Shown here: one piece after another, positions 1 to 64,000 of the stretch
How positions within the stretch are numbered: the stretch's first letter is position 1
Layout: every line of letters starts with the position of its first letter
Virus record (IMG/VR): IMGVR_UViG_3300009788_000095
Coordinates: 33,540-97,539 of that record
DNA length: 64,000 nt
Source: a virus
Direction: 5' to 3' (one strand)
Notes under the pieces: generated by a model
Seen by the model: only the letters and a program-made list of their open reading frames with translations
Told to the model about the DNA's origin: nothing
Database searches by the model: none
Position numbers and translations under genes: made by a program

Positions 1-716
1 CTGATAAGTTTCCTTACAGAGCCATAGGATGCTATTCTGCCATACTTAGTGATAAGCATGTTATACACTAGCTCCGTATTCATCTTCCTTAGCTGGATAT
101 CCGTTAGCATCACTTTAAGCTTATCCGTTGTTGTCTGTCTCTTAAAGTTACCTCGACTTATCTCTCTAATAGCGTTTACCTTATTTCGGAAATACTCAAA
201 CTTACCGTCCTTCTCCTTACCTATGAAATCTGATAACCAATCATTAGCTGTCTGCTTACCACATGATATGTTGATTAGTGTTAGCTTAGGATTCTCTTTT
301 ATACGGCTCTCTATCCAGTCTAGTTTAGCCTCTTTATCTTTAACACTTCTAAGGTTCTCTTGCTGTGTTTCTTTCATGTTGCCTTTATGTCCGTCACCTA
401 TACTAACGAAATCAGCTATGCTCTCATGCTCTACAACTACATCCGCATGGCTATTACTCTCCTTTTTCATACTTTCATCCACCAACTTATCTAAGCTTTC
501 TATCTGGTAGGAATCGAGCATATCCTTATTTTCGAGATAGCGTCTGTCTCCTCTGATTGTTTCTATTACAATCTTAGCTAAGGCCTGTTCTGCGCCCTTA
601 GCATCCTCCTTGAAGCTAACTGTATCCATAACTTCTGCTATCTCTAATACATGTATGTTGAAATCATTTAACCCTATTTCAGCTATAATCAAGTCTCTTA
701 CGAGTATGTCATCCAT
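1..716 (-). CDS. Unknown protein, 3' end cut by window edge
   Basis: The reading frame runs leftward from an ATG at 716-714 and is still open at base 1, giving at least 238 residues. A strong GGAGGTG site lies just upstream (revcomp of 721-728). The protein begins MDDILVRDLIIAEIG and is mainly helical and charged. A segment near residues 165-200 (INISCGKQTANDWLSDFIG) is its most distinctive part. The visible C-terminal end could be a helix-turn-helix, but I do not recognise a family. It is the last visible gene of the leftward group that starts at 2783, so it is probably co-transcribed with it. A rightward frame at 49-510 is its antisense shadow. Confidence 0.75.
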   Translation of the reverse strand, partial: MDDILVRDLIIAEIGLNDFNIHVLEIAEVMDTVSFKEDAKGAEQALAKIVIETIRGDRRYLENKDMLDSYQIESLDKLVDESMKKESNSHADVVVEHESIADFVSIGDGHKGNMKETQQENLRSVKDKEAKLDWIESRIKENPKLTLINISCGKQTANDWLSDFIGKEKDGKFEYFRNKVNAIREISRGNFKRQTTTDKLKVMLTDIQLRKMNTELVYNMLITKYGRIASYGSVRKLI

Positions 717-732
717 TAGGTATCACCTCCTT

Positions 733-1086
733 TTAACTACGGATTAACTCTCTAATAGTTTGATTCTGAGCTTTAAACTCCCTGAGTTTATACAAATAGC
801 CTTTACTTCTTACATACAGCTCAGCTAGTGCGTACTTCAGATTCCTCATAGCCTGTTTCTTTGTTGCTACTGTCATCTCCGGAACTTGACTAAGATCATT
901 AAAGTCCACAGTAATCTCTTTATCTAATAGTTCCACTGTACCTGCTAACCTGGCAATCTTACTGTCTAATACATCAGGACTAACACCATAAAACATCCTT
1001 CCCAGGATACTGTAAGTCCTCTGAATACATGGCTTTTCAAACTCATCAAAATCTCTAAATGTGACATCATTTAATAATTCTTGCAT
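733..1086 (-). CDS. Unknown 117-aa helical protein
   Basis: Start chosen at ATG 1086 (MQELLNDVTFRDFDEFEKP). It has a GGAGGTG site 6 bases upstream and follows the previous stop codon by one base. A longer frame back to 1206 would overlap the well-supported gene 1088-1330 by 119 bases, so I reject it. The protein is mostly alpha-helical and ends in a basic stretch (KLREFKAQNQTIRELIRS). No family is recognised. It sits in the leftward operon with one-base spacing to its neighbour, suggesting coupled translation. Confidence 0.7.
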   Translation of the reverse strand: MQELLNDVTFRDFDEFEKPCIQRTYSILGRMFYGVSPDVLDSKIARLAGTVELLDKEITVDFNDLSQVPEMTVATKKQAMRNLKYALAELYVRSKGYLYKLREFKAQNQTIRELIRS

Positions 1087-1087
1087 A

Positions 1088-1330
1088 CTACACCTCCATA
1101 TAGATTGGTTTATTAGAGAACATATATTTAATTTCCCTGTTCTCTCTAATAGGGGAAATGTGGGTAAACTTTGTTGAACTACCCTGTAGTACTGCTCTTG
1201 CTGCACTGATACCGGTTAACCAATACTTACCTTGTATAGCAGCAATAGCTTCTTCTCTAGACATTAACTCCTGCAGCTTACTCTCTTTCCAGCACTCATT
1301 CTTTTTAATATAAGCAATGTATCTATTCAC
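1088..1330 (-). CDS. Unknown protein, paralogue of the gene at 1511-1774
   Basis: 80 residues, GTG start at 1330-1328 preceded by AAGGAGG. It shares its plan with the product of 1511-1774. Both start with a short YIKK/YTKK motif and then W plus basic residues. A middle segment contains 'AARAV'/'MAKAV', followed by FTHISP/FSFISP. The end is FSNKPIYMEV here and FSHNPIYKEV in the other. This indicates a duplication within the operon. The family is unknown. The start codon overlaps the stop codon of the 63-aa gene upstream. Confidence 0.75.
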   Translation of the reverse strand: MNRYIAYIKKNECWKESKLQELMSREEAIAAIQGKYWLTGISAARAVLQGSSTKFTHISPIRENREIKYMFSNKPIYMEV

Positions 1331-1521
1331 TATGCCTCCTTTTTAGTATATAGTGGACGAAACATACATGTAGATAAATCGTTAAAACACAGCACTCTCC
1401 AATACTTATGAGGATAGTCGTCAGGTACCCTTCCCGCTTCTTTTAGTTGTCTCATGTCTACAGCCTTGCAGTAATGACCACTCCCGTCCTCATGGTAGTT
1501 TAAACAATCGTTATGAGACAT
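1330..1521 (-). CDS. Small Cys/His-containing protein (63 aa)
   Basis: ATG at 1521 follows a strong AAGGAGGTAAC site. The sequence contains spaced Cys and His residues (CLNYHEDGSGHYCK near the N-terminus, then two more Cys), which could bind a metal. It sits between the two paralogous genes 1088-1330 and 1511-1774, overlapping both by a few bases, so all three are probably translated together. No family is recognised. Confidence 0.65.
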   Translation of the reverse strand: MSHNDCLNYHEDGSGHYCKAVDMRQLKEAGRVPDDYPHKYWRVLCFNDLSTCMFRPLYTKKEA

Positions 1522-1774
1522 TTGTTACCTCCTTGTAAATAGGATTATGACTGAAAAGGTAGAAAGTCTTCTTCTTAGCAGAAACATACACAGGTGAAAT
1601 AAAGCTAAAGTTAGTAGTAGTCTTTTTAGCATAGACAGCTTTAGCCATAAACTCTGTGCCTATGAAGTGAAAATCTCCTGCATACAGCTTCGTTGCTGCC
1701 TCCTGCAGTGTCTTTATCCTTGACACTGCCCTCCTGTGCCAGCCCTCATGTTTTTTAGTGTAAATACTAAACAT
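1511..1774 (-). CDS. Unknown protein, paralogue of the gene at 1088-1330
   Basis: 87 residues from ATG 1774, with a GGGGGTGAT site 6 bases upstream lying inside the end of the neighbouring gene. It is the longer copy of the pair described for 1088-1330, with the same order of short motifs (YTKK, W, FSFISP, FSHNPIYKEV) and a four-residue C-terminal extension. Its 3' end overlaps the start of 1330-1521 by 11 bases. Function unknown. Confidence 0.75.
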   Translation of the reverse strand: MFSIYTKKHEGWHRRAVSRIKTLQEAATKLYAGDFHFIGTEFMAKAVYAKKTTTNFSFISPVYVSAKKKTFYLFSHNPIYKEVTNVS

Positions 1775-1997
1775 AAGCCATCACCCCCTTTATTTTTCTT
1801 TCTATTTGCATTAACTTGATTAAACCCGGCTCAGCATCGATCTTCTTCAGATTAACACTAGCTATAATCAACCTTCTTGCCTGCTCTAGCTGCTCTAGTC
1901 TCATCCTCTTATAATCAATAGCAGGCCTGTCATAGCAACGAATACACACACCCTCTGTACACTTAAAACACTTAGCTTTTATGTTTAATTCATGCAT
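1767..1997 (-). CDS. Small CxxC protein (76 aa)
   Basis: ATG at 1997 (MHELNIKAKCFKC) is preferred to a GTG at 2006 because the AAGGAGG site is correctly spaced only from the ATG. Near the N-terminus C-x2-C and C-x2-C pairs (CFKC, CIRC) lie seven or so residues apart, a compact zinc-knuckle arrangement. A helical region rich in Leu and Arg follows. Possible nucleic-acid or adaptor role by analogy with other phage zinc miniproteins; no specific family recognised. Confidence 0.65.
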   Translation of the reverse strand: MHELNIKAKCFKCTEGVCIRCYDRPAIDYKRMRLEQLEQARRLIIASVNLKKIDAEPGLIKLMQIERKIKGVMAYV

Positions 1998-1998
1998 T

Positions 1999-2220
1999 CT
2001 ACTCACCTCCTTGAGTTAGTTCTGTAATACTTCTTCTTCCGGATAACCGTACAGCAAGATTGTCATCACCAACTGAATACAATAACCCAGGCATGTCCGG
2101 AACAACCTCAGCTAGTGTAAGATACTTTGGCCTAGGCATAAGCCTCTGTAGAGCCCTTTCCATATCAAGCTGCGCTCTAACCTTACGATTCCACTGATAA
2201 CTCTTTTTGTTAATAGCCAT
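1999..2220 (-). CDS. Unknown basic protein (73 aa)
   Basis: ATG at 2220 follows AGGAGGAGAGT. The N-terminal third is basic (KKSYQWNRKVRAQLDMERA) and the rest is mixed (RLSGRRSITELTQGGE at the end). The GGE codons and stop form the ribosome binding site of the next gene, whose ATG is one base downstream. No family recognised. Confidence 0.65.
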   Translation of the reverse strand: MAINKKSYQWNRKVRAQLDMERALQRLMPRPKYLTLAEVVPDMPGLLYSVGDDNLAVRLSGRRSITELTQGGE

Positions 2221-2232
2221 ACTCTCCTCCTT

Positions 2233-2502
2233 TTAATTTGATTCAACTACTCTAAGCTCGCAGTCTTTAACTGAGCAAGCCTTACAACCAATACCTCTAT
2301 GAATACAATACATAGCTTCAACACCAAATATGCCATCTTGACATTTTTGACATAAACCATTTATACGAAACTCTTTAACGCTAAGAACATCTTTAAACTC
2401 AGTAACAGGATTAATGTCTTTTTTACATAAAGGGCATTTGCTTTGCTCAACATTGTTTACTGCATCCCTAAAGCCTACTTTCTTTATTAAATCTTTATTC
2501 AT
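2233..2502 (-). CDS. Cys-rich, probably zinc-binding protein (89 aa)
   Basis: ATG at 2502, GGAGG eight bases upstream. Eight Cys occur, arranged as CPLC (about residues 23-26), CQKC (about 52-55), then C, C, C and C with HRG between, consistent with two treble-clef or zinc-ribbon sites. No enzyme motif. A GNRA-type hairpin at 2523-2539 and a tRNA-like element at 2554-2613 lie immediately upstream in the same transcript. Function unknown. Confidence 0.7.
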   Translation of the reverse strand: MNKDLIKKVGFRDAVNNVEQSKCPLCKKDINPVTEFKDVLSVKEFRINGLCQKCQDGIFGVEAMYCIHRGIGCKACSVKDCELRVVESN

Positions 2503-2522
2503 AACAACAGCCTCCGTACCTG

Positions 2523-2539
2523 CCTACCTTTCGGTTAGG
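2523..2539 (-). other. Short hairpin with GAAA tetraloop
   Basis: On the minus strand the sequence CCTAACCGAAAGGTAGG can fold as CCT/AGG and ACC/GGT around a GAAA loop, with one bulged A. It lies in the leader of the gene at 2233-2502, after the tRNA-like element. It could stabilise the processed 5' end of that message. Confidence 0.35.
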
Positions 2540-2553
2540 ACTTATAGGTAAAC

Positions 2554-2613
2554 TGCCAGTGATGGGAATCGAACCCAATAGCCTTATTATTTCAGCTTCA
2601 ACCTGACACTGGC
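2554..2613 (-). tRNA. Truncated tRNA-like element (60 nt)
   Basis: Read on the minus strand, a perfect 7-bp acceptor helix (GCCAGTG at 2613-2607 with CACTGGC at 2561-2555) is followed by an A in the discriminator position. Next to it is a T-arm (TTGGG, loop TTCGATT, CCCAT; four of five pairs). Only one other hairpin fits: TCAG/CTGA around a seven-base loop GTTGAAG. Read as an anticodon loop this has T33 and A37 and would give anticodon TGA. No second arm of normal size exists, and at 60 nt it is about 13 nt too short for a standard tRNA. It may be a minimal or decayed tRNA, or an RNA-processing signal. Confidence 0.4.
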
Positions 2614-2627
2614 GATTAATGAACATT

Positions 2628-2783
2628 CTACTTACTTTTCTTTAATTTGTTTAATGCTCTCTGGATGTTTACATAAGTAACCAGTTTGTCATCCTTCAAA
2701 TAAAATCTCATCTTGTTTCCGTTCTCTGTAACTTTTGTGATTCTTGTGCAATACCCAAGATTAATGTGATTCGCATATTCCAT
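2628..2783 (-). CDS. Unknown 51-aa protein, first gene of the leftward operon
   Basis: ATG at 2783 is preceded by AAGGAG at the right distance, and the frame ends with TAG at 2628. The product begins MEYANHINLGYCTRITKVTENG and ends in a lysine-rich tail (NKLKKSK). The pattern 'ITKVTENGNKMRFYLKDD' suggests a small beta-rich fold followed by a helix. No family recognised. It opens the leftward gene group and is separated from the next gene by the tRNA-like element. Confidence 0.65.
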   Translation of the reverse strand: MEYANHINLGYCTRITKVTENGNKMRFYLKDDKLVTYVNIQRALNKLKKSK

Positions 2784-3390
2784 TTGTTTCTCCTTCGCTT
2801 AGGGTTAAACTCGGATCAACCAACTACGGATGGGTGCCCCTTATTCCCAAGCTGTTAAATCATATTTATTTACTATTTAACTACCCTCCCCAGCGCACTT
2901 GGGTGAGGTTCGTTTTTATAGGGGGTCATGGTGAAACGTATCTAAAAATACGAAGGTTCGTACTATAGGGGGTCATGGTGATTTATAGGAAGGTCGGGAA
3001 AAACGTATCTGAAAATATATCCGGTCTCTTTTTACTCTATAATGTATGTCCGGTCTTCTTTTACTCTTTTTATAGAGGGTGGTCGAAAAAAGCGTATCTG
3101 AAAATATGGCGGGCACTACTGTTACTCTTACTCTGGTCTTATTGTTATTCTCTCTGATAGTATAATGAATGATCCTGCATTTTTTCTTTTGACTATGTAC
3201 CTACCGGTCAAATTCAAACCGAATTTAAAATGATAACTATTATGTTAGACCTCTTTGTATACTGCACACACTTACCTTATCCCTCCTACACTTTTTATGC
3301 ATAAATATACCCTTTTATCTTATTTCTCTACGCTTTTACTGCATTTCTTTACACATCTGTTTATTTCTCTACGTATCTTTTGTGCTATTA
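2784..3390. other. Divergent intergenic region
   Basis: About 600 bp between the leftward and rightward gene groups. It holds an inverted repeat GTTAAAT/ATTTAAC (2854-2881), the imperfect repeats described separately at 2907-3107, and a pyrimidine-rich stretch in which TTATTTCTCTACG occurs twice (near 3323 and 3361). A rightward frame at 2975-3157 runs through the repeats and has no convincing start site, so I do not call it. No clear promoter for the leftward genes could be picked out. Confidence 0.55.
2907..3107 (+). repeat. Imperfect repeats, candidate regulatory or origin iterons
   Basis: Unit A, GGTTCGT..TATAGGGGGTCATGGTGA, occurs at 2907-2934 and 2955-2981 with only small differences. 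Unit B, [A/G]CGTATCT[A/G]AAAATA with an A-rich lead, occurs three times (about 2934-2950, 2999-3018, 3089-3107); the last two copies share about 27 bp beginning GGTCG. Unit C, TCCGGTCT..TTTTACTC, occurs near 3019 and 3049. The units alternate, so the block looks like decayed tandem duplication. The CTATAGGG core resembles the start of T7-type promoters, but no single-subunit polymerase gene is in the window. Confidence 0.6.
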
Positions 3391-3419
3391 TTGACAATAC
3401 TGTAATTATGTTATATAAT
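3391..3419 (+). promoter_or_regulatory. Consensus sigma70-type promoter
   Basis: TTGACA at 3391-3396 and TATAAT at 3414-3419 are both perfect consensus hexamers with a 17-bp spacer. Transcription would start near 3426 and run into the leader peptide at 3457 and the rightward small-gene cluster. This is the strongest promoter in the window and suggests early transcription by the host RNA polymerase. Confidence 0.85.
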
Positions 3420-3440
3420 TTAAGTAAGTAGAGGGACGCT

Positions 3441-3500
3441 AAGGGAGGAAGATAATATGATAACTTTAATGTATGTATATAAAAGATAGAGACCTCCCTT
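3441..3500 (+). promoter_or_regulatory. Leader with short ORF and SD-sequestering helix
   Basis: AAGGGAGG (3441-3448), a strong ribosome binding site, precedes an ATG at 3457 that opens a 10-codon frame ending in TAG at 3487-3489. The sequence CCTCCCTT (3493-3500) is the exact complement of that binding site and overlaps the TTG start of the next gene. The 60-nt element can therefore close into a helix that hides both the binding site and the TTG. The leader frame and the downstream gene are in the same reading frame, separated only by the TAG and three codons. Confidence 0.5.
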
Positions 3501-3768
3501 GAAAAAGATATCCAGAAGCGATATACAAAAATTATTTGGGGATGAGAATATTGACCTCCTTATTGATAGTGGTATTAAAGCCGGTACTGATATACGTAGT
3601 ATACGTATAGTTATAGTAGACTATCTCTTATGTAAGTTTTTTGGAGATAGTGATAGAGAAGAGTTTAAGGAATATCCTGTTAGCGGTAAGCTGCGTATTA
3701 GCGGTAAGCTGCGTGAAAATATAGAAATAGGGGAGAATAGGTATGGACGTAAAAAACGTAGATTTTGA
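3499..3768 (+). CDS. Unknown 89-aa protein
   Basis: The frame starts at a TTG with no ribosome binding site of its own. Upstream, in the same frame, are a TAG and the 10-codon leader beginning at 3457. Expression could depend on re-initiation, amber readthrough (about 103 residues in all) or refolding of the leader. The product begins MKKISRSDIQKLFGDENIDL and carries a short repeat near its end (SGKLR twice). No family recognised. The next gene starts inside its last 26 bases. Confidence 0.55.
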   Translation: MKKISRSDIQKLFGDENIDLLIDSGIKAGTDIRSIRIVIVDYLLCKFFGDSDREEFKEYPVSGKLRISGKLRENIEIGENRYGRKKRRF

Positions 3769-4117
3769 AAAGATAAATAGAGAAGCTATACTCAGTTTAG
3801 AAGAGGACAGTGAGAAAAGATTAGAGTATAGGAGTTCAACTGAATATAGGATATTGAAAAGAAAGATAATTGAACACTGTTATGCTGATAACCATATTGT
3901 AGACAATGAGTATGTAGATACTCTTTTTGATAATGTTACTAATGATGAGTTCGTATACTTCTTTGAATGTACTGTGTTTGATAAAAAAAGGACGGTGGTA
4001 GGTGTGTCTCCTTCTGAGAGCGTTATTGTTTATGGACTAACATTTATAGTGACTTTCGGTCAGGATGCAAGTTACGAAGTATATAAAGAGAGGAAAGATG
4101 AAACCAATAGTGTTTAA
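3743..4117 (+). CDS. Unknown acidic protein (124 aa)
   Basis: ATG at 3743 with GGGGAG upstream. Mixed alpha/beta composition, with a beta-rich C-terminal half (SESVIVYGLTFIVTFGQD). No family recognised. It overlaps the previous gene by 26 bases and the next by 20. Confidence 0.65.
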   Translation: MDVKNVDFEKINREAILSLEEDSEKRLEYRSSTEYRILKRKIIEHCYADNHIVDNEYVDTLFDNVTNDEFVYFFECTVFDKKRTVVGVSPSESVIVYGLTFIVTFGQDASYEVYKERKDETNSV

Positions 4118-4346
4118 AGAAAGCAATGTTACATTTGCTAAAGATCAAAAGCAGTATTTACCTTTACCTGCTTTTAAGAATGAAAATGGTCATGTAATTT
4201 CATGCTGGAAGTTATCGCTAGTAGAAAGAATGAAATTACTATTTACAGGTAAACTATGGATGAATATACTTTCGTTTAATAAACCGCTATCTCCTATTTT
4301 ACCAAGTGTTAAATATCCTTTTATAAAAGATAAAAATGATGGGTAA
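4098..4346 (+). CDS. Small conserved-type phage protein (82 aa)
   Basis: ATG at 4098 is preferred because AGAGAGG lies directly upstream; a frame-internal ATG at 4065 has no site. The centre reads CWKLSLVERMKLLFTGKLW and then FNKPLSPILPSVKYPF. This 'W-L-x-ER-x-L-x-TG-x-W...F-x-KPL-x-P-x-LP' pattern is familiar from many short phage proteins of unknown function. I infer membership from memory of that pattern only. Confidence 0.65.
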   Translation: MKPIVFKESNVTFAKDQKQYLPLPAFKNENGHVISCWKLSLVERMKLLFTGKLWMNILSFNKPLSPILPSVKYPFIKDKNDG

Positions 4347-4563
4347 GCTGCATACTATACGAAGATATATACTGCGTGATCCTGAACGTTTTATTGATGG
4401 TTACTGGAGTGATGGTACAAAAAGATTTAAAGGTGTACGTTACGATAAAGGTAAAACATCAACAGTAAACCGGTTCACTTACTCATATAGGTCATTTGTT
4501 AAACATATATTAGCTGGAGTAGGCATGTCCGACGACAGGGAGAGGAATAGCGATGGTACCTGA
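4336..4563 (+). CDS. Unknown basic protein (75 aa)
   Basis: Two adjacent ATG codons at 4336 and 4339 overlap the end of the previous gene. The product is rich in Arg, Lys and Tyr (TIRRYILRDPERFIDGYWSD). No family recognised. Its last 50 bases include the segment GCTGGAG that can pair with the acceptor strand of the downstream tRNA-like element, so the 3' end of this gene may serve as RNA. Confidence 0.55.
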   Translation: MMGKLHTIRRYILRDPERFIDGYWSDGTKRFKGVRYDKGKTSTVNRFTYSYRSFVKHILAGVGMSDDRERNSDGT

Positions 4564-4635
4564 TGGGTTCACAGCTTATCCTTTGCTAATGGGTTAATCG
4601 CCATTGTTAGGCAGGTTCGAATCCTGCCTCCAGCA
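4513..4635 (+). tRNA. tRNA-like element with enlarged core
   Basis: A textbook T-arm (GCAGG 4611-4615, TTCGAAT, CCTGC 4623-4627) is followed by CTCCAGC (4628-4634) and a discriminator A at 4635. The perfect 7-base partner GCTGGAG lies at 4513-4519, 108 bases upstream, too far for a normal tRNA. Directly before the T-arm, AATGG/CCATT form a five-pair stem with an eight-base loop and a five-base variable region. A nearer 5' end at 4562 would give normal length but only about five of seven acceptor pairs. Alternatives: tRNA relic, tRNA with an insertion, or a tRNA-like domain closing a small RNA. Confidence 0.4.
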
Positions 4636-4651
4636 TATTTAGAGGGAAATA

Positions 4652-5140
4652 ATGAAATTGAAAGACATACCGGCACTAGAGTGGCACAGTTTTAAGGTTA
4701 ATAGTAGTAATGTTAGAAAATACTTAAATGCTGTTATAGATGAAAACGAAAAGCTTAAAGAAGCAGGATCAGCGTGTGTAGAGTTATTAAGAGAAATGAC
4801 TAACCTATATATTGCAGCTGATCATTCTGATTCCATACTTGCTTTTACAATAGCGCAGCGCTTTATAGATTTAATAGGGGGGGAACGGATGGGAGCATTT
4901 GACGCATTTTATAAGGGCGAGAAAGCAAAAGAGTATTACAGGAAAGCTAAACTATTTGAAAAATTATCTTTTGATTTGAATATTAATGTTCGTAAACTTG
5001 AAGACGTGAATAAACAACTTCAATTAAAGTACAGTGAATTAATAATGGCAGTTGGGAACAAATATAAAGGTGAGACCAGGCATGAGACTGCTTTACGTTA
5101 TATTAAAAATGCTGAACGTGTAAGAGGGAAGGGGAAATGA
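4652..5140 (+). CDS. Unknown coiled-coil-rich protein (162 aa)
   Basis: ATG at 4652 with AGAGGG upstream. Mostly helical: residues about 22-45 and 85-135 have heptad-like Leu spacing (for example KLRKLEDVNKQLQLKYSEL-like spacing). No catalytic motif. It directly follows the tRNA-like element. Its stop overlaps the next start (ATGA). Confidence 0.65.
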   Translation: MKLKDIPALEWHSFKVNSSNVRKYLNAVIDENEKLKEAGSACVELLREMTNLYIAADHSDSILAFTIAQRFIDLIGGERMGAFDAFYKGEKAKEYYRKAKLFEKLSFDLNINVRKLEDVNKQLQLKYSELIMAVGNKYKGETRHETALRYIKNAERVRGKGK

Positions 5141-5334
5141 AGAAAGAATTAACAGGGAAGGATGCAGCTGAGATAGTTGACAGATCCACAATCTTTATGC
5201 TAAAGGAAAGGATTGGACAATTAGAAGCTGAACATAAACGATTATTAAAAAAGGTAAGGTGTGGGTGTGGAAAGAAAGCCAATACTCACCTATGTAGTGA
5301 CTGTTACGTAAATGACTTAGTAGATTTACATTGA
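5137..5334 (+). CDS. Small zinc-binding protein with helix (65 aa)
   Basis: Overlaps the previous stop as ATGA. A helix (residues about 17-40, FMLKERIGQLEAEHKRLLKK) is followed by CGCGKK...HLCSDC, a C-x-C...C-x2-C arrangement that could bind one zinc. Typical of small phage accessory proteins; function unknown. Confidence 0.65.
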   Translation: MKKELTGKDAAEIVDRSTIFMLKERIGQLEAEHKRLLKKVRCGCGKKANTHLCSDCYVNDLVDLH

Positions 5335-5344
5335 GGAGAGTATA

Positions 5345-5563
5345 ATGAAATGTAAAAAATGCGGTACTACTATTAGTGCATGGACTGATATAAAAGAAGA
5401 ACCTCCTGAAAGAAAGCTACTGATAATAACAGACGGCAAAAAAAATGTCGGTGTAGCTTTTTACTATAAGTACTGTCAGAAGTTTTTTGTTGGTGATCTT
5501 GAATGTAAAAATGTTGTACAATGGACGCTCTTGCCTAAGCCTACAAAAAAGAGGAAAGCATGA
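5345..5563 (+). CDS. DUF551-like protein with N-terminal zinc knuckle (72 aa)
   Basis: Starts MKCKKCGTTIS, a C-x2-C pair. It then shows the layout of DUF551 proteins: 'PPERKLLIITDGKKNVGVAFYY', a short spacer, and the end motif 'VVQWTLLPKP', matching the usual 'W.PLP.PP' close. DUF551 proteins are common small phage proteins without assigned role. Good GAGGAGAG site upstream. Confidence 0.6.
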   Translation: MKCKKCGTTISAWTDIKEEPPERKLLIITDGKKNVGVAFYYKYCQKFFVGDLECKNVVQWTLLPKPTKKRKA

Positions 5564-5757
5564 AACTAAAATATCCGGCATCTCATTTTGTAAGTACTCC
5601 GTCTGGAAAAACATATGCTTGCGAAAAACATCTATCGGCGATAAGAGCTATATATAGGGTGTTAGGTTGTAATACGGAAGTAATTAAATTAAATAAGAAA
5701 GGTAAACACGAGTGCGACAATTGTGTTAACGAGAATAGTATAAATAATGATACATAA
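5560..5757 (+). CDS. Small Cys/His protein (65 aa)
   Basis: ATGA overlap with the previous gene. Contains CEKH and, near the C-terminus, HECDNC, giving a plausible four-ligand metal site (C-x2-H ... C-x2-C). The segment 'TPSGKTYACEKHLSAI' resembles small zinc-containing phage proteins. No specific family recognised. Confidence 0.6.
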   Translation: MKLKYPASHFVSTPSGKTYACEKHLSAIRAIYRVLGCNTEVIKLNKKGKHECDNCVNENSINNDT

Positions 5758-5974
5758 ATTAGAATATAGCTACTATACGAAGAAAGCAATAATAAATGGC
5801 AGAACAAAATTCAAGCATGAAGATTTTCGTAAAGGTATCCTGGATTTTGATACTAATAAATACTGGGATGATGAAAATAATTATTATAATGTTGTATCTG
5901 ATTTTCTACAGGATTCAGGTGTAAAGAAAGGGTATATGCTTACAGTAATTAAGAAGGAGGAAAAGGATGACTAA
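5747..5974 (+). CDS. Unknown acidic protein (75 aa)
   Basis: ATG at 5747 lies within the end of the previous gene. Rich in Tyr, Asp and Lys (YWDDENNYYNVVSDFLQDSG). Its 3' end contains the AAGGAGG site of the following gene. No family recognised. Confidence 0.6.
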   Translation: MIHKLEYSYYTKKAIINGRTKFKHEDFRKGILDFDTNKYWDDENNYYNVVSDFLQDSGVKKGYMLTVIKKEEKDD

Positions 5975-6449
5975 AACTGAATTTGTTGCTAAGTACAAAA
6001 TAGATTTTCAAGGAGTAAGGGACTTAGAGGGCATCTTAGATGATAATGCTAAGGATACTTTCAGCGAATATTTAATTAAACACAAATTAAAACCTGACAT
6101 TGAAAAAGGGATTGAAGCTGGTGATTTTATCCAAACTACAGATATGGAGGAGTATACCGCGACAGGTGTAGTTGCATCTATTAAAGGGAAGATTGTAGTT
6201 TGGTGTACTAATAGAAAATTTAAGTCTGATGATTTAAATAACTTTAAGTCTGTAAAAATTGTAGCTAAGAAAGATACTCAAGAGTGGGAGACTTTATTTA
6301 TAAGTAACTTTGGTAATTTAAATTATTGCTCTGATACTGAAATTAATGCTCTACGGGGCTCCCTTAGAAGTTTAAATGTTAAAGAAGAGCTATTATCTTT
6401 TATCCCTGAAGTAGGATCAGAGTTAAAAAGAATAACAGATAATCTTTAA
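5967..6449 (+). CDS. Unknown protein (160 aa)
   Basis: ATG at 5967 with AAGGAGG eleven bases upstream, overlapping the preceding gene by 8 bases. Alternating short helices and strands; a segment near the middle reads ATGVVASIKGKIVVWCTNRKF, likely a beta-hairpin. No family recognised. Confidence 0.65.
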   Translation: MTKTEFVAKYKIDFQGVRDLEGILDDNAKDTFSEYLIKHKLKPDIEKGIEAGDFIQTTDMEEYTATGVVASIKGKIVVWCTNRKFKSDDLNNFKSVKIVAKKDTQEWETLFISNFGNLNYCSDTEINALRGSLRSLNVKEELLSFIPEVGSELKRITDNL

Positions 6450-6505
6450 CGGCCAACCACGATATAAATATTTATAAAGACTTAGTAGGTCAGGTCGCTC
6501 CTGGT

Positions 6506-6568
6506 ATGTTAAAGTTAGTAGAACAATATGAAAAAAGACTAAAACAAAAATTAGAAAAACAACAATGA
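6506..6568 (+). CDS. Possible 20-aa microprotein
   Basis: A short frame (MLKLVEQYEKRLKQKLEKQQ) ends in TGA overlapping the next ATG (ATGA). The same frame is open upstream to 6443 without a better start. The sequence is a single amphipathic basic helix. No ribosome binding site is obvious, so it may be only the end of a decayed gene. Confidence 0.3.
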   Translation: MLKLVEQYEKRLKQKLEKQQ

Positions 6569-6945
6569 AGCATTACTACTTTGGCTGTAATAAACAGGCC
6601 GGACATTTTTGGTTTACTTCTGTTAATAAAGGAGAATATTTAATCCCACACTGTAGCTTTAGTATACCAAAAGAACTAGGTAGTATTAGAACATCTATTG
6701 ACAGCTCATTTTGCCCTGCAGACACCGAGGTAGAAGGAATCTCTAACCTTTGGCTTTTGATCTCAGGTAAAAAAAGATGGACAATATTATCTTTTTGGGA
6801 TCACAGTGTTGACAGTAGGCCCGGAAGTAATAGTAACTTTGTAATAGAAGGAGAGCATAATTTCAATAAAATGATAAATTTAATAACTAAATATTTTCCT
6901 TTTATTATAACACGGTTTCATTTTGACATAAAGATGCAGGAATAG
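6565..6945 (+). CDS. Small phage protein of unknown role (126 aa)
   Basis: ATG overlaps the stop of the upstream microframe. N-terminus MKHYYFGCNKQAGHFWF and a central 'LWLLISGKKRWTILSFWDHSVDSRPGS' give it an aromatic, beta-rich character. Similar short 'YYFGC..QAGHFLW' proteins occur in other phages in my recollection, with no function assigned. Confidence 0.65.
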   Translation: MKHYYFGCNKQAGHFWFTSVNKGEYLIPHCSFSIPKELGSIRTSIDSSFCPADTEVEGISNLWLLISGKKRWTILSFWDHSVDSRPGSNSNFVIEGEHNFNKMINLITKYFPFIITRFHFDIKMQE

Positions 6946-6946
6946 T

Positions 6947-7180
6947 ATGATTGAAGTTTATGTAGAATGGTATGACAGTCAGTCTTCTAATGTATGGACT
7001 GAAAAAAAGGACATTCACTATAAACATATACCGGCAGTAACAAAAGGATATAGAGTAAAAGAGACAGACAAGTATATTGTTGTTAGTCATTCCTATGACA
7101 AAGAAACCAACAGCTGGTGTGGATATTTACTTATACCCAAATGCAGCATAATTAAAATAGAGAAAAAGGTAAGCAGATAA
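6947..7180 (+). CDS. Unknown protein (77 aa)
   Basis: ATG at 6947, two bases after the previous stop. Beta-rich sequence with paired short strands (TDKYIVVSHSYDKETNSWCGYLLI). Ends with basic KIEKKVSR. No family recognised; part of the tightly spaced rightward small-gene cluster. Confidence 0.6.
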   Translation: MIEVYVEWYDSQSSNVWTEKKDIHYKHIPAVTKGYRVKETDKYIVVSHSYDKETNSWCGYLLIPKCSIIKIEKKVSR

Positions 7181-7255
7181 ATGAACACCCAAACATTAAT
7201 CATTTTAAAGACTAGATATATAATAGTACTAGAAAAAGAAGGTGTATGTGGGTGA
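7181..7255 (+). CDS. Possible 24-aa peptide
   Basis: An ATG directly after the previous TAA opens a 24-codon frame (MNTQTLIILKTRYIIVLEKE...) that ends 14 bases into the next gene. It is hydrophobic in the middle. Its position fits translational coupling, but there is no independent ribosome binding site. Confidence 0.3.
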   Translation: MNTQTLIILKTRYIIVLEKEGVCG

Positions 7256-7499
7256 TAGTACATTATCAAAAAAAGAAATTGAAGATTTATTAGGCTCTGC
7301 AGAAGAGTTTAAAAAAATAGGGAAAAATAAACCACGCTCTTTACCTGGAAAAATGAAAAGGGCATTATCTAGGATGGATAATGAATTTAAAGGGAAAAGG
7401 TTATATTATGAGGATGGTGAATATTATGTATGCTGCAAAGATGTACCTGGTTTATATTGTAAAGTAGATAGTTTACGGAGGATATATGGGACAAACTGA
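7242..7499 (+). CDS. Unknown basic protein (85 aa)
   Basis: GTG start at 7242 with an AAGAAGG-like site. Charged and Lys/Arg-rich (GKMKRALSRMDNEFKGKRL), ending with a Cys-containing beta-like segment (YVCCKDVPGLYCKVDS). No family recognised. Overlaps the next gene by 14 bases. Confidence 0.6.
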   Translation: MYVGDSTLSKKEIEDLLGSAEEFKKIGKNKPRSLPGKMKRALSRMDNEFKGKRLYYEDGEYYVCCKDVPGLYCKVDSLRRIYGTN

Positions 7500-7659
7500 A
7501 AGAAAATACAGCAAAAACAAAAAGCGATGCACTAAATGTAATATAGTATTCCGGGGCTTATTTATCGCATATAAAACACGGGTATACTGTATGACATGCG
7601 GAAGTAAAATTGAAGTTTCACCCACTATAAGTATAGGTGAGTATATAAGTGCAGCATGA
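7486..7659 (+). CDS. Zinc-ribbon miniprotein (57 aa)
   Basis: ATG at 7486 follows ACGGAGGATAT, and the frame ends at TGA 7657-7659. The product has CTKC and, about 20 residues later, CMTC, the classic two-knuckle zinc ribbon, with a basic N-terminus (RKYSKNKKRC). Likely a nucleic-acid-binding or adaptor miniprotein; partner unknown. Confidence 0.7.
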   Translation: MGQTERKYSKNKKRCTKCNIVFRGLFIAYKTRVYCMTCGSKIEVSPTISIGEYISAA

Positions 7660-7891
7660 ATTTTCTGAATGGTTTAATATTGATGATTATAAGAAACATT
7701 TAACCAGAAATATGAATGAGGTATACTTACTATACAATTTTAAAAAAGGAAATTTGTTGGTCTATATAAATGGTGTAAAAATAGATGAAATTGAAAATGT
7801 GCCTATATCCGGATCAGATATGACAAAAAAAAGTACATTTATAATACCGTCTGTAGTTTTTAAGTATTTATCAAATGCTGAATATAATTAA
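7649..7891 (+). CDS. Unknown protein (80 aa)
   Basis: GTG start at 7649 overlapping the end of the zinc-ribbon gene, with AGGTGAG upstream. Aromatic N-terminus (HEFSEWFNIDDYKKHL) and beta-rich C-terminus. No family recognised. Confidence 0.6.
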   Translation: MQHEFSEWFNIDDYKKHLTRNMNEVYLLYNFKKGNLLVYINGVKIDEIENVPISGSDMTKKSTFIIPSVVFKYLSNAEYN

Positions 7892-7908
7892 AATAAAAGG
7901 AGAAACTT

Positions 7909-8148
7909 ATGAGTAAAAGAATTGTAAGTGCAATACGCATACCGGCACATAAGCTTATATTTAAAATGCGGCACAGAGAACCATTTCGTAACAAGATATG
8001 CCGGTTTGTAGCCAGACATTTACCTGATAGATTAATTTATTTTGTTGTTATATGGGTGGGCGCTCAATGCTCTAGCGCTAATAATAAACCTGTGCCGGAT
8101 ATAACATGGCAAGATATGGCAAAACACTATGAAAAGAGAGATTATTAA
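7909..8148 (+). CDS. Small basic protein with hydrophobic segment (79 aa)
   Basis: ATG at 7909 with AAAAGGAG upstream. The first 40 residues are Arg/Lys/His-rich (RIPAHKLIFKMRHREPFRNK). They are followed by a hydrophobic stretch (LIYFVVIWVGAQC) that could be a short membrane segment. The end is soluble. No family recognised. Confidence 0.6.
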   Translation: MSKRIVSAIRIPAHKLIFKMRHREPFRNKICRFVARHLPDRLIYFVVIWVGAQCSSANNKPVPDITWQDMAKHYEKRDY

Positions 8149-8326
8149 TAATCGGTTTTTAGGGATATGTCAGAAATGCGGAAATAAGGTTAGAGTAAGA
8201 TTATCCGAAGAAGCTACTTTAGCCTTCAGAGTTAAAGAATTAAAAAAGATAGTGGGTATATATGCCACCAATGAATGCTGCCCTGCACCAAATAGATGTA
8301 AAGGTGGTTATAAAATAAAACATTAA
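8129..8326 (+). CDS. Zinc-binding protein (65 aa)
   Basis: ATG at 8129 within the end of the previous gene. CQKCGNK at residues 14-20 is followed about 35 residues later by C-C and another Cys (ATNECCPAPNRC), a likely two-pair zinc site. Basic overall; no family recognised. Confidence 0.6.
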   Translation: MKREIINNRFLGICQKCGNKVRVRLSEEATLAFRVKELKKIVGIYATNECCPAPNRCKGGYKIKH

Positions 8327-8341
8327 AAGAGAGGTAAGTAA

Positions 8342-8719
8342 GTGAAAAGTTATGGAAAAGAACTGATACTGGATATTCATGGTTGTAATGCTGCGACGTT
8401 TACCCGGAAATCTATTAAAGCATATTTCCAGGAGCTGTGTATCAAAATAGATATGAAAAGGGAAAAGCTTTGCTGGTGGGACTACAAGGGACATCCGGAA
8501 TTATACGAAAAAGCACCTGACCATCTTAAAGGCACTTCAGCTGTACAATTCATTAAAACATCTAACATCACCGTGCATACCCTGGATGTCAAAAAGATGG
8601 TATTGTTGAACATATTCTCATGTAAGGATTTTGATATAGAGGAAGCTGTAGGTTTTTCAAGTGAATGGTTCAAAGGCAAGAAATGCATATACAACACTGC
8701 AAGTAGGGGAGCATTATGA
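8342..8719 (+). CDS. Unknown protein (125 aa)
   Basis: GTG at 8342 preceded by AGAGAGGTAAG. The N-terminus (ELILDIHGCNAATFTRKSIKAYFQELCIKIDM) and the segment 'TSAVQFIKTSNITVHTLDVKKMVLLNIFSCKDFDIEEAVGF' resemble the S-adenosylmethionine decarboxylase/speH fold. There a short proenzyme shows 'TSHI.IHTWPE...A.ldiytC....p..a'. The usual serine self-cleavage site (S-H) is replaced by TSNITVH, and the enzyme's fold core is otherwise matched in order. I treat this as a possible AdoMetDC-like homologue, not a proven one. Confidence 0.5.
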   Translation: MKSYGKELILDIHGCNAATFTRKSIKAYFQELCIKIDMKREKLCWWDYKGHPELYEKAPDHLKGTSAVQFIKTSNITVHTLDVKKMVLLNIFSCKDFDIEEAVGFSSEWFKGKKCIYNTASRGAL

Positions 8720-8762
8720 ATGTAGAAATCCTCAAACAGCAGCTGCATGAGGAGAGAAAGAA

Positions 8763-9605
8763 ATGAAATATTTCTATAGTTCTGCCTCCCAAGGATTCTT
8801 TGGTGAAGGATACGCTTGGCACAAGCCAATCCTACTGACAGAGTCAATACGAAGGTTTATCAAGAGAGAACGGACTCTGACACAGGACGGATTCTCATTC
8901 TGTACAATACCCAAGTTCCCAGACTTTCCATTCGTATGTAAAACAATCACACTGAATCCCAAAAAAGGAACACCCTGGAGATTTACTCCTCCACCTATTA
9001 CTATGATAACTCGTAGTTGTTGGAACAAGATCAGATTGCATAACAAAGGGTTTGATTGGTTTATTAAGGAGTATACGTGGAGATTTGCTTCTGGAGAGAA
9101 ATGTGGAGATCTGTATAAACTTATTCCTTCATTGTATGGAACAACAGATGAACTTCAAAGAATGATAGATGGCTTGGAAGAGTATCTTGATTATATGATT
9201 AAAATGGTAGAAATAAATGTATCTTGTCCCAACGTAAAAGAAATAGCTGAAATCAAACTTCCGGAGTCGCCATATCCATTATCATTAAAGCTACGATATG
9301 ATGATGATCCACGTAGGTATGATCTTTCTAATGTTAAAAGAATAACTTTGAACTCTATACCTGCTAGTCGCTACATTAAAGGTATGCCTGGCGGGATCTC
9401 GGGTAAACTGGCACAGAGTAGAAACTGGGACTTCATACGAAAGTATCAGATACAGATTGCTCCGGAGATAGCCGGATGTTCAATTACCAAGATGGAGGAT
9501 ATTGAAACACTAAGCAAACCCCCATATAACTGTAAATCCATAGGATTAGGTAGTGTCTTAATGATAAACCCATGGCTTGTACTAAAGTTGAAGGAGGAAA
9601 GATAG
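8763..9605 (+). CDS. Dihydroorotate dehydrogenase-like TIM-barrel protein (280 aa)
   Basis: Class 1/2 dihydroorotate dehydrogenases are FMN enzymes of pyrimidine synthesis. Landmarks appear in family order: 'KTITLNPKKGTPW' (60-72), matching KT-[VI]-T-x2-P-x2-GNP; a Trp-Asn and 'NKGFDWF' region; the hallmark 'EINVSCPN' (150-157); 'PLSLKLRYD' (172-180); 'ITLNSIP' (194-200); 'GGISG' (210-214); 'GLGSVLMINP' (261-270). The length suits a slightly short family member. ATG at 8763 follows GAGAGAAAG. Catalytic base and FMN contacts cannot be verified by eye, so it could have changed substrate. A 16-codon frame (8716-8766) bridges it to the gene before. Confidence 0.75.
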   Translation: MKYFYSSASQGFFGEGYAWHKPILLTESIRRFIKRERTLTQDGFSFCTIPKFPDFPFVCKTITLNPKKGTPWRFTPPPITMITRSCWNKIRLHNKGFDWFIKEYTWRFASGEKCGDLYKLIPSLYGTTDELQRMIDGLEEYLDYMIKMVEINVSCPNVKEIAEIKLPESPYPLSLKLRYDDDPRRYDLSNVKRITLNSIPASRYIKGMPGGISGKLAQSRNWDFIRKYQIQIAPEIAGCSITKMEDIETLSKPPYNCKSIGLGSVLMINPWLVLKLKEER

Positions 9606-9703
9606 TGACATATTCGGATAGATGTAAATGTACTGAAAAGGCTGTTAGATATCTAGCACATAATTATTGTGCTACGAAGCGTAATGTATGCAATGGGGGA
9701 TAA
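9605..9703 (+). CDS. Cys-rich miniprotein (32 aa)
   Basis: GTG at 9605 overlaps the stop of the DHODH-like gene, with AAGGAGGAAAGATA just upstream. Product has CKC and two further Cys (NYC, VC). Too short for family assignment. The strong binding site and overlap support translation. Confidence 0.5.
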   Translation: MTYSDRCKCTEKAVRYLAHNYCATKRNVCNGG

Positions 9704-9812
9704 TAACGATAGTAAAATTAATCTCGAGACATTTAAATAAATTACTGAAGATATTTATGAGATGTTAATTTATGGATGGACAGCTAAAGAGTTAGCCGGT
9801 AGTCAGAAATAA
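9693..9812 (+). pseudogene. Short frame interrupted by an in-frame TAA
   Basis: From ATG 9693 (MGDNNDSKINLETFK) the frame meets TAA at 9738-9740. It then stays open for another 23 codons (ITEDIYEMLIYGWTAKELAGSQK) to a second TAA at 9810. The downstream part looks like a short helical HTH-type segment and has an internal ATG without a binding site. This looks like a small gene broken by one stop, or two unrelated short frames. Confidence 0.35.
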
Positions 9813-9864
9813 GGACATCTATTATGAAAGAAATAACAATAATAAAACCTAAGGAGGTTACATT

Positions 9865-9984
9865 ATGCAAGAGTTTACAAAGAAGTGTCCTCGCTGTGGT
9901 GAAATAACAGTAAAGAGACAAAGTGATGCCATATACATATGTCATAACCCAAAGTGTGTATGGGCTGGATGGATATGGAAATAA
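9865..9984 (+). CDS. Zinc-ribbon miniprotein (39 aa)
   Basis: ATG at 9865 preceded by AAGGAGG at ideal spacing. Product: MQEFTKKCPRCGEITV, then C-H-N-P-x-C near the end and WAGWIWK. Two Cys pairs (CPRC and CHNPKC) form a minimal zinc ribbon. Such miniproteins are typical of phage accessory clusters; role unknown. Confidence 0.7.
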   Translation: MQEFTKKCPRCGEITVKRQSDAIYICHNPKCVWAGWIWK

Positions 9985-10038
9985 GAGAAAAGTAGAAATG
10001 CAGTACTAATAAAGTATATTTGATAGGAGGAAAATAAA

Positions 10039-10476
10039 ATGACTAATATATATTATAGATTCATTAATTGGAAGAATAGTTTATTTAAAGAAAAAATAAC
10101 ATGCTTACGAAGAATGCATGATCCCGATCATCGGGAGCATAAAAAAGAATTAGATTATTGGTATACACGAGGTATAAATAAAACTTGTAGTTTTTGTGGC
10201 TCCATGCACCCAGATGAGTTTTTTGACTTATGTAAAAAAGTAATTGAAAATAAAGGGCTTAATGGGTATGAAGTTTCAATGTCTGATAAGAAATATAAAA
10301 TTTATGTCCGCCAACCGGGTGTTTCTAATGCAGGAGATGGAGTTATCAAATTTTACGTTCAGCACATAAGACCAAAAGATAAAACAAAAGAATTTGAGAA
10401 TATAGTAAATGAAGCAATACGTATATCTTCAGATGTGTTTAATAAAAAAATGGAAGAAAGGAGGAAAACTAAATGA
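10039..10476 (+). CDS. Phage protein with CxxC motif (145 aa)
   Basis: ATG at 10039, AGGAGG upstream. After a basic N-terminal region come 'CSFCGSMHPDEFF' (about 50-62) and a beta-rich part ('YKIYVRQPG...KFYVQHI'). Short phage proteins with a CSFCGS...HPDEF start and a DKxYKxYV segment recur in other genomes as I recall, but without known role. A small hairpin (TCCCGAT/ATCGGGA, near 10122-10136) lies in its coding sequence. It overlaps the next gene by ATGA. Confidence 0.65.
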   Translation: MTNIYYRFINWKNSLFKEKITCLRRMHDPDHREHKKELDYWYTRGINKTCSFCGSMHPDEFFDLCKKVIENKGLNGYEVSMSDKKYKIYVRQPGVSNAGDGVIKFYVQHIRPKDKTKEFENIVNEAIRISSDVFNKKMEERRKTK

Positions 10477-11522
10477 TATGTGTACTAATCATACCGACAG
10501 GGGTAGGTCTTGCAATAGGTGGAAATGCCGGTGACGCTAATCCAGTTGCTAAACTAATTGGGGCTTGTTGTGATAAGTTGATTCTTCACCCTAATGTAGT
10601 AAATGCCAGCGATATAAACGAAATGCCAGAAAATGCAGTGTATGTAGAGGGATCCATGCTTGATCGGTTTCTTAGGCAAGAAATTGAATTGAAAGAAGTC
10701 CTACGGAATAAGGTATTAGTCGTTGCTAACCTGCCTCTCAGGAGCGATACTATAAATGCTGTAAGTGCAGCCAGAGCTACTATAGGTCTGGAAGCTAGTG
10801 TCTTGGAGTTAAATACACCATTAGAAATGATTGCCGAGATGCATGAAGACGGACATGCTGGCGGCATAGTAAGAGGCTGGAAAGAATTAATTGAACAAGT
10901 TGCACCGTTTGATTTTGATGCCTTGGCGGTACACACTCCGATAACTGTACCAAGAGAGACTGGATTAAATTATTATAAAAAAGGAGGCGTAAACCCGTGG
11001 GGCGGAGTTGAGGCAATAGCAAGCAAACTTATAGCTAATGAACTAAACAAACCGGTTGCTCATGCTCCTGTAGAAAGTTTTAATATAGATGACCAACAAG
11101 AAGTATATGATCTAGTAGTGGATCCTAGAATAGCTTCAGAGTCACTATCCAGTTGTTATTTACATTGTGTACTTAAAGGGCTGCATAAGGCACCACGTAT
11201 CAGTGATCATTGTCCGGGATATGGTAGACGTATAGCTGCTCAAGAAGTCGATTTTATGGTATCACCTTTTGGTCTGTGGGGTCCTCCTCACGAAGCTTGT
11301 GCAGCATTAGATATACCTATTATATTTGTCAATGAAAATAAACCGGCTAAAGGACTCGCAAAAGAGATCCCGGAAGGCAAATATCCTAGAATATTTCAAG
11401 TTGAAAATTATATAGAGGCAGCCGGTCTAATTATGGCTCATGAAGCTGGAATTGATCCTTTATCTGTCAGAAGACCATTAGCAAATACAATAATAATAAA
11501 GGAGGTACAGAATGAAAAGTAA
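10473..11522 (+). CDS. DUF3326-family protein (349 aa)
   Basis: Full length for the DUF3326 family, which I know mainly from cyanobacteria, plants and some bacteria, with no established reaction. Recognisable features: the N-terminal 'LIIPTGVGLAIGGNAGDANP' followed by 'PVAKLIGACCDKLILHPNVVNA', a Gly/Asp-rich opening typical of the family. Later come 'GVNPWGGVEAIASKLI', 'AHAPVES', 'SSCYLHCVLKGLHKAPRI' and 'SPFGLWGPPHEACA', all well preserved. GGAGG binding site eight bases upstream. The gene is intact and its context (DHODH-like gene 900 bp before) suggests a metabolic role in infected cells, but this is inference. Next gene starts inside its last codons. Confidence 0.8.
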   Translation: MICVLIIPTGVGLAIGGNAGDANPVAKLIGACCDKLILHPNVVNASDINEMPENAVYVEGSMLDRFLRQEIELKEVLRNKVLVVANLPLRSDTINAVSAARATIGLEASVLELNTPLEMIAEMHEDGHAGGIVRGWKELIEQVAPFDFDALAVHTPITVPRETGLNYYKKGGVNPWGGVEAIASKLIANELNKPVAHAPVESFNIDDQQEVYDLVVDPRIASESLSSCYLHCVLKGLHKAPRISDHCPGYGRRIAAQEVDFMVSPFGLWGPPHEACAALDIPIIFVNENKPAKGLAKEIPEGKYPRIFQVENYIEAAGLIMAHEAGIDPLSVRRPLANTIIIKEVQNEK

Positions 11523-12081
11523 AACAGTAAGTATAGTTAATCTATACTGTTTTTTAATCTTAGTGGTTGTTATTGCCGGTATTTGTTTTTTAATCTTAAA
11601 CTGTAAAAAAGATAAGTCTGAAATAGAACTACTTTTAACAGATACTGAGACAAAAACAACTAAAAAGGCAACAAAAGAAAAACTAAAATGGCCTAAACAT
11701 TATGACGGTGAAAATTGGTGGGAAGTTGAATACAAAGAACATATCAATGTACATCATCCCTTAGGTTATGTAATTATCACTAAAATCAAAAAAGAAAACA
11801 TTTCTAAGGATGAAATAGAAACATGGACTATAGACTATGGTATTCAAAACTATGTAGAAGAAATACATTACAGTTTAAAGGCCACACACAATAATGGCGG
11901 ATATGAAGAAGAAGATAATGTATTTTTACCGGATAATGAAAATTTTCGTAATGCCTTTAGGACTGCGGAAGCTATACTCATAGCGTGGAAGTATAGTGGT
12001 AATAATCCCCTTAATACAGAAGATATAAAAAAAGCCGCAGTTAGGATGAAAGGAAGAAAGACAGGATTAATGCGTAAGTAG
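11512..12081 (+). CDS. Membrane-anchored protein (189 aa)
   Basis: ATG at 11512 with AAAGGAGGTAC upstream. One N-terminal membrane segment (about residues 10-29, YCFLILVVVIAGICFLIL) is followed by a charged linker and a soluble domain facing outwards or into the cytoplasm. The soluble part contains WPKHYDGENWWEVEY and a C-terminal helix. No lipobox at the right place and no known domain recognised. Confidence 0.65.
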   Translation: MKSKTVSIVNLYCFLILVVVIAGICFLILNCKKDKSEIELLLTDTETKTTKKATKEKLKWPKHYDGENWWEVEYKEHINVHHPLGYVIITKIKKENISKDEIETWTIDYGIQNYVEEIHYSLKATHNNGGYEEEDNVFLPDNENFRNAFRTAEAILIAWKYSGNNPLNTEDIKKAAVRMKGRKTGLMRK

Positions 12082-12126
12082 TTTGATTAAACTAAACCTT
12101 TCATATTATAAGAGAGATTTGGACAA

Positions 12127-12234
12127 ATGGGTTTAATTCTTATAGTTGGACTTGTATTAAATTTACTAATAATAGGCACATTAATTAAATTAGCTCTAAA
12201 GCTAAGTAATAATAAAAAAGAAAGGAGATTTTAA
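12127..12234 (+). CDS. Single-pass membrane miniprotein (35 aa)
   Basis: ATG at 12127; the first 24 residues are almost entirely hydrophobic (MGLILIVGLVLNLLIIGTLI) and are followed by a basic tail KKERRF. Its last codons carry the GAAAGGAG binding site of the next small gene. Topology suggests an N-out/C-in membrane peptide; role unknown. Confidence 0.55.
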   Translation: MGLILIVGLVLNLLIIGTLIKLALKLSNNKKERRF

Positions 12235-12236
12235 AA

Positions 12237-12350
12237 ATGTATCTTTTGTTAATTATTACTATATTAGCTGTTTTTCTTTGTGTATCTATTTATAAAGACT
12301 ATAGGAGAAGTAACCCTAAGACTACTGTTAAATTTAAAAGGAAAAAATGA
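12237..12350 (+). CDS. Single-pass membrane miniprotein (37 aa)
   Basis: ATG at 12237 with AAAGGAG nine bases upstream. Hydrophobic residues 1-18 (MYLLLIITILAVFLCVSI) are followed by a strongly basic tail ending KFKRKK. Stop overlaps the next ATG (ATGA). Paired with the previous gene it resembles tandem membrane miniproteins such as holin or spanin accessories, but nothing proves a lysis role. Confidence 0.55.
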   Translation: MYLLLIITILAVFLCVSIYKDYRRSNPKTTVKFKRKK

Positions 12351-12736
12351 ACTTACAACAAGCTTTAATTATATTTAAATTAAATCTAGAGCTATACTTT
12401 AAAGGTACAAAGTCTCCGAGCGAAGTAAATCTAAAATTAAAAAAGTTTAAAGAAGACGTTAAACAAACTTATAAACATCTGGCTCTTGCTGTGCATCCGG
12501 ATATACATCCACAACTAGGGTCTGAAAGATTCAGAAAATTAACAGAAGCAAAAAAAGTGTTACTAGAATTACATATTACAGAAAGAGTAAATGAACCAAC
12601 AATAACTGTCAGTAATATTTTTAATAATAGTTTTACACGTACAGAAGGCGCACATAGTGAAAGACATGCTAGTTGGTATACCGACTACTCTGATATTATT
12701 GATAGTTTTAAATGGTACGGCACTACATATAAATAA
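12347..12736 (+). CDS. J-domain protein (129 aa)
   Basis: Residues about 35-75 form a J domain: helix II 'KQTYKHLALAVHPDIHP' with the diagnostic HPD at 50-52, then helix III 'RFRKLTEAKKVL'. J domains stimulate the ATPase of Hsp70 (DnaK). Nothing else of DnaJ (Gly/Phe or zinc regions) is present. The C-terminal 50 residues are unrelated and may bring a phage client to host DnaK. It is the last gene of the rightward cluster and is followed by a promoter and terminators. Confidence 0.75.
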   Translation: MNLQQALIIFKLNLELYFKGTKSPSEVNLKLKKFKEDVKQTYKHLALAVHPDIHPQLGSERFRKLTEAKKVLLELHITERVNEPTITVSNIFNNSFTRTEGAHSERHASWYTDYSDIIDSFKWYGTTYK

Positions 12737-12747
12737 ATTGCATAGTG

Positions 12748-12776
12748 TTGCGTTATAGTGCTTTATAGGGTATAAT
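12748..12776 (+). promoter_or_regulatory. Promoter for a possible small RNA
   Basis: TTGCGT (12748-12753), 17-bp spacer, perfect TATAAT (12771-12776). It points rightward into an intergenic stretch that ends at a terminator 100 bases later, just before a gene on the opposite strand. Confidence 0.6.
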
Positions 12777-12782
12777 ATATAG

Positions 12783-12907
12783 TATAGGAACCTACAGTCG
12801 TAGGTTTCTTCGCTTGTTTCCAGTCAGAGAATCTTTCCTCCCTGACAATGGTAAACTCAAGTATCCCACATAAGGCCGATTGTCCCCATCGGCCTTTCCT
12901 TTTTTAA
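12783..12907 (+). ncRNA. Candidate small RNA in the convergent intergenic region
   Basis: Between the promoter at 12748-12776 and the terminator at 12872-12907 no coding frame is seen. The transcript would begin near 12783, fold a hairpin AACCTAC-agtc-GTAGGTT (about 12788-12805), contain an unpaired TTTCCTCCC and end in the terminator. TTTCCTCC is complementary to the AGGAGG-type binding sites used throughout this genome, so it could act as a translation-blocking RNA. This is inferred; only promoter, hairpins and terminator are seen directly. Confidence 0.4.
12872..12907. terminator. Bidirectional terminator
   Basis: AAGGCCGAT (12872-12880), seven-base loop, ATCGGCCTT (12888-12896), then a T-rich run TCCTTTTTT. 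An A-rich flank on the left makes it able to serve the leftward gene at 12904-13197, whose stop codon lies in the T-run. Confidence 0.8.
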
Positions 12908-13197
12908 TAAATATTGTTTCTGTAATGTAAGTCTGTAGCCTGAGTAACAAAACTATAAATGTTTTTTAAAAGGTTAGCATCGTAGTAAGCATCTGGCTCT
13001 GGATGAAAACAAAACTGTCTAGAATCAGGGTGTCCACACCATCTCACTACACCAATTAAATTCCTTTTAAGGGCTGTCAAGTAGCAACCCCATATAGGTG
13101 TTTCTCTATCTGCAGGACTTGAATGCTGCACAAACCTGATAATTTCATAATCAGTTTTCAAGCCTTCTGGTGGTAACTTTAATTCTTTCAACATCAT
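12904..13197 (-). CDS. Unknown protein (97 aa)
   Basis: Last gene of the leftward group; ATG at 13197 overlaps the stop of the nuclease gene upstream. Mixed sequence with Cys, His and Trp in the middle (IGVVRWCGHPDSRQFCFHPEPDAYYD), perhaps a beta-rich domain. No family recognised. The shared start/stop with the nuclease suggests the two products act together. Confidence 0.65.
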   Translation of the reverse strand: MMLKELKLPPEGLKTDYEIIRFVQHSSPADRETPIWGCYLTALKRNLIGVVRWCGHPDSRQFCFHPEPDAYYDANLLKNIYSFVTQATDLHYRNNIY

Positions 13198-13964
13198 TAG
13201 CGTACCTCTCTTTTTTTAATATCTTCTTTTAATAGTAATTCAACCTCTTTATCCATATTTTTAACTGGCATAATTATATAAGGTGAATTTTTTGGAAAAT
13301 GAATTAAGCACCCATCATGTAATTGTATATTGAAGTTAGATTTCAGTATGTTTTTATAAAACCCTAACTGAAGAGAATATTTATTAAACTCACAGTTATC
13401 AAAACCAGACAGTACCCCTAACATACTATCAAAACGGTTATCTCGTTTGATATTTTTATTTGTTTTCCAATCGACAATAAAATAAATGCCTGTTTCTTTA
13501 TTTCTACATAAACAATCTATTGTTCCAGCAACGTTATACTCTTTATGAGCTACCATAAGTTCAGTCTCTAGGATATCAACCTTATTTTTAAATGGATCCA
13601 GGAATTTATGAAATTGACTTATTCTATACCTAATATCTGTTACAGGTAGTGTAATCTTACTATATTTCAAAAATAGATTAATATAGTAGTGTAACTCTTT
13701 ACCTATTACAATTGAATAATCTTTTTTTATAAGCCAGTTTTCTTTTATTTCGTCTGTGCTTATTCCTTCTTCATCAGCTTTTATCTTAGCCCAGTAATCA
13801 GTTTTAAATTCAGGGGTATATTTATTTAGTATATCACTAACAGCCTCGTATTGGTTTTCTCGTACATAGTAAGTATGCGTATCTGGAAGAAAATTAATAT
13901 GTGGGTTTTTAAAATTCAATGTTTCCTTTTCCTTAGTATCATTGTATAATACAGGCACTTCCAT
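13197..13964 (-). CDS. PD-(D/E)XK nuclease of the RecB/Cas4 type (255 aa)
   Basis: All motifs of the RecB-like nuclease fold are present in order: GKELH with His at 92; ETELMV and 'AGTID' with Asp at 150; 'VDWK' with Asp 165 and Lys 167; and 'QLGFY' (Gln 199, Tyr 203). These residues hold the metal ions that cut DNA. The length suits a single-domain exonuclease, as in phage recombination or DNA-processing enzymes. There is no helicase part and no Cys cluster of the Cas4 iron-sulphur type. ATG at 13964 has only a distant binding site. It overlaps the gene at 12904-13197 and may use it as a partner. Confidence 0.8.
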   Translation of the reverse strand: MEVPVLYNDTKEKETLNFKNPHINFLPDTHTYYVRENQYEAVSDILNKYTPEFKTDYWAKIKADEEGISTDEIKENWLIKKDYSIVIGKELHYYINLFLKYSKITLPVTDIRYRISQFHKFLDPFKNKVDILETELMVAHKEYNVAGTIDCLCRNKETGIYFIVDWKTNKNIKRDNRFDSMLGVLSGFDNCEFNKYSLQLGFYKNILKSNFNIQLHDGCLIHFPKNSPYIIMPVKNMDKEVELLLKEDIKKREVR

Positions 13965-14097
13965 ACTAGCCTACCACCACACAGCTCCTAGAGTCTAGCC
14001 CTTGCACCATACATGTCTCCGACTGCCGATAATGTCCGTATGCAAATGCCGTTTGACCTTTTGAAGCACAGGGAGGCCCGTATCGGCCTTTTTATTT
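13945..14097 (+). ncRNA. Second candidate small RNA
   Basis: A TATAAT at 13945-13950 with a weak -35 (TTTCCT, 17-bp spacing) points rightward. About 125 bases further the sequence ends in the hairpin AGGCC/GGCCT (14074-14089) and TTTTTATTTT. No coding frame lies between. The arrangement and terminator resemble the unit at 12748-12907. It overlaps the 5' end of the nuclease gene on the other strand, so it could act as an antisense RNA to it. Confidence 0.3.
14074..14097. terminator. Terminator hairpin
   Basis: AGGCC (14074-14078), six-base loop, GGCCT (14085-14089), then TTTTATTTT. It lies directly after the stop of the leftward gene 14092-14343 and would work best for rightward transcripts because the T-run is on the plus strand. 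Confidence 0.6.
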
Positions 14098-14343
14098 TAA
14101 CAACTTCCTTTTGTTTTGTTGTTTAACTTTTTTAATACTTTTGTATACTGCACCATGCATTTTTTCACTATCCCATGCGACTTTATCTCCTAACTTAATC
14201 ACATGTCCCATACAGGCATACATAGCTTTAAATAATGTTTCAAGTTCTTCTTTATGGTACCTAGCTATGCCAGAATTAACCATAATCTCTAACTGAGCCT
14301 GAGCTAGGTGTATAGCTTTAGGGTTATATATTCCATTAAGCAT
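14092..14343 (-). CDS. Unknown helical protein (83 aa)
   Basis: ATG at 14343 overlaps the end of the upstream gene by 8 bases. Helical sequence with a Lys-rich C-terminus (IKKVKQQNKRKLLK). No family recognised. The stop codon lies in the T-run of a terminator. Confidence 0.65.
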   Translation of the reverse strand: MLNGIYNPKAIHLAQAQLEIMVNSGIARYHKEELETLFKAMYACMGHVIKLGDKVAWDSEKMHGAVYKSIKKVKQQNKRKLLK

Positions 14344-14698
14344 GCGGAATGCCTTTGAATTTTCCCCAAATATTTTCCATCATTGCTTTAGCATGTACTA
14401 TATATAACTTATCTTCAACTGAAAACATTAATGGGTTTTTAAGTAACTGACTATGTTCTTTACTATAATGATTTTTCCAAAATTCCAAAATCTCGTTAAC
14501 TTTTGACACTTTGTACTTTATGCTTTCCTTTACTATTATATGCCCTTTAAAAGTATCTAGTATACCCCTTAGAACTCCTCCCCTTCCTTCTGCTTCAGCA
14601 TATTTTGTATTATCTACTAAAGCATACTTATCAATGTCTTTTTTAACTTTATTATGTTGGGAGTAAAGATACTCTAAAAAAGCAGCCCATGTTTTCAT
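14336..14698 (-). CDS. Unknown helical protein (120 aa)
   Basis: ATG at 14698; product begins MKTWAAFLEYLYSQHNKVKK and is all-helical, with aromatic and lysine residues. No binding site of consensus strength (GAAAACCG region upstream). No family recognised; co-directional with the flanking leftward genes. Confidence 0.6.
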   Translation of the reverse strand: MKTWAAFLEYLYSQHNKVKKDIDKYALVDNTKYAEAEGRGGVLRGILDTFKGHIIVKESIKYKVSKVNEILEFWKNHYSKEHSQLLKNPLMFSVEDKLYIVHAKAMMENIWGKFKGIPHA

Positions 14699-14734
14699 TT
14701 TAACGGTTTTCTTCCTTTTTCTTTTCGTCTGATA

Positions 14735-15070
14735 TCACGAACTGTGTCCCTTTTTTTTTCTCTCAGGAGATTTTCTATTAAGATTTAATTTTAACTTCTT
14801 ACGTCTTTTTTTGTTTGCTACACTATGTGCCAGTTTTTGAACACTTATACTCCTCCCTTTTTTAGTAAACTTAGCTACCTTTCTTTTTTTTCTTCTAATG
14901 TTACCTTTCCGTTTTACTAGTTGTTCTGCTATACTTAGTGTTTCATTTTTAGAAATTGTGCCCTTTTTCTCAACTAGCTTTTCTGTAGCGGACTTTTGCT
15001 GATCTTCTTTTTTCTCAACTAACTTTTCTACTGTAGACTTTTGTTTGTCTTCTTTTTTCTTAAAAAACAT
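14735..15070 (-). CDS. Lysine-rich repeat protein (111 aa)
   Basis: About a third Lys/Arg. The N-terminal half contains near-repeats of a 16-residue unit (K-E-D-x-QKS-x-x-EKLVEKK, twice, then a degenerate third). The C-terminal half is a strongly basic stretch (NIRRKKRKVAKFTKKGRS...). It looks like a disordered DNA- or RNA-binding, histone-like protein. No family recognised. It lies eight bases downstream of the lytic enzyme gene. Confidence 0.6.
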   Translation of the reverse strand: MFFKKKEDKQKSTVEKLVEKKEDQQKSATEKLVEKKGTISKNETLSIAEQLVKRKGNIRRKKRKVAKFTKKGRSISVQKLAHSVANKKRRKKLKLNLNRKSPERKKKGHSS

Positions 15071-15077
15071 GTTTACC

Positions 15078-16430
15078 TCATTTTATATTTATTATAGGGG
15101 ATTTAGGTTTATCGTTAAATGTTTGAAGTTTAGGTTTATTGTTAATAGGTTTTTTAGGTATATGTTTACTTTTATTACGGATATATACTATAACCTTTAT
15201 AATAGCAAAGGTGGGTGCGAATGATGCAAGTAAAAGGATAGTTACTACCATTATTAAATATATGGTGATAGCTATTTTACGTTTTTTTTCTTCTTTCTCT
15301 TTTCGTAAATCCTGTGCAAGTCCTTTAAAAAGCGCTTTAGTCATTGGCCATAAATCATTATAATCCCTGAATTTACCTTTTGTAGCTAAACCATAAATTC
15401 GACGATATTTTTCATCGGTATCTATAGCTTTCTTGGCTATATGTTTTAACTGTTTATCAAACTTAGTTTCAAACTCTAATTTCATTTTTTCAATCTTATC
15501 AACATCATCCCTTAGTTGTTTTACATATTTCCAGGATTGAATGAAATTCCATTCCTGCTTACTACATGCCCTTCGGTATTTTTCCAGATATGTTTTATCA
15601 ATATTAACTTTAACACTAAACGTATTCCATTGTGATATATGAGCATTCCAGATATAGTAATACATAAATGGATTTCTTATATCTTCTTTAATAGTACCTA
15701 CATTAAATTTAAAATACCTTGGAAGTTTAACCCCCTTTTTATAATATGGATCTATACGTCTTATACCCCAGTGACTAGCAGTAATGTATATAGGTATATC
15801 ATTTCTGTACTGACGTTTAAGGCCCCACTGCAGCACACCTTCAACACGGGTAGCGTTTATAGGGTCTTCTAAATCTTTCGGACCTCGGTATACGATACCT
15901 AGCCGTTTTTGATAAGAGCGTGGAAGCCAGTCAAAGTATATTTTTGCTTGACCCACAGCATCCTGGTGATGTTGGTACATACCAAAAGCAGATCCATTAT
16001 CCCCTACACATTCCGGACCAAAGGATGTTTCTATACGCGCCTTTGCCATTAAGCTAAAGGTAGGTAAATCTAGTAAACGTGTAACTTCATATACTTCTTG
16101 TATGAAATCAGGTTTTTGGTATTTAGTTAATCCTTGATCGTTCGGTTCATTTTTCCTATGATATTTTAAACCGTAACGGGCAATTATCTCTGAATAAAAA
16201 GTAGTGACTTTTATATACCGGTCATTTTCAGTAAGGATTTTTTCATCACGTTGGCGGTCTTTTATCCTGGTAAATGTATCTATTAGGACGCTTTGCTGTT
16301 TACGTCCGTCCTGCCAGATAATTATAGACCAGATTAATATTGAAACAGCAATAAAGAACCACGGAGAGTGGTATGTTTTTCTTATAAACTTCTTTAAAAG
16401 AAATTTAAGATACGTTTTTAATTCAGTCAT
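15078..16430 (-). CDS. Membrane-anchored lytic transglycosylase-like protein (450 aa)
   Basis: Lytic transglycosylases cut the glycan chains of peptidoglycan. Residues about 115-225 show the SLT pattern: 'AKARIETSFGPE' with the catalytic Glu at 134 followed by TS, 'GDNGSAFGMYQ' (143-153) in place of the usual SxxGAxGxxQ, and 'ITASHWG' replacing the ...YNaG motif. One membrane segment lies near 23-40 and one near 375-410, so the catalytic domain is held on one face of the membrane. The tail after the second segment is Lys/Pro-rich. Unlike usual soluble endolysins, this needs no holin for access if the domain faces outwards. Candidate lysis or entry enzyme. Confidence 0.7.
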   Translation of the reverse strand: MTELKTYLKFLLKKFIRKTYHSPWFFIAVSILIWSIIIWQDGRKQQSVLIDTFTRIKDRQRDEKILTENDRYIKVTTFYSEIIARYGLKYHRKNEPNDQGLTKYQKPDFIQEVYEVTRLLDLPTFSLMAKARIETSFGPECVGDNGSAFGMYQHHQDAVGQAKIYFDWLPRSYQKRLGIVYRGPKDLEDPINATRVEGVLQWGLKRQYRNDIPIYITASHWGIRRIDPYYKKGVKLPRYFKFNVGTIKEDIRNPFMYYYIWNAHISQWNTFSVKVNIDKTYLEKYRRACSKQEWNFIQSWKYVKQLRDDVDKIEKMKLEFETKFDKQLKHIAKKAIDTDEKYRRIYGLATKGKFRDYNDLWPMTKALFKGLAQDLRKEKEEKKRKIAITIYLIMVVTILLLASFAPTFAIIKVIVYIRNKSKHIPKKPINNKPKLQTFNDKPKSPIINIK

Positions 16431-16446
16431 TTATACCTTGTTTTTC

Positions 16447-17373
16447 CTATTGTTTAAGAATATTATACTTCCCTTTATACTTTACTAAGAAAGGAGAAAA
16501 CATACCATATATCTCATGTATATCTTTTTTCATATCTTTAAGAGACTCTTCGTTTGGATTGATATCTAAAAGAGGCTCAAGATACGATGTATACAGTTTT
16601 CTCGCTTCTCTATTAGCTTCCCTAGCAGCTAAACGCCCATCAAGCTCTTTTACTTTTTTCTCAATATCATTTGACTTTTTTATAACCTGATCTGACTCAC
16701 CCCATTTATTTACCTGATCCACTTCTTTCTGACTGAGTACTACTACAGAGTTTTTACCAGCAGCTTCTCTAACTTTATCACGTAAAGATTTATCAGCTAC
16801 ATTTCCATTCTGCTCTTTATAGAACCAATCTTGAATCTCTTTTTGTCTTTCTACAGATAATGTTTCAAATATATTAGCCATTGTAACAAAGTCTTTATTT
16901 TTATTTATTGCTCGCGCTATGTAATCCCGGGGAGATAATTCTGCTTCTGCCTTATTATCGTCCTTTTTACCTTTTCCTGTTTTCCAGGCACGCCTTTCTT
17001 GAAGATAAGGTATAATTTTCATTTTTAAGAAGGAGTCTACTTCTCGTCTTTCAGTATTATCAGCTAACATCCACTCAAGTTCATCATCTTCAGGAATATC
17101 AATCACACTACACAGAGTTTCTTCAAATCCTAATTCTTTTAACACCTTATACCTACGATGCCCTGATATAATATGTTTTGTTTTCCAGTTAATAACAACT
17201 GGATTTTGAACCCCACGTACACGAATGTCTTCCTTAAGTTCATCTAATTCACTTTCTTCGTGAGCTGTACGCGGCTTAGTTGGAAAAAACTCTTCATTTT
17301 TTGGATGTATTACTATCTGGTCTAAGCTTATCTTAACAAACTTCATTTCCGAACCTAGTCCTAATTCCCGCAT
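16447..17373 (-). CDS. ParB-like nuclease/CTPase-domain protein (308 aa)
   Basis: Residues 10-100 match the ParB N-terminal (ParB/Srx) fold: 'VKISLDQIVIHPKN' , 'ELKEDIRVRGVQNPVVI', 'HIISGHRRYKVLKELG' (GHRR at 71-74) and then an 'ADNTERREV' segment. A helical, probably DNA-binding region follows (RDYIARAINKNKDFVTMANIFETL, with the typical HTH spacing), and then a charged C-terminal region. In phages such proteins bind DNA or modify it. ATG at 17373 has a perfect AAAGGAGGT site. A 9-bp inverted repeat at 17409-17440 lies just upstream and may be its operator. Confidence 0.75.
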   Translation of the reverse strand: MRELGLGSEMKFVKISLDQIVIHPKNEEFFPTKPRTAHEESELDELKEDIRVRGVQNPVVINWKTKHIISGHRRYKVLKELGFEETLCSVIDIPEDDELEWMLADNTERREVDSFLKMKIIPYLQERRAWKTGKGKKDDNKAEAELSPRDYIARAINKNKDFVTMANIFETLSVERQKEIQDWFYKEQNGNVADKSLRDKVREAAGKNSVVVLSQKEVDQVNKWGESDQVIKKSNDIEKKVKELDGRLAAREANREARKLYTSYLEPLLDINPNEESLKDMKKDIHEIYGMFSPFLVKYKGKYNILKQ

Positions 17374-17408
17374 AGATACCTCCTTTATTTATGTAACTAG
17401 TATGCGAA

Positions 17409-17440
17409 TATGTATAGGTTTAGCATGCACTCTATACATA
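17409..17440. promoter_or_regulatory. Inverted repeat upstream of the ParB-like gene
   Basis: TATGTATAG (17409-17417) and CTATACATA (17432-17440) are perfect inverted copies separated by 14 bases centred on GCATGC. The site lies 36-67 bases upstream of the ParB-like start codon, where an autoregulatory or parS-like site would be expected. Confidence 0.5.
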
Positions 17441-17448
17441 AGTGAAAA

Positions 17449-17694
17449 CTACTTTCTGTTATCATCATCATCATCTTCTCTATAAAAATCTCCTTCATCA
17501 TCATCATCATCATCTTCCTCATCTTCGTTGTAGAAATCTTCAAATTCATCCTCATCGTAAAAATTCTCTAACTCATCCTCTTCGTTTTCATCATATAAAT
17601 AATCCTCTTCTTCTATGTTATTTATATCTTCCAGAGAAAGCTCTGTATCCTCCAGTATATCTTCAAAACCGTCAAAAGGTTTTTCTTCGTTCAT
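17449..17694 (-). CDS. Very acidic protein, possible DNA mimic (81 aa)
   Basis: More than half of the residues are Asp or Glu, in runs such as NEDEEDDDDDDEGDF, and aromatic residues (Tyr, Phe) are spaced through them. There are almost no basic residues except at the very ends. Such small acidic phage proteins sometimes mimic DNA and block host DNA-binding enzymes, but acidic histone-chaperone-like roles are also possible. Directly upstream of the ParB-like gene. A His-rich frame on the opposite strand is only its shadow. Confidence 0.65.
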   Translation of the reverse strand: MNEEKPFDGFEDILEDTELSLEDINNIEEEDYLYDENEEDELENFYDEDEFEDFYNEDEEDDDDDDEGDFYREDDDDDNRK

Positions 17695-17735
17695 ATTTTA
17701 TCCTTAACAGTAGTATAACAAATATTAGATAAAAA

Positions 17736-18020
17736 TCAAGCCTTAAGTTTTTTCTTTATTTCAAAATACTCCTCTAACTGAATTGAGGTATGATTAATTT
17801 CAGATAACTGAGCTATATGATACCTTTTAATTAATTTTATTACACTCCTAATCTGCTTTATTTCTTTTCGTTGAAATGTATTTAGGGCATCTGCTATTTC
17901 AAGAAACTCTCTCAAGTTTGTAACTATATCTGTAAATATTTTATCTACGGATAATGCTTTAAATTTTAAGTTCGCTTTTTCTCTTTTAATTAGCTCTTTA
18001 TCATCAATGTCATGTTTCAT
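17736..18020 (-). CDS. Unknown helical protein (94 aa)
   Basis: ATG at 18020 with AAGGAG upstream (revcomp of 18028-18034). All-helical, with regular Leu/Ile spacing and Lys-rich ends; a coiled coil is likely around residues 45-85. No family recognised. Confidence 0.65.
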   Translation of the reverse strand: MKHDIDDKELIKREKANLKFKALSVDKIFTDIVTNLREFLEIADALNTFQRKEIKQIRSVIKLIKRYHIAQLSEINHTSIQLEEYFEIKKKLKA

Positions 18021-18024
18021 AGTG

Positions 18025-18162
18025 TTATACTCCTTTTTTACTCAGTTTTTCTTTACTGTCTTTAGTGTATAGCTTCCCTATGAACCCGACAAATGGTTGG
18101 AGTAAGATACACACAAGTATAGGTATGATGATAAAAGGTAAATAGACTTTTTGATATTTCAT
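18025..18162 (-). CDS. Single-pass membrane protein (45 aa)
   Basis: From ATG 18162 the product is MKYQKVYLPFIIIPILVC..., a hydrophobic segment (residues 7-28) followed by KLYTKDSKEKLSKKGV. An in-frame ATG at 18186 adds eight residues, and longer starts run into the divergent promoter. Neither start has a clear binding site. First gene of the leftward group; size and topology allow a small holin-like or regulatory membrane role. Confidence 0.5.
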   Translation of the reverse strand: MKYQKVYLPFIIIPILVCILLQPFVGFIGKLYTKDSKEKLSKKGV

Positions 18163-18217
18163 CTCTCTATTACTATATATCCTCATTTTGTAAAAAAAGT
18201 TAAGTACTTTTTTTTGG

Positions 18218-18246
18218 TTGAAAATAAATATAAATTTAAGTATAAT
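18218..18246 (+). promoter_or_regulatory. Promoter for the leaderless gene at 18253
   Basis: TTGAAA (18218-18223), 17-bp spacer, perfect TATAAT (18241-18246). The expected start point, seven bases after the -10 box, coincides with the ATG at 18253. Confidence 0.7.
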
Positions 18247-18252
18247 ATAGAT

Positions 18253-18675
18253 ATGACCACAAAACATAAAGATTTTTTTAGAAACATATTATTCTTATGT
18301 GGAATAACATTAGATAATGAATATAATTTTATTTGCGCAAAATGCATTAGTAACCCTGACCATGAAAAGTATAAAAAATGCCGTAACGAATATGGTAAAA
18401 TTGACCCCTTAGCACAATTTTATTGTATCATAAATTACCATAAATACCAAGAGATAAACCCAGATATAAAATTTCAACAAGTAATGTTAATTGTAAAACA
18501 AATAGATAAAGCAATAAAAGATGGGCGAAATTTCGCCCATCTTTTAAGTCTAATAAATATAGTTAGGTTAGAATTGAAGCTATTAGATAACGGAGTATTA
18601 AACATAGAGCAGGCCACACATGAGTACAGAACAAAAATAATATCGATCTTAGATAGATTTTTAAGCAAATTTTAG
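18253..18675 (+). CDS. Unknown protein, leaderless, with internal palindrome (140 aa)
   Basis: ATG at 18253 lies only seven bases from the -10 box, so the message should start at or near the start codon. An upstream in-frame ATG at 18151 would lie before the promoter. The product has three Cys and His residues near residues 20-45 (CAKCISNPDHEKYKKC), a likely metal site, and a helical C-terminus. A perfect 32-bp palindrome (18515-18546) lies inside the coding sequence. It stands alone between opposed gene groups, as a regulator would. No family recognised. Confidence 0.65.
   Translation: MTTKHKDFFRNILFLCGITLDNEYNFICAKCISNPDHEKYKKCRNEYGKIDPLAQFYCIINYHKYQEINPDIKFQQVMLIVKQIDKAIKDGRNFAHLLSLINIVRLELKLLDNGVLNIEQATHEYRTKIISILDRFLSKF
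18515..18546. promoter_or_regulatory. Perfect 32-bp palindrome inside a coding sequence
   Basis: TAAAAGATGGGCGAAA followed at once by its exact reverse complement, with no loop bases. As RNA it is a GC-containing hairpin ending in CTTTTA, so it could terminate transcription or stabilise the message; as DNA it is a two-fold symmetric operator-like site. Confidence 0.7.
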
Positions 18676-18688
18676 AGAAATATACTAA

Positions 18689-18718
18689 AAAGTACTGGAC
18701 AATTTTGTCCAGTACTTT
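18689..18718. terminator. Inverted repeat with CTGGACAA/TTGTCCAG core (copy 1)
   Basis: Perfect 14-bp arms around a TT centre, 13 bases after the stop of the preceding gene, followed by a short T-run inside the arm itself. Works as a terminator on either strand or as a protein-binding site. A second element with the same core follows at 18741. Confidence 0.55.
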
Positions 18719-18740
18719 ACACATGAATCTAATTTAAGTA

Positions 18741-18772
18741 AAATCTACTGGACAAAATTGTCCAGTAGATTT
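18741..18772. terminator. Inverted repeat with CTGGACAA/TTGTCCAG core (copy 2)
   Basis: 15-bp perfect arms (AAATCTACTGGACAA and its complement) around an AA centre. The core of ten bases per arm (TACTGGACAA) is the same as copy 1, but the outer bases differ with compensating changes on both sides. That keeps the pairing and argues for selection on the structure. Confidence 0.55.
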
Positions 18773-19287
18773 GTATGCTATTTCTTAAGTATTCAGCTAT
18801 TTTTAGTAATAAATAACTATTTTAGTGAATTTTCTAGGGAAGATTTTTGGTACGCCATTGTTTCTCTTTTAATGTCTATGTAAATTTAAGGAATTCGGGT
18901 GTTTTCGGAATTTTGCAGAACTCCGTCACGGTATAGGCTAGACTACGGGTGGTTCAGCTGAACTATGGTTCAACTACGTTTCATCTTAGTTCAACTATGT
19001 TCAGCAGATATTGAACTAAGATGAACTAAATACGTACCTAGATGATACGAAGTAGTACACGGTAAAAATCGAAGCGATTTTACCGTGTAGGGAAACGCTT
19101 CGCGTTTCAAATCTTTTGAGGAAACCACTTTATAGGATGAATACTATCTCTGTTTGAACTCGTCTGAACTTTGAACTTGAATATTAATCTTTTTAAGTGT
19201 TTTGTCATATAACATGTCTGTCGATAATTGGTAGATATGTAGGGGAGATACAGTGTGTATACATTATTACTGCTGCCGTGTTTTTCG
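18773..19287. other. Repeat-rich non-coding region
   Basis: No coding frame is supported. From left to right: a 12-bp palindrome GTTCAGCTGAAC (18952-18963); direct repeats GTTCAACTA (18968, 18989); 15-bp inverted repeats (18980-18994 with 19011-19025); a hairpin with 15-16 bp arms (19056-19089, one bulged A); and a 7-bp hairpin GAAACGC/GCGTTTC (19092-19108). The GTTCA-type motif occurs at least five times in both orientations between 18952 and 19016. Candidate origin, multi-operator or terminator cluster preceding the late genes. Confidence 0.6.
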
Positions 19288-19316
19288 TTGACAATTTAAC
19301 ATATGTAGTATATAAT
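19288..19316 (+). promoter_or_regulatory. Consensus promoter of the late gene block
   Basis: TTGACA (19288-19293), 17-bp spacer and TATAAT (19311-19316), both perfect. It lies 18 bases before the first small frame of the fibre gene cluster, so it probably starts the rightward structural transcript. Confidence 0.8.
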
Positions 19317-19333
19317 TAATTATAGGATTAAAA

Positions 19334-19420
19334 ATGCCGGATCCGCGAGTAATTTTAAGTGATATAGACTTACAAGGTAATAAAATACTTAATGCTGAAA
19401 TTGAGCATTTAGAAAAATAA
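19334..19420 (+). CDS. Fibre-like 28-aa fragment
   Basis: ATG at 19334 gives MPDPRVILSDIDLQGNKILN and eight more residues. The 'LxDIDLQGNKILNAE' phrase is typical of phage tail fibre repeats. It is either a short accessory of the fibre or a remnant of a longer fibre gene. No strong binding site. Confidence 0.4.
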   Translation: MPDPRVILSDIDLQGNKILNAEIEHLEK

Positions 19421-19441
19421 AAGAAAGTTAAAAATATTATA

Positions 19442-19558
19442 ATGTTGAACGGGGTGCTAACTTATGCTTTAGATGAGTTGCCTTTGAGTAGTGAGGCGGT
19501 TCAGTGTTTTATAATTTGTCTTATACCTGAAATAGTAGTAAAGAGGTTTATTGAGTGA
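19442..19558 (+). CDS. Small protein (38 aa)
   Basis: ATG at 19442 opens a 38-codon frame (MLNGVLTYALDELPLSSEAV...) whose TGA overlaps the GTG start of the next gene. Leu-rich with a hydrophobic centre (FIICLIPEIVV). The overlap supports translation. Function unknown. Confidence 0.4.
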   Translation: MLNGVLTYALDELPLSSEAVQCFIICLIPEIVVKRFIE

Positions 19559-19860
19559 ATCTTTATGATGACTTAAATATACTACAAAATGTATTAATAA
19601 ATTTTGTATCAGAGAGGGTAAGTACGTTTCCAGCTGATGCAAGAAGAGGAAGAGTAATTTTCCATATAGGATTAAAGTATTTGTTTGTATGTAAGAACGG
19701 GGTGGAAGATGCAAATGATACAACTTTAATAGCAAATTGGGTTGGTGGAAAAGTAATGATAGACGGAATGAGTAGTGAAGGAGAGAATAGAGGAAAAATC
19801 TTAATTACAGATGGTGCAGATGGGTATCTTTTTGGTGATTGTGACGGCGGTACAATATAA
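19555..19860 (+). CDS. Tail fibre-associated protein (101 aa)
   Basis: GTG at 19555. After a helix, the sequence 'FPADARRGRVIFHIGLKYLFVCKNGVED' resembles the short strand-rich repeats of phage fibre and tail-tip proteins, ending in a Gly/Asp-rich tail. It precedes the main fibre gene and shares its direction. Assignment rests on sequence style and context. Confidence 0.5.
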   Translation: MNLYDDLNILQNVLINFVSERVSTFPADARRGRVIFHIGLKYLFVCKNGVEDANDTTLIANWVGGKVMIDGMSSEGENRGKILITDGADGYLFGDCDGGTI

Positions 19861-19876
19861 AAAAGGAGTGTGAAAT

Positions 19877-21082
19877 ATGGCAGAACTAATTAAATTATTA
19901 ATTTTAAGAGGAACAGAGGCACAGATAACAAGTGCAAGTAATGATGTTGGTAAACCTTATCTTGCTACAGATACAAAGAGAGTTTATATATCAGATGGAA
20001 CTACAAAGCATTTAGTAGGTAAAGTTTTTTTTGGTCTTGATGCAAATAAGCCAACTGCAGCCGCATTGTTAACTGGTATGGTATATGTAGCAACTGATAC
20101 AACTAAAACCTATTATTGTAATGGGACAGCTTGGGTTGTAGCAAGTGTTACAGAATTGTCAGATATGACAGGAGACCTTGATGATATTTCAGATGGTTCT
20201 ACCTATGGAAAAGTTAAGAATACTGAATTGTCAAGTGGTCAAGTAGCACAGATAAGAGCGGTTACTGGTACACAAGATATTACGGGTGATACTTTAAAAG
20301 CCCATTTGGATAATCTCACAAAACATAGATTAATTAATGATGGTGGAAATGGAACGACGGAACTCTGGAGTGCTAATAAGATTGATTCTGAGCTTAATGC
20401 TGCTTCTTCTGGACAAAGTAGACAGCCAAAAGTAATTGATTTTGTTGATTGTACTGGAATACCACCAACAGAAGTTGAAGGAGATAGATATTTACTTGAT
20501 TTTGCTGTTGGTACAGTGCATGCAAATTGGGATGGAGCTGATAAAGGAGATTTAGTTCAGTTTGAAAGTTCTGCCTGGGTGATAAAAATTGATGCTTCGG
20601 ATGCTACTAAGGAAGGGACTATCACTTACGTAGATGACGAAAATGAAGATAGGATTCTTGTTAACGATGGCACACCTGATTGGGAATCAAGACCTACTGC
20701 TATCACAGCTCATAATGATTTAGGTGGACTAGATACAGGAAGTTATCGTCACTTAACTGCTCAAGAAAAAAAAGAAGCAACTCAGGCTGCCGGAACTGAT
20801 AATGAATCGGGACTTATGACGGATACTGATAAAGATAAATTAGACGGGATTGAAGCAGGAGCTGATGATAATCAAGATATTACTGCACAAAAGGGAACAA
20901 AAAGAACAGATGCAAATCCTGCTAATGGTGATGCAATTATTGAAGTTGATTTTGAAGATACGGGAACAAATATATTAGCTGTGTTAAAAGGAGCTGGAAA
21001 CGGAGTCGCTGGAACTTCTGATCAAGCAGCAAGACGGGATCGTCAACATAGATTAATTGACGTTGATGCTGGAACTCTTTAA
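19877..21082 (+). CDS. Tail fibre / receptor-binding protein (401 aa)
   Basis: ATG at 19877 with AAAGGAGTG upstream. Residues 1-90 hold two beta-rich repeats of the type 'GKPYLATDTKRVYISDG' / 'GMVYVATDTTKTYYCNG', common at fibre N-termini. Later come 'HNDLGGLDTGSYRHLTAQEK' and 'MTDTDKDKLDGIEAGAD', motifs that recur in long tail fibres. Gly, Asp, Thr and Ala-rich throughout. It probably trimerises and contacts the host surface. Neighbours up to 24555 appear to belong to the same adhesion apparatus. Confidence 0.75.
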   Translation: MAELIKLLILRGTEAQITSASNDVGKPYLATDTKRVYISDGTTKHLVGKVFFGLDANKPTAAALLTGMVYVATDTTKTYYCNGTAWVVASVTELSDMTGDLDDISDGSTYGKVKNTELSSGQVAQIRAVTGTQDITGDTLKAHLDNLTKHRLINDGGNGTTELWSANKIDSELNAASSGQSRQPKVIDFVDCTGIPPTEVEGDRYLLDFAVGTVHANWDGADKGDLVQFESSAWVIKIDASDATKEGTITYVDDENEDRILVNDGTPDWESRPTAITAHNDLGGLDTGSYRHLTAQEKKEATQAAGTDNESGLMTDTDKDKLDGIEAGADDNQDITAQKGTKRTDANPANGDAIIEVDFEDTGTNILAVLKGAGNGVAGTSDQAARRDRQHRLIDVDAGTL

Positions 21083-21095
21083 TTAAAAATAAATT

Positions 21096-21296
21096 ATGGC
21101 TAGAAATTTATATGTAAAAATCCTACGTGCTACAAAGACTCAATTAGAAAATTATGGAAGTTATCCTCTTGCAGAGGGAGAACTAGCACTTGATACAACA
21201 GACAAAGAATTGTATATTGGGACTGGAAGCACTAACAAAAAGCTTGGTGGTGTTGGTGCTGAAATGAAAAGATGGCGTTTATGGTTAGGAGCATAA
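21096..21296 (+). CDS. Small fibre-like protein (66 aa)
   Basis: ATG at 21096. 'YPLAEGELALDTTDKELYIGTGSTNK' is the short strand-turn-strand repeat found at the N-terminus of phage receptor-binding proteins such as tropism determinants. A Trp/Arg-rich end follows. Probably an adaptor of the fibre. Confidence 0.6.
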   Translation: MARNLYVKILRATKTQLENYGSYPLAEGELALDTTDKELYIGTGSTNKKLGGVGAEMKRWRLWLGA

Positions 21297-21297
21297 T

Positions 21298-21993
21298 ATG
21301 ATATTATTGGATACAAGTACAAAATTAGAACTCAAACTAAATGCAACTCCTTCGACTGAATTAGATTGGTTGTCTGTTTATATTGATACAACTAATGATG
21401 TTGCAAAACATAATGATGGAGTATCAAACGGGACTACTGATGTTATTATGGTAGCTGCACCTAGTGCCGATAAACGTCTTGTTCGTTATTTAAATATATA
21501 TAATAAGGATTCCTCTCCACAAACAATTACAATCAAAATAGATGATGGCGTTAATGAAAGAATATTGATTAAGCAAATACTAGAGCCAGAAAGTACATTA
21601 ATTTATGACTCACAAGCTGGATGGTATACCGTTCCTATTTATGTTGATAAAAAAGTAACAAAAACTATAGTAGTTGAAGCACCTGGAGTAAATGATAATA
21701 AATATATAGGGTTTACTCATAAACCTATAACCGTCTCGGAAATCAGAGCAGTACTAGTCGGTAGTTCTAATCCTTCTGTAACATGGACAATAAGATATGG
21801 ATCTGACCGAAGTTCTGGTGGTACTGAAATAGTAGTTGATGGAACAACTACAACGAGTACGACAACAGGAAGTGATGTAACAAGTTTTACTAATGATACT
21901 ATACCAGCAGATAATCACTATTGGTTAGTACTTACCGTAGTAAGTGGTATAGTAAATGAATTAGCTGTTACACCAGTTTTTAATTATACGTAA
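21298..21993 (+). CDS. Tail-tip or fibre beta-sandwich protein (231 aa)
   Basis: ATG at 21298, one base after the previous stop. Beta-rich, Thr/Asp/Val-rich sequence. The first half ('VRYLNIYNKDSSPQTITIKI') resembles tail-associated beta sandwiches, the second half a carbohydrate-binding-like sandwich. No family firmly recognised. Part of its 3' end is duplicated downstream (see 22013-22040). Confidence 0.6.
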   Translation: MILLDTSTKLELKLNATPSTELDWLSVYIDTTNDVAKHNDGVSNGTTDVIMVAAPSADKRLVRYLNIYNKDSSPQTITIKIDDGVNERILIKQILEPESTLIYDSQAGWYTVPIYVDKKVTKTIVVEAPGVNDNKYIGFTHKPITVSEIRAVLVGSSNPSVTWTIRYGSDRSSGGTEIVVDGTTTTSTTTGSDVTSFTNDTIPADNHYWLVLTVVSGIVNELAVTPVFNYT

Positions 21994-22012
21994 GGTAAAG
22001 CACAAAGTGGAT

Positions 22013-22040
22013 TGTTAACGAATTAGCTATTACCCAGTAT
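22013..22040 (+). repeat. Decayed duplicate of the end of the preceding gene
   Basis: The bases around 22013-22040 (containing ACGAATTAGCTATTACCCAGT) closely match 21953-21980 (ATGAATTAGCTGTTACACCAGT), the last coding part of the previous gene, but no frame is kept. This is probably the scar of a partial duplication. Confidence 0.45.
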
Positions 22041-22065
22041 GGGATTATGATTGAGGAGATATAAT

Positions 22066-22695
22066 ATGGCTAAATATGAAATATTAATTGGCGGAAAAGA
22101 TCAACAGAAAGCACATCGGTATAATAAAGGTGATATATTGTCTATACATCCTTGGATACGTAAAAGCACAACAGAAGTAGATCATTATGAAAATCAAGTT
22201 ATTAATGGACTTACTAAAAGAGTTCCAATAATGAAAGATTTGGATGAAGGAGTTGATTGGGGTTTGAAAGAAATTAAAAAAGGGTTGGTTGTAATAGTTG
22301 AATCAAATAAAACGATAGAAGAAATGAGACAATATACAGGTTCTATACATGAGCATAAAATATCATTTGAAAAAATAACAACACAGCAATTAAGTATACT
22401 AAGTGATGAAGATCAAAAAAATTATCAATTATATAAAGACTGTCATAGTAGGGTTGATTTAGTTGAATTAAGAAAAACAATTACAGATTTAAATGATGCA
22501 CAAATGGAAAATGAAACAGTTATATATCAACCATGTAAAAAATCTAGCCAATTAATAGCAAAGTTTTATGGAAATAATAACAATCGCTTACTTGAAGCGA
22601 AAGATGTTAACACAGTTAGTGTTGTAGCAGCTAAAGAAGCTGAAATAAATATTAATATAAATAGTATTAATCTAATTAAATCAAATATGGAATAA
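22066..22695 (+). CDS. Unknown structural-region protein (209 aa)
   Basis: ATG at 22066 (MAKYEILIGGKDQQKAHRYN) is preferred over a TTG at 22051 because GAGGAG lies at the correct distance. N-terminal 50 residues look like a small beta barrel ('HRYNKGDILSIHP'); the rest is helical. It sits between fibre genes and is probably a fibre or tail accessory. Confidence 0.6.
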   Translation: MAKYEILIGGKDQQKAHRYNKGDILSIHPWIRKSTTEVDHYENQVINGLTKRVPIMKDLDEGVDWGLKEIKKGLVVIVESNKTIEEMRQYTGSIHEHKISFEKITTQQLSILSDEDQKNYQLYKDCHSRVDLVELRKTITDLNDAQMENETVIYQPCKKSSQLIAKFYGNNNNRLLEAKDVNTVSVVAAKEAEINININSINLIKSNME

Positions 22696-22698
22696 TAA

Positions 22699-24555
22699 AT
22701 GTCAAGTAGTAGACGTAATGCAGTAAATGAAAATATTTCAACCTATGATAGTGCTGGAGGAAAAGATTATTCGGACTTGGGTGTATGGGAAAGTTTTACT
22801 GATATTGACCTCGTATCTGCTGCACAGTCTGAAGTGCTTGAGTGTTACAAAGGTGTACATGATGATGATGTGAATATGGTAGGATCAATAAATAATTCTT
22901 CATATCATAGAATTATCCGACCGGCTCCAGGAGAAGGACATAACGGGATTCCAAAACTTGATGGAACTGTAGTAGCGTTTTCTAATACATCGAATCTTAG
23001 TCCGTTTTGGTTGGCTGAAAATTATGCACAAATACAAGATTTAGTTTTAAAGTCAACCGTCAACGAAGCAGCCGATCGTTTTGTCATTGTTATGGATGAC
23101 ATCTATGATTATCAAAAGGCAATAGGATGTTTGGTTGTAGACAGCACAAATACTGGTTCAGGATCACTACTTGTTGGAATTTTATTTTATAATAATCATT
23201 TCATAATAAATTGCTTAATTCATAATTGTGAGCGAGTAGGGTTTGGAGGTCTTAACGCTGGAGGAACAGGCCTTTGTTATAATTGTGGTTCTGATAGCAA
23301 TGATGTTGGATTCCAATCAAATGTTCAAGTCACAATTGTAACAAATTGTGTGTCTTCAAATAATACGACATTAGATTGGGATACCGCCGCTGGTGGTTCT
23401 TTTACAACAACGACGTGTACTGCAGAAAATGATACACCGGTATTTAATGATGCTGCAAATGATGATCTTAGACTTGATGAAACTGATTATATATGTAGAA
23501 AGAAGGGTACTGATTTAAGTTCCGATGGAGTATTTGCTTTCGATGATGATATAATGTTTAATACTAGAACTTTTTGGGATATTGGATTTCATGCAAATTT
23601 TGATTTATCATCTCGAATAAAAGCAACAAATGAAAATGTAAGTACTTATGATTCAGCAGGTGGAAAAGATTATAGTGATCTTTCTGTTTGGGAAGCATTT
23701 ACTGATATTGACCTCGTATCTGCTGCACAGTCTGAAGTGCTTGAATGCTATAAAGGTGCACATGATGATAATATTACTTTTAGTGGAGCCACAACTAATA
23801 TATCTTATTTTCGTATAATAAGAGCAGCAAGTAGCGAAGGACATTCAGGTGTTCCATTAAGTGATGGATCATGTGTTGAATTTCACAATACTGGTAATGT
23901 AGAATTGATTTATCTCAATGAAGAATATGCTATAGCACAAGATTTAGTTGGAAAGTTAACACAAAATACAGGTGGTCAAAATGCATGTTTTAGAATAGCT
24001 GGTCCAAGTGCAAAATCGGTTGGGTGTATTGCATATGATTCCACAAATGCTGGTGCTGGTAATTTAGATGGATTTCAGCTGTATGACCATAATACCATAA
24101 TAGTTAATTGTTTAGCTCATAACGTGAAATCAAGAGGGGCTATGTACACTATGGGTGGTGGTAATACAGGATATATATATAGTTGCACTTTTACGAATAA
24201 TGGTACAACAGGAGTATTTCAATGGACAGGTACAGCAATAGGAAAAAATATTTTAGCCAGTGAGAATGCTATAGATTTTGCAGGTACAATTACGAAAACA
24301 ACATGTAATGCGGAGGGATCAAACCCTGTATATAGAGATGCTGCAAATAATGATTTTAGATTATCCGGGGTAGATACAATTGGAAGAAATAACGGTACGG
24401 ATTTAAGTGGTGTTGCTCCTGAAAGTGAGGCAGTATTTCCATTTAATGACGATATACATGATAGAACTATGGGAGGTTCTAAGCCTGGTAAAAATAGAGT
24501 GGGGTTATGGGGTATAGGATTTTATCAATTTTATAGTAGAGCTTATGTAACATAA
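22699..24555 (+). CDS. Tailspike-like protein with internal duplication (618 aa)
   Basis: Two halves of about 300 residues start with almost the same block: 'STYDSAGGKDYSDL' then 'VWE.FTDIDLVSAAQSEVL' , 'ECYKG.HDD'. Short strands rich in Asn, Gly, Thr and Cys ('NCLIHNCERVGFGG', 'NCLAHNVKSRGAMY') with regular spacing indicate a right-handed parallel beta helix, as in polysaccharide-degrading tailspikes. Each half ends with 'FNDDI..RT..WDIGF'-like close. No catalytic residues can be named. A 47-bp stretch is identical between the halves. Probably host surface binding or depolymerisation. Confidence 0.7.
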   Translation: MSSSRRNAVNENISTYDSAGGKDYSDLGVWESFTDIDLVSAAQSEVLECYKGVHDDDVNMVGSINNSSYHRIIRPAPGEGHNGIPKLDGTVVAFSNTSNLSPFWLAENYAQIQDLVLKSTVNEAADRFVIVMDDIYDYQKAIGCLVVDSTNTGSGSLLVGILFYNNHFIINCLIHNCERVGFGGLNAGGTGLCYNCGSDSNDVGFQSNVQVTIVTNCVSSNNTTLDWDTAAGGSFTTTTCTAENDTPVFNDAANDDLRLDETDYICRKKGTDLSSDGVFAFDDDIMFNTRTFWDIGFHANFDLSSRIKATNENVSTYDSAGGKDYSDLSVWEAFTDIDLVSAAQSEVLECYKGAHDDNITFSGATTNISYFRIIRAASSEGHSGVPLSDGSCVEFHNTGNVELIYLNEEYAIAQDLVGKLTQNTGGQNACFRIAGPSAKSVGCIAYDSTNAGAGNLDGFQLYDHNTIIVNCLAHNVKSRGAMYTMGGGNTGYIYSCTFTNNGTTGVFQWTGTAIGKNILASENAIDFAGTITKTTCNAEGSNPVYRDAANNDFRLSGVDTIGRNNGTDLSGVAPESEAVFPFNDDIHDRTMGGSKPGKNRVGLWGIGFYQFYSRAYVT

Positions 24556-24634
24556 TAGTAGTAAATAAAGTAGGAAGGATGGTGAAAAAGTTTAGCGTAA
24601 AGATGTTATAGGTAATTTTAAGGGAGGTTTGGTT

Positions 24635-25141
24635 ATGAATAGTAGTTATAGATTAAAATGGTTAACTTTATGTTTTATGATGGGTTTTGTATATCTCAGT
24701 ATAGAGGTAGTGTTTCGGGCTATTATTGGGGATATGGTAGGAGTACATAAGTTAATCTTCTGGAGTCTTGGTGGTTGGACTACATTGTGGATGCTTCCCG
24801 TAGGCGGGATATGTGGTGTACTACTTGGACTGCTGAATGAGATTAAAATATTAAAAAAGTGTATCGTATTAACCCAGTGTTTAATTGGTACGTTTATAGT
24901 TTTGTTTGTGGAGTTACTACTAGGTATTATTTTTAATTTAGGTTTTGGTTTGTCGTTATGGACATATGCTGGTTGGTCATATAATATATTAGGTCAGATA
25001 TGTTTACCTTTTGCGATCATATGGTTTTTCTTATGCCCTTTTGTATTTTGGTTGGATGATTTTTTGCGGTTTGCTTTATATGGCGAAGATGCAAAGTACT
25101 CTGTGTTAGTTCCTTATAGAAAATTATTTACTTTAAAGTGA
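24635..25141 (+). CDS. Multi-pass membrane protein (168 aa), ABC_trans_CmpB-like
   Basis: ATG at 24635 follows AAGGGAGG. Four membrane segments are visible (about 10-30, 45-65, 80-105 and 118-145). Motifs 'GGWTTLWMLPVGGICGVLLGLLNE' and 'LWTYAGWSYNILGQICLPFAIIW' fit the putative ABC-transporter type IV (CmpB) family, which is common in Firmicutes. In this late block it may act in the envelope, for example in lysis or superinfection exclusion, but that is guesswork. Confidence 0.6.
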   Translation: MNSSYRLKWLTLCFMMGFVYLSIEVVFRAIIGDMVGVHKLIFWSLGGWTTLWMLPVGGICGVLLGLLNEIKILKKCIVLTQCLIGTFIVLFVELLLGIIFNLGFGLSLWTYAGWSYNILGQICLPFAIIWFFLCPFVFWLDDFLRFALYGEDAKYSVLVPYRKLFTLK

Positions 25142-25479
25142 GGTATACGGTGTTTACTTTGGGGGATACTGTTACCATCTGTGTGATTGTCTTTGCTGCC
25201 GGAGGCAGTTACGCTCTTTTAAAGAAAGATGTAATTTTCATTAAAATAGTTTTAAGTTATTGGTTTGGGTCTGGAAAAGAAGGAGAAGAAGGTAGTGGCA
25301 TTAAACGATTAAAATTATACATTCAGCAAGAGCTGAGTGTAATGGATAAACGATATGAAGAACGATTTATAATTTTAGAAAGAAGAGTTAAAGCGTTAGA
25401 GGAGATTGCCGGGTTAATTGAAAAAGCTCAACAATATGAGTTTAAAATTAATAAACATAGAAATAATAAACATAAATAA
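25138..25479 (+). CDS. Membrane protein with cytoplasmic coiled coil (113 aa)
   Basis: GTG at 25138 overlapping the previous stop. Residues about 5-27 form one membrane segment, followed by a long helix with heptad spacing (residues 55-100, 'YIQQELSVMDKRYEERFIIL'). This topology is typical of spanin-like or holin-accessory proteins, but no family is recognised. Confidence 0.6.
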   Translation: MRYTVFTLGDTVTICVIVFAAGGSYALLKKDVIFIKIVLSYWFGSGKEGEEGSGIKRLKLYIQQELSVMDKRYEERFIILERRVKALEEIAGLIEKAQQYEFKINKHRNNKHK

Positions 25480-25487
25480 AGGTCTAT

Positions 25488-25748
25488 ATGTTAAAAACAT
25501 ATATTCTTAACCTTATAAAAAAAGAGTTTGGGCATGAAGCCTTTAAACTATTTAAAGATAATGATGATGAGGATACTATAAAGATTATACTAAAAGCTCT
25601 TGTTAACAATAAACTTAAATCGAAATATATTTCTATAAAACAGGCTGCAACCTGTTTGCGACTTATTAAGTATTTGGAAAAGAACGGTGTCCTAGATAAA
25701 GACACTTTAAAGATGATAAATGGTATTGATTATAAAGAATTTGAATAA
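25488..25748 (+). CDS. Unknown helical protein (86 aa)
   Basis: ATG at 25488. All-helical, Lys/Asp-rich: 'KEFGHEAFKLFKDNDDEDTIKIIL' then 'YISIKQAATCLRLIKYLEKNG'. Helical hairpins of this kind occur in small adaptor proteins. No family recognised. Confidence 0.6.
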   Translation: MLKTYILNLIKKEFGHEAFKLFKDNDDEDTIKIILKALVNNKLKSKYISIKQAATCLRLIKYLEKNGVLDKDTLKMINGIDYKEFE

Positions 25749-25768
25749 CTTAGAGGAGGAAAATAATT

Positions 25769-25987
25769 ATGAAATTACAAGATAATATTTCTTATGGTAA
25801 ACAAATAGTTAATAGAGTTAAAGAAATACCTTTAAAACTTTGCAGTATGTCTTTTTTAACTTGGGCTTTATTGTTATTCCTGTGGACAAAAGGAAAAATA
25901 GATTTTCAGGGTATTGACTTTTTAGTGTTTACTGCAGCTGTTATAGGTATTAAAGCTTATAAGGCAATAAAAGAAAAGGGGGAGTAG
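25769..25987 (+). CDS. Holin-like small membrane protein (72 aa)
   Basis: ATG at 25769 with AGGAGGAAAA upstream. Two hydrophobic segments (about 24-41, LCSMSFLTWALLLFLWTK, and 46-62, GIDFLVFTAAVIGIKAY) are separated by a short charged loop, and the C-terminus is basic. The pattern and size fit class II holins, although the nearest lytic enzyme (15078-16430) is on the other strand 10 kb away. Confidence 0.5.
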   Translation: MKLQDNISYGKQIVNRVKEIPLKLCSMSFLTWALLLFLWTKGKIDFQGIDFLVFTAAVIGIKAYKAIKEKGE

Positions 25988-26211
25988 TGGCGGATTATAT
26001 TTATACCCCATATAAACATGTGCAGTCTACAGCTTCAGCGGAGTGGACGGTTATTCATCGTAAAAAAAGATCAGTAACTTTATCTATATTTGATGATTCT
26101 GGTAAACCCGTGTTTGCTTCCTGGGAGCCGATCGATGATAGCACACTGGTAGTAAGGTTTAAAAAGAACGGTGTAGATTTTGCTATGTCTGGTCATTGTG
26201 AGGTATTTTGA
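25987..26211 (+). CDS. Small tail/baseplate-type protein (74 aa)
   Basis: GTG at 25987 overlapping the previous stop. Beta-rich sequence ('AEWTVIHRKKRSVTLSIFDDSGK...') resembling small phage tail proteins with 'PFS.Aseeti.h.lgr.p.V.v.dssG' layout. Probably a structural or tail-tip accessory. Confidence 0.5.
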   Translation: MADYIYTPYKHVQSTASAEWTVIHRKKRSVTLSIFDDSGKPVFASWEPIDDSTLVVRFKKNGVDFAMSGHCEVF

Positions 26212-26657
26212 TGGTTTATACTACTATAGATAATCCTGTATATCCTTTAGGTAGATTTCCTACCGATCTTATTGGTGAGGATGTATATTATAAAATAGTT
26301 AATCATGCGAATACTGTTGTTGTTGCAAGGACAGCTACGGGTGTTGTTGAGGTAGGGTATGGGGCTTATGGTATTTTACTTTCTTTTGATACGGTAGGGA
26401 ATTTTGTTATTATTTTTGATATTGATGGTACCGATTATGTAGCTTCTGAGAGTATTAACGTTACATTAAATCCGGATGAAAGTAGGGATAATGTAAAACG
26501 TGAATTTCAGCAATATAATGCTGATAAGTCTGTTAAGAAAGTAAGGATACTGAAAGCGAGGGACGGTGATTTTAATAATCCTGATATTATAAAAGAATTG
26601 ACATTTGAATATAATACCGATAAGACAATTAGTGTTATGAAAGAGGAGGTATTGTGA
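26211..26657 (+). CDS. Tail-associated protein (148 aa)
   Basis: ATG at 26211 in a TGATG overlap with the previous gene. N-terminal beta-sandwich-like region ('NPVYPLGRFPTDLIGEDVYY'), then 'SFDTVGNFVIIFDIDGTDYV' and a C-terminal segment of alternating strands ('YNADKSVKKVRILKARDGDF'). No family recognised; position among tail-tip genes suggests a structural role. Confidence 0.5.
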   Translation: MVYTTIDNPVYPLGRFPTDLIGEDVYYKIVNHANTVVVARTATGVVEVGYGAYGILLSFDTVGNFVIIFDIDGTDYVASESINVTLNPDESRDNVKREFQQYNADKSVKKVRILKARDGDFNNPDIIKELTFEYNTDKTISVMKEEVL

Positions 26658-26857
26658 GTTATAGTTCCAGGGAGCAAAGTTTACCTTTAGCTACAGAAGG
26701 GTATGTGCTAGGTGTAAGAGAAAGATTTATTCAGAATACTAAACTATCGGATGGTATTGTAGCGCAAGCTAATATAGCTGTTAAAGATGTAAAGATTGTC
26801 ACACTTCGTATAAGTGCTCCTTCAAAGCGATTAAATTTAAGTCTGAGTAAGAATTAA
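26654..26857 (+). CDS. Small unknown structural-region protein (67 aa)
   Basis: GTG at 26654 overlapping the previous stop. Sequence 'YSSREQSLPLATEGYVLGVRERF' then beta-rich. No family recognised. Confidence 0.5.
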   Translation: MSYSSREQSLPLATEGYVLGVRERFIQNTKLSDGIVAQANIAVKDVKIVTLRISAPSKRLNLSLSKN

Positions 26858-26868
26858 GGTGGTTAATT

Positions 26869-27228
26869 ATGGCTAAACTAGCAGAGGTTGAGGTATACGC
26901 TAATGATACAAAACTTTATTTAGAAATTACATTAGATGACGGAGATACGACTAATCCTCAGCCAATTGATTTAACTGATGTAATGTATATTCTTATTAAG
27001 GTGGCTGATAGTTTTGATGCAGAAACAAATCATTTTGTTGGTGAGTGTGAGATTGTCGGGGATCCTGCGGATGGTAGTATTCGGTATAAATTTTTATCAG
27101 GTGAGCTGGAGAGGGGCGGCTGGGTAGGAGAAATATCGTTAGTTTATAATGATTATGAGGTTCAGACAATGGGTCATTTTAAGCTGAAAGTTAAACCTGA
27201 TTTACCAAATAATATTGTAGGATATTGA
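26869..27228 (+). CDS. BppU-N-like baseplate/tail accessory protein (119 aa)
   Basis: ATG at 26869 with AAGGTGG upstream. The layout 'DTKLYLEITLDDGDTTNPQPIDLTDVMYILIKVAD...DPADGSIRYKFLSGELERGGWVGEISLVYND' matches the beta-sandwich domain found at the N-terminus of phage baseplate upper proteins and many short phage head or tail proteins. Alternating strand pattern fits. It is probably a virion structural accessory. Confidence 0.6.
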   Translation: MAKLAEVEVYANDTKLYLEITLDDGDTTNPQPIDLTDVMYILIKVADSFDAETNHFVGECEIVGDPADGSIRYKFLSGELERGGWVGEISLVYNDYEVQTMGHFKLKVKPDLPNNIVGY

Positions 27229-27231
27229 TTT

Positions 27232-27618
27232 ATGGTATTAGTTAGTGTAGGTCTTTTTTTATTAGCGGTATCCCTGGTTTTTTCGATAGTACTTTTTTGT
27301 ATGTCCTTGTCTAAGATAAAGATTGGAGGTACTATAAATGTAAACATACCTCAGAACGGATATCATAAATTTGCAGGTGTTGATCCTGCTCAAGGTAAAG
27401 ATAGGTCTGAAATGACAATGGTCGAACATCCCGGACCAGATGGTAGTACGATTAGTTATCCTACAGCTGTTCCGGATATGAGTATACTTGATAGTGCTAA
27501 AGTTGAAACTAATATGGATTCGGAAACATTAATTATTAAAGGTAATACCAAGGGTAGCGATATTAAAAGTGCTGCAGCAGAACTTAAAAAAACTAAAAGT
27601 AGCAAGGGGTTAAAATGA
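27232..27618 (+). CDS. Membrane-anchored protein (128 aa)
   Basis: ATG at 27232. One N-terminal membrane helix (residues 1-26, VLVSVGLFLLAVSLVFSIV), then a soluble 100-residue tail containing 'KFAGVDPAQGKDRSEMTMVE' and a Lys/Ser-rich end. The ATGA overlap with the next gene suggests that it works with the actin-like protein, perhaps as a membrane anchor. That link is inferred from position only. Confidence 0.55.
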   Translation: MVLVSVGLFLLAVSLVFSIVLFCMSLSKIKIGGTINVNIPQNGYHKFAGVDPAQGKDRSEMTMVEHPGPDGSTISYPTAVPDMSILDSAKVETNMDSETLIIKGNTKGSDIKSAAAELKKTKSSKGLK

Positions 27619-28628
27619 AGGGTTTAGATATTGGGACAGCATTTATTGTTTGTATGGAGCAAGGTACTGAGGGGAACCAGGTAGTTCGTAGTGAGAGAGA
27701 TGCTTTTTTTGAAGTACCTCCAGGTGAGTTTACAAAAAATATGCTTAACCAGTCTGGGGTTAATTATGTTAAGATGGACGACAAACTATATGTTATTGGT
27801 GATAAAGCTATGGAATTTGCAGAGGTGTTTGGTAGTGAAGCGCGTAGGCCACTTGCTCGTGGCTATATCAGCCCACGAGAAAAAGAAGCGCTTCCTATTT
27901 TAAATCAGATTATTAAGGCTGTAGCCGGTAAAATAAATGAAAAAAATGAGAAATTGATATTTTCGGTACCTGCGGATACTATTGATGATTTTCAGAGACA
28001 GAATGCCTTGGTATACCACAGAGAGAGTATAGCTACACTTATAAGACATATCGGGTTTGAGCCTATTGCACTTAATGAAGGTTTAGCGGTTATTTATTCT
28101 GAACTAAAAGATTATCAATTTAGCGGCCTAAGTTTAAGCTATGGAGCCGGAATGGTAAATTTTTGTGCGTCTTGGCTATCAGTGCCTATTCCTGAGCTTA
28201 CTTTTGCAATAGGTAGGGGCGGTGACTGGGTAGATGAAAGTGCTGCCCGAGCTTTAGATGAGAGTATTGCAGTAGTTTGCGGGATGAAAGAATCTCCAAA
28301 TGAATTTAATCTTAATGATAATTATGAATCTGGTATTCCTCAGGCATTAAGTATTTATTATAAAGAACTTATCAGGTATACACTAATGACCTTAGAACGT
28401 GCATTTTATAAAATAAAAAGGCGGTTTCCTAAACCGATACCTATTGTTATAAGTGGAGGAACTACATCTCCTCCTGGATTTTTGAACCTATTTACCGAGA
28501 TGACAAGAAAATGTATCTTTTCTAATTTTAAAGGAGATAGGATAGAGATAGGGGATATAATCCAGGCCGGTAATCCATTGTACTCTGTAGCTCAAGGTTG
28601 TATGATTAAGGGTGTGATAGATGGGTAA
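27615..28628 (+). CDS. Actin-like ATPase of the ParM/MreB fold (337 aa)
   Basis: The actin/Hsp70 ATPase fold is shown by phosphate-1 'GLDIGTAF' (3-10), connector 'NEGLAVIYSE' (154-163), phosphate-2 'LSYGAGMVNF' (174-183), a 'GRGGDWVDESAA' segment (200-211) typical of filament-forming relatives, and the adenosine motif 'IVISGGTTS' (277-285). Length suits ParM/Alp-type actins rather than Hsp70. The usual partner is a DNA-binding adaptor. The small gene 28621-28908 overlaps its stop and is a candidate. Phage-encoded actins have been linked to plasmid-like segregation or replisome positioning; here it lies upstream of terminase genes. Confidence 0.8.
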   Translation: MKGLDIGTAFIVCMEQGTEGNQVVRSERDAFFEVPPGEFTKNMLNQSGVNYVKMDDKLYVIGDKAMEFAEVFGSEARRPLARGYISPREKEALPILNQIIKAVAGKINEKNEKLIFSVPADTIDDFQRQNALVYHRESIATLIRHIGFEPIALNEGLAVIYSELKDYQFSGLSLSYGAGMVNFCASWLSVPIPELTFAIGRGGDWVDESAARALDESIAVVCGMKESPNEFNLNDNYESGIPQALSIYYKELIRYTLMTLERAFYKIKRRFPKPIPIVISGGTTSPPGFLNLFTEMTRKCIFSNFKGDRIEIGDIIQAGNPLYSVAQGCMIKGVIDG

Positions 28629-28908
28629 TAACGAAAACGAAATTGGTAGTTTAGGTGAATCTCAGATAACTAAGCAGGAAGAAAAAGTTATTATACCACA
28701 AAGGTTAGTAGGTAAGGATGTTGTTAACTGCCCTATAGCAGCTGCTGCAGAGTCAGTTGTACTTGTAGATTTTTGTAAAAATATATGTTCTCATTTTGTT
28801 AAATTTATTGAAGATGAGAAATATGGTAATAGGGTTGAGTGTAAATACCCTAGATTTATAAAAGTTATTAATGTTTACGGAAAAGAAAAGTCAACTACCT
28901 TTACCTAA
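28621..28908 (+). CDS. Unknown protein paired with the actin-like gene (95 aa)
   Basis: ATG at 28621 overlaps the previous gene by eight bases. Distinct features: 'NCPIAAAAESVVLVDFCKNIC' around residues 40-60 with three Cys, and a final basic beta-like segment. Its last five codons (STTFT) read into the hairpin that begins the IscB-linked region, so the true C-terminus may have been replaced by insertion of that element. Its close linkage to the actin-like gene suggests an adaptor role. Confidence 0.55.
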   Translation: MGNNENEIGSLGESQITKQEEKVIIPQRLVGKDVVNCPIAAAAESVVLVDFCKNICSHFVKFIEDEKYGNRVECKYPRFIKVINVYGKEKSTTFT

Positions 28909-28972
28909 AGGGTAGGGGCTTGAGTAGTGATGCTCAACGCAAGGGTTGATTAGGGAGCTAAAAGGAAATTTT
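28889..28972 (+). ncRNA. Candidate omega-RNA / HEARO-type structured region
   Basis: Three nested hairpins lie between the previous gene and the IscB start: CTACCTTTA/TAAAGGGTAG (about 28894-28914), TTGAG/CTCAA (about 28920-28937) and CAAC/GTTG (about 28935-28948), ending at TTAGGGAGCTAAAAGG. IscB nucleases use an RNA encoded just upstream of the gene, with the guide at its 5' end, which would fall in the end of the preceding gene. The exact ends and guide cannot be set by eye, and the RNA may extend into the N-terminal coding region of iscB. Confidence 0.45.
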
Positions 28973-30319
28973 ATGCAGAAGTTATTAGTAAAGTTAAAGA
29001 ACACACCTACGGATGCTTCACAAGTCTGTAGCTCTGTAAATTCTGTATTAAACAAAGAGGGCACTCTTAGTGTGCAGAATAAAGTACTGGCTAATAACAA
29101 TCCCGAAGTGAATCGAGTCTCTACAAACAAGACGCTCGTTAAAAGTAAAGTGTTTGTGCTTAACAAACAAGGTTTACCATTAATGCCCTGTAGTTATGCT
29201 AAGTCTAAAAGAATGGTTAAAAAGGGAGGAGCGAAAGTAGTTAAAAGATATCCCTTTACAATCCAATTAACATTTGATTGTGAAAACAAAACCCAAGATA
29301 TTACTTTAGGTATTGATACGGGTTTTGGTAACATTGGGTTTAGTGCTGTTTCAGAAAAGGAAGAATTAATTTCAGGAACTTTAAAACTCGATGGAAGAAC
29401 TAAAGAAAGATTAGATGAAAGAAGAATGTATCGAAGATGTAGAAGAAACAAATTGTGGTACAGGAAAGCAAGATTTAGTAATCGAAAGAAAAAAGAAGGA
29501 TGGTTACCTCCTTCAACCCAAAGACGGTATGATACACATTTGAATTTAATTAACGGGTTGAAAAAGATACTGCCCATCACTTTAATTACTGTTGAAGTAG
29601 CAAAGTTTGATATCCAGAAGATAGAGAATCCAGATATCCAAGGAAAAGAATACCAGCAAGGTAATTTGTACGAATATCAAAATACAAGAAGTTACTTAAT
29701 GGCTAGAGAAAAGGGTAAGTGCCAGTTATGTAGTAAAGATTTTAAAGGTCAACCAAGTCACCTACACCACTGTAAACAACGAAATGAAGCGGGTAGTAAT
29801 AGACCTGAAAACTTAGCCTTACTTCATAAAGTATGTCACACGAAGCTACACAGAAAAGGATTAAAACTATTTAAACCAAAAGAATATAAGGCCAATATAT
29901 TTATGTCTATTATAAACAAAAGGTTCTGGAAAGATGTTTCTAATTTAAAAGTTACTTACGGTAATACAACATTTGTTGATAGAAATAATTTAGAGTTAGA
30001 AAAATCTCATGTTAACGACGCTTTTGTTATTGCTAACGGTTCTAGTCAGAGAAGGTGTAAAGCGTTTAGTATACTTCAAAAGCGTAGAGCGAATCGAGCG
30101 TTGCAGTTAAATAGAAAAGGATTTAAACTTTCTATTCGTAAACAGAGATATAACTTACAGCCGCATGACTTAGTTAAAGTTAATAACCTTATTTGCACTG
30201 TTATTGGAACTCATTGCAAAGGTACTAGAGTTATGATTAATAAATTGGATAGAAAAGTTAGTGAGTCAATTAAAAATATAGAATGGAGTTTTCATTTTGG
30301 AAGTTTTACATATAATTAA
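28973..30319 (+). CDS. iscB: IscB RNA-guided nuclease (448 aa)
   Basis: IscB proteins, the ancestors of Cas9, cut DNA guided by an omega RNA. Features in order: an unusual 58-residue N-terminal extension; PLMP domain ('VFVLNKQGLPLMPCSYAKSK', 60-79); RuvC-I 'LGIDTGFG' with Asp 115; Arg-rich bridge helix (146-172); RuvC-II 'ITVEVAKFD' with Glu 208; HNH domain with zinc pair CQLC (250-253), 'HLHHCKQRN' (His 265, 266), Asn 280 and 'KVCHTKLH'; RuvC-III 'SHVNDAFVIAN' with Asp 349; and a basic C-terminal domain. All catalytic residues are kept, so activity is expected. ATG 28973 has AAAAGGA upstream; an earlier TTG at 28946 is less likely. No transposase accompanies it. Confidence 0.88.
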   Translation: MQKLLVKLKNTPTDASQVCSSVNSVLNKEGTLSVQNKVLANNNPEVNRVSTNKTLVKSKVFVLNKQGLPLMPCSYAKSKRMVKKGGAKVVKRYPFTIQLTFDCENKTQDITLGIDTGFGNIGFSAVSEKEELISGTLKLDGRTKERLDERRMYRRCRRNKLWYRKARFSNRKKKEGWLPPSTQRRYDTHLNLINGLKKILPITLITVEVAKFDIQKIENPDIQGKEYQQGNLYEYQNTRSYLMAREKGKCQLCSKDFKGQPSHLHHCKQRNEAGSNRPENLALLHKVCHTKLHRKGLKLFKPKEYKANIFMSIINKRFWKDVSNLKVTYGNTTFVDRNNLELEKSHVNDAFVIANGSSQRRCKAFSILQKRRANRALQLNRKGFKLSIRKQRYNLQPHDLVKVNNLICTVIGTHCKGTRVMINKLDRKVSESIKNIEWSFHFGSFTYN

Positions 30320-30327
30320 AAAGGAGA

Positions 30328-30717
30328 GTGACAGTTTCTCTGTTGCTTAAAGGCGACAGTTTCCTTGTCGAAAAGGTTATGATCGATCAAAACTTAGAAA
30401 GTATCACTTCTACGGTAGCTACTTTTATTGATCATTGGTGGGCATGGCTAGTACCTGTTGTAATAATGTTTATATTAAGGAGATACATATCTAATTTATG
30501 GTATCGTATCGTAATGAAATTAAGCGAGGCTCCTTATGCGAGTATAGGTAATGTGATTCAATTTCAGGAGAACGGTACAAAATGGAAAATAGTAGGATTT
30601 ACGCGACACAGCGTTTATCTTAAGAACGCAGAGAAAGAGAAGAATGGTAACCTTGCTTTAATGCGCGTTCCTATAGACAAGTACTATAATAGTATATTTA
30701 TTTATAAGAAGGTATAG
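30328..30717 (+). CDS. Small membrane protein resembling an MscS fragment (129 aa)
   Basis: GTG at 30328 gives 129 residues; ATG at 30379 (112 residues) is also possible. One membrane helix (about 40-58, WAWLVPVVIMFILRRYI) is followed by 'LSEAPYASIGNVIQFQENGTKWKIVGFTRHSVYLKNAEKE...LMRVPIDKYYNSI'. This recalls the membrane exit and beta domain of MscS-type channels (ExPY..GD.I...G..G.V..I..R.T.L...d.....IPN). Three-transmembrane channel core is missing, so it may be an oligomeric relative with another function. Starts nine bases after iscB. Confidence 0.5.
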   Translation: MTVSLLLKGDSFLVEKVMIDQNLESITSTVATFIDHWWAWLVPVVIMFILRRYISNLWYRIVMKLSEAPYASIGNVIQFQENGTKWKIVGFTRHSVYLKNAEKEKNGNLALMRVPIDKYYNSIFIYKKV

Positions 30718-30720
30718 CTT

Positions 30721-31746
30721 ATGGGTGAGTTAAGGAATAAGTATAGAGATATGGAGACGGGGCAGTTTGATAGTGTATTAAAGCCGGAGGACGAGGCTTA
30801 CATTATTAATAATTATTTAAACATGACGGACGCAGAGATGGCTACTCAGTTAAAAGTAAACATGCAAGTAATCCAGAATTTTAGAAGTAAAAAGGGTTTA
30901 ATGAAAATGTCTTATTCTTATGAGAGCGCTTTTGGTGGGGTAATGAAAGATGTCGAGAATAACCCACAGGATAAAATGAAAGAGAAAATAGAAAAAAGTG
31001 AAGGCGGGGGTATTAAGCAGGGTAAAGGTAAGGAAAAACAAAAAAAGAAAAATGTCTCTGAGTTTTCTTACGAAGATGAAAAAAAAGCATTAAGAAAGTA
31101 CTTATCTTTAGATATCAAAAAGTTAATTCCGTCTCAGTATTTAAAAGATATAGGCACACAAGATGAATTTGTAGATAAGTTTATAATTCTTAGAAAGAGT
31201 TTTAACGATGGTGAGTGGAGGGATTTTATTGCTCATTGGATGAGATATATGAAGGAGCATCAATATGATTTTAATGTAGCTGAAGACTTTGATGATTTAT
31301 CAGGATTGATAAGGGAATTAATTATTCAATCAAATATATTTGATAGAAATAAAAATGCGCGTACTAGTGATGCGTTTTTTTCAATATATATGAAGCAGTT
31401 TAATGAGTCTGTAAGTAGACAGAAACGATACCAGGATAATTTAAAACTTTCCAGGAAATCTAGAAAAAGTGAAAAGGATTATGATAAAGAATCTTTTGTT
31501 GAAATAGTAGCTATGTTTGATAATGAGGAGACACGTAAAGTGATGGCTCAGGCAGATAAAGAGGATAATGTTGAGTTACTTAATTATATGGACAAAATAA
31601 GAAAAAAAATGAGAGAGGAGGTTCCGGAAGGTACTGAAATTGACGGACAGGAATCTTCTTTGCTAATGGGTATAAGCGAAGAAAAAGTTCAAGATATAGT
31701 AGATAAAGGTATTGATGTCTTAGAGAAGGAGAAGATTGAAAAATGA
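30721..31746 (+). CDS. Putative small terminase subunit or TerL-linked protein (341 aa)
   Basis: ATG at 30721. N-terminal 60 residues fit a helix-turn-helix ('DEAYIINNYLNMTDAEMATQ' then 'NMQVIQNFRSKKGLMKMSY'), as expected for DNA recognition by a small terminase. A Lys/Gly-rich linker and a long helical domain with heptads follow. Its stop overlaps terL (ATGA). It is longer than most TerS proteins, so it may have an added domain. The assignment is from position and HTH. Confidence 0.55.
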   Translation: MGELRNKYRDMETGQFDSVLKPEDEAYIINNYLNMTDAEMATQLKVNMQVIQNFRSKKGLMKMSYSYESAFGGVMKDVENNPQDKMKEKIEKSEGGGIKQGKGKEKQKKKNVSEFSYEDEKKALRKYLSLDIKKLIPSQYLKDIGTQDEFVDKFIILRKSFNDGEWRDFIAHWMRYMKEHQYDFNVAEDFDDLSGLIRELIIQSNIFDRNKNARTSDAFFSIYMKQFNESVSRQKRYQDNLKLSRKSRKSEKDYDKESFVEIVAMFDNEETRKVMAQADKEDNVELLNYMDKIRKKMREEVPEGTEIDGQESSLLMGISEEKVQDIVDKGIDVLEKEKIEK

Positions 31747-33581
31747 TGGGTGAGAGGAAGGGTTTATCTGAGTCTGAAATAAGGATGATTAAATATTTTC
31801 GTATACGTCCTGACAGGGCTGCGGAAATGTTATTAGGTATTGATTTTTTACCTTTTCAAAGATTACTTATTTTTATAGGTTGGTACTTTCCTTTTGTTTT
31901 AAATATACTGACTAGAGGTGCTGGTAAGACTTTTATGTTAGCTACTTTAGCATTACTCAGGGCTATGCTGTATTCTAATCAGAAGGTTGGGTTACTGGCG
32001 GCTTCCTTTAGACAATCAAAGCTACTTTTCGCTGAAATTTATAGGATATATATGAAGTCTGCGCTTTTACAAGGTATGGCGGAGAAGCCTCCTGTACGTG
32101 GTACGGATCTATGCTATTTTAATCTTAAAAATGGATCTGAAATTCAGGCATTACCTTTGGGTGATGGTGAGAAAATTAGAGGAGCGCGTTTTTACTATAT
32201 AGTACTGGATGAGTTAGCTCAAATTCCGGAAATTATCCTTAATATTGTTATAATAGGTATGACAGCAACAAAGCAGGACCCTATTAAAAGCGCAAGAATG
32301 GAGGCTTTGAAAAAGAGATTAAAAAAGGAGGGGAAAGTACCTTCTAGGAGTATACAGCTGGTTTCAGAATTAACTAAGAATTATCTAATAGGTGCTTCTA
32401 CAGCTTATTACCAATTTAATCATCTTTTTAAAATGCTAAAAAATTATATAAGGGTTATAAAGGATAAAGTCATAGCTGAAAATGGTATGGATTTATGGAA
32501 GCTGTATGCAGTATACAAGTTATCGTATAAGATGATACCTGAGGGATTCATGTCTATAGAATCGATAATGATGGCTAAGGAAAAAATGTCGAGCATGCAG
32601 TTTAACATGGAATATAATTGTTTATTTCCTGCGGAGAGTGGGGGTTTTTTTCCGGCTCAGATTGTAATGAATGCTTATACACATAATGGACAGATACATT
32701 TTGAGCTTGCAGGGGATGGTAACGCTGCATATATACTTTTTTGTGACCCGGCAAGAACTAGTGACAACTGTACTTTTTCTATTAATAAAATATTATCTAC
32801 TACAGAAGCTACCCGGTATGCGTGTGTTTGTGTAGAGGTACTTCAGGGTAGAAAGTTCCAAGAGGCTATGGAAAGGATTAGGGATATATGCCGTAGGTTT
32901 AATATTGTTAGAATCGCTATGGATCAGGGCGGTGGTGGATTAGCTATAAAAGATCTATTAAATGATCTTGATAAATGTCCGGAAGGTGAAGAATTAATTT
33001 GGGATTTTGAAGATCCGGCCTCTTACTTAGATGAGGAGATGCAGTTTAAAAAACCTGGATTACATATCTTGCATTTAGTTAATTTTAACCCTGCTTATTT
33101 GACGGAAGCTAATCATGGCTTATTATCCTCTTTAGAAAGAAAAGAATATGTATTTCCTACACCGTTAGGTACAGAGGATTTGATGAATAAAGGTGAGAAG
33201 GAAGCAGAGCAATTAGAAAATGTAGAGACAGAGATGCTTGTCGCTAAAAATGAGATGATAAACATTGTATTAACTAGAACACCAAAGGGATCTCCTCACT
33301 GGGATACACCAGCGAAAGGACAAAGAAAAGATAGATATACTGCTATTATGGGAGGCTGTAAAGAATGTAAAGATTTTATTAAGCCTGAAAATAGTGAAGA
33401 AGTAACTATAGATTTACCAACGGGAGGTTGGGCAGGTAAAGCAAGTTTGAGTACAAAGAAGGAGTTAGGTGTCGGAGCTGCTGATCTTACCCAAGGAGGA
33501 ATTAAGTTTTCAGAAGCAGCAGAGAGAAGAAAAAGATTAGTTTATGCTAAAAAATTATCAGAGATAGCTGAGTTAAATTAA
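31743..33581 (+). CDS. terL: Terminase large subunit (612 aa)
   Basis: The packaging motor: ATPase domain with Walker A 'TRGAGKT' (57-63) and Walker B 'YIVLDELAQIP' with Asp 156 and Glu 157, and a RuvC-type nuclease domain with 'ILFCDPARTS' (Asp 335) and 'RIAMDQGGGG' (Asp 394). 'LTRGAGKTFMLATLALLRAM' and the 'LAASFRQSKLLFAEI' coupling segment are typical. Length suits terminases of phages with headful or cos packaging. Located just before the portal gene, the usual order. Confidence 0.92.
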   Translation: MMGERKGLSESEIRMIKYFRIRPDRAAEMLLGIDFLPFQRLLIFIGWYFPFVLNILTRGAGKTFMLATLALLRAMLYSNQKVGLLAASFRQSKLLFAEIYRIYMKSALLQGMAEKPPVRGTDLCYFNLKNGSEIQALPLGDGEKIRGARFYYIVLDELAQIPEIILNIVIIGMTATKQDPIKSARMEALKKRLKKEGKVPSRSIQLVSELTKNYLIGASTAYYQFNHLFKMLKNYIRVIKDKVIAENGMDLWKLYAVYKLSYKMIPEGFMSIESIMMAKEKMSSMQFNMEYNCLFPAESGGFFPAQIVMNAYTHNGQIHFELAGDGNAAYILFCDPARTSDNCTFSINKILSTTEATRYACVCVEVLQGRKFQEAMERIRDICRRFNIVRIAMDQGGGGLAIKDLLNDLDKCPEGEELIWDFEDPASYLDEEMQFKKPGLHILHLVNFNPAYLTEANHGLLSSLERKEYVFPTPLGTEDLMNKGEKEAEQLENVETEMLVAKNEMINIVLTRTPKGSPHWDTPAKGQRKDRYTAIMGGCKECKDFIKPENSEEVTIDLPTGGWAGKASLSTKKELGVGAADLTQGGIKFSEAAERRKRLVYAKKLSEIAELN

Positions 33582-33591
33582 AGGAGCGGGT

Positions 33592-35730
33592 ATGGTAAAA
33601 AACGGTAAGGATACTGGAGTTGCCCAAAAACATAAAACGGGGACTAAAATTGATTATGATAAGGGGGAAGTGTCTGTAGAACTTCCTTATTTAGAAAGAC
33701 ATGATCAAGCTTCGTACCATAGAGCTGATGACTACGAGACAGAGATAGGTGGAGGTTCTTCAACTTTTCGTAAAAGGGCGTATTCGAATATCAAGTCTAA
33801 AATAAGTCAGGCTCAGGATTATTATATAAAAGATTCTTTAGCAAGAAGGTTTATTGAGTTGATGGCTCAATTTTCAGCTACTTCAGTACAGTTAAAAGGC
33901 GCACAAAAGTACAAAGTTTTTTTTAATCAATGGATGAAGGTTGTAGGCATGCCTACTATTTTAAAAAAGATATTTAAAGAATTTTATAGAAGTTCAAATG
34001 TGCATACAATTAAATGTACCCTTCCTTTTAAAGGCAAATTTAAAAAAGGAGAGAAATTAGATATAGATATCCTGAAGGGTTTTAAGACTGACGGACGGTT
34101 AGGTAATTTTGATAATGCTAAGTATAAGATCGATTTAGCTAGATATATAAGAGGTGGTGAATCAACAGATATAGCGGCTAGAAAATTAAATTGGTCTAAT
34201 AAGATGATCCCCTGGCGGTATACAGTTTTAAACCCTTTGCAAATTGAAAAATATGGAGATTCTACTTTTAGGTTAGAAGAAACATACTGGACCCCGAGTA
34301 GCTCACTAAGGCATTTAATATTAGAGATTGAGGCTGATAAAGGAAAAGCCAGAAGAAAAAAATTAGAGCCTATTATTAAATCTATTCCTGCTATGTTATA
34401 CCAACAGTTAAAAGATGGTAAATCAAAAATAGAATTATTCCCTCATTTTTATTCTCCAATATATAGACTAAAAGATGATTATGAGAGCGATGGTGAGCCT
34501 TTGATGACTCCTATCTTTGATCATCTCTTTAGAAAGAACCAAATGAGAGAAGCTGATATTCGAGTTATTAATTCTGTGATTAATAAAATATTATTAATAA
34601 GGGTAGGTAGTGACAAATTTCCAGCTAAGAAAAAACAGTTGGAGGCTATCTCTGCTATATTTCAAGAGCCTTCACATGTTCTTGAATTAATATGGAATCA
34701 TTGTATTGATGTTAAGTGGGTTGATGTTCAGACAGAGTTCTTAAATGACGATAAATATAATTCTGTAGATAAAGACATCAAAGAGGGATTCGGGGTAACA
34801 GAAGTTTTATTAGGCACAGCAAAAGATAATAAAGGAAATCCTTTTGTATCGTTAAGAGGGTTAGTTGAAAATATGGCTGACGGTCAGGAATCTGTTTCTG
34901 AATGGTTACAAGAGGAGTTTGAAGATATAGGCGATACTTTACAGCTGGACACTGTTCCAGAGCCGCATTTAACGACTATTAATCTTGAGGATAAGGTTAA
35001 TCTTTTTAAGATATACCAAGGTATGGTAGATAGAGGTATTTTATCTAATGAAACAGTTTGTGAGCTTATGGGAGAGGACTGGAGAAGAAATCTTGCACAA
35101 ATTAAAAAAGAGTCTAAACAGAGAGAAGAAGGCATATTGCCTTTGATGGGGTCACCTTATCAGAAAGGAACTGAGTCTCCTTCAACAGTAGCGCCTGGTG
35201 ATAAAGTTCCAGGAGATCCTAATGTACCTACAGGAGTAAAGCCTAAGTCAGAAATCACACCACAAGAGAGAAGAGGGTCTCAAGGAAAACCGGTAGGTAA
35301 ACAAGGTCCTTTACAGACTCCGCGAAAAAGTCCTCGTATGAAAGCAGCAGCGGAAGCAGCAGTATTAGACGGGAGTGATGTTTTAACTGCTGATGAATTG
35401 ATAGGGTATGCTAATCAGGCAGTTAAGAAATTGTACGACAGCTATAATACAGGCGGAAAAGATTTTAAAGCTATATACAACGATGTAGCGCTTGATTTAT
35501 ATAAAATACCTTCAAAGGATATAGCTTTTTTTATTAGCAATGGCGGATATAAAATTAATGGAGAAATTGATTTAAATTCTGATTTGTATAAAAATGTAGT
35601 GTCGGATATTAGGGGTATGGCCAGTACTTATATCTCTAAGTGGAAAAGAAATAACGTAGGTAAAAATATGTCGCCAGATGTTTCTCTAAGTATATTAGCT
35701 GATTCTTGGGCTGCATGTGTACCTGTTTAA
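33592..35730 (+). CDS. Portal protein (712 aa)
   Basis: ATG at 33592 with AAAGGAG upstream, directly after terL, where the dodecameric portal is expected. The central region has the portal alternation of helices and strands ('DSLARRFIELMAQFSATSVQLKG', 'INKILLIRVGSDKFPAKKKQ', 'EGFGVTEVLLG'), including the long helices of the stem and wing. The C-terminal 170 residues carry a Pro/Gly/Lys linker and an extra helical domain, so it is larger than usual portals. Assignment from context and style; no single invariant motif proves it. Confidence 0.75.
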   Translation: MVKNGKDTGVAQKHKTGTKIDYDKGEVSVELPYLERHDQASYHRADDYETEIGGGSSTFRKRAYSNIKSKISQAQDYYIKDSLARRFIELMAQFSATSVQLKGAQKYKVFFNQWMKVVGMPTILKKIFKEFYRSSNVHTIKCTLPFKGKFKKGEKLDIDILKGFKTDGRLGNFDNAKYKIDLARYIRGGESTDIAARKLNWSNKMIPWRYTVLNPLQIEKYGDSTFRLEETYWTPSSSLRHLILEIEADKGKARRKKLEPIIKSIPAMLYQQLKDGKSKIELFPHFYSPIYRLKDDYESDGEPLMTPIFDHLFRKNQMREADIRVINSVINKILLIRVGSDKFPAKKKQLEAISAIFQEPSHVLELIWNHCIDVKWVDVQTEFLNDDKYNSVDKDIKEGFGVTEVLLGTAKDNKGNPFVSLRGLVENMADGQESVSEWLQEEFEDIGDTLQLDTVPEPHLTTINLEDKVNLFKIYQGMVDRGILSNETVCELMGEDWRRNLAQIKKESKQREEGILPLMGSPYQKGTESPSTVAPGDKVPGDPNVPTGVKPKSEITPQERRGSQGKPVGKQGPLQTPRKSPRMKAAAEAAVLDGSDVLTADELIGYANQAVKKLYDSYNTGGKDFKAIYNDVALDLYKIPSKDIAFFISNGGYKINGEIDLNSDLYKNVVSDIRGMASTYISKWKRNNVGKNMSPDVSLSILADSWAACVPV

Positions 35731-35734
35731 AAAT

Positions 35735-35787
35735 TGTTGATAAACTGTTGATAAACTATAGACAAATTCTGTTTTATAGTGTATAAT
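35735..35787 (+). promoter_or_regulatory. Promoter with tandem 12-bp operator-like repeats
   Basis: TAGACA (35759-35764), 17-bp spacer, TATAAT (35782-35787). Immediately upstream, TGTTGATAAACT occurs twice in direct repeat with an 11-bp period (35735-35746 and 35746-35757), one helical turn apart, so a protein could bind both on one face. Its complement (AGTTTATCAACA) contains TTATCAACA, one base off the DnaA box. Transcription would start near 35794, before the gene at 35839. Confidence 0.7.
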
Positions 35788-35838
35788 TGTTTATAGAGAG
35801 AGACAGTACGGCGGAAATAAATAAAAAGGAGAGGATAT

Positions 35839-36027
35839 ATGCAAGCACGATGTATGAGATGTAAAGATAATAGGGATATGAAAGATGTTCAAATTGTTAA
35901 AACAAAAAGAGGCGGTTTTATGGCTAAAGGAAAATGCATTCAGTGTGAGTGTGGGATGTGTAAAATTATGTCAAAAGACCAAGCCTCTCAACTAGCGACT
36001 GAACTTAGTATTCAGTTACCAGCATAA
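35839..36027 (+). CDS. DUF5679-like zinc-ribbon protein (62 aa)
   Basis: ATG at 35839 with AAAAGGAGAG. 'CMRCKDNRDMKDVQIVKTKRGGFMAKGKCIQCECGMCKI' has two C-x2-C pairs (CMRC, CIQC) with the Arg/Met/Gly features of small DUF5679 zinc ribbons. Probably a single-zinc adaptor; function unknown. Has its own promoter. Confidence 0.65.
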   Translation: MQARCMRCKDNRDMKDVQIVKTKRGGFMAKGKCIQCECGMCKIMSKDQASQLATELSIQLPA

Positions 36028-36059
36028 AAAGTAAATAATTAAAAAAAAGGAGAAGGCTG

Positions 36060-36539
36060 ATGAAAAAGTTAATTTTTATTTTGATTGTATTAAGTGTGTT
36101 TTTTATGTTTGCTGAGGATTTACTAATTGAAAGGTTACATACACCTGTATGGAAAACTGTTAATGATAGTAAAGGCTTTAATCGTTTAATCGATATTGCT
36201 CTTCCCGGTGAGAAATACTCTATTGTTGAAGAAAAGGTGTCTTGGTATTTTGTGGAGATTCTTACACTGTCTAAACATGTAGGTATTAAGTGTTGGGTAT
36301 GGGCGGGTAAAAAAGATAAACCTATAGTAGTTAAAAAGGACGGTAAATTTTATATTGGGCAAAAAGGTGTTACTGCACGTAGTAGGCCTGTAACAGTAAA
36401 AAGTACTGAATTAGGTAAACATATACTCAACGGTTCGGAAATCAAGATTATAAAGAAGAAAGTATTAAAAGTTAAAGTTAAATTATGTGATGGAAATGAA
36501 GGCTGGGTATTTATAGCTAATGGTAAAATAATTCAATAG
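36060..36539 (+). CDS. Secreted SH3-like protein (159 aa)
   Basis: ATG at 36060, AAAGGAG upstream. A signal peptide (residues 1-18, basic then hydrophobic LIFILIVLSVFFMF, cut near A18/E19) precedes two bacterial SH3-type repeats. The second shows 'GQKGVTARSRPVTVKSTELG' and 'DGNEGWVFIANGK'. Secreted SH3 proteins bind cell-wall peptides. Here, between portal and head genes, it may be a virion- or envelope-linked factor. Function inferred. Confidence 0.65.
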   Translation: MKKLIFILIVLSVFFMFAEDLLIERLHTPVWKTVNDSKGFNRLIDIALPGEKYSIVEEKVSWYFVEILTLSKHVGIKCWVWAGKKDKPIVVKKDGKFYIGQKGVTARSRPVTVKSTELGKHILNGSEIKIIKKKVLKVKVKLCDGNEGWVFIANGKIIQ

Positions 36540-36549
36540 GGAGGCATCT

Positions 36550-37086
36550 ATGCCAGTGGGACCTTATCCTACATTTGATGTTTGTGTAGCAGCTCAACAA
36601 AAAAAAGGTAAGTCTAAAAAGTCTGCGCAAGCTATTTGCGGAGCAATAGAGCAAAGGACTAAGAAAGGAAAGGAAACCGGTTCTTTTACTGAAGCTAAAA
36701 TAGTTTATGATTTGGTGAAGGCTGAAGTAGGTATAGATAGTTCTGCAGTATGGAAGCCTGCACGGAAGAATGATCTTCCAGATGCAGCATTTGCATATGT
36801 TGAATCAGGAAAAAAGGAAAAGATAAATGGTAAGACACTTACTAAGCCAAGGAGTAAAAGACATTTACCGCATCACACTTTTGCAGTAAAAACAGGAAGT
36901 GAAAGTGATACAATAGATAAACCTCATCTTAGAAATGCGTTAGCTCGTGTTTCTCAGACAGGCATAGGCATATCACCAACGGCTAAAGTTAGTGCTGAAC
37001 GTCATTTAAGAAGACATGCTAATGCTTTGAAAATAGGTGAAGGTGACGACAAGAAAGTACAAAAATTAAAAAATAAGGATAAGTAA
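36550..37086 (+). CDS. Unknown head-region protein (178 aa)
   Basis: ATG at 36550 with AGGGAGG. The N-terminal segment is 'GPYPTFDVCVAAQQKKGKSKKSAQAICGAIEQR'. The C-terminal region is 'LPDAAFAYVESGKKEKINGKTLTKPRSKRHLPHH ... LRNALARVSQTG', a domain often found on its own or fused to portal or protease proteins in phages. Highly basic. Probably an internal head or assembly factor. Confidence 0.6.
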   Translation: MPVGPYPTFDVCVAAQQKKGKSKKSAQAICGAIEQRTKKGKETGSFTEAKIVYDLVKAEVGIDSSAVWKPARKNDLPDAAFAYVESGKKEKINGKTLTKPRSKRHLPHHTFAVKTGSESDTIDKPHLRNALARVSQTGIGISPTAKVSAERHLRRHANALKIGEGDDKKVQKLKNKDK

Positions 37087-38705
37087 TGTCAGACATTATT
37101 AAAACTCCGGATTACTTTAATATCCCTATACAGTCTGTTGATTATGCTAAGGACTTAGATGAGGTACCGTTTTTTGAAAAAAGATCGAGTGTTTTACAGC
37201 AGATAATGCCTGAGAAGCAAGTAGACCTTGCTTATGGTACGGCTTTATATGTATCTCAAGGCGGGAATAAAAACGGTTATTATTTCTCTAACCATTTATT
37301 GTTAGCTAATTATAAAACAGGTTTATTAAAGCCTATTAACGTAGGACATAGTGCCGAGTTTATAGTAGGTGTTGTTTATGATGTGGCTTTGTCTAAAAAA
37401 GGAGATACAGATAATCCCGAACCTAAATTTAGTTTAATTGAAGATTCAAGAGTTAAGGTAACATCCGACAAAGGAATCTATACTGAGGGATATAGAGGTG
37501 AGGTTGATGTTTGGACCCACTTCGTATTATTTAAAATAATTTACCCAGGTGTTGTAGAGGTTTTAAAAGAAAATGTTTCAGGTAATATGGAGTATGATAA
37601 ATACTTTATGTCTATGGAAATTCTTTTTGACGATTATAAATATTTATGGGATGAGGATGAAGCTACAGCTTTTGATCGTACTTATAAAAATCAATACCTT
37701 GATGAGTATATAGGTAAAACTTTCGAAGGAAGAAAATTATTTAAGATGTATACAGGCCCGGTGGCGTTTGGCGGAGGCGGGATAGTAAGTGATCCTGCTG
37801 AATCTAGAGCAGTATTGGCAGATGTTGCTAATAAAGATGTTGCAGCTACAAATCTCTCCATTAAAAAAGATGGAGATTTGTATAAAGTTTACAGTCTCAA
37901 TGGTAGTGAAATGGGTAGAAAAGAGGATAAGGACAGGGCGGACAATAATAAGAAAAATTCTAATAAGGAGGAATTAATTATGGCAGACGACAAAATCGAT
38001 GTTGCAAAGATGGTTCAAGACGTTGAGAATAATGTTCTTGAGAGAGTTAAATCGTTGCAAGCTGTTGAAAAACTTGATAAAGCTTCTGCGACAATTGCAG
38101 CTCAAAAAGAAGAAATTACTTCTTTAACTAAGAACTTACAGGATGTATCTGCTGCAAGTGACGATGCTATACATGAAGCTGAAGGATCATTAGAAGAATC
38201 TAATTCTAAGCTCGACGAATCTAATACTAAAATTACTGAACTTGAGAATAAAAATAAAGAGCTTGAGAATAATCAGATGACTGAAGAAGATAAAAAAGAA
38301 CTTGCTGATTATCGTATCCATAAACTTTCTACAGAGCGGTTAGAGGATCTTTCTAGTAAAAAGATCATTATTCCTGAAGATAAGAAAGGTGAAGTTATGG
38401 AAAAACTTGGTAAATTTTCTAATGAAGAGTATAGTGCTTATGTTTCTGCGTTAGAGATGGCCGGGGTTAAAGATGAAGCCGCTAATAAAGGTGCGGCAGG
38501 TAAAGATACAGCAGGATCTAAAGATACCGGGAAAACTGGTGCGGAAGGTAAGGCAGCTGATAAAATTCTTTCTAACGCAAGTGTTACTCCTGATGCTGAT
38601 TTGCAGCAGGATACAGCATCAGCAGATGCAAAAAGTGTTAACTTCAAAAGTGCGCTTAGAAGTGTAACGACTCGAACTAAAGAAAACCCTCGTGGGGGTC
38701 GTTAA
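37086..38705 (+). CDS. Prohead protease/scaffold fusion (539 aa)
   Basis: ATG at 37086 overlapping the previous stop. Residues 1-230 have protease-like elements ('NVGHSAEFIVGVVYDVAL', 'MSMEILFDDYKYLW') and include a catalytic-type His near residue 89. The last 240 residues are a coiled-coil scaffold ('EEITSLTKNLQDVSAAS..', 'ITELENKNKELENNQ') and a Lys/Gly/Ala-rich end. A strong internal start at 37980 gives the scaffold alone. As in lambda C/Nu3, one frame may encode both a full-length protease and a shorter scaffold. Confidence 0.7.
   Translation: MSDIIKTPDYFNIPIQSVDYAKDLDEVPFFEKRSSVLQQIMPEKQVDLAYGTALYVSQGGNKNGYYFSNHLLLANYKTGLLKPINVGHSAEFIVGVVYDVALSKKGDTDNPEPKFSLIEDSRVKVTSDKGIYTEGYRGEVDVWTHFVLFKIIYPGVVEVLKENVSGNMEYDKYFMSMEILFDDYKYLWDEDEATAFDRTYKNQYLDEYIGKTFEGRKLFKMYTGPVAFGGGGIVSDPAESRAVLADVANKDVAATNLSIKKDGDLYKVYSLNGSEMGRKEDKDRADNNKKNSNKEELIMADDKIDVAKMVQDVENNVLERVKSLQAVEKLDKASATIAAQKEEITSLTKNLQDVSAASDDAIHEAEGSLEESNSKLDESNTKITELENKNKELENNQMTEEDKKELADYRIHKLSTERLEDLSSKKIIIPEDKKGEVMEKLGKFSNEEYSAYVSALEMAGVKDEAANKGAAGKDTAGSKDTGKTGAEGKAADKILSNASVTPDADLQQDTASADAKSVNFKSALRSVTTRTKENPRGGR
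37980..38705 (+). CDS. Nested in-frame scaffold start (241 aa)
   Basis: AAGGAGG at 37965-37971 and ATG at 37980 with ideal 8-base spacing lie in the frame of the larger gene at 37086. The product begins MADDKIDVAKMVQDVENNV and consists of the coiled-coil scaffold part. Its start sits exactly at the end of the protease domain, after a charged linker, which argues that it is used rather than accidental. Confidence 0.65.
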   Translation: MADDKIDVAKMVQDVENNVLERVKSLQAVEKLDKASATIAAQKEEITSLTKNLQDVSAASDDAIHEAEGSLEESNSKLDESNTKITELENKNKELENNQMTEEDKKELADYRIHKLSTERLEDLSSKKIIIPEDKKGEVMEKLGKFSNEEYSAYVSALEMAGVKDEAANKGAAGKDTAGSKDTGKTGAEGKAADKILSNASVTPDADLQQDTASADAKSVNFKSALRSVTTRTKENPRGGR

Positions 38706-38752
38706 TTTATTTAACGATTTTAATTTAAATACTAATATAGGAGGAAATAATC

Positions 38753-39394
38753 ATGCCAGTGAATCCAGTTGTTAATTATAGACAAATTAACCGGTATTCT
38801 AAGCAGTTCGAGCCGATAGACGGAGATTTTGTTAAAGAGGGATATTTTAAGATCCCTGCGGCAGAGATCGAAGCTCTCGGTTATGGTGATGCTGAAGATG
38901 TTCCGGAAGGTATTGCCGTAAAACTAGCTGTTCCCGGTTCTTCACAGACGAAAAATTCTGTGTATGTACAATATGAGGAAGGCGATCTGGAAATCTGTGA
39001 TACAGATGATGCAGAGGTTTACGGTGTAACAGTCCAGAGAATTATTCCAGTAGGAACAAACTTTCCTTATAAAAGGAAAGAATATTCATCTGCAGTTTTT
39101 CGTGGTGAGTATGTTGGTGTAGTAACAGGTCATTTCATCGCAATGTTAATGGGAATTCACCTTGAGACAGGAGTAGGAACAACAGTTCCCGCAGTTAAAG
39201 ATTATTTGTATGTAGGAGATAAAGGTATGCTCTCCTTAGACGGAGAAAATGGAGCCGGCTCTACCGGTAAGAAAGTTGCCCGAATTTTATCTAGAGATAG
39301 GTTGCCTAGACAGTTTAGTGATGGTGCAGTAAAAGCTGGTTCAACTCATAAAGAAGTGATGGTTAAATGTTTCTTAACGGAGAATCCGTCGTAA
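38753..39394 (+). CDS. Putative capsid decoration protein (213 aa)
   Basis: ATG at 38753 with TAGGAGGAAATAATC. Beta-rich, Gly/Val/Pro-rich protein with 'KLAVPGSSQTKNSVYVQYEEGDLEI' and 'AVKDYLYVGDKGMLSLDG'. It lies directly before the capsid gene in the usual site of head decoration (lambda D-like) or capsid-stabilising proteins. No family proven. Confidence 0.6.
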   Translation: MPVNPVVNYRQINRYSKQFEPIDGDFVKEGYFKIPAAEIEALGYGDAEDVPEGIAVKLAVPGSSQTKNSVYVQYEEGDLEICDTDDAEVYGVTVQRIIPVGTNFPYKRKEYSSAVFRGEYVGVVTGHFIAMLMGIHLETGVGTTVPAVKDYLYVGDKGMLSLDGENGAGSTGKKVARILSRDRLPRQFSDGAVKAGSTHKEVMVKCFLTENPS

Positions 39395-39420
39395 GACGCG
39401 GATAATACAGGAGGAATAAC

Positions 39421-40368
39421 ATGAGAAACGATTTATTGTTGAAAATTGAATCTGGTGACGCGTTATCTGATTCTGAGAAACGTGAACTTTTCATGGAGAT
39501 GGGCAAAAACAGTCGTGAGGCTGAAGAGCTCAGAAAAGATTTCGCAGCGTCCAGGGGTGAGTTACTATTACCGGTATTAAGGCAACAATCACTAATTAGG
39601 CAAATATTTAGAGAATCTTTTACTAACGGACAACAAATACCTTATCCTATCAGATCTAAGAGGATTAGAGCTGCTTGGTTTATGGCTAGTATATCAGGTG
39701 TTCCACAAAGAACAGCTGAACAAGATGAGATGGTGTTTCCAACTTTTTATATAAAAGGTGGAGCTCGTTGGTATCTTGATTATGCTAGAGCAGGAAATTA
39801 CGAGTTAATTGAAGAACTCGAAAATGACCAAATGGACGAAGTAGCATACAAAGAAAATCTAGCCGGATGGACACTTATAAAAGCTGCTGAAGCTTCTGGT
39901 GACATGCTTGTCATTGATAAGATTTCTGCTGAGACAGGTTTCACAGTTAAAGTAATGGTAGAAATCATTACTAACTTGGAAGAGCAGGACGATAAGAGAC
40001 AGATATCAGATATATATCTTTCTCCGAGACGCTATAACGATATTCTCAATTGGGCTAAGTTAGACGTTGAACAGTTAGACGATGGCACAAGACGAGAGAT
40101 ATTTAGTAGAGGTCCTGAAGCTGTAGCCAATATTCTCAGAAGCTGGGGTGTAGCTTTTCATAAAGTTTTTGATCCTGAATTTGTAGATGATACTAAATGC
40201 TATTGTTTTCAAGGCAGTAGATTTGGTGTTATGCCTGTTGACAAGCGATGGGAAACAGTGCATGACGATCAAGCTAAGATGACCTGGGAAGATGGATGGA
40301 TTGGGCGTGAACAGGTTGGTTTCGGTATTACCGATTTACCATCTGGTTGCGTTTATAAATTTGCATAA
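39421..40368 (+). CDS. Major capsid protein, HK97 fold (315 aa)
   Basis: ATG at 39421 with a good AGGAGG site. After a helical N-terminus (1-50), the sequence has 'FRESFTNGQQIPYPIRSKRIRAAWFMA' (E-loop-like), 'WTLIKAAEASGDMLV' (spine helix), 'RQISDIYLSPRRYNDIL' (P-domain strand and helix) and the end 'GREQVGFGITDLPSGCVYKF', all usual for HK97-type capsid proteins. Position after scaffold and decoration genes supports it. A terminator-like hairpin follows. Confidence 0.82.
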   Translation: MRNDLLLKIESGDALSDSEKRELFMEMGKNSREAEELRKDFAASRGELLLPVLRQQSLIRQIFRESFTNGQQIPYPIRSKRIRAAWFMASISGVPQRTAEQDEMVFPTFYIKGGARWYLDYARAGNYELIEELENDQMDEVAYKENLAGWTLIKAAEASGDMLVIDKISAETGFTVKVMVEIITNLEEQDDKRQISDIYLSPRRYNDILNWAKLDVEQLDDGTRREIFSRGPEAVANILRSWGVAFHKVFDPEFVDDTKCYCFQGSRFGVMPVDKRWETVHDDQAKMTWEDGWIGREQVGFGITDLPSGCVYKFA

Positions 40369-40383
40369 ATTTAAATAGTAGGG

Positions 40384-40416
40384 AAGAGGGTTCTTTAGTA
40401 GGGGCCCTCTTTACTT
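40384..40416 (+). terminator. Terminator-like hairpin after the capsid gene
   Basis: AAGAGGG (40384-40390) and CCCTCTT (40405-40411) pair over a 14-base loop and are followed by TTACTT. It is probably a weak, partial terminator that lowers expression of downstream connector genes relative to capsid. Confidence 0.55.
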
Positions 40417-40431
40417 ATTAAAGGAGCAGGT

Positions 40432-40962
40432 ATGGCAGTAGTAAAAGATGTAACAGTTGAAAAACCTGAAGAACCTAAGCCTTTGGGTTTTAAGGACAGG
40501 GTTGAAAATACAGGTAAGTTTGCTAAGGTAGAAGAAGCCATAAGGCAAGTACCTAGACATAGAGACTTGAATCAATTACCCAAATATAAGCATTTACTCA
40601 AAGACGCGGATGATCCAAAAAAATTAGTGTCTAAGGGGTATAGTGAGATTGAGAAAGCTGTAAATAGATATTATCAAGAGAAAAACATTAATGCTTTACA
40701 GGTATTTTTACAAAACTTTATGTATTTTCCTCGTGACTTGGTAAAAATGGCTGAAAAGTATTACGATGAACTAGCTAGGAGGCAAGACTCTTCAACGGGA
40801 GGTGCTTTCACTATAGAAGAACTGAAAGAAAAAAAGCTTATTGAGTTGATGACTTTGGGAAATAAGTTAGGATTGTTTTTTCAAAATGGAAAAACAAAAG
40901 AAGCGATGATAGAGGCGATCATGACCATGCAAAAGATAAATGTAAGGAGAAGAAAAGTCTAA
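40432..40962 (+). CDS. Head protein with C-terminal SAP/HeH-like domain (176 aa)
   Basis: ATG at 40432 with AAAGGAG. N-terminal part basic and helical. Residues about 128-165 ('FTIEELKEKKLIELMTLGNK', then 'GLFFQNGKTKEAMIEAI') match the helix-extended-loop-helix / SAP pattern used to bind DNA ends in Rho and phage proteins. Position after the capsid gene suggests a role at the DNA-filled head or connector. Confidence 0.6.
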   Translation: MAVVKDVTVEKPEEPKPLGFKDRVENTGKFAKVEEAIRQVPRHRDLNQLPKYKHLLKDADDPKKLVSKGYSEIEKAVNRYYQEKNINALQVFLQNFMYFPRDLVKMAEKYYDELARRQDSSTGGAFTIEELKEKKLIELMTLGNKLGLFFQNGKTKEAMIEAIMTMQKINVRRRKV

Positions 40963-41723
40963 TGGCAGCTACTGTAGATACTGAATCAGTTGAGACAGAA
41001 GTTCTTATTCTTCGGGCTACCGGAGATGAAAGGATAAGTTATTTGCAGAAATATCCGACTGTGCCCTATGAGGACTCTTTTGCATTAAAAATATATAAAA
41101 GGCCTTTAGGTGTAACAGATCCAACAAGATTAATAGTAAATACTGATTTTGTAATGGATGACGAGAATGCTACAGTCCAGTATCTGACAGATTTTAGTGA
41201 AGATGATTATGTTTATATACAAGACTATGAGTATGAAACTATCTATCATAAGTATATATCCTCTTTAAGAGATACGGTAGGAGATAATAACTTTATTAAT
41301 TTGCGCTACGGAGCAGACACCCTAATTCGTTACTTTCATAAAGCGATCTTTGAAAAAATAGTTCCTGTTTCTGATTGGGTATTTACTTTGGATGAGGATG
41401 TTAGTAGGGTTGAAGAAAGTATAGATAATATAAAATTGGATTTTATCGTTGATTTTGCTGCTTTAATGCTTCAGAGGGCTGAGTTAAAAACAGCGCTGCG
41501 AAGAGCGATAGTAATTAGCGATGCTACATCTAGACTTGATACTACAAAGCATTTGAAGATAATGCAGGATCAGGTTATTAAAGACGAAGAAACTTTAGCA
41601 TATACTTTAGATCAATATTTAATAACATCAGGGATGTTGGATGGTAGTCTATTACTAGCGATAAAGGGCTCTATTAAAGCTAGAACTATTATAGACTATG
41701 CAGGTAATGCTATATTAGTATAG
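40962..41723 (+). CDS. Putative head-tail connector protein (253 aa)
   Basis: ATG at 40962 (TAATGG overlap). First half is beta-rich with 'KIYKRPLGVTDPTRLIVNTDFVMDD'; second half helical ('SIDNIKLDFIVDFAALMLQRAEL'). Composition and place fit the adaptor proteins that bind the portal. No family proven. Confidence 0.55.
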   Translation: MAATVDTESVETEVLILRATGDERISYLQKYPTVPYEDSFALKIYKRPLGVTDPTRLIVNTDFVMDDENATVQYLTDFSEDDYVYIQDYEYETIYHKYISSLRDTVGDNNFINLRYGADTLIRYFHKAIFEKIVPVSDWVFTLDEDVSRVEESIDNIKLDFIVDFAALMLQRAELKTALRRAIVISDATSRLDTTKHLKIMQDQVIKDEETLAYTLDQYLITSGMLDGSLLLAIKGSIKARTIIDYAGNAILV

Positions 41724-41731
41724 GATAATAT

Positions 41732-42253
41732 ATGGCAGAACAATTAGTAGATGAGAATACTTTCTTTTTATATAAGGAAGGCATGGCCAGTATGAGGGAG
41801 ACTCTTGGAAGAAGGATTATTGTTAAACTTCCTTCTATTGTTCAGGATTGTCCTAATTGTTCATGGGATGATGTTAACCAGAGAAGTTCTGGTATGTATG
41901 ACCCAATATATCCTTACCCGGCTAGTATTCCCGGACCAAAATCATTTAAAGGAAGATGCCCCGTTTGTAAAGGTAAAGGTAAAGTTGCTTATTCTGAACA
42001 AAGTAAGAGAATAAAAGGTCAGTGTACATGGCTAGAAGGTAAGGCACGAACAGTAACGGTTGGCGGTAAGACATATGATACTGATATAAAAGCCTCCAAT
42101 ATAGATATTCGATTTTATGATATAGTTGAAAAAGCTGACTCATTTATAGTTGACGGTCAAGAAGTAGACTTAGCCTTTAAGCCTTTAAAAGAGGGTTTAC
42201 GAGATTTAATTAAGTTTACAGCGTATTTTACTCATAGTAAACTTAGTACTTAA
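41732..42253 (+). CDS. Putative head-closure protein with zinc site (173 aa)
   Basis: ATG at 41732. C-x2-C pairs 'CPNC' (about residues 49-52) and 'CPVCKGKGK' (about 78-86) flank a short beta region, a zinc finger that some phage stopper proteins carry. The C-terminal part ('VEKADSFIVDGQEVDLAFKP') is a beta barrel, as in head-closure proteins. Position in the connector cluster supports it. Confidence 0.55.
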   Translation: MAEQLVDENTFFLYKEGMASMRETLGRRIIVKLPSIVQDCPNCSWDDVNQRSSGMYDPIYPYPASIPGPKSFKGRCPVCKGKGKVAYSEQSKRIKGQCTWLEGKARTVTVGGKTYDTDIKASNIDIRFYDIVEKADSFIVDGQEVDLAFKPLKEGLRDLIKFTAYFTHSKLST

Positions 42254-42263
42254 GAGGTAAACC

Positions 42264-42593
42264 TTGATACTAGAAAAGAATATAGCGCAGGCTTTACTGG
42301 AAATTAAGACAGAGGTTAGAAATAATATTCTAGAACAGTTAGAGAAGGGGGCTACGTTACATTTTTCAGGTTACTGGGTTTCTGTTGATACCGTTACAGA
42401 GCTTTTTAATAGTATGCAGGTATTTGTTGAAAGAGATTCAGTAGTAGTTAATAAGAGTGATGTACCGGCTTTAGTACCGGTAAAGGTATTAAATGTTTTT
42501 GAGGTGATTCTAATTGAAAGTGTTAGAGCTGTAATTAAAGGAGATAATGTACCAAAGTATACAATACCAGAAATTGAGAGGTTGGTAACATAA
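42264..42593 (+). CDS. Unknown connector-region protein (109 aa)
   Basis: TTG start at 42264 with AAGAGG upstream. N-terminal helix then beta-rich ('GYWVSVDTVTELFNSM', 'LVPVKVLNVFEVILIES'). Could be a tail-terminator-like or neck accessory. No family proven. Confidence 0.5.
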   Translation: MILEKNIAQALLEIKTEVRNNILEQLEKGATLHFSGYWVSVDTVTELFNSMQVFVERDSVVVNKSDVPALVPVKVLNVFEVILIESVRAVIKGDNVPKYTIPEIERLVT

Positions 42594-42594
42594 C

Positions 42595-43392
42595 ATGGCT
42601 TTTAGTGAAATTAAGTTAGTTGATCTTAATATTTTTCACCATATTCGCGAACAAGTATTATATTCTTCTCCGCCTCTAGGAGAAGAGGATGTATCTTTTG
42701 ATGAATACATAGAGGATGATATTTTAGACGCGACTGAAATACTTGAATTAGGTATTACTGTAAAAAGCCATAAAGCGTATCGTTCGTCTAATAGAAATTG
42801 GATTTATTATGACACCAAAGATATTGAGATTGTAATTAAAAAAAACGGATATGTTATTGGTTCTTCAGATTATATAGTTAATTATAACGAAGGTATTATA
42901 GTATTTACTGATCAATTTGCAGGAACTCTTGATGATGTTGATGATATAACAGCAGACTATTACTGTATGACTGTAAATGTTATGGATGGCTATCCATACG
43001 ATAAATTAAAGAAGCCTGAGTTTCAGAACAACCTTCCGGTTGTTGCTGTTGAATATATGGACGGTGTACCAGTACCGTATGAACTTGGGGGAACGGAAGA
43101 AGAACTGAGGTCTTTTACACTACATGTGTTAGCATCCTCAGATTCGGAAAGAGATGATCTAGCAGGTATAATAGCTAAAAGTTTAAAAGCTTCGATACCT
43201 ATAATAGATTATAGGCAGGGTATGCCTCTGAACTTTGACGGTAGTAAAAATTCAGAGTTCGGGTACGGTATACTTGATAAAGGAAGAATCTTATTTGAGA
43301 ATATTCGTAACAGGACTATTCGTCTTGAGGATCCATTACCTATACAAAGGTTTTGGAATGTTATAACCCTTAGTACAAGGAGCTTTATTTAA
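42595..43392 (+). CDS. Putative tail terminator/completion protein (265 aa)
   Basis: ATG at 42595, one base after the previous stop. The C-terminal half has 'SFTLHVLASSDSERDDLAGI' and 'PIIDYRQGMPLNFDGS', patterns typical of tail completion proteins: a beta sheet covered by helices and rings. The first 130 residues look like a second beta domain. Located just before the tail tube. Confidence 0.6.
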   Translation: MAFSEIKLVDLNIFHHIREQVLYSSPPLGEEDVSFDEYIEDDILDATEILELGITVKSHKAYRSSNRNWIYYDTKDIEIVIKKNGYVIGSSDYIVNYNEGIIVFTDQFAGTLDDVDDITADYYCMTVNVMDGYPYDKLKKPEFQNNLPVVAVEYMDGVPVPYELGGTEEELRSFTLHVLASSDSERDDLAGIIAKSLKASIPIIDYRQGMPLNFDGSKNSEFGYGILDKGRILFENIRNRTIRLEDPLPIQRFWNVITLSTRSFI

Positions 43393-43586
43393 TGGTTTTA
43401 AAGTGTAATGCCTGTGAGGCTATAGTAAGGCCTAGGAATACATCAAAAGTATGTCCTAAGTGTAGTAAGGGTGTTTTAGAAGAGATGAATTTCCATGAGG
43501 AAAAAAAAGAACCCATTTCGATAGAGACAATTTTTGAGAGAAAAGCTGAAAATGCTAATATTAAAGTGAACGAAAAAATACTTTAG
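43392..43586 (+). CDS. Zinc-ribbon protein in the tail cluster (64 aa)
   Basis: ATG overlaps the previous stop. CNAC (about residues 5-8) and CPKC (about 21-24) form a zinc ribbon. The rest is a Lys/Glu helix. Role in tail assembly unknown. Confidence 0.6.
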   Translation: MVLKCNACEAIVRPRNTSKVCPKCSKGVLEEMNFHEEKKEPISIETIFERKAENANIKVNEKIL

Positions 43587-43598
43587 GAGGTAAACATT

Positions 43599-45299
43599 AT
43601 GAGTCGTGAAGTAAGAAATATTTATCCTGGTGAGTGTCTGTTTCTTAATGACACCCAGGTATTGAGAGTTCAGACATTTGGAGCTTCAACAACTCTAAAT
43701 TCTGAAGACGTGAATGAACTTGGTAATTTGGAAATTGTCGAAATTGTGGATAATGTTCCGGCAGTTGCAATTACCTTAGATACTTTCTGTCATGGAAGTA
43801 TTGCGACAGTAGCTCTTCTTGCAGGAAAAGACCCACTTAATACAAGATATGTAAGAGCTGCAGATTTTGAATCAGCGTCAGTTGATATTTACGCGCCAAT
43901 TATTCAAGGTGCAGATTACGGTAAAACTAATACCGAGGCTGCAGCGGGCACATTAGATATCTACCGTACCATGTATATTGATAACGCTTTTGTAAATTCT
44001 CAAACAATGACTTTTAATACGACAGCAATAGCTACTGAGAATTATGCAATGGAATCGGATAATAAAGCATGGTATTTTAATGATGGTGCAAGTGTTGTTC
44101 GTGGTCAGGTTAACATCTCAACAGGAGATACTGATTATGATACATCTGAGCTTACACTTGATTCAGGTAAAACAGCTGATGATGATACACTAATGACACA
44201 GCTCAATGATGGTAGTTACACACTAGCTACAGATTTAGACCAGCAAAAGATTATAAAAGTTATTGATGCTACAGATGGATTTACTGTGCTGAAAGAACTT
44301 ACATCTGCCGGTAGTGTTGCTAATGGAGCTGGTGATCCTGCAGGTTTTGTAGCTGGACAATTTTATATTGAACAGCATCTTTCTATTGAGAGACCTACAG
44401 GTAACCCAGTTGGTGAAACTATCCATATTCATACGGATGATGCAGTAACTTATGATACTGAAATACTTGATGTAAGGTATATTGCTAAGAAAGGTGGGGC
44501 TTATTTTAGTCCTGATGCTAGTTTTATTTCTGGTTTAAGACTTGGTCAGACTCAGATTTATCTAGCGCCTTTTTTATCTGGAACAACTAAAATTGATCCT
44601 GCTGATGAGATATTTTGGAGGATGATAAGTTCTACAATTACAGTAACACTTACTAGAGAACCACTATTAGAGCTTGGTCATTTTAGACCTTACTCAAGGC
44701 CTTTAACATTCCCTATACCTGTTACAGTTGCATCTGAAGCTACAGATGCAGACACAGAAATGTTTGCAAAACTTTGTGGTAAAGATTTTGATACAGATAC
44801 AGAAATATCTATTGATGATCTTTTAAAGGATCAGAACCTTATAGTTAAATTGTACAGGTATACTGATGTTCAAAGGAGAAAGATTGCAGCGGCTTTAGTA
44901 AATGATGGAGGTAAAAATATTACAGGATTTAATGTAAGTGATACCTCGTTTGATGAAGATACTTGTGATCTTCCAGCATATGGTGGCGCAGGTATTGATG
45001 ATAGTGTCACTGTAGGTAGTGAGACATACTATACACATGATCTTGCTCCTTTGCTGACAATAGTTGTTAAAAGATTAATACCTACCGGTGAAAATCAAAA
45101 TCTTGCTATTGGTGGAAATGCTACGCAGACGTTTGATTTTAGAGCTGATAATGCTACTGTTGGTATTGGCGGAGCCAATGAGCTTTGTATCGGATCTTAC
45201 GGTACAAACCAGGGGGCTGGCGTTGATACTTCAGAGATTGTAGCAGGCGCTCATGGCTGGCAGGCTTTTAAGTACAGCGGAACTGATGCTGATATTTAA
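43599..45299 (+). CDS. Major tail tube protein (566 aa)
   Basis: ATG at 43599 with TAGGAGGTAA. First part 'LRVQTFGASTTLNSEDVNELGNLEI' is the tube-fold start, and 'WRMISSTITVTLTREPLLELG' with 'RPLTFPIPVTV' the second strand group. Between and after are inserted beta domains (residues about 100-290 and the last 100), making it larger than usual tube proteins. A strong terminator follows, as for the most expressed tail gene. No sheath gene neighbours it, so the tail is non-contractile. Confidence 0.72.
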   Translation: MSREVRNIYPGECLFLNDTQVLRVQTFGASTTLNSEDVNELGNLEIVEIVDNVPAVAITLDTFCHGSIATVALLAGKDPLNTRYVRAADFESASVDIYAPIIQGADYGKTNTEAAAGTLDIYRTMYIDNAFVNSQTMTFNTTAIATENYAMESDNKAWYFNDGASVVRGQVNISTGDTDYDTSELTLDSGKTADDDTLMTQLNDGSYTLATDLDQQKIIKVIDATDGFTVLKELTSAGSVANGAGDPAGFVAGQFYIEQHLSIERPTGNPVGETIHIHTDDAVTYDTEILDVRYIAKKGGAYFSPDASFISGLRLGQTQIYLAPFLSGTTKIDPADEIFWRMISSTITVTLTREPLLELGHFRPYSRPLTFPIPVTVASEATDADTEMFAKLCGKDFDTDTEISIDDLLKDQNLIVKLYRYTDVQRRKIAAALVNDGGKNITGFNVSDTSFDEDTCDLPAYGGAGIDDSVTVGSETYYTHDLAPLLTIVVKRLIPTGENQNLAIGGNATQTFDFRADNATVGIGGANELCIGSYGTNQGAGVDTSEIVAGAHGWQAFKYSGTDADI

Positions 45300-45309
45300 T
45301 TAATTGTAT

Positions 45310-45346
45310 ACTCAAGGCAAGATACTTCTTGCCTTGAGTTTTATTT
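45310..45346 (+). terminator. Strong terminator after the tail tube gene
   Basis: Perfect 12-bp stem (ACTCAAGGCAAG 45310-45321 and its complement 45328-45339), six-base loop, then TTTTATTTT. One of the best intrinsic terminators in the window. Confidence 0.88.
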
Positions 45347-45360
45347 TAAAGGAGAAATCC

Positions 45361-45651
45361 ATGAATGAAGGTAAGGGTAAGGACATGGTTCCAGACGGAA
45401 CAGGGCTTTTATATGGTTATTTTGAACAAATGTATAAAGGTATGTTTGAAAAACAATTAGATATTTTAGAGTATATACTCATCTTGACAGCACCAAAAGA
45501 TAAAGATGAAATGTTTGTTAAACTTAAATCTAAAATATTAAGGCTAGGGAATAATTCATTGCGTCAAGTACAAGATGAATTAAGGAAATATGATATTAGA
45601 CCGAAGGATGTGGTACATGATATTGTTGTACCACCACAGAATCGGAATTAA
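45361..45651 (+). CDS. Unknown tail-region protein (96 aa)
   Basis: ATG at 45361, AAAGGAGAAATCC upstream; a longer frame from 45304 runs through the terminator and is rejected. Helical: 'MFEKQLDILEYILILTAPKDKDEM', 'LRQVQDELRKYD'. Possibly a small tail-assembly factor. Confidence 0.6.
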   Translation: MNEGKGKDMVPDGTGLLYGYFEQMYKGMFEKQLDILEYILILTAPKDKDEMFVKLKSKILRLGNNSLRQVQDELRKYDIRPKDVVHDIVVPPQNRN

Positions 45652-45668
45652 TTAAAAAGGAGAAGGCT

Positions 45669-46442
45669 ATGGCAGACAATGAGAAAAAATTGGCTGAGGA
45701 AACTAAAGAAACACCGACCGCACCTCCGGGATCACCAAGTCCAGAGGCTGCAACTACAGGTGAAGTTATTGAAGACGAAAAGGCACGTAAATTTACTTGG
45801 GTAGATAATCAGGGCGCTAAACTTAACCTAAATATTCGTAGGCCTACAGGTGAAGAAGTACAGGCTAGTGATTGGGAATATGCAAGGATATTTAACGAGG
45901 CTATCCAGGAAGGGATTATCCCGCGAGCTGCTCTTATTTCCATATTACAGGAAAGAGGTATCAACTTTGATAAACAGCAGGAAGAAGTAACTGTAATGCA
46001 GGATGAGTTGAATGCTTTAATAACTGAATTAGAGGAAGTTCGTAAGAAAGAGGATAAGGGTAAGGTTACTGAAGTAAAAGACGACATAAAGGATTTACGT
46101 GATAAGCTAATAGTTAAAAGGACTGCAATTTCTGATTATACGAGAAATTGTGCTGAGAGTATGGCAAATGATGCAAGAGATGTATTCGTATTAGCTACTA
46201 TTTTGGAAAAAGATGGAGAGTCTTTTTTTAATTCAAAACAGATAGGTACTAGACAGGCTATGCGGGAGAGATTGAAAAAGTTCCAGAAAGACGAATACAC
46301 TACACTACGGCTGCAGGGCTCTTATGAGTTTATGACATTTGCTAACGGGTTGCCTTCTAACTTTATGGAGCAGTTTCCAGAGAGACAATCAGAGAAATGG
46401 GAAACTACTACTAAAGGTAAACAGAAAGCTGCTAGTAAATGA
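45669..46442 (+). CDS. Tail assembly chaperone-like protein (257 aa)
   Basis: ATG at 45669 with AAAAAGGAG. After a Pro/Ala-rich start comes 'LNLNIRRPTGEEVQASDWEYARIFNEAIQEG', the 'RxPT..e...a...y...f..ai..Gi' pattern of tail assembly chaperones, then a long coiled coil (about 95-150) and a helical end. It lies two genes before the tape measure, the usual chaperone place. The next gene starts in a different frame with overlap ATGA; no clear slippery site is seen. Confidence 0.6.
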   Translation: MADNEKKLAEETKETPTAPPGSPSPEAATTGEVIEDEKARKFTWVDNQGAKLNLNIRRPTGEEVQASDWEYARIFNEAIQEGIIPRAALISILQERGINFDKQQEEVTVMQDELNALITELEEVRKKEDKGKVTEVKDDIKDLRDKLIVKRTAISDYTRNCAESMANDARDVFVLATILEKDGESFFNSKQIGTRQAMRERLKKFQKDEYTTLRLQGSYEFMTFANGLPSNFMEQFPERQSEKWETTTKGKQKAASK

Positions 46443-47479
46443 GTGTAGTCCTTAACGACGAAGAGGTAAGACTATATTTTTCAGAGATAGCTACTGGGAC
46501 AAGGACTATTACTGTTAAGAACAGTAAAGGCAAGGAACTACTAGGAATATTAAGACAACCTACCGCTCTAGAGTATAGAGTAGGGGCGGAAATATATAAA
46601 GATACTTTTGAAGATAGTATCGTTAACAATATAAGAACCAGAAAACAATTAGAGACTGATTTTATTAAACAGTATAACTTTTTAACTGAAGCAGAACTGT
46701 CTAAGCTCTCTAGGTTAGAATCAGAATTAAAGGTACTAAGAAAGCAATTAATAAGACTTTCTGGTGAGCCGATTTTAGTCAGGCAGAGAAGAGAAGACCT
46801 AGATAAGAAAGAAATAGAGTACTACACTTTATTTTCAAAAAGAGCTAAGTACTACACAGAAACAGCAGAGTATCAGGCTGAGTCTACAGAGATGTTTCAC
46901 TATGCTAAATTTTGTATATCTTTGTGGAAGACTACAGAAAGTTTTCTGGTCGAAAGAGATGATGTATTACGAAGACAAGCTATCCAACAACTTACTTCTT
47001 TTGTTCGCGGTTTTGATCAAGGAACCCTCAGGGCTTTAGCACGAAATCCTATTATTAGAACTCGGTGGAGAGCATCGAAAAAGACCGGTAATCCATTTTT
47101 TGGGATACCTATGCAAGGAGGAAATCAGTTTTTAGGTAGTCCTTCTGCATATTGGACACCAGATCAGATTGGTATGAGTTCCTGGCTTATGTACTATGAT
47201 GATGTTACTGAAGCTTTTGAGGCTCCGGAATGGTTATTAAAAGACGATGAAAAGCTTGACCGCTGGGTTGAGAAGAAAATGGAGGCCAAGGAGCGAGAAA
47301 GGATTAAAAAACTGGGTGTAGGGTCTGACAGAGATGCTTATGATCACGAAGAGGTTATTGTTTTTGGTGATGATAAGGATTTACTATTTGGCGAGGGTTC
47401 TCCTTATACGCCTAAATGGGATAAAGGAAAATCTGGAGATAATATTTCAGACCAGAAATCTATTTTAGGGAACAACTAA
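46439..47479 (+). CDS. Second tail assembly chaperone-like protein (346 aa)
   Basis: ATG overlaps the previous stop (ATGA). 'LLGILRQPTALEYRVGAEIYKDTFEDSI' echoes the RRPTGEEV... segment of the preceding gene, so both have related chaperone domains. A coiled coil (about 80-120) and a Trp-rich C-terminus ('WMxxYDDVTEAFEAPEWLL'-like) follow. Its stop is directly followed by the tape measure ATG. It may coat the giant tape measure before tube polymerisation. Confidence 0.6.
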   Translation: MSVVLNDEEVRLYFSEIATGTRTITVKNSKGKELLGILRQPTALEYRVGAEIYKDTFEDSIVNNIRTRKQLETDFIKQYNFLTEAELSKLSRLESELKVLRKQLIRLSGEPILVRQRREDLDKKEIEYYTLFSKRAKYYTETAEYQAESTEMFHYAKFCISLWKTTESFLVERDDVLRRQAIQQLTSFVRGFDQGTLRALARNPIIRTRWRASKKTGNPFFGIPMQGGNQFLGSPSAYWTPDQIGMSSWLMYYDDVTEAFEAPEWLLKDDEKLDRWVEKKMEAKERERIKKLGVGSDRDAYDHEEVIVFGDDKDLLFGEGSPYTPKWDKGKSGDNISDQKSILGNN

Positions 47480-50400
47480 ATGCCTGAAGAATTAATACGT
47501 ATTGATTTAACCGAGATGTCTGAGCTTAGGGACCTAGTTCAATCTTTACGTGGTATAAAAGATGTCTTTTTAACTTTCTCAAAAGCCGTGAGTACTCCGT
47601 CCGGAGGTAAAGCTACAGTAGGGGAAATATCAATTAAAAACCTCATTAAAAAGTTTGACCAAGAGTTTAGTGCTTTCACTAAAAAGTTTGGAGAAGGTGC
47701 TAAGGAGTTTAAGGTTAAAGGTATTGATGAGGCTCGCCGTAAAATTCAAGGTTTTTCCGGATCTATCGGTAAAATGGTCCAGGCCGTAGGAGAAATAGAT
47801 AAATCTATAAAATCTATAACAGCAGCAAGTCTTAAACTTAAAAAATCACCGGAACTTAAAAAAGCTAGAGATACCCTCGAAAAAGAATTAAATAATATTT
47901 TTACAAAGTATATGTCTTTAAATGTTGATGATGTTATTAGAACAGCTGAAAAAACAGGGAAAAAATTAAATGATTATTTTAAAACTATAAATGATAGATT
48001 GGCTGAAACTGGTAAGGGGATAGAAAAACAGATTCAAGATTTACCAAAACCTAAAGCTAAGGTTACTAAAGGTAGTCAGGGAGTTGTAGGAAAGGCTAAA
48101 GAAGGTATTAAGAAAATAGAAGAAAAAGAACAGACTTATATTTCAGAGCTGGACGAAAGAGTAACAGGTACCCTAGATGTTTTACATAAGAGATCTATAG
48201 ATCAAATAGATGCTTTGATTAAAGAAGTAAGAGGCACTACTCCTGCGGGGGCTACTGCGAGATTTGCTGAGGCAGGGAGAACGGGTGTTTTAAAAACAAT
48301 CAGCGCTATTAAGAAAGGTATTCAGATATCTCAGAAAGGGTTAACTAAGTTAGTAGATAAGGCTCTAAATTTACAGAAATTAAATGAAGTGATAGGTAGG
48401 AGTACAAAACAAGTTCAAAGACTTGAAAACGAGATTAAAAATATAGAGAGAACTATACAACCTGAGGAAGCTGAGGGTATTATAGCAAGACGGGAACGAT
48501 GGATAACAGCATTAAATAACCAGATTAAAAAGTTTACGGAAGCACGCACTACAGTCTGGAATGAAATAAGTAAGAAGTTGTCAAGTGCTGCTATAGGCGA
48601 TGTCAAAGAATTTGCAAAACTGTTAGAGACAATAAATGATATACGTTTCTACAGTAGACTTACACGTAGATTAGAAAGAAGGGGGATTTCTCCAGAATCT
48701 TTAAATCGTGTTAGAACAACATTCGGGGCATTTGAGTTTGAGGGGAAATTTTATGAGAATATTAATTTAATAACAAAGGGTCTTATTGCTACTGCTAAGA
48801 CCAGTGTAGAAGAAGTAGGTTTTGCTATCAGTGAGCAGATAGGCCAGTATGGAAAAACTGTAACAAAATTACGTTTGGGCTTTACGAGAGGAAGAGCCCC
48901 TAGAGAAATGTTTAAAGTTACAGAAGCTATTTCTGGTATTACACGAGGTTTAGGCGGATTACCTGGTGCTAAGTTTGGTAAGGTATCGGCAGGGGCAAAA
49001 GAGGATGTTGTTGGAAAATTATTAAACAGTATAGCTATGCAGGTAGCTCAACGAGCAAAGTCTGAGGTTAGTGTAAGCGGAATGGCAGTGAGCGGTTTAG
49101 ATGTAGAGAAAGCGGCTGATGAAATAGCTACAGCTATTATTACTCCTTTTTCAGGTTATTTGTTAGCTAAAAGGCCGGAGATAGGAAAAGCGGTTATACC
49201 CTCAGGAAGACCAGATTTAATGAAGCTAGATGATCTTGCCAGGTATATGGTTAGAGAAGCAATGCCTACGGCTATGAGAAAGAAGTTTCAGGTTACCATA
49301 AGTAAATTTTTTGAGCAAGCAGGTGATATAGGTAGAATAAAAACTGAATTTATGAGGGTTATGGGTATGGTAGGACCTGCTGAAACAGCAGGTGCAAGTT
49401 ATGAAGGTTATATACGGGAGATGGAAGCACAGGCTAAACTATTTATCGATCAACAAGAGTATACACGAGAGTTTGCGCCGACTATACAAGCAGCTATAGA
49501 TGCTTATATATCCGGAGGAAGTCAGGTATTTGAAAGAGTTGTAAATTTATTAAAGATACGAACACAGAAGTTTTTAGTTGAAATAATAAAGCTTATTCAG
49601 AATAGGGTTCAGTTACCTATTGCTGAAGCTATGGCTAAGTATAGAAAAGAAGTACAGCAGAGATTTGTTGAGATGCTGGTAGCGGGATTTAGGAAAGAAC
49701 AGGGAAAAGTACAAAAGTTAGCATCCGGTAGGGCGATGCAGTCTGGACTAATAAGCGGCGCATCGGCTACTGAAGAACAGTGGACAGCACCTTCTGCATT
49801 TTCGATTACAACTCCAGGACAGACACCAAAGATAGAAAGAGAGCTTAGGAGTATGATATTCAACCTGATGTCTTATTCCCTTAGGGGTAAGTCGCTAAAG
49901 GGCACTAGGTTTATCTCTGATTTTGTTCCAAAGATTTTAAAAGAAACGGAAGCTGCAGAAGTAGGTATGCCTGGTAAGCAATTAATAACAACACAGGCCC
50001 TAATAGAGAGAATAAAGACATCAAAAGGGGAGGATGCAGAACAAGCAAAAAGACTTATTGAACAGGTTACGGTGTTACCGGAAGAGGAGTTTAAAAGATT
50101 TAAATTTATAGCAGAGACCCTTAAGTTATACATTACAAAAAAAGGTGAGTTTACTAAAAGAGGGCAGGAGATGATGAAGCGTGTTATGGGAAATGCTAGA
50201 AGACTAACCAGAGGTGGCGGTATTTCTACACAATATCAATCTTTCTTGAAAGTGATGTTTGAGGAGGTTTTAAATATAGAGCGAGAAAGTGTTTTTGCTC
50301 AGATGATAGATCCTGCACAGATGGAGGCATTTTTATCTCATGAAAAGGTAGCGTCTCAAAAATTAGTAGCTAATATAGTTAGTAGGATAGAAAGGTTTCC

Positions 50401-53400
50401 GAAGGGTAAAATGAAAACAGGCCTTTTGACTTATGCTGATATGAAAGAGAGACAGAGAAAAATTGCGGAAGAAAAGTTAAAGCGGGTAGGTGATATTATA
50501 AAGAAATATACGGCTATTGGATTTTCACCAACTCTCATTAGGAGACTAATTGCTACGACTGAAAAAGAACAGGAAGTTTTTGATAGAGAAGTTGTGGCGT
50601 TAGAGAATGTAATTAAAAGAGGCGGTGCTGTAGCGTATGAGTATTTTCCTACGCAGCAGATTGTAGAAAAACATAGGCAGGAAGCATTAGCTATCAGGGG
50701 GCTTGAAGAGGCTGAGAATGTAAGTAATAAAAGACTACAGAGAGCTTTTCAGAAAATCAGTAAAGTATTTCAGGAAGGTGCAGGTTTTAAAGAGATAAGA
50801 CAAATGATATCAGATGTTTATAAAAGAGGAGATAGAGAAACTGTATCTCGCTACGATAAGGCTATAACCGCACTATCCTCTATACATAAAGAAAACATAC
50901 AGAATGTTGGTAAAATACTTATTCCTGCAATAGTGCAGTTTTTTGTAGGCGATATGGAGAACTTGGAGCAAGTATTAAGAACATTAGCTTTAATATCGGG
51001 AGGAGCTGCTACCGCAGAAAGGTACGGGTATATAAGGTCTTTAGTTGGTGAATTTTTAGGAATTTCACGAAAAGAGTACGGGCGTTTAGATAAATCTTTA
51101 AAATCAGGGAATAAGCAGGCAGTAAAGGCAGTTCGGGATAGATTAGTGACTTTATTTACTCCGAAGATAATGGATCTTGGAAAAAGTTTGGAGGATTTTT
51201 ATATACAGATGAGTGCAGACTTAGCTAATCTTGTTACTACAAACTTAGTTAGTTGGTTTACTGCTCAGAAAGAAGGGTTGGGTAAAACATTCGGTGCAAT
51301 AGCGATGCGTGTAAGACAGCTAGGCAGGATGCGTGTTAAAGGTGAAACTATAGGTATGATAGAGCCGTCAGGATTCTTACCAGGAACTACCGGAGAAATA
51401 CCTATTGAAACTATAAGACAAGAACAAAGATTATTAGGAGCAAGAGGAAGAAAACCGACAGGGGAGGTACCTGTTTCTTATGCACCGGCGGTTAAAGGGC
51501 TAGATGATATTCTTAGGGAGTTAACTGAAGAATTTAAACTAACTAAAGAGGCTGTGTCAGTACTTCGTGCCTTTATGGAAACTAAATTTTCAGGAAGAGA
51601 GGTTGTGGCTATACGTGGTAGAGCAGGAGTAACTACTCCAGGAAGAGGCGGGCCTTCAGCTTTTGGTGCTTTTGCAGGTAAAGATATTGAATATGGTTTA
51701 CAAAATATAGTAAAAGATTACATGAAACGGCTAGGCTATACTGTTGAGGGTAAAGCAGCAACAACTGGAACTAAAATACATGATATCTTAGAAGGTGTTT
51801 TTTTAGAGTACTCAAAGCGTATCGGAACTCAGATGGTAACTGAACAACCAGTAACAACTGTAGGTACTAGAGAAGGCGCTGCTGCTAAAACATCATTATT
51901 GGGTTTTGGTAGAATTGATATACTTGGTATATTTAAAGGTTACGGTGAGATATTTAAGGCATTAGGGGCTATGCCTGCTTTAGTAGATATTAAGACAGTA
52001 ACTCGTCTTGAGGCTTTTGATGCAGAGGGATTTAAGACTCAGATTAGTGCGTATGTAGAAATGTTTAAAGTTTTGGTAAAGATGAATCCTGATAAATATC
52101 CTGAACTACAAGATGCTTTAAAACTAATGGGCGGTAGGGAAGTTACTGCTGTACGAAACTCCATTGTAAATATTCAAAGTATTGTTAAGGATATTACGCA
52201 GTTACAAGCTGCGGCTCTTGTTATAGATAGGGAGGCATTTGAGGCAGCTATTAAAAAAGCCGGTTTTAAGAGTATTGATCAACTAAGGTTTTTGGTATTA
52301 GCCGGTAAAATAACTAACGAGCAGGTGAAACGACTTATAACGATTGTTAATCAGGTAGGTAAGGTTGAGGTTTTTGGTTTAAAAGATTTGCCTGATATTG
52401 AGAGATTGATGATTCCTGCTTATAGAGCAATAGTGGCTTTTGAACAAGTTAATAAAGTGTTAGGTAATATTTCCGGAGAAATAACAAAGAGGTTTGTAGA
52501 ATATAAAGGTAGACGTGTAGAGCATATAGACGAGGCTCTTCTTGCTAAAAATTTAGGGGAGCTAGGGTTGCCGTTTATTAAAGATGCGGAAAAGCTAAAA
52601 AGGGTCGCAAAAGAACAAAAGGTATCTATGGGAGAAGTAAAGGATGCTATAAAAAGAGCAACTGTAACGGTAACTAGCCAAGTTCCGGAACGTGAATTTA
52701 AGGATTTTTATGCACAGTTAAAAGAGAGGTTACTGACACAATTAAAAACTTTAACTGGTTTTTCTAATATAAAACAGTATTTAGGTGAATATATCGGTAG
52801 GCAGCAGATAGGTGGTAGGGCAGGTGTTGCTGCATTGCCAGCACCAGGAAGGGTAGGGGTAGAAAAAGAGAGAGTGCAAGTATCAGCTGAAACAGCAAAA
52901 ATGACGGGTGAAGAAGCAAAGGCTTACGGAAACATTATAGGAAGTGTTGAAACTTTAACCGGTAAGTTAAAAGAAAAGACCGGCGCTCTTGAAGCAGAGA
53001 TGGCTATTTTAAAGGAAGAAGCTACTATTTTTGTTTCAATTACACAGACAGCGGAAAGTTTGGTTAAGTACCTGAGAGGTACAGAGAAATTATCTTCTGT
53101 AATTAAATCAGCTTCACAGGTTCTTAGCTTGTTTGGACTGAGTGAGAAAGAGGTAGGAAAAGTAGTTAAAAACTTAGGAAAAACTGTCGGAAAGATGGAA
53201 GAGTTAAAATCAGCAACATCTAAGGTAAAAGATACTGTGGAAGGTACAGCTCAGGGATTTGATAGAGTAAATAAAAGTGCAACTGATTCGTCCAAAACTA
53301 TAGATGATATGCTGGGCGGTATGTTTAATTTAGGTAGCGGGACTGCGAGTGTTGAAGAAAAGATTAAGTCAATGACAAGTGAAGCAGGCAGGTACGCTAC

Positions 53401-56400
53401 TATGATGAACAGTGCTGTTACTTTTTCTAAAAATGAATCTGCAAATAGAGAGCAGATTAAAGCTAAGCTTAGTGATGCTTTATCACATATTGAAAAATAC
53501 GAACAGTTAGCGAATAGGCTTTCAGAACATTCTAAAAATAATGTAGATGCAGCTAAAGCGGAATTTACAGCACGTCAGAGAATTGCACAGATATACGAGC
53601 GTGCTTCTGAGTTTGGATTAAGGACGGAATCTGAACTAGCAGAGAAGATAGATCTTAGAAATAAAAAACAACGAGATTTATCAAGACAAGCTAATGAGTA
53701 CTTTACACAGTTAGGTAGGATCAGAACTGCATCTGCAGACGCTAACATACCCCTACATGAAAGACTTGAGAGTCTTAGAGAGGCTATACGTGCCTTAAAT
53801 CAGTATGCAGACGTAGTTAAATCGCTTTCTCAGGTTGAGGGAGAGGGCTTAGCAACAGCATCTAGACGACAACAGTTTGCAATGCGTAGATCTCAGATAG
53901 GGGAAGCTTTAGGGGGATTACAAGCAGAGTTTAAGAGAGGGGCTGATCCTGCAGGGGAATTAACGAGACATATAGGGAAGCAGATATCGCAGTTTAATGA
54001 AGAAATGTTATTATCTGGAAGAGCTTATGCTCAATTAACTAAAGAATCAGGAGGGGCTATAAGAGAAAACTTAAATGTGATTCGTAAAGTAACTGATCAA
54101 CAAGGTAAGCAGCTACTTATGGTTGAAGGTATAGCAACAGCTCAGGGTAAAGTAACTACACAGGTAAAAGAGACAGCATCTGTGTATGCTGGAACTGTAG
54201 CTAATCAGATGAAAAATATTATGGCTAGACTGGCGAAGTGGGGGAGTGGTGCTTTTTTATATTTTGGTGTTATGCGTGGTGCTAGGGATGCTGTTCGTGC
54301 AATAACAGAAATGGAAAGCGCTATTACTTCGTTAAGGCAAGTTATGAATCAGTCTAATACTGATTTTATGGCTATGTCAGAGCAAGCTTACGCTCTAGCT
54401 GTGTCCTACGCAACACCTATTAAAGATTTAATGAAAACTATGTTAGAGTTTGCGCGGCAGGGCCTTAACCAGGAAGAGGTAATAGAGGCTTCACGGGTAG
54501 CTACTCTAGCAGCTAATGTAACAGTCTTAAATGCAACGCTGGCTATGGACACACTTACAGCTGCTACACGTCAGTATAATATATCTGCAATGGATTCTAT
54601 AAAAGTTCTTGATGCCTGGAATTTAGTAGCTAATAGGAATGCTGTTACTGCAAAGGATTTGGGTGGGGCGATGAAACAGGCAGGTAGTATAGCTAAATTA
54701 ATGGGGCTTGGTTTTGAGGAACTCACAGGTATCATGGCTGCATTACAGGAGACTACCAGAAGAGGTGGACCTACAATCGGACGTGCAATTAGGTTTATGT
54801 TAGTTCATTTAAGAACAGATGAAACAGAGAAAGCTTTAACTGATTTAGGTATTTCTATAAGAAAGACAGCCGGAGAATATAGAACAGCTTCATCTGTATT
54901 TAAGGAAGTAGCTGAGAGGTGGAGAGAATTAACAAGTGCTCAAAAGTACCAAGTTTCTTATGCTATAGGGCACGTAAGGTTTGGTGCATTTGTAGCTGCA
55001 ATGTTTGAGAATTGGGCTAAGGTTACTAAAGCTACAACAGAAGCTACTTACGCTCATGGATCTGCAATGGCAGAAAATGAAATAGCTATGCAGGCGTTTA
55101 AGAAACAAGTAACAGGTTTACGTAATGAATGGGAGGCTTTTATTTATTCTTTTGGTAGAACAGGTATCTTAGGTATACTACGTGGATTTCTTTCAATAGG
55201 TAAGGGTATCTTAGGTGTATTTGATAAACTGCCAGGGGTTATAAAGACTACAATTTCTGTCTTGGGTACATCTGCTGTTTTATTTATGGGACTTAGTCGA
55301 TTTTTACGATGGTATTTTAGTATTGATTTATCAGATGTTATTCGCAGGTGGGGATTAAGAGCGGCAGGAAAAGAGGCGGCAAAAACTATAGGTTTTTTAA
55401 AGAATGTTTCTTCAGTAGCTATTGGTAAAAATATATCTGAGACAGAAACACTAGCAATGGCACAAAACACAGTAACAGGATCTGTGCAGGGAACAAATGT
55501 TTTATATACTACGAGTCTTGGCCTCCTTAACTCTATGACTTTAGCTACAAGGGAGTTAGCGGTTGCTCAGGGTTTAGTTACTGGGGGCACGACAAAAGTA
55601 GCTATGCAGACGTTACCCTCTACCCTTGTGATGCAAAGAGGGAGACTTGCACCTACTTCAGCAAGAACGATAAAGGAGAGCGTAGCAGTAGCGGGTACGG
55701 GTGCAGCAGTCAAAAGATCATTATTTCAGAAGAGTACTTTTAGAGAAACATTTCGTGCAGCTAGGGTATCCGGGAAAGCTACAGGAAATAGATGGGGTAA
55801 TGCTTTTATGGCTGCAACCTGGTTAAGGGTTAAGGGTTTAGGTAAGGGATCTTTTTGGAAGGGTTTAGGTTTAGCTTTAACTAAGGTAGGAGGTACTTTA
55901 GCAGGATTTTTAACTAGTCCTCTTGGGATTGTAGCGGCAGCTATAGCAGGTACTACAGCAGCCCTATGGGGATTTAGGAAAGTAACAGATAACACATCTA
56001 AAATTATAATTGAAAAAAACAAAAAGTTAATTAACGAACTTCAGCAGTCTTTAAATGAGGCTAAAATAGCTATTGTTTCTTATACAACGGCTTTAGAGAA
56101 TATCGCTACGGGTGCTAGGGTTGATTTAAGTGCTATTGAAAGGGAGAAGAAATTAAGATCAGATATAGCTTCCCGGTTTCCTGGGTTAGTGAAAGGTTAT
56201 ACAGATTACGGGGATGCTATTCTTGAGTCTTCAAACAGGGTTGGTGTACTTAAAAAAAGAATGGAAGAGTTAGCCACAGTAAAAGCTGTAGAACTAATAG
56301 GTATACAGTTAGAGGAAGTTAGTGTTATATTAAGAGATCTATCAGACCCGAGAGTAGGCAGAAATATTTTAACTTATTTACCGGCCAGTCTGGGTTTGTT

Positions 56401-59400
56401 GGATAGTACTATAGACAAACTAAGAAAAAATATTAAAGAATATAATAATCTACGAGAAGCTTACAATGAGGCATTTAAAAGAGGTTATGATGTTACTACT
56501 ATTAGAAAAAATATGGGTGAGATTGCTGAGGAGATTAGAGAGGGAACCAAGGTAGTAAATACTTCTTTTATTCAGGCAGAAAATAGAATGAGAAGTATAG
56601 CAAAGATGGGCGGAACTGCTGCAGTTGAGGCAATTGGGAGGGCATTACAAACAAACTCATCAAATCTGGAAATTTATATAACTAGTATAGTTCAAAGTTT
56701 AGGTACGGAAGATGTTTTAAAAGGATTCAGAGCATTTTTTGTTAAAACATTTGGCCCGGACTTAGGTACGATTATAAAAGATTCTGTTAGGAATATACCT
56801 TTACCAGCTTTAAAAGAGTCGGCGGAGGCTATATCAAAAGCTATTTCCGATTCTTTATTAACAAATATAGACGTTAAGGGGTCTACCCGAAAGGCAGTTA
56901 GAAAAATAGTTAAAGATTTAGAAGATGCGATTAGGGGTGAAGATTATCAGGAAGCTTTGTTATCGGCTATGGAAGGTATATATGAAATCAGGGGAAAACT
57001 AAGCGATAATGCGGTACAGAAATTAACTAGTAAGATGGGCGAGTTTGCTATAGTTTTCGCAAAAAAGATAGAAGGCGATGCGAAAGAACATAGAAAAATG
57101 TTTATTAAGACTACCGAGGGGTATGCTATAATAGATGAAGAAGCTATAGCAAACATATTTGGAGGTAAAGATATAGATTTAGAGCTTATTAAAAAGAAAA
57201 AAGAATTTATAATGAAATACAAAAAGTCTGGCGATGTGATTGATATGATTGAAGAAATGCAGCGAGAGAAAGGTAAGTGGGAAGGAGATACATACGTTAT
57301 TAAAGTAGGTATTAAACCAGATGAAGTATACTTTAATAAACTTAAAGTGGCGATGGACGCTGTTAAGGGTTATTCTGCATACCTTAAAGTGATGGATCAG
57401 TATTTAACTGGAATTAGTGCAACAGAAAAAAACAGAGTAAGTATGATGAAGGATGCTTATTCTATAGGTACGAAGTCAGCAAAAGAATACGCTAATATAC
57501 TTGATGCTTTGGAAATTAAAATCAAAAAGAACTTAAGTAGGTTTGGTGGTTTAATGGGTGCTGGTCCGGAATTTAAAAGGGAGATGCTTGATATTACAAG
57601 ATTAAGAGCAGAAGCAGAATTAACTGTTAATAAGTATAATCAGTGGCGTTCCTTAAAGAATAGAATGTTAGCAGATCCTGCAGCATTTCAAAAGGATACA
57701 CACGCAGTAAGAACCTTTAAGAATTTAATAGGAGATATCCAGGCTAGTTATAAAACATTACCGAGAGAAGCGCAGGAAATGTACAGGGGTGTTTTTAAAG
57801 ATATAGATAAAGTTTTAATCGATGAAGACCAGGTAGAGAAGAATAAAGAAAAGATTTTAGGTGCAATTAGGGATATAGCTGATAAGGCTAAATATAAAGG
57901 TGTATTAACTTTTGAAACAATTGATACACGTGTTTTTGATAAAGCCATAGATGAAATATATAAAAAGTTTAGGGACACTTCAGCCCTTACATCAAAAGAC
58001 GTAGAAAGTATAATAAATAAAATCCCTATAGATACAGGGGCTGTAATTAATGCTGAAATAGATAATATGAGAAAAAAAATAAATACGATGAAGAAAGAGC
58101 AGTTTCCCGGGCTATTCGGTACTATTTCAGAAAGTGACATAAATTATTTTAAACAGCTAAATACGCTATATGGAGAATTAGAGAAAAAAAGAAGAACTGC
58201 TAAGGTTTTAGGTAAGGCTTTACCATTTATTCCTAAAAAAACTGATTTAGATGCAGTTAGTAAATCTCTAGATAGTTTAATAAAAGAACATGGAGCAAGA
58301 CTTGCATCAGGAGTTTCAGTAGATATTAGTAAAAGTGTTTTACCGCGTTTGAAAAAAGAGTTAGAAGCAGTGCAACTGATGAAAATGGAATTTAAATTAG
58401 ATGAAGCACAGGCCGCTAAGCAGGCAGTAGGTGCGGCTGAATTATTTAAATCCGCTTTTACAAGAGAATTACATGAGAGGGTAGGAGAAGAAGCAGGAGG
58501 AAAACTTGCTTTAGGTACAGTAAAGGGGCTTCAGCGTGGTTTAACGGTTTTAGGAGGTACTAATTTTTATAGACTATTAGCAGGTACAATGAAGATAGAT
58601 AAAGTAGCTAATCAGTTAATAAGATCAGGTCAAAAAGCATTTGAGAAAGCTAGTAGAGGACGAGGTGGTACTGATACGATGACTGCTATACTAGGTTTAA
58701 CTCAACAGAATATAGGCGAAGCATTAAGGACAGCTAATTTAGGAGGAGTAGCTATAAACGCAGCTAGTCAGATATGGGATGAATATTTAAGCAGGGCCAG
58801 GGACGGAAGTACAGAGAGTATTGCAGTTTTTACAGAAACAATAAAAGCTTTTTCTAAGGCCGCAGGGAATACAACGGGAGAAATGTTAGACAACATAACA
58901 AAACAAATGGAAGAGGGCATGAGGCCTGATGTAGCTTTTATGGATATGGTTAAAAGCCTTGGTTTAGCCCCTGAGGATTTAAGACTTATACAACAACAAT
59001 CAACAAAAATGCTTTCGACTATTACAGCTATACAGAAGGGTATGGGAGATGCAGCGAGTGACTACTCTAAGTCTTTAACAGAGTCAGGTAAAAAGTCTAG
59101 ACTGGAAATAGTTAGTTTGTTAAGTGAGTCTTTAAATATAGCTAAATATTATGAAAAAAGAAGAGACGAGGCTATAAAGGACATGAAGGAGTATGTAACT
59201 ACTCTAGTAAGCTATAGTAAAGAATTGACTTCTGGAGTAGGTGTGTCTTTTGCTGAATTTTCAGAAAAGATGGGTGGGCATCTTGGTGGTATACGTAAGA
59301 TGTTAAATATATTTTCAAAATCTACTGAAGCAGAAGTAAGAGGGTGGGCTAAAGCTTTAAAGGAGATTTTAGGTAGAAAGTTTGTAGAGGCTTTTACAGG

Positions 59401-62400
59401 TTTTAATATCCAGGCGATAAAGCAGTCTATTAATGCAATAAGGGATGCCTTAGCTACTGAAGAATTTGAAGAAACCGGTTACGCTGGCATGACAGCATTG
59501 GCGAGTCAAATAAAGAAATTAGGTATAGCTTTAGCTAAAACAGCAATAAAGTTCCCAGAAGTTAAAACGTGGGGTAAAATGGTTAAGGAGGCTTTTGATA
59601 AAAAGACAGTGGCTGAAGCGGAAGCAATGGGAAAAGCATTAATAAAGTTAGGAAATGAAACAGATGAGTTACGTAAGAGGCGGGATTATTTAAAAAAAGG
59701 ACCACCTGCAGGGGCAAAGGTTATATTTTTTGATCCTGCTAGTGTTAACGAATTAGATGAACAAATAAAACAGAATGAGATACGCTACACTAGGTTAAAA
59801 ACTCAACTAGTAGCAGGATCTACAGCAATGAAAAGTTATTTTGAGGATACGTCGAAAGAATTTAATGAGTTATTTAGGGTACTTGGTTATACAGATAAAC
59901 AGATTAAAGTATCTGATAAAAATTTACAGGCTTTAGGCTTAACAGGTATACGGGCAGCTTATGCTGTTATTCAGCAGCAGATTAGTTGGATTAAAATGAA
60001 TAAGTCTTTATCTGATTTTGTAACAGTTGCTGACCTGTACACAGATATAGGTTTGGTAAATAGAATAGGTGAATTGACTCCTGTTATTTCTGCTACAGAA
60101 GAAGTGCTTACCGCATTAAAAAAGGAGTATATAAGTAACACTGAAAAGTTAAGGGAATACACGGAACAAACAGAAGATTTTATTAAAGTGCAAGAGAGAC
60201 AAAAAATAATAGTGGAAACGGTAAAAGATGTAGAGAACTGGAGGGAAAGATTAGTAGGGTTTGAAAGTATGAGATCTTCGTATTCAGATTTAAATAAAAG
60301 TTTAAATTTATTAGATGCTCAAACAAAGGTATATCAGTCTAGTTTAGATTCTGTAAGTAAAACTGCTGATTATTTTAAAACAACAATTGATAAACTGATT
60401 GAATCTTCATTACGTTCCGGAGAGTGGGGTTGGGATAAAGTTCCGCCACTTATAAAAAGCTCTATAAGTCAGCTAGAGTCTTACTACTCAGAACTGTTAG
60501 CTTTACAGAGACAGCAGGATGTTATTTATAACCAGGTAGATAGACTAGGCGATGCATGGGCGGATGCACTGCATGCCCCTGATGAAGAACAAACACTTTT
60601 GAAGTCTATAACAGATAGTTTTAAACAATTAAGAAGAGATGCATCAAGAAATTTTATACAGCCTGTTCTTGATGACTGGAAGAACTTATTTGCTGGAACT
60701 GTACCTATCAAAGATATACAAGTAGATGCAAGTGCGGAAATAAAGTTTATAGTAGCAGAGATTAAAAGATTAGAAGAAAATATTAGAAGCGAGAAAGGTG
60801 TATTCGAGGAAGTTTTTTTAGGTGATCTAAAAAAGGCATTAGGTATTTTAAATGAGAACGACACTATACAAGCACTTAATAGCATGAGTAAGGTTATTAA
60901 CAATATATTACTGGGTAAGGGGGGTGTGGTAAGTGCACCTGTACCCCTTAAAAAGGCAAGTGGGGTTGTACTAACTGCTGCTCAGGGAGTAGTGGATGGA
61001 AGGTCTGGAGGTCAGTTAGGTCACGCTGTAGCTAAGGAAGGTAGTGTTTTAGCTGAACTTCATCCAGGAGAAATAGTTGTACCAGCTCGGTTAGCAGGAG
61101 GGGTACCCTCTTACATAACTAATCAATTACCTGTTTATGATGGATTTTCTTCAGGGATACGTATGGCTGAGGGTGGTGTATTAACCGAAGAAGAAAATCT
61201 TAAAAAAGCAAAACAGGTTGCTGATAGTTTATTTAATAAAGGTCTTTTTCTGGAAGCTGTATCTGCGTATAGAGGTATACTAAAGGTAAGGCCTAATGAT
61301 CGGGATGTTAATTTAAACCTTAATAGATTACTAAGTCAAAATGCCTTTAGTGATCCTTCTATAAAATTAGAAAGAGAAAAAGATATAGCTAAACACCCCG
61401 AGATAGAAGAAAAAATAAAGGAGGCTAATCTTCTCTACAGATCACAGGAGTATAAGAAGGCGCTTGATATTTTTACAGGCATAAGGTTTAAATACAAAGA
61501 TATTGAACAAGATAGTAAGTGGCTTACGTATGGTTTTATAGAGAGGATAAAGACATTTATTGAATATAATAAACCCGGGGATGTAGCAGGTCTGATTAAG
61601 GAAAAGCCGGAATTAGGTAAGGCTCTTGATCCGCGGGATATGAATTTAGAGGATGTAGAGTTGTTGGCACGAAGTTCTTCAAGTAAAAAAGAATTGAAAT
61701 CTATACTGAGTGAGATACCCCTGGATAACCATAATGTTCGTTTAGGTATGGAATCTTTGATAAAGGAGAAATCTTATTTTTATAAATTATTTGAAAGGCT
61801 AAAAAAATGGGGTGCAGTTAGGTCTGAAGTAAGTTTCGCAAAAGAAATGATGAAGTCACTTAATAAAGAAGCTGTAGTTGATTACTTAGGGATAGAAAAA
61901 TTTAAGAGATATTTTCCTAAGATACCAATTACTAGTCAACAATTTGCTTCAGGTATTAGAATGGTTGAAGGTGGACAGTTACCCTTACCCAGAGCAGCAG
62001 TAAGAGGAAGATTTACACAGGAGGAAAAAGAGAAACAAGCTGAGAATCGTTGGAAAGTAATGGCAAAGATAGCTTCTGCAGCTTGGAAGTTGGGCGGAAA
62101 AGGTGTTACAGGGTTTATGGGTTTAATAAGTTCTGCTCTTAAGAAAGAGATAACTCTTCCTGAAATGAATAATCAGTTAACTAAAGATCAGTTAGAGATG
62201 AGGGACGCGATAATGCGTGGTTTCGGAGGTAAGTATAAAACAGCAGATACGAAAACTGACCTTAATTTTTGGAAAGATGTATATAGGGGTTTAGGGATTA
62301 TGGGTAAAGGTCTTTCTACGGGATGGAAGGGATTTATTAAATTTATAAAAGATCATATGAGTTTAAAAGAAATATATTTAGGTGCTAGGGCACAGCAAGG

Positions 62401-64000
62401 GCAACCAACTGCACTTGATATAGCTGCTGGTCGTGCTTCTGGTTTACGTTTATCTGAAGGTGGACAGTTAGGCCATGCTGTTGCCGCTGCGGGTGAAGTA
62501 GCTGCAACATTACATCCAGGTGAGATAGTTGTACCGGCTCATCTTGCAGGGGGAGTGCCGTATAATATTGTAAATAAGTTACCGGTTTATGACGGGTTTT
62601 CTTCCGGTGTACGTATGCAGGGCGGAGGTAGTATAGGGGGGGTTACTGAAGTTAAAAGTGAATTAGATAAATCTTTTGCTAAGTTAGTGATAGGTTTTAA
62701 AGCAGCTGCATTGAACATGGAAGTATCAGATAAGGTTTTTAGACAGAATTTGGAAGCTCAACGGAGTACTAACAGGAGCATGGAAGATGTAGGCAGGAAC
62801 ATGGAGGTAGTAAGTAAGGGTTATAAAAAAAGAGCTGCTGTTTCTGCTTCTCCTGAGGATAGTAGGAGTAGTGCTATACGCATAGATACAGACAGTATGG
62901 TTTCTAAAGGCAGTGTAGGTGGAGGAGGAGCTTCTCTAGAGATAGGTATGGTTAAAGCTACAGATGTTATAAAAGGATTTAATACTATTCTAAGTAAACA
63001 GGAAGACAAAGTTAAGGAGTTAACAGACGCTTATACAAAACTTAAACAAGAAACAGGCGATCTTAAAACAGCTTCTAAAGAGGCGAAGGAGGCATTAGCA
63101 AAAGCTGATTGGGAGAAAGCTATTAATCAAGTTGGATTAGGTTTATTGCATGCGACTGAATTTGTTGCTAAGAAGGCTGAGCCTGTGCTTGTGGGTGGTT
63201 TTCAGGCAATAGTAGCCGGTATGAGCGGAAGTGCTGAAGTGTTAGCTATGGCTAGAGAAAAGTTAGGGGTAGAAATGGGTAAGCGTGAAAAGCAAGTTAG
63301 AGAAGAATTAGCAGGGAAAGCTGTAAAGAAAGAGGAAAAGAAACAAGTAACAAGAAGAGCTACTGAAATAACAGAAACAATAGGTATTCAAAAAGCCTCC
63401 GGAATAAAAATGCATTTAGGAAAGGCAGAAGGGGAGCGAAAAGACATAAGCCTATCAGCAGAAGACATGGTAAAGACAGTAATGCTAAGTACAGAGGACT
63501 ATGCAAATGCCTTGTCTAATTTAAGAGACCCCGACACTGTAGATGCCCTGAATGCTTTACAAATTCAAATGATAGGGGTTAGCGATAAAGCTTACAAAAC
63601 AGCAGAGGCTGAACTTGTGAATGCTAAGGCTAAAAAAGAAGCTGAAACAGCGACTCAGAAAGCTAGTGAAAAACAGTTAGAAGCTGCGAAAAAAAGTGAT
63701 GCTTTTGGAAAAGCTATGGGAACGGTTATTGCAACGCTGGAGGTTGGTATAGGTCAGCAAATGATGAAGGATTTTAAAACATTAGCAGAAGATATAAGTT
63801 TAACAATCGGCGGAATAACACTTCAAGGGACAGGTAAGACAACAGGTACCCGAATGAAAGAAGCCGGATTAGAAGACTTTCAGATGAAGACTGCTGCAGA
63901 TAGGCCAGAAGTGCAAGAATCTGTTTCTGGAGGAGGTGCGGTTGGTGCGGTTGTAGGTAAGCAGCTAGGTACTACTGCGGGTGCAGCTCTAGGGGCTGCA
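47480..64000 (+). CDS. Giant tape measure protein, 3' end cut by window edge (at least 5,507 aa)
   Basis: From ATG 47480 one frame stays open to base 64000. Its start follows the chaperone-like genes, the usual place. Regions seen: helical start with coiled coils (1-700); a PD-(D/E)XK nuclease motif set (about 1430-1530); the phage tape-measure core (about 2256-2620), including 'EFARQGLNQEEV', 'AKLMGLGFEELTG' and a hydrophobic membrane stretch; a second hydrophobic stretch (near 2790-2840); long helical repeats; TPR-like helices (about 4570-4670); and two copies of 'HPGEIVVPA' (His 4528 and 5012). Length predicts a tail of at least about 0.8 micrometre. Start has only a weak AGGG site. Confidence 0.85.
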   Translation, partial: MPEELIRIDLTEMSELRDLVQSLRGIKDVFLTFSKAVSTPSGGKATVGEISIKNLIKKFDQEFSAFTKKFGEGAKEFKVKGIDEARRKIQGFSGSIGKMVQAVGEIDKSIKSITAASLKLKKSPELKKARDTLEKELNNIFTKYMSLNVDDVIRTAEKTGKKLNDYFKTINDRLAETGKGIEKQIQDLPKPKAKVTKGSQGVVGKAKEGIKKIEEKEQTYISELDERVTGTLDVLHKRSIDQIDALIKEVRGTTPAGATARFAEAGRTGVLKTISAIKKGIQISQKGLTKLVDKALNLQKLNEVIGRSTKQVQRLENEIKNIERTIQPEEAEGIIARRERWITALNNQIKKFTEARTTVWNEISKKLSSAAIGDVKEFAKLLETINDIRFYSRLTRRLERRGISPESLNRVRTTFGAFEFEGKFYENINLITKGLIATAKTSVEEVGFAISEQIGQYGKTVTKLRLGFTRGRAPREMFKVTEAISGITRGLGGLPGAKFGKVSAGAKEDVVGKLLNSIAMQVAQRAKSEVSVSGMAVSGLDVEKAADEIATAIITPFSGYLLAKRPEIGKAVIPSGRPDLMKLDDLARYMVREAMPTAMRKKFQVTISKFFEQAGDIGRIKTEFMRVMGMVGPAETAGASYEGYIREMEAQAKLFIDQQEYTREFAPTIQAAIDAYISGGSQVFERVVNLLKIRTQKFLVEIIKLIQNRVQLPIAEAMAKYRKEVQQRFVEMLVAGFRKEQGKVQKLASGRAMQSGLISGASATEEQWTAPSAFSITTPGQTPKIERELRSMIFNLMSYSLRGKSLKGTRFISDFVPKILKETEAAEVGMPGKQLITTQALIERIKTSKGEDAEQAKRLIEQVTVLPEEEFKRFKFIAETLKLYITKKGEFTKRGQEMMKRVMGNARRLTRGGGISTQYQSFLKVMFEEVLNIERESVFAQMIDPAQMEAFLSHEKVASQKLVANIVSRIERFPKGKMKTGLLTYADMKERQRKIAEEKLKRVGDIIKKYTAIGFSPTLIRRLIATTEKEQEVFDREVVALENVIKRGGAVAYEYFPTQQIVEKHRQEALAIRGLEEAENVSNKRLQRAFQKISKVFQEGAGFKEIRQMISDVYKRGDRETVSRYDKAITALSSIHKENIQNVGKILIPAIVQFFVGDMENLEQVLRTLALISGGAATAERYGYIRSLVGEFLGISRKEYGRLDKSLKSGNKQAVKAVRDRLVTLFTPKIMDLGKSLEDFYIQMSADLANLVTTNLVSWFTAQKEGLGKTFGAIAMRVRQLGRMRVKGETIGMIEPSGFLPGTTGEIPIETIRQEQRLLGARGRKPTGEVPVSYAPAVKGLDDILRELTEEFKLTKEAVSVLRAFMETKFSGREVVAIRGRAGVTTPGRGGPSAFGAFAGKDIEYGLQNIVKDYMKRLGYTVEGKAATTGTKIHDILEGVFLEYSKRIGTQMVTEQPVTTVGTREGAAAKTSLLGFGRIDILGIFKGYGEIFKALGAMPALVDIKTVTRLEAFDAEGFKTQISAYVEMFKVLVKMNPDKYPELQDALKLMGGREVTAVRNSIVNIQSIVKDITQLQAAALVIDREAFEAAIKKAGFKSIDQLRFLVLAGKITNEQVKRLITIVNQVGKVEVFGLKDLPDIERLMIPAYRAIVAFEQVNKVLGNISGEITKRFVEYKGRRVEHIDEALLAKNLGELGLPFIKDAEKLKRVAKEQKVSMGEVKDAIKRATVTVTSQVPEREFKDFYAQLKERLLTQLKTLTGFSNIKQYLGEYIGRQQIGGRAGVAALPAPGRVGVEKERVQVSAETAKMTGEEAKAYGNIIGSVETLTGKLKEKTGALEAEMAILKEEATIFVSITQTAESLVKYLRGTEKLSSVIKSASQVLSLFGLSEKEVGKVVKNLGKTVGKMEELKSATSKVKDTVEGTAQGFDRVNKSATDSSKTIDDMLGGMFNLGSGTASVEEKIKSMTSEAGRYATMMNSAVTFSKNESANREQIKAKLSDALSHIEKYEQLANRLSEHSKNNVDAAKAEFTARQRIAQIYERASEFGLRTESELAEKIDLRNKKQRDLSRQANEYFTQLGRIRTASADANIPLHERLESLREAIRALNQYADVVKSLSQVEGEGLATASRRQQFAMRRSQIGEALGGLQAEFKRGADPAGELTRHIGKQISQFNEEMLLSGRAYAQLTKESGGAIRENLNVIRKVTDQQGKQLLMVEGIATAQGKVTTQVKETASVYAGTVANQMKNIMARLAKWGSGAFLYFGVMRGARDAVRAITEMESAITSLRQVMNQSNTDFMAMSEQAYALAVSYATPIKDLMKTMLEFARQGLNQEEVIEASRVATLAANVTVLNATLAMDTLTAATRQYNISAMDSIKVLDAWNLVANRNAVTAKDLGGAMKQAGSIAKLMGLGFEELTGIMAALQETTRRGGPTIGRAIRFMLVHLRTDETEKALTDLGISIRKTAGEYRTASSVFKEVAERWRELTSAQKYQVSYAIGHVRFGAFVAAMFENWAKVTKATTEATYAHGSAMAENEIAMQAFKKQVTGLRNEWEAFIYSFGRTGILGILRGFLSIGKGILGVFDKLPGVIKTTISVLGTSAVLFMGLSRFLRWYFSIDLSDVIRRWGLRAAGKEAAKTIGFLKNVSSVAIGKNISETETLAMAQNTVTGSVQGTNVLYTTSLGLLNSMTLATRELAVAQGLVTGGTTKVAMQTLPSTLVMQRGRLAPTSARTIKESVAVAGTGAAVKRSLFQKSTFRETFRAARVSGKATGNRWGNAFMAATWLRVKGLGKGSFWKGLGLALTKVGGTLAGFLTSPLGIVAAAIAGTTAALWGFRKVTDNTSKIIIEKNKKLINELQQSLNEAKIAIVSYTTALENIATGARVDLSAIEREKKLRSDIASRFPGLVKGYTDYGDAILESSNRVGVLKKRMEELATVKAVELIGIQLEEVSVILRDLSDPRVGRNILTYLPASLGLLDSTIDKLRKNIKEYNNLREAYNEAFKRGYDVTTIRKNMGEIAEEIREGTKVVNTSFIQAENRMRSIAKMGGTAAVEAIGRALQTNSSNLEIYITSIVQSLGTEDVLKGFRAFFVKTFGPDLGTIIKDSVRNIPLPALKESAEAISKAISDSLLTNIDVKGSTRKAVRKIVKDLEDAIRGEDYQEALLSAMEGIYEIRGKLSDNAVQKLTSKMGEFAIVFAKKIEGDAKEHRKMFIKTTEGYAIIDEEAIANIFGGKDIDLELIKKKKEFIMKYKKSGDVIDMIEEMQREKGKWEGDTYVIKVGIKPDEVYFNKLKVAMDAVKGYSAYLKVMDQYLTGISATEKNRVSMMKDAYSIGTKSAKEYANILDALEIKIKKNLSRFGGLMGAGPEFKREMLDITRLRAEAELTVNKYNQWRSLKNRMLADPAAFQKDTHAVRTFKNLIGDIQASYKTLPREAQEMYRGVFKDIDKVLIDEDQVEKNKEKILGAIRDIADKAKYKGVLTFETIDTRVFDKAIDEIYKKFRDTSALTSKDVESIINKIPIDTGAVINAEIDNMRKKINTMKKEQFPGLFGTISESDINYFKQLNTLYGELEKKRRTAKVLGKALPFIPKKTDLDAVSKSLDSLIKEHGARLASGVSVDISKSVLPRLKKELEAVQLMKMEFKLDEAQAAKQAVGAAELFKSAFTRELHERVGEEAGGKLALGTVKGLQRGLTVLGGTNFYRLLAGTMKIDKVANQLIRSGQKAFEKASRGRGGTDTMTAILGLTQQNIGEALRTANLGGVAINAASQIWDEYLSRARDGSTESIAVFTETIKAFSKAAGNTTGEMLDNITKQMEEGMRPDVAFMDMVKSLGLAPEDLRLIQQQSTKMLSTITAIQKGMGDAASDYSKSLTESGKKSRLEIVSLLSESLNIAKYYEKRRDEAIKDMKEYVTTLVSYSKELTSGVGVSFAEFSEKMGGHLGGIRKMLNIFSKSTEAEVRGWAKALKEILGRKFVEAFTGFNIQAIKQSINAIRDALATEEFEETGYAGMTALASQIKKLGIALAKTAIKFPEVKTWGKMVKEAFDKKTVAEAEAMGKALIKLGNETDELRKRRDYLKKGPPAGAKVIFFDPASVNELDEQIKQNEIRYTRLKTQLVAGSTAMKSYFEDTSKEFNELFRVLGYTDKQIKVSDKNLQALGLTGIRAAYAVIQQQISWIKMNKSLSDFVTVADLYTDIGLVNRIGELTPVISATEEVLTALKKEYISNTEKLREYTEQTEDFIKVQERQKIIVETVKDVENWRERLVGFESMRSSYSDLNKSLNLLDAQTKVYQSSLDSVSKTADYFKTTIDKLIESSLRSGEWGWDKVPPLIKSSISQLESYYSELLALQRQQDVIYNQVDRLGDAWADALHAPDEEQTLLKSITDSFKQLRRDASRNFIQPVLDDWKNLFAGTVPIKDIQVDASAEIKFIVAEIKRLEENIRSEKGVFEEVFLGDLKKALGILNENDTIQALNSMSKVINNILLGKGGVVSAPVPLKKASGVVLTAAQGVVDGRSGGQLGHAVAKEGSVLAELHPGEIVVPARLAGGVPSYITNQLPVYDGFSSGIRMAEGGVLTEEENLKKAKQVADSLFNKGLFLEAVSAYRGILKVRPNDRDVNLNLNRLLSQNAFSDPSIKLEREKDIAKHPEIEEKIKEANLLYRSQEYKKALDIFTGIRFKYKDIEQDSKWLTYGFIERIKTFIEYNKPGDVAGLIKEKPELGKALDPRDMNLEDVELLARSSSSKKELKSILSEIPLDNHNVRLGMESLIKEKSYFYKLFERLKKWGAVRSEVSFAKEMMKSLNKEAVVDYLGIEKFKRYFPKIPITSQQFASGIRMVEGGQLPLPRAAVRGRFTQEEKEKQAENRWKVMAKIASAAWKLGGKGVTGFMGLISSALKKEITLPEMNNQLTKDQLEMRDAIMRGFGGKYKTADTKTDLNFWKDVYRGLGIMGKGLSTGWKGFIKFIKDHMSLKEIYLGARAQQGQPTALDIAAGRASGLRLSEGGQLGHAVAAAGEVAATLHPGEIVVPAHLAGGVPYNIVNKLPVYDGFSSGVRMQGGGSIGGVTEVKSELDKSFAKLVIGFKAAALNMEVSDKVFRQNLEAQRSTNRSMEDVGRNMEVVSKGYKKRAAVSASPEDSRSSAIRIDTDSMVSKGSVGGGGASLEIGMVKATDVIKGFNTILSKQEDKVKELTDAYTKLKQETGDLKTASKEAKEALAKADWEKAINQVGLGLLHATEFVAKKAEPVLVGGFQAIVAGMSGSAEVLAMAREKLGVEMGKREKQVREELAGKAVKKEEKKQVTRRATEITETIGIQKASGIKMHLGKAEGERKDISLSAEDMVKTVMLSTEDYANALSNLRDPDTVDALNALQIQMIGVSDKAYKTAEAELVNAKAKKEAETATQKASEKQLEAAKKSDAFGKAMGTVIATLEVGIGQQMMKDFKTLAEDISLTIGGITLQGTGKTTGTRMKEAGLEDFQMKTAADRPEVQESVSGGGAVGAVVGKQLGTTAGAALGAA
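51767..52060 (+). other. RecB-type nuclease domain inside the tape measure
   Basis: Within the tape measure frame: 'GTKIH' (His 1434), 'GFGRIDILG' (Asp 1480), 'LVDIKTV' (Asp 1503, Lys 1505) and 'QISAY' (Gln 1521, Tyr 1525). These are the GxxxH, GxxD, DxK and QxxxY motifs of RecB/Cas4-like nucleases in correct order and spacing, the same set as in the separate gene at 13197-13964. Confidence 0.7.

What the first reader, a model, noticed from the sequence alone, without database searches (positions are those of the whole stretch)
51690..52130. RecB/Cas4-type nuclease motif set embedded in the tape measure
GxxxH, GxxD, DxK and QxxxY appear in order within 92 residues. Tape measures are known to carry muralytic or peptidase domains, but I am not aware of a well-described RecB-like nuclease in one. 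As the tape measure is expelled into the cell ahead of DNA, such a domain could cut host or rival DNA on entry, or trim incoming ends.
Basis: partly seen in the sequence, partly recalled or inferred. Interest (0 to 1): 0.85.

Follow-up and report, generated by a model that had tools for sequence, protein, structure and literature searches.

The report
Nuclease-like domain inside giant tape measure
A phage's giant tail-ruler protein, the part normally pushed into the host ahead of the DNA, appears to carry a DNA-cutting (RecB/Cas4-type) domain in an extra-long front section that related phages mostly lack, which would give the phage a DNA enzyme it carries in with it.

Summary
The motif set is real and in frame. 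In a 5,507-residue tape-measure ORF (47480-64000, cut by the contig end; about 6,430 codons in a sister contig) stand G1430-x3-H1434, G1477-R-I-D1480, D1503-x-K1505 and Q1521-x3-Y1525. One profile supports more than chance: PHROG 298 (phage RecB/PD-(D/E)XK exonuclease), E 9e-7 to 7e-6, with nothing comparable in reversed or shuffled copies. Pfam, NCBIfam, PADLOC, PDB sequences and my own small profiles do not detect it. Structure prediction failed (pLDDT 40 and 46; no closer relatives exist), so the fold is untested. The domain lies in an N-terminal extension of about 1,600-2,100 residues that nine isolated relatives lack. One environmental relative has a similar extension, with a zinc-peptidase-like HEMGH motif at nearly the same place. 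The phage also encodes a separate PHROG 298 exonuclease. Precedents: phage P23-45's 5,002-residue tape measure carries an N-terminal RNA polymerase; a Streptomyces injection-system effector related to tape measures carries a C-terminal endonuclease. Best reading: an enzyme-loaded tape measure whose nuclease is delivered with the DNA and acts at the entry site, probably on DNA ends. Catalysis, delivery and substrate are inferred. New variant of a known kind.

The parts
47480..64000 (+). giant tape measure protein ORF, 5' complete, 5,507 codons, truncated by the contig end; about 6,430 codons in the sister contig G001
51632..52129 (+). putative PD-(D/E)XK (RecB/Cas4-like, PHROG 298) nuclease domain, residues about 1385-1550 of the tape measure
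   Evidence: PHROG 298 E 9.4e-7 to 6.5e-6; motif set; Gly/Pro-rich, low helix propensity
51767..51781 (+). G1430-T-K-I-H1434 (GxxxH motif)
   Evidence: aligned with GxxxH of all 13 free-standing nucleases although not part of the search pattern
51908..51919 (+). G1477-R-I-D1480 (GxID motif)
51986..51994 (+). D1503-I-K1505 (DxK motif)
52040..52054 (+). Q1521-I-S-A-Y1525 (QxxxY motif)
47480..54079 (+). N-terminal extension (about residues 1-2200) preceding the conserved tape-measure core; the core lies at residues 31-660 in nine isolated relatives
54392..54955 (+). PhageMin_Tail (PF10145) core of the tape measure, residues 2305-2492
   Evidence: E 1.3e-27
13197..13964 (-). free-standing PHROG 298 exonuclease of the same phage (255 aa)
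   Evidence: E 1.7e-29; no BLAST similarity to the tape-measure domain

Best explanation
The tape measure of this long-tailed phage carries enzyme cargo. A PD-(D/E)XK nuclease domain of the phage RecB/PHROG 298 exonuclease class sits at about residues 1385-1550, in a long N-terminal extension ahead of the conserved tape-measure core. In siphophages where it is known, the C-terminus sits at the tail tip and the N-terminus at the head, next to the DNA. The tape would therefore leave tip-first, help make the entry channel, and bring the nuclease through last, just ahead of the phage DNA. There it would bind Mg2+ through D1480, D1503 and K1505 and cut DNA at the entry site. The most likely substrate is DNA ends: its own incoming ends for circularisation or recombination, or broken host or rival DNA. 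The phage's separate PHROG 298 enzyme would serve later, as P23-45 pairs a tape-fused virion RNA polymerase with a non-virion one. SHOWN here: motif set, profile similarity, tape-measure identity, extension, second exonuclease gene. INFERRED: fold, catalysis, orientation in this phage, delivery, substrate. My split: nuclease-derived domain 0.8; catalytically active 0.6; delivered and acting on DNA in the host 0.5; own ends 0.3, host or rival DNA 0.2.
For: PHROG 298 match, E 9.4e-7 to 6.5e-6, with clean reversed and shuffled controls, and again on the whole record, E 1.2e-5 in a 5,507-aa frame. All catalytic-class residues are present and in order. GxID-22-DxK-15-QxxxY scanned against 2.9 million viral contigs gave 24 in-frame matches besides this locus. 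19 are free-standing RecB/Cas4-type nucleases (several near-duplicates, and in some the matched GxID is not the family's canonical one). 18 of the 19 also have GxxxH upstream, against 1 of the 5 chance matches. A genuine free-standing nuclease (L186) has the same GxxxH-to-GxID spacing of 47. The profile of those nucleases matches the nuclease domains of AdnA/AdnB in the PDB. The domain region is among the most Gly/Pro-rich and least helix-prone of the protein. A second giant tape measure (G013, core near residue 2027) has HEMGH at residue 1285 of its own extension. Precedents: P23-45 tape-fused RNA polymerase (PMC10770324); Tme endonuclease (PMC11126660). N-terminus at the head, touching the tail completion protein that caps the DNA end, in 80alpha (PMC11661146); C-terminus at the tip (PMC7048315).
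Against: Pfam, NCBIfam, PADLOC and PDB sequence searches find no nuclease. HMMs and block matrices built here from 8-19 free-standing nucleases score the domain no better than shuffles. AlphaFold models have low confidence, pLDDT 39.5 alone and 46.0 with remote nucleases; Foldseek finds no PD-(D/E)XK match. No independent homologue of the domain exists in the collections searched, so selection on the residues cannot be measured. The sister contig has a paired indel giving an in-frame TAG at codon 1410 just before the domain, probably a sequence error but unresolved.
Confidence: 0.5

Rival explanations
1. A nuclease-derived domain that no longer cuts: it serves as a DNA-end-binding or structural module of the tape, for example holding or sensing the DNA terminus at the head end of the tail.
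For: The N-termini of siphophage tape measures contact the protein that caps the DNA end in the neck (PMC11661146). A free catalytic nuclease packed next to the phage's own DNA is risky. Inactive PD-(D/E)XK modules are common (general knowledge).
Against: All catalytic-class residues are intact, which a long-inactive module would tend to lose; only one independent sequence is available, so this argument is weak.
Confidence: 0.2
2. Chance resemblance: an ordinary helical and glycine-rich tape-measure segment that happens to show the four motifs and a local match to PHROG 298.
Against: PHROG 298 E about 1e-6 with clean controls; GxxxH lies outside the matched stretch but at a spacing seen in a true nuclease; location in a lineage-specific, less helical stretch.
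Confidence: 0.18
3. A weapon against the host or rivals: the nuclease is injected to degrade host chromosome, plasmids or prophage DNA, with the phage's own DNA protected.
For: Delivery with the tape; CIS tape-measure-related effectors act as toxins or endonucleases in the target cell (PMC11126660; PMC13277306).
Against: RecB/Cas4-class phage enzymes usually act on DNA ends in recombination (general knowledge); a handful of injected copies per cell; no self-protection system was looked for or found.
Confidence: 0.12

Closest known systems
Thermus phage P23-45 tape measure gp96 with fused virion RNA polymerase (PMC10770324)
   Same: Giant tape measure (5,002 aa) with a nucleic-acid enzyme in its N-terminal portion, a second free-standing enzyme of the same class in the genome, and relatives with and without the fusion.
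   Different: The enzyme is an RNA polymerase; its DxDGD motif is absent here. There the enzyme was crystallised, assayed and found in virions; here nothing is tested in the laboratory.
Tme, tape-measure-related endonuclease effector of the Streptomyces davawensis contractile injection system (PMC11126660)
   Same: Tape-measure-related protein that carries a DNase.
   Different: EndA-type (DRGH / H-N-N) nuclease at the C-terminus, in a DNA-less injection system; here PD-(D/E)XK-like, in the N-terminal third, in a phage.
PHROG 298 / crAss-like and mycobacteriophage RecB-like PD-(D/E)XK exonucleases
   Same: The only family that matches the domain significantly; same four motifs.
   Different: These are free-standing replication or recombination enzymes; none was found inside a tape measure. 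The TMP domain is too diverged for BLAST and lacks the Cys residues of the Fe-S members.
Tape measures with muralytic or peptidase domains (e.g. SPbeta YomI-like proteins)
   Same: Enzyme domains embedded in a tape measure; closest isolated relatives of this core (28% identity).
   Different: Those act on peptidoglycan and are annotated as transglycosylases; their cores start at residues 31-660, without the long extension.

Membership tests
PD-(D/E)XK nuclease, RecB/Cas4/PHROG 298 exonuclease class | Significant similarity to the family profile | tested here: met
   PHROG 298 E 9.4e-7 to 6.5e-6, controls clean; but no Pfam, NCBIfam or PADLOC match, and my own small profiles are not significant
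PD-(D/E)XK nuclease, RecB/Cas4/PHROG 298 exonuclease class | GxxxH, GxxD, (D/E)xK and QxxxY in order with family-like spacing | tested here: met
PD-(D/E)XK nuclease, RecB/Cas4/PHROG 298 exonuclease class | alpha-beta-beta-beta-alpha-beta core fold | tested here: inconclusive
   AlphaFold pLDDT 39.5 and 46.0 with 13 remote nucleases; helix-strand-strand-helix order fits but confidence is too low; Foldseek found no match
PD-(D/E)XK nuclease, RecB/Cas4/PHROG 298 exonuclease class | Metal-dependent DNA cleavage | not testable with these tools
   needs biochemistry
Fe-S cluster subgroup (Cas4/AddB-like) | Conserved Cys flanking the nuclease core | tested here: not met
   no Cys in 5,507 residues
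Tailed-phage tape measure protein | Tape-measure core profile in a very long ORF in the late region | tested here: met
   PF10145 E 1.3e-27; thirteen tape-measure PHROGs, best 5e-84; terminase, portal and major head protein upstream
P23-45-type enzyme-tape measure fusion | Nucleic-acid enzyme in the N-terminal portion of a giant tape measure | tested here: met
   domain at 1385-1550 of about 6,430 residues, core at 2305-2492; enzyme identity by sequence only
P23-45-type enzyme-tape measure fusion | Two-barrel RNA polymerase signature DxDGD | tested here: not met
P23-45-type enzyme-tape measure fusion | Enzyme part present in virions as full-length tape measure | not testable with these tools
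   uncultured phage
Tme-like CIS effector | C-terminal EndA-type nuclease and DUF4157 | tested here: not met
   nuclease-like domain is in the N-terminal third and matches another superfamily; no DUF4157 in the Pfam scans of the window part

The most novel reading that the evidence does not exclude
Giant tape measures of an environmental siphophage lineage have an N-terminal cargo slot, some 650-770 residues ahead of the tape-measure core, that holds exchangeable enzymes (a RecB-type nuclease here, a zinc-peptidase-like domain in G013). The nuclease is injected ahead of the genome and acts on DNA at the moment of entry: the first virion-borne PD-(D/E)XK nuclease built into a phage tape measure.
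Probability: 0.3. Interest if true: 0.85.

Novelty: new variant of a known kind. Interest (0 to 1): 0.6.

Why it matters
If true, tape measures are not only rulers and channels but also carriers that place a DNA enzyme at the entry site with the genome. That would give a handle on an open question: what happens to phage DNA ends, and to host or rival DNA, in the first moments after entry. It would extend the single tested phage case (P23-45 RNA polymerase) to DNA processing. It would also connect phage tape measures with the tape-measure-related DNase effectors of contractile injection systems, and mirror the SNIPE defence, in which the host's own nuclease recognises the tape measure (PMC13190303).

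Tried and rejected
Single-sequence AlphaFold (pLDDT 39.5) and AlphaFold with 13 remote free-standing nucleases (46.0; Foldseek without meaningful hits): uninformative, not counted for or against. HMMs and a block matrix from free-standing nucleases: do not separate the domain from shuffles; reported against. Duplication of the phage's own exonuclease gene as recent origin: no BLAST similarity. TAG recoding as explanation of the sister contig's stop: rejected, because TAG ends 6 of 29 ORFs in the window. Homologues in 392 genomes of the phylum of a Planctomycetota MAG (candidate host phylum): four hits at E 0.004-0.01, the number expected by chance, none with the motif set. Weak FAD_binding_5 (PF00941, E 0.019-0.097, below cut-off) and aspartate racemase (E 0.04) matches: considered chance. 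One pattern scan was wasted by a miscounted spacer.

Full report
WHAT WAS CLAIMED.

The ORF starts at 47480 (+) and stays open to the end of the window, 5,507 codons. The window is the last 64 kb of a 97.5 kb viral record, G000, so the ORF is cut by the contig end. The motifs are at residues 1430-1434, 1477-1480, 1503-1505 and 1521-1525. A loose expression for the set hit 1 of 2,000 shuffles of the whole protein. That is not impressive by itself, given the freedom to choose a motif family.

THE PROTEIN IS A TAPE MEASURE. PF10145 matches residues 2305-2492 with E 1.3e-27, and thirteen PHROG tape-measure families match, the best with E 5e-84. Terminase, portal and major head protein lie upstream. 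A sister record from IMG/VR (G001, 180 kb) holds the rest of the gene: about 6,430 codons in all. At 1.5 A per residue (general knowledge) this would be a tail of nearly 1 micrometre, like that of P74-26 (PMC10034513).

EVIDENCE THAT THE MOTIFS MARK A NUCLEASE DOMAIN. (a) PHROG 298, annotated exonuclease, matches residues 1477-1539 with E 6.5e-6; trimmed queries give 2.1e-6 and 9.4e-7, while one reversed and two shuffled copies give nothing better than 0.058. Relatives of this phage's own PHROG 298 enzyme are annotated as PD-(D/E)XK superfamily exonuclease (crAss002, crAssphage ZA) and RecB-like exonuclease (mycobacteriophages). (b) GxxxH lies outside the matched stretch. A pattern for GxID-22-DxK-15-QxxxY scanned over the viral collection gave 27 loci. 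Besides the sister record, 24 are in frame: 19 are free-standing RecB/Cas4-type nucleases (several near-duplicates), of which 18 also have GxxxH upstream; of the 5 chance matches one has it. A caveat: in some of those families the matched GxID is not the canonical one. (c) The spacing of 47 between GxxxH and GxID, shorter than in most of them, occurs in a free-standing nuclease of another phage (L186). (d) The profile of these comparators (with the TMP domain as one of 14 rows) matches the nuclease domains of AdnA/AdnB in the PDB, which fixes their superfamily. (e) The region is among the most Gly/Pro-rich and least helix-prone of the protein.

EVIDENCE AGAINST. Pfam, NCBIfam, PADLOC and PDB sequences give no nuclease match. 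Profiles and a block matrix that I built from 8-19 free-standing nucleases score the domain within the range of shuffles. AlphaFold alone and with 13 remote nucleases gave pLDDT 39.5 and 46.0. The second model shows helix-strand-strand-helix in the expected order, but at that confidence, and with an alignment made of nucleases, it proves nothing; Foldseek finds no match. I put the chance that the domain is nuclease-derived at about 0.8.

CONSERVATION COULD NOT BE TESTED. The sister record differs from the window at 17 of 16,521 positions, so it is the same population and carries no information on selection. Eight of the 17 form a paired indel at 51700-51710 that puts TAG at codon 1410, just before the domain. 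TAG is an ordinary stop here (6 of 29 ORFs), so that copy would end at residue 1409. A sequencing or assembly error is the likeliest cause, but I cannot decide it. No further homologue turned up in the phage, viral or genome collections. The nearest other relative, G002 (terminase 65% identical, tail genes 53-69%), ends 380 codons into a tape measure whose start is already too diverged for BLAST.

WHERE THE DOMAIN SITS. In nine isolated phages with a related core (22-28% identity), the position equivalent to residue 2201 lies at residues 31-660, and none has the motif set. PHROG 298 does not match the tape measure of any of 11 isolate records or 26 viral relatives searched, although several have free-standing copies. 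This tape measure therefore has some 1,600-2,100 extra residues in front, and the nuclease-like domain is inside them. Among viral relatives found through the terminase, one (G013) has a comparable arrangement: a 4,535-codon ORF with the core near residue 2027 and WHEMGHVMD, a zinc-peptidase-like motif, at residue 1285. Pfam and PHROGs do not confirm a peptidase there, so this is a lead only. Nuclease and HEMGH lie about 770 and 660 residues ahead of the core position.

THE SAME PHAGE HAS A SECOND ENZYME OF THE CLASS. ORF 13197-13964 (-) is a free-standing PHROG 298 exonuclease, E 1.7e-29, not similar to the domain by BLAST, so not a recent duplicate.

MECHANISM. Established in other siphophages: in 80alpha the tape-measure N-termini touch the tail completion protein that caps the DNA end in the neck (PMC11661146), and the C-termini sit in the tip (PMC7048315); in lambda, host-protein labelling finds the tape measure at the inner membrane during genome injection (PMC13190303). 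By analogy, the N-terminal extension here would pass last, directly ahead of the DNA. A folded 18-20 kDa domain, threefold, does not fit a lumen of about 42 A side by side, so it would be staggered or partly unfolded until ejection (inference; a similar idea is voiced for a CIS effector, PMC13277306). P23-45 shows that the principle works: a 5,002-residue tape measure carries an N-terminal RNA polymerase, present in virions as part of the full-sized protein and proposed to work on the incoming DNA, while a second, non-virion polymerase serves later; some relatives lack the fusion (PMC10770324). Tme shows that a tape-measure-related protein can deliver a DNase (PMC11126660). My best explanation is an injected nuclease acting at the entry site, most likely on DNA ends. 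Attack on host or rival DNA is possible and equally untested. An inactive, DNA-binding module is the main structural rival.

HOST. Unknown. The closest relatives of the phage's DUF3326 gene are in Planctomycetota MAGs (54-58%), which is a hint only.

VERDICT. Observation confirmed; interpretation partly supported; a new variant of a known kind (enzyme-loaded tape measures). Interest 0.6: potentially striking, with a clear test, but resting on one sequence and one significant profile match.

Noticed in passing
28890-30319 (+): HEARO RNA (RF02033, 116.7 bits, E 2e-23) at 28890-29118 followed by an HNH ORF (PHROG 119, E 1e-61) that reads like IscB: an IscB/omega-RNA element a few hundred bases upstream of the ORF before the phage terminase gene.
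   Followed up: partly
27615-28628 (+): Actin-like protein matching Volactin (PF25216, E 4.6e-70), a family named from an archaeal protein, in a phage; with a ParB_N protein at 16447-17373 (-).
   Followed up: no
10473-11522 (+), 8763-9605 (+): DUF3326 protein (PF11805, E 3.6e-70; best relatives 54-58% in Planctomycetota MAGs) and a weak dihydroorotate-dehydrogenase-like protein: host-like metabolic genes in a phage.
   Followed up: partly
51700-51710 (+), residues 1407-1411: Sister record G001 has a paired one-base deletion and insertion here that creates TAG at codon 1410; the two records are otherwise nearly identical (9 other differences in 16.5 kb).
   Followed up: partly
L122 (G013:C1:24200-39428), residue 1285 of the 4,535-codon tape measure: WHEMGHVMD zinc-peptidase-like motif in the N-terminal extension of a related giant tape measure, at nearly the same distance from the core as the nuclease motifs here; no Pfam or PHROG confirmation.
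   Followed up: partly
L121 (G002:C1:8100-15824): The phage with a 65% identical terminase has neighbouring tail genes at 53-69% identity, but its tape-measure start shows no BLAST similarity to this one: the extension evolves or is exchanged much faster than its neighbours.
   Followed up: partly
19877-21082 (+): Weak match to the major tropism determinant N-terminal domain (PF18454, E 1.9e-4); a diversity-generating retroelement was not looked for.
   Followed up: no
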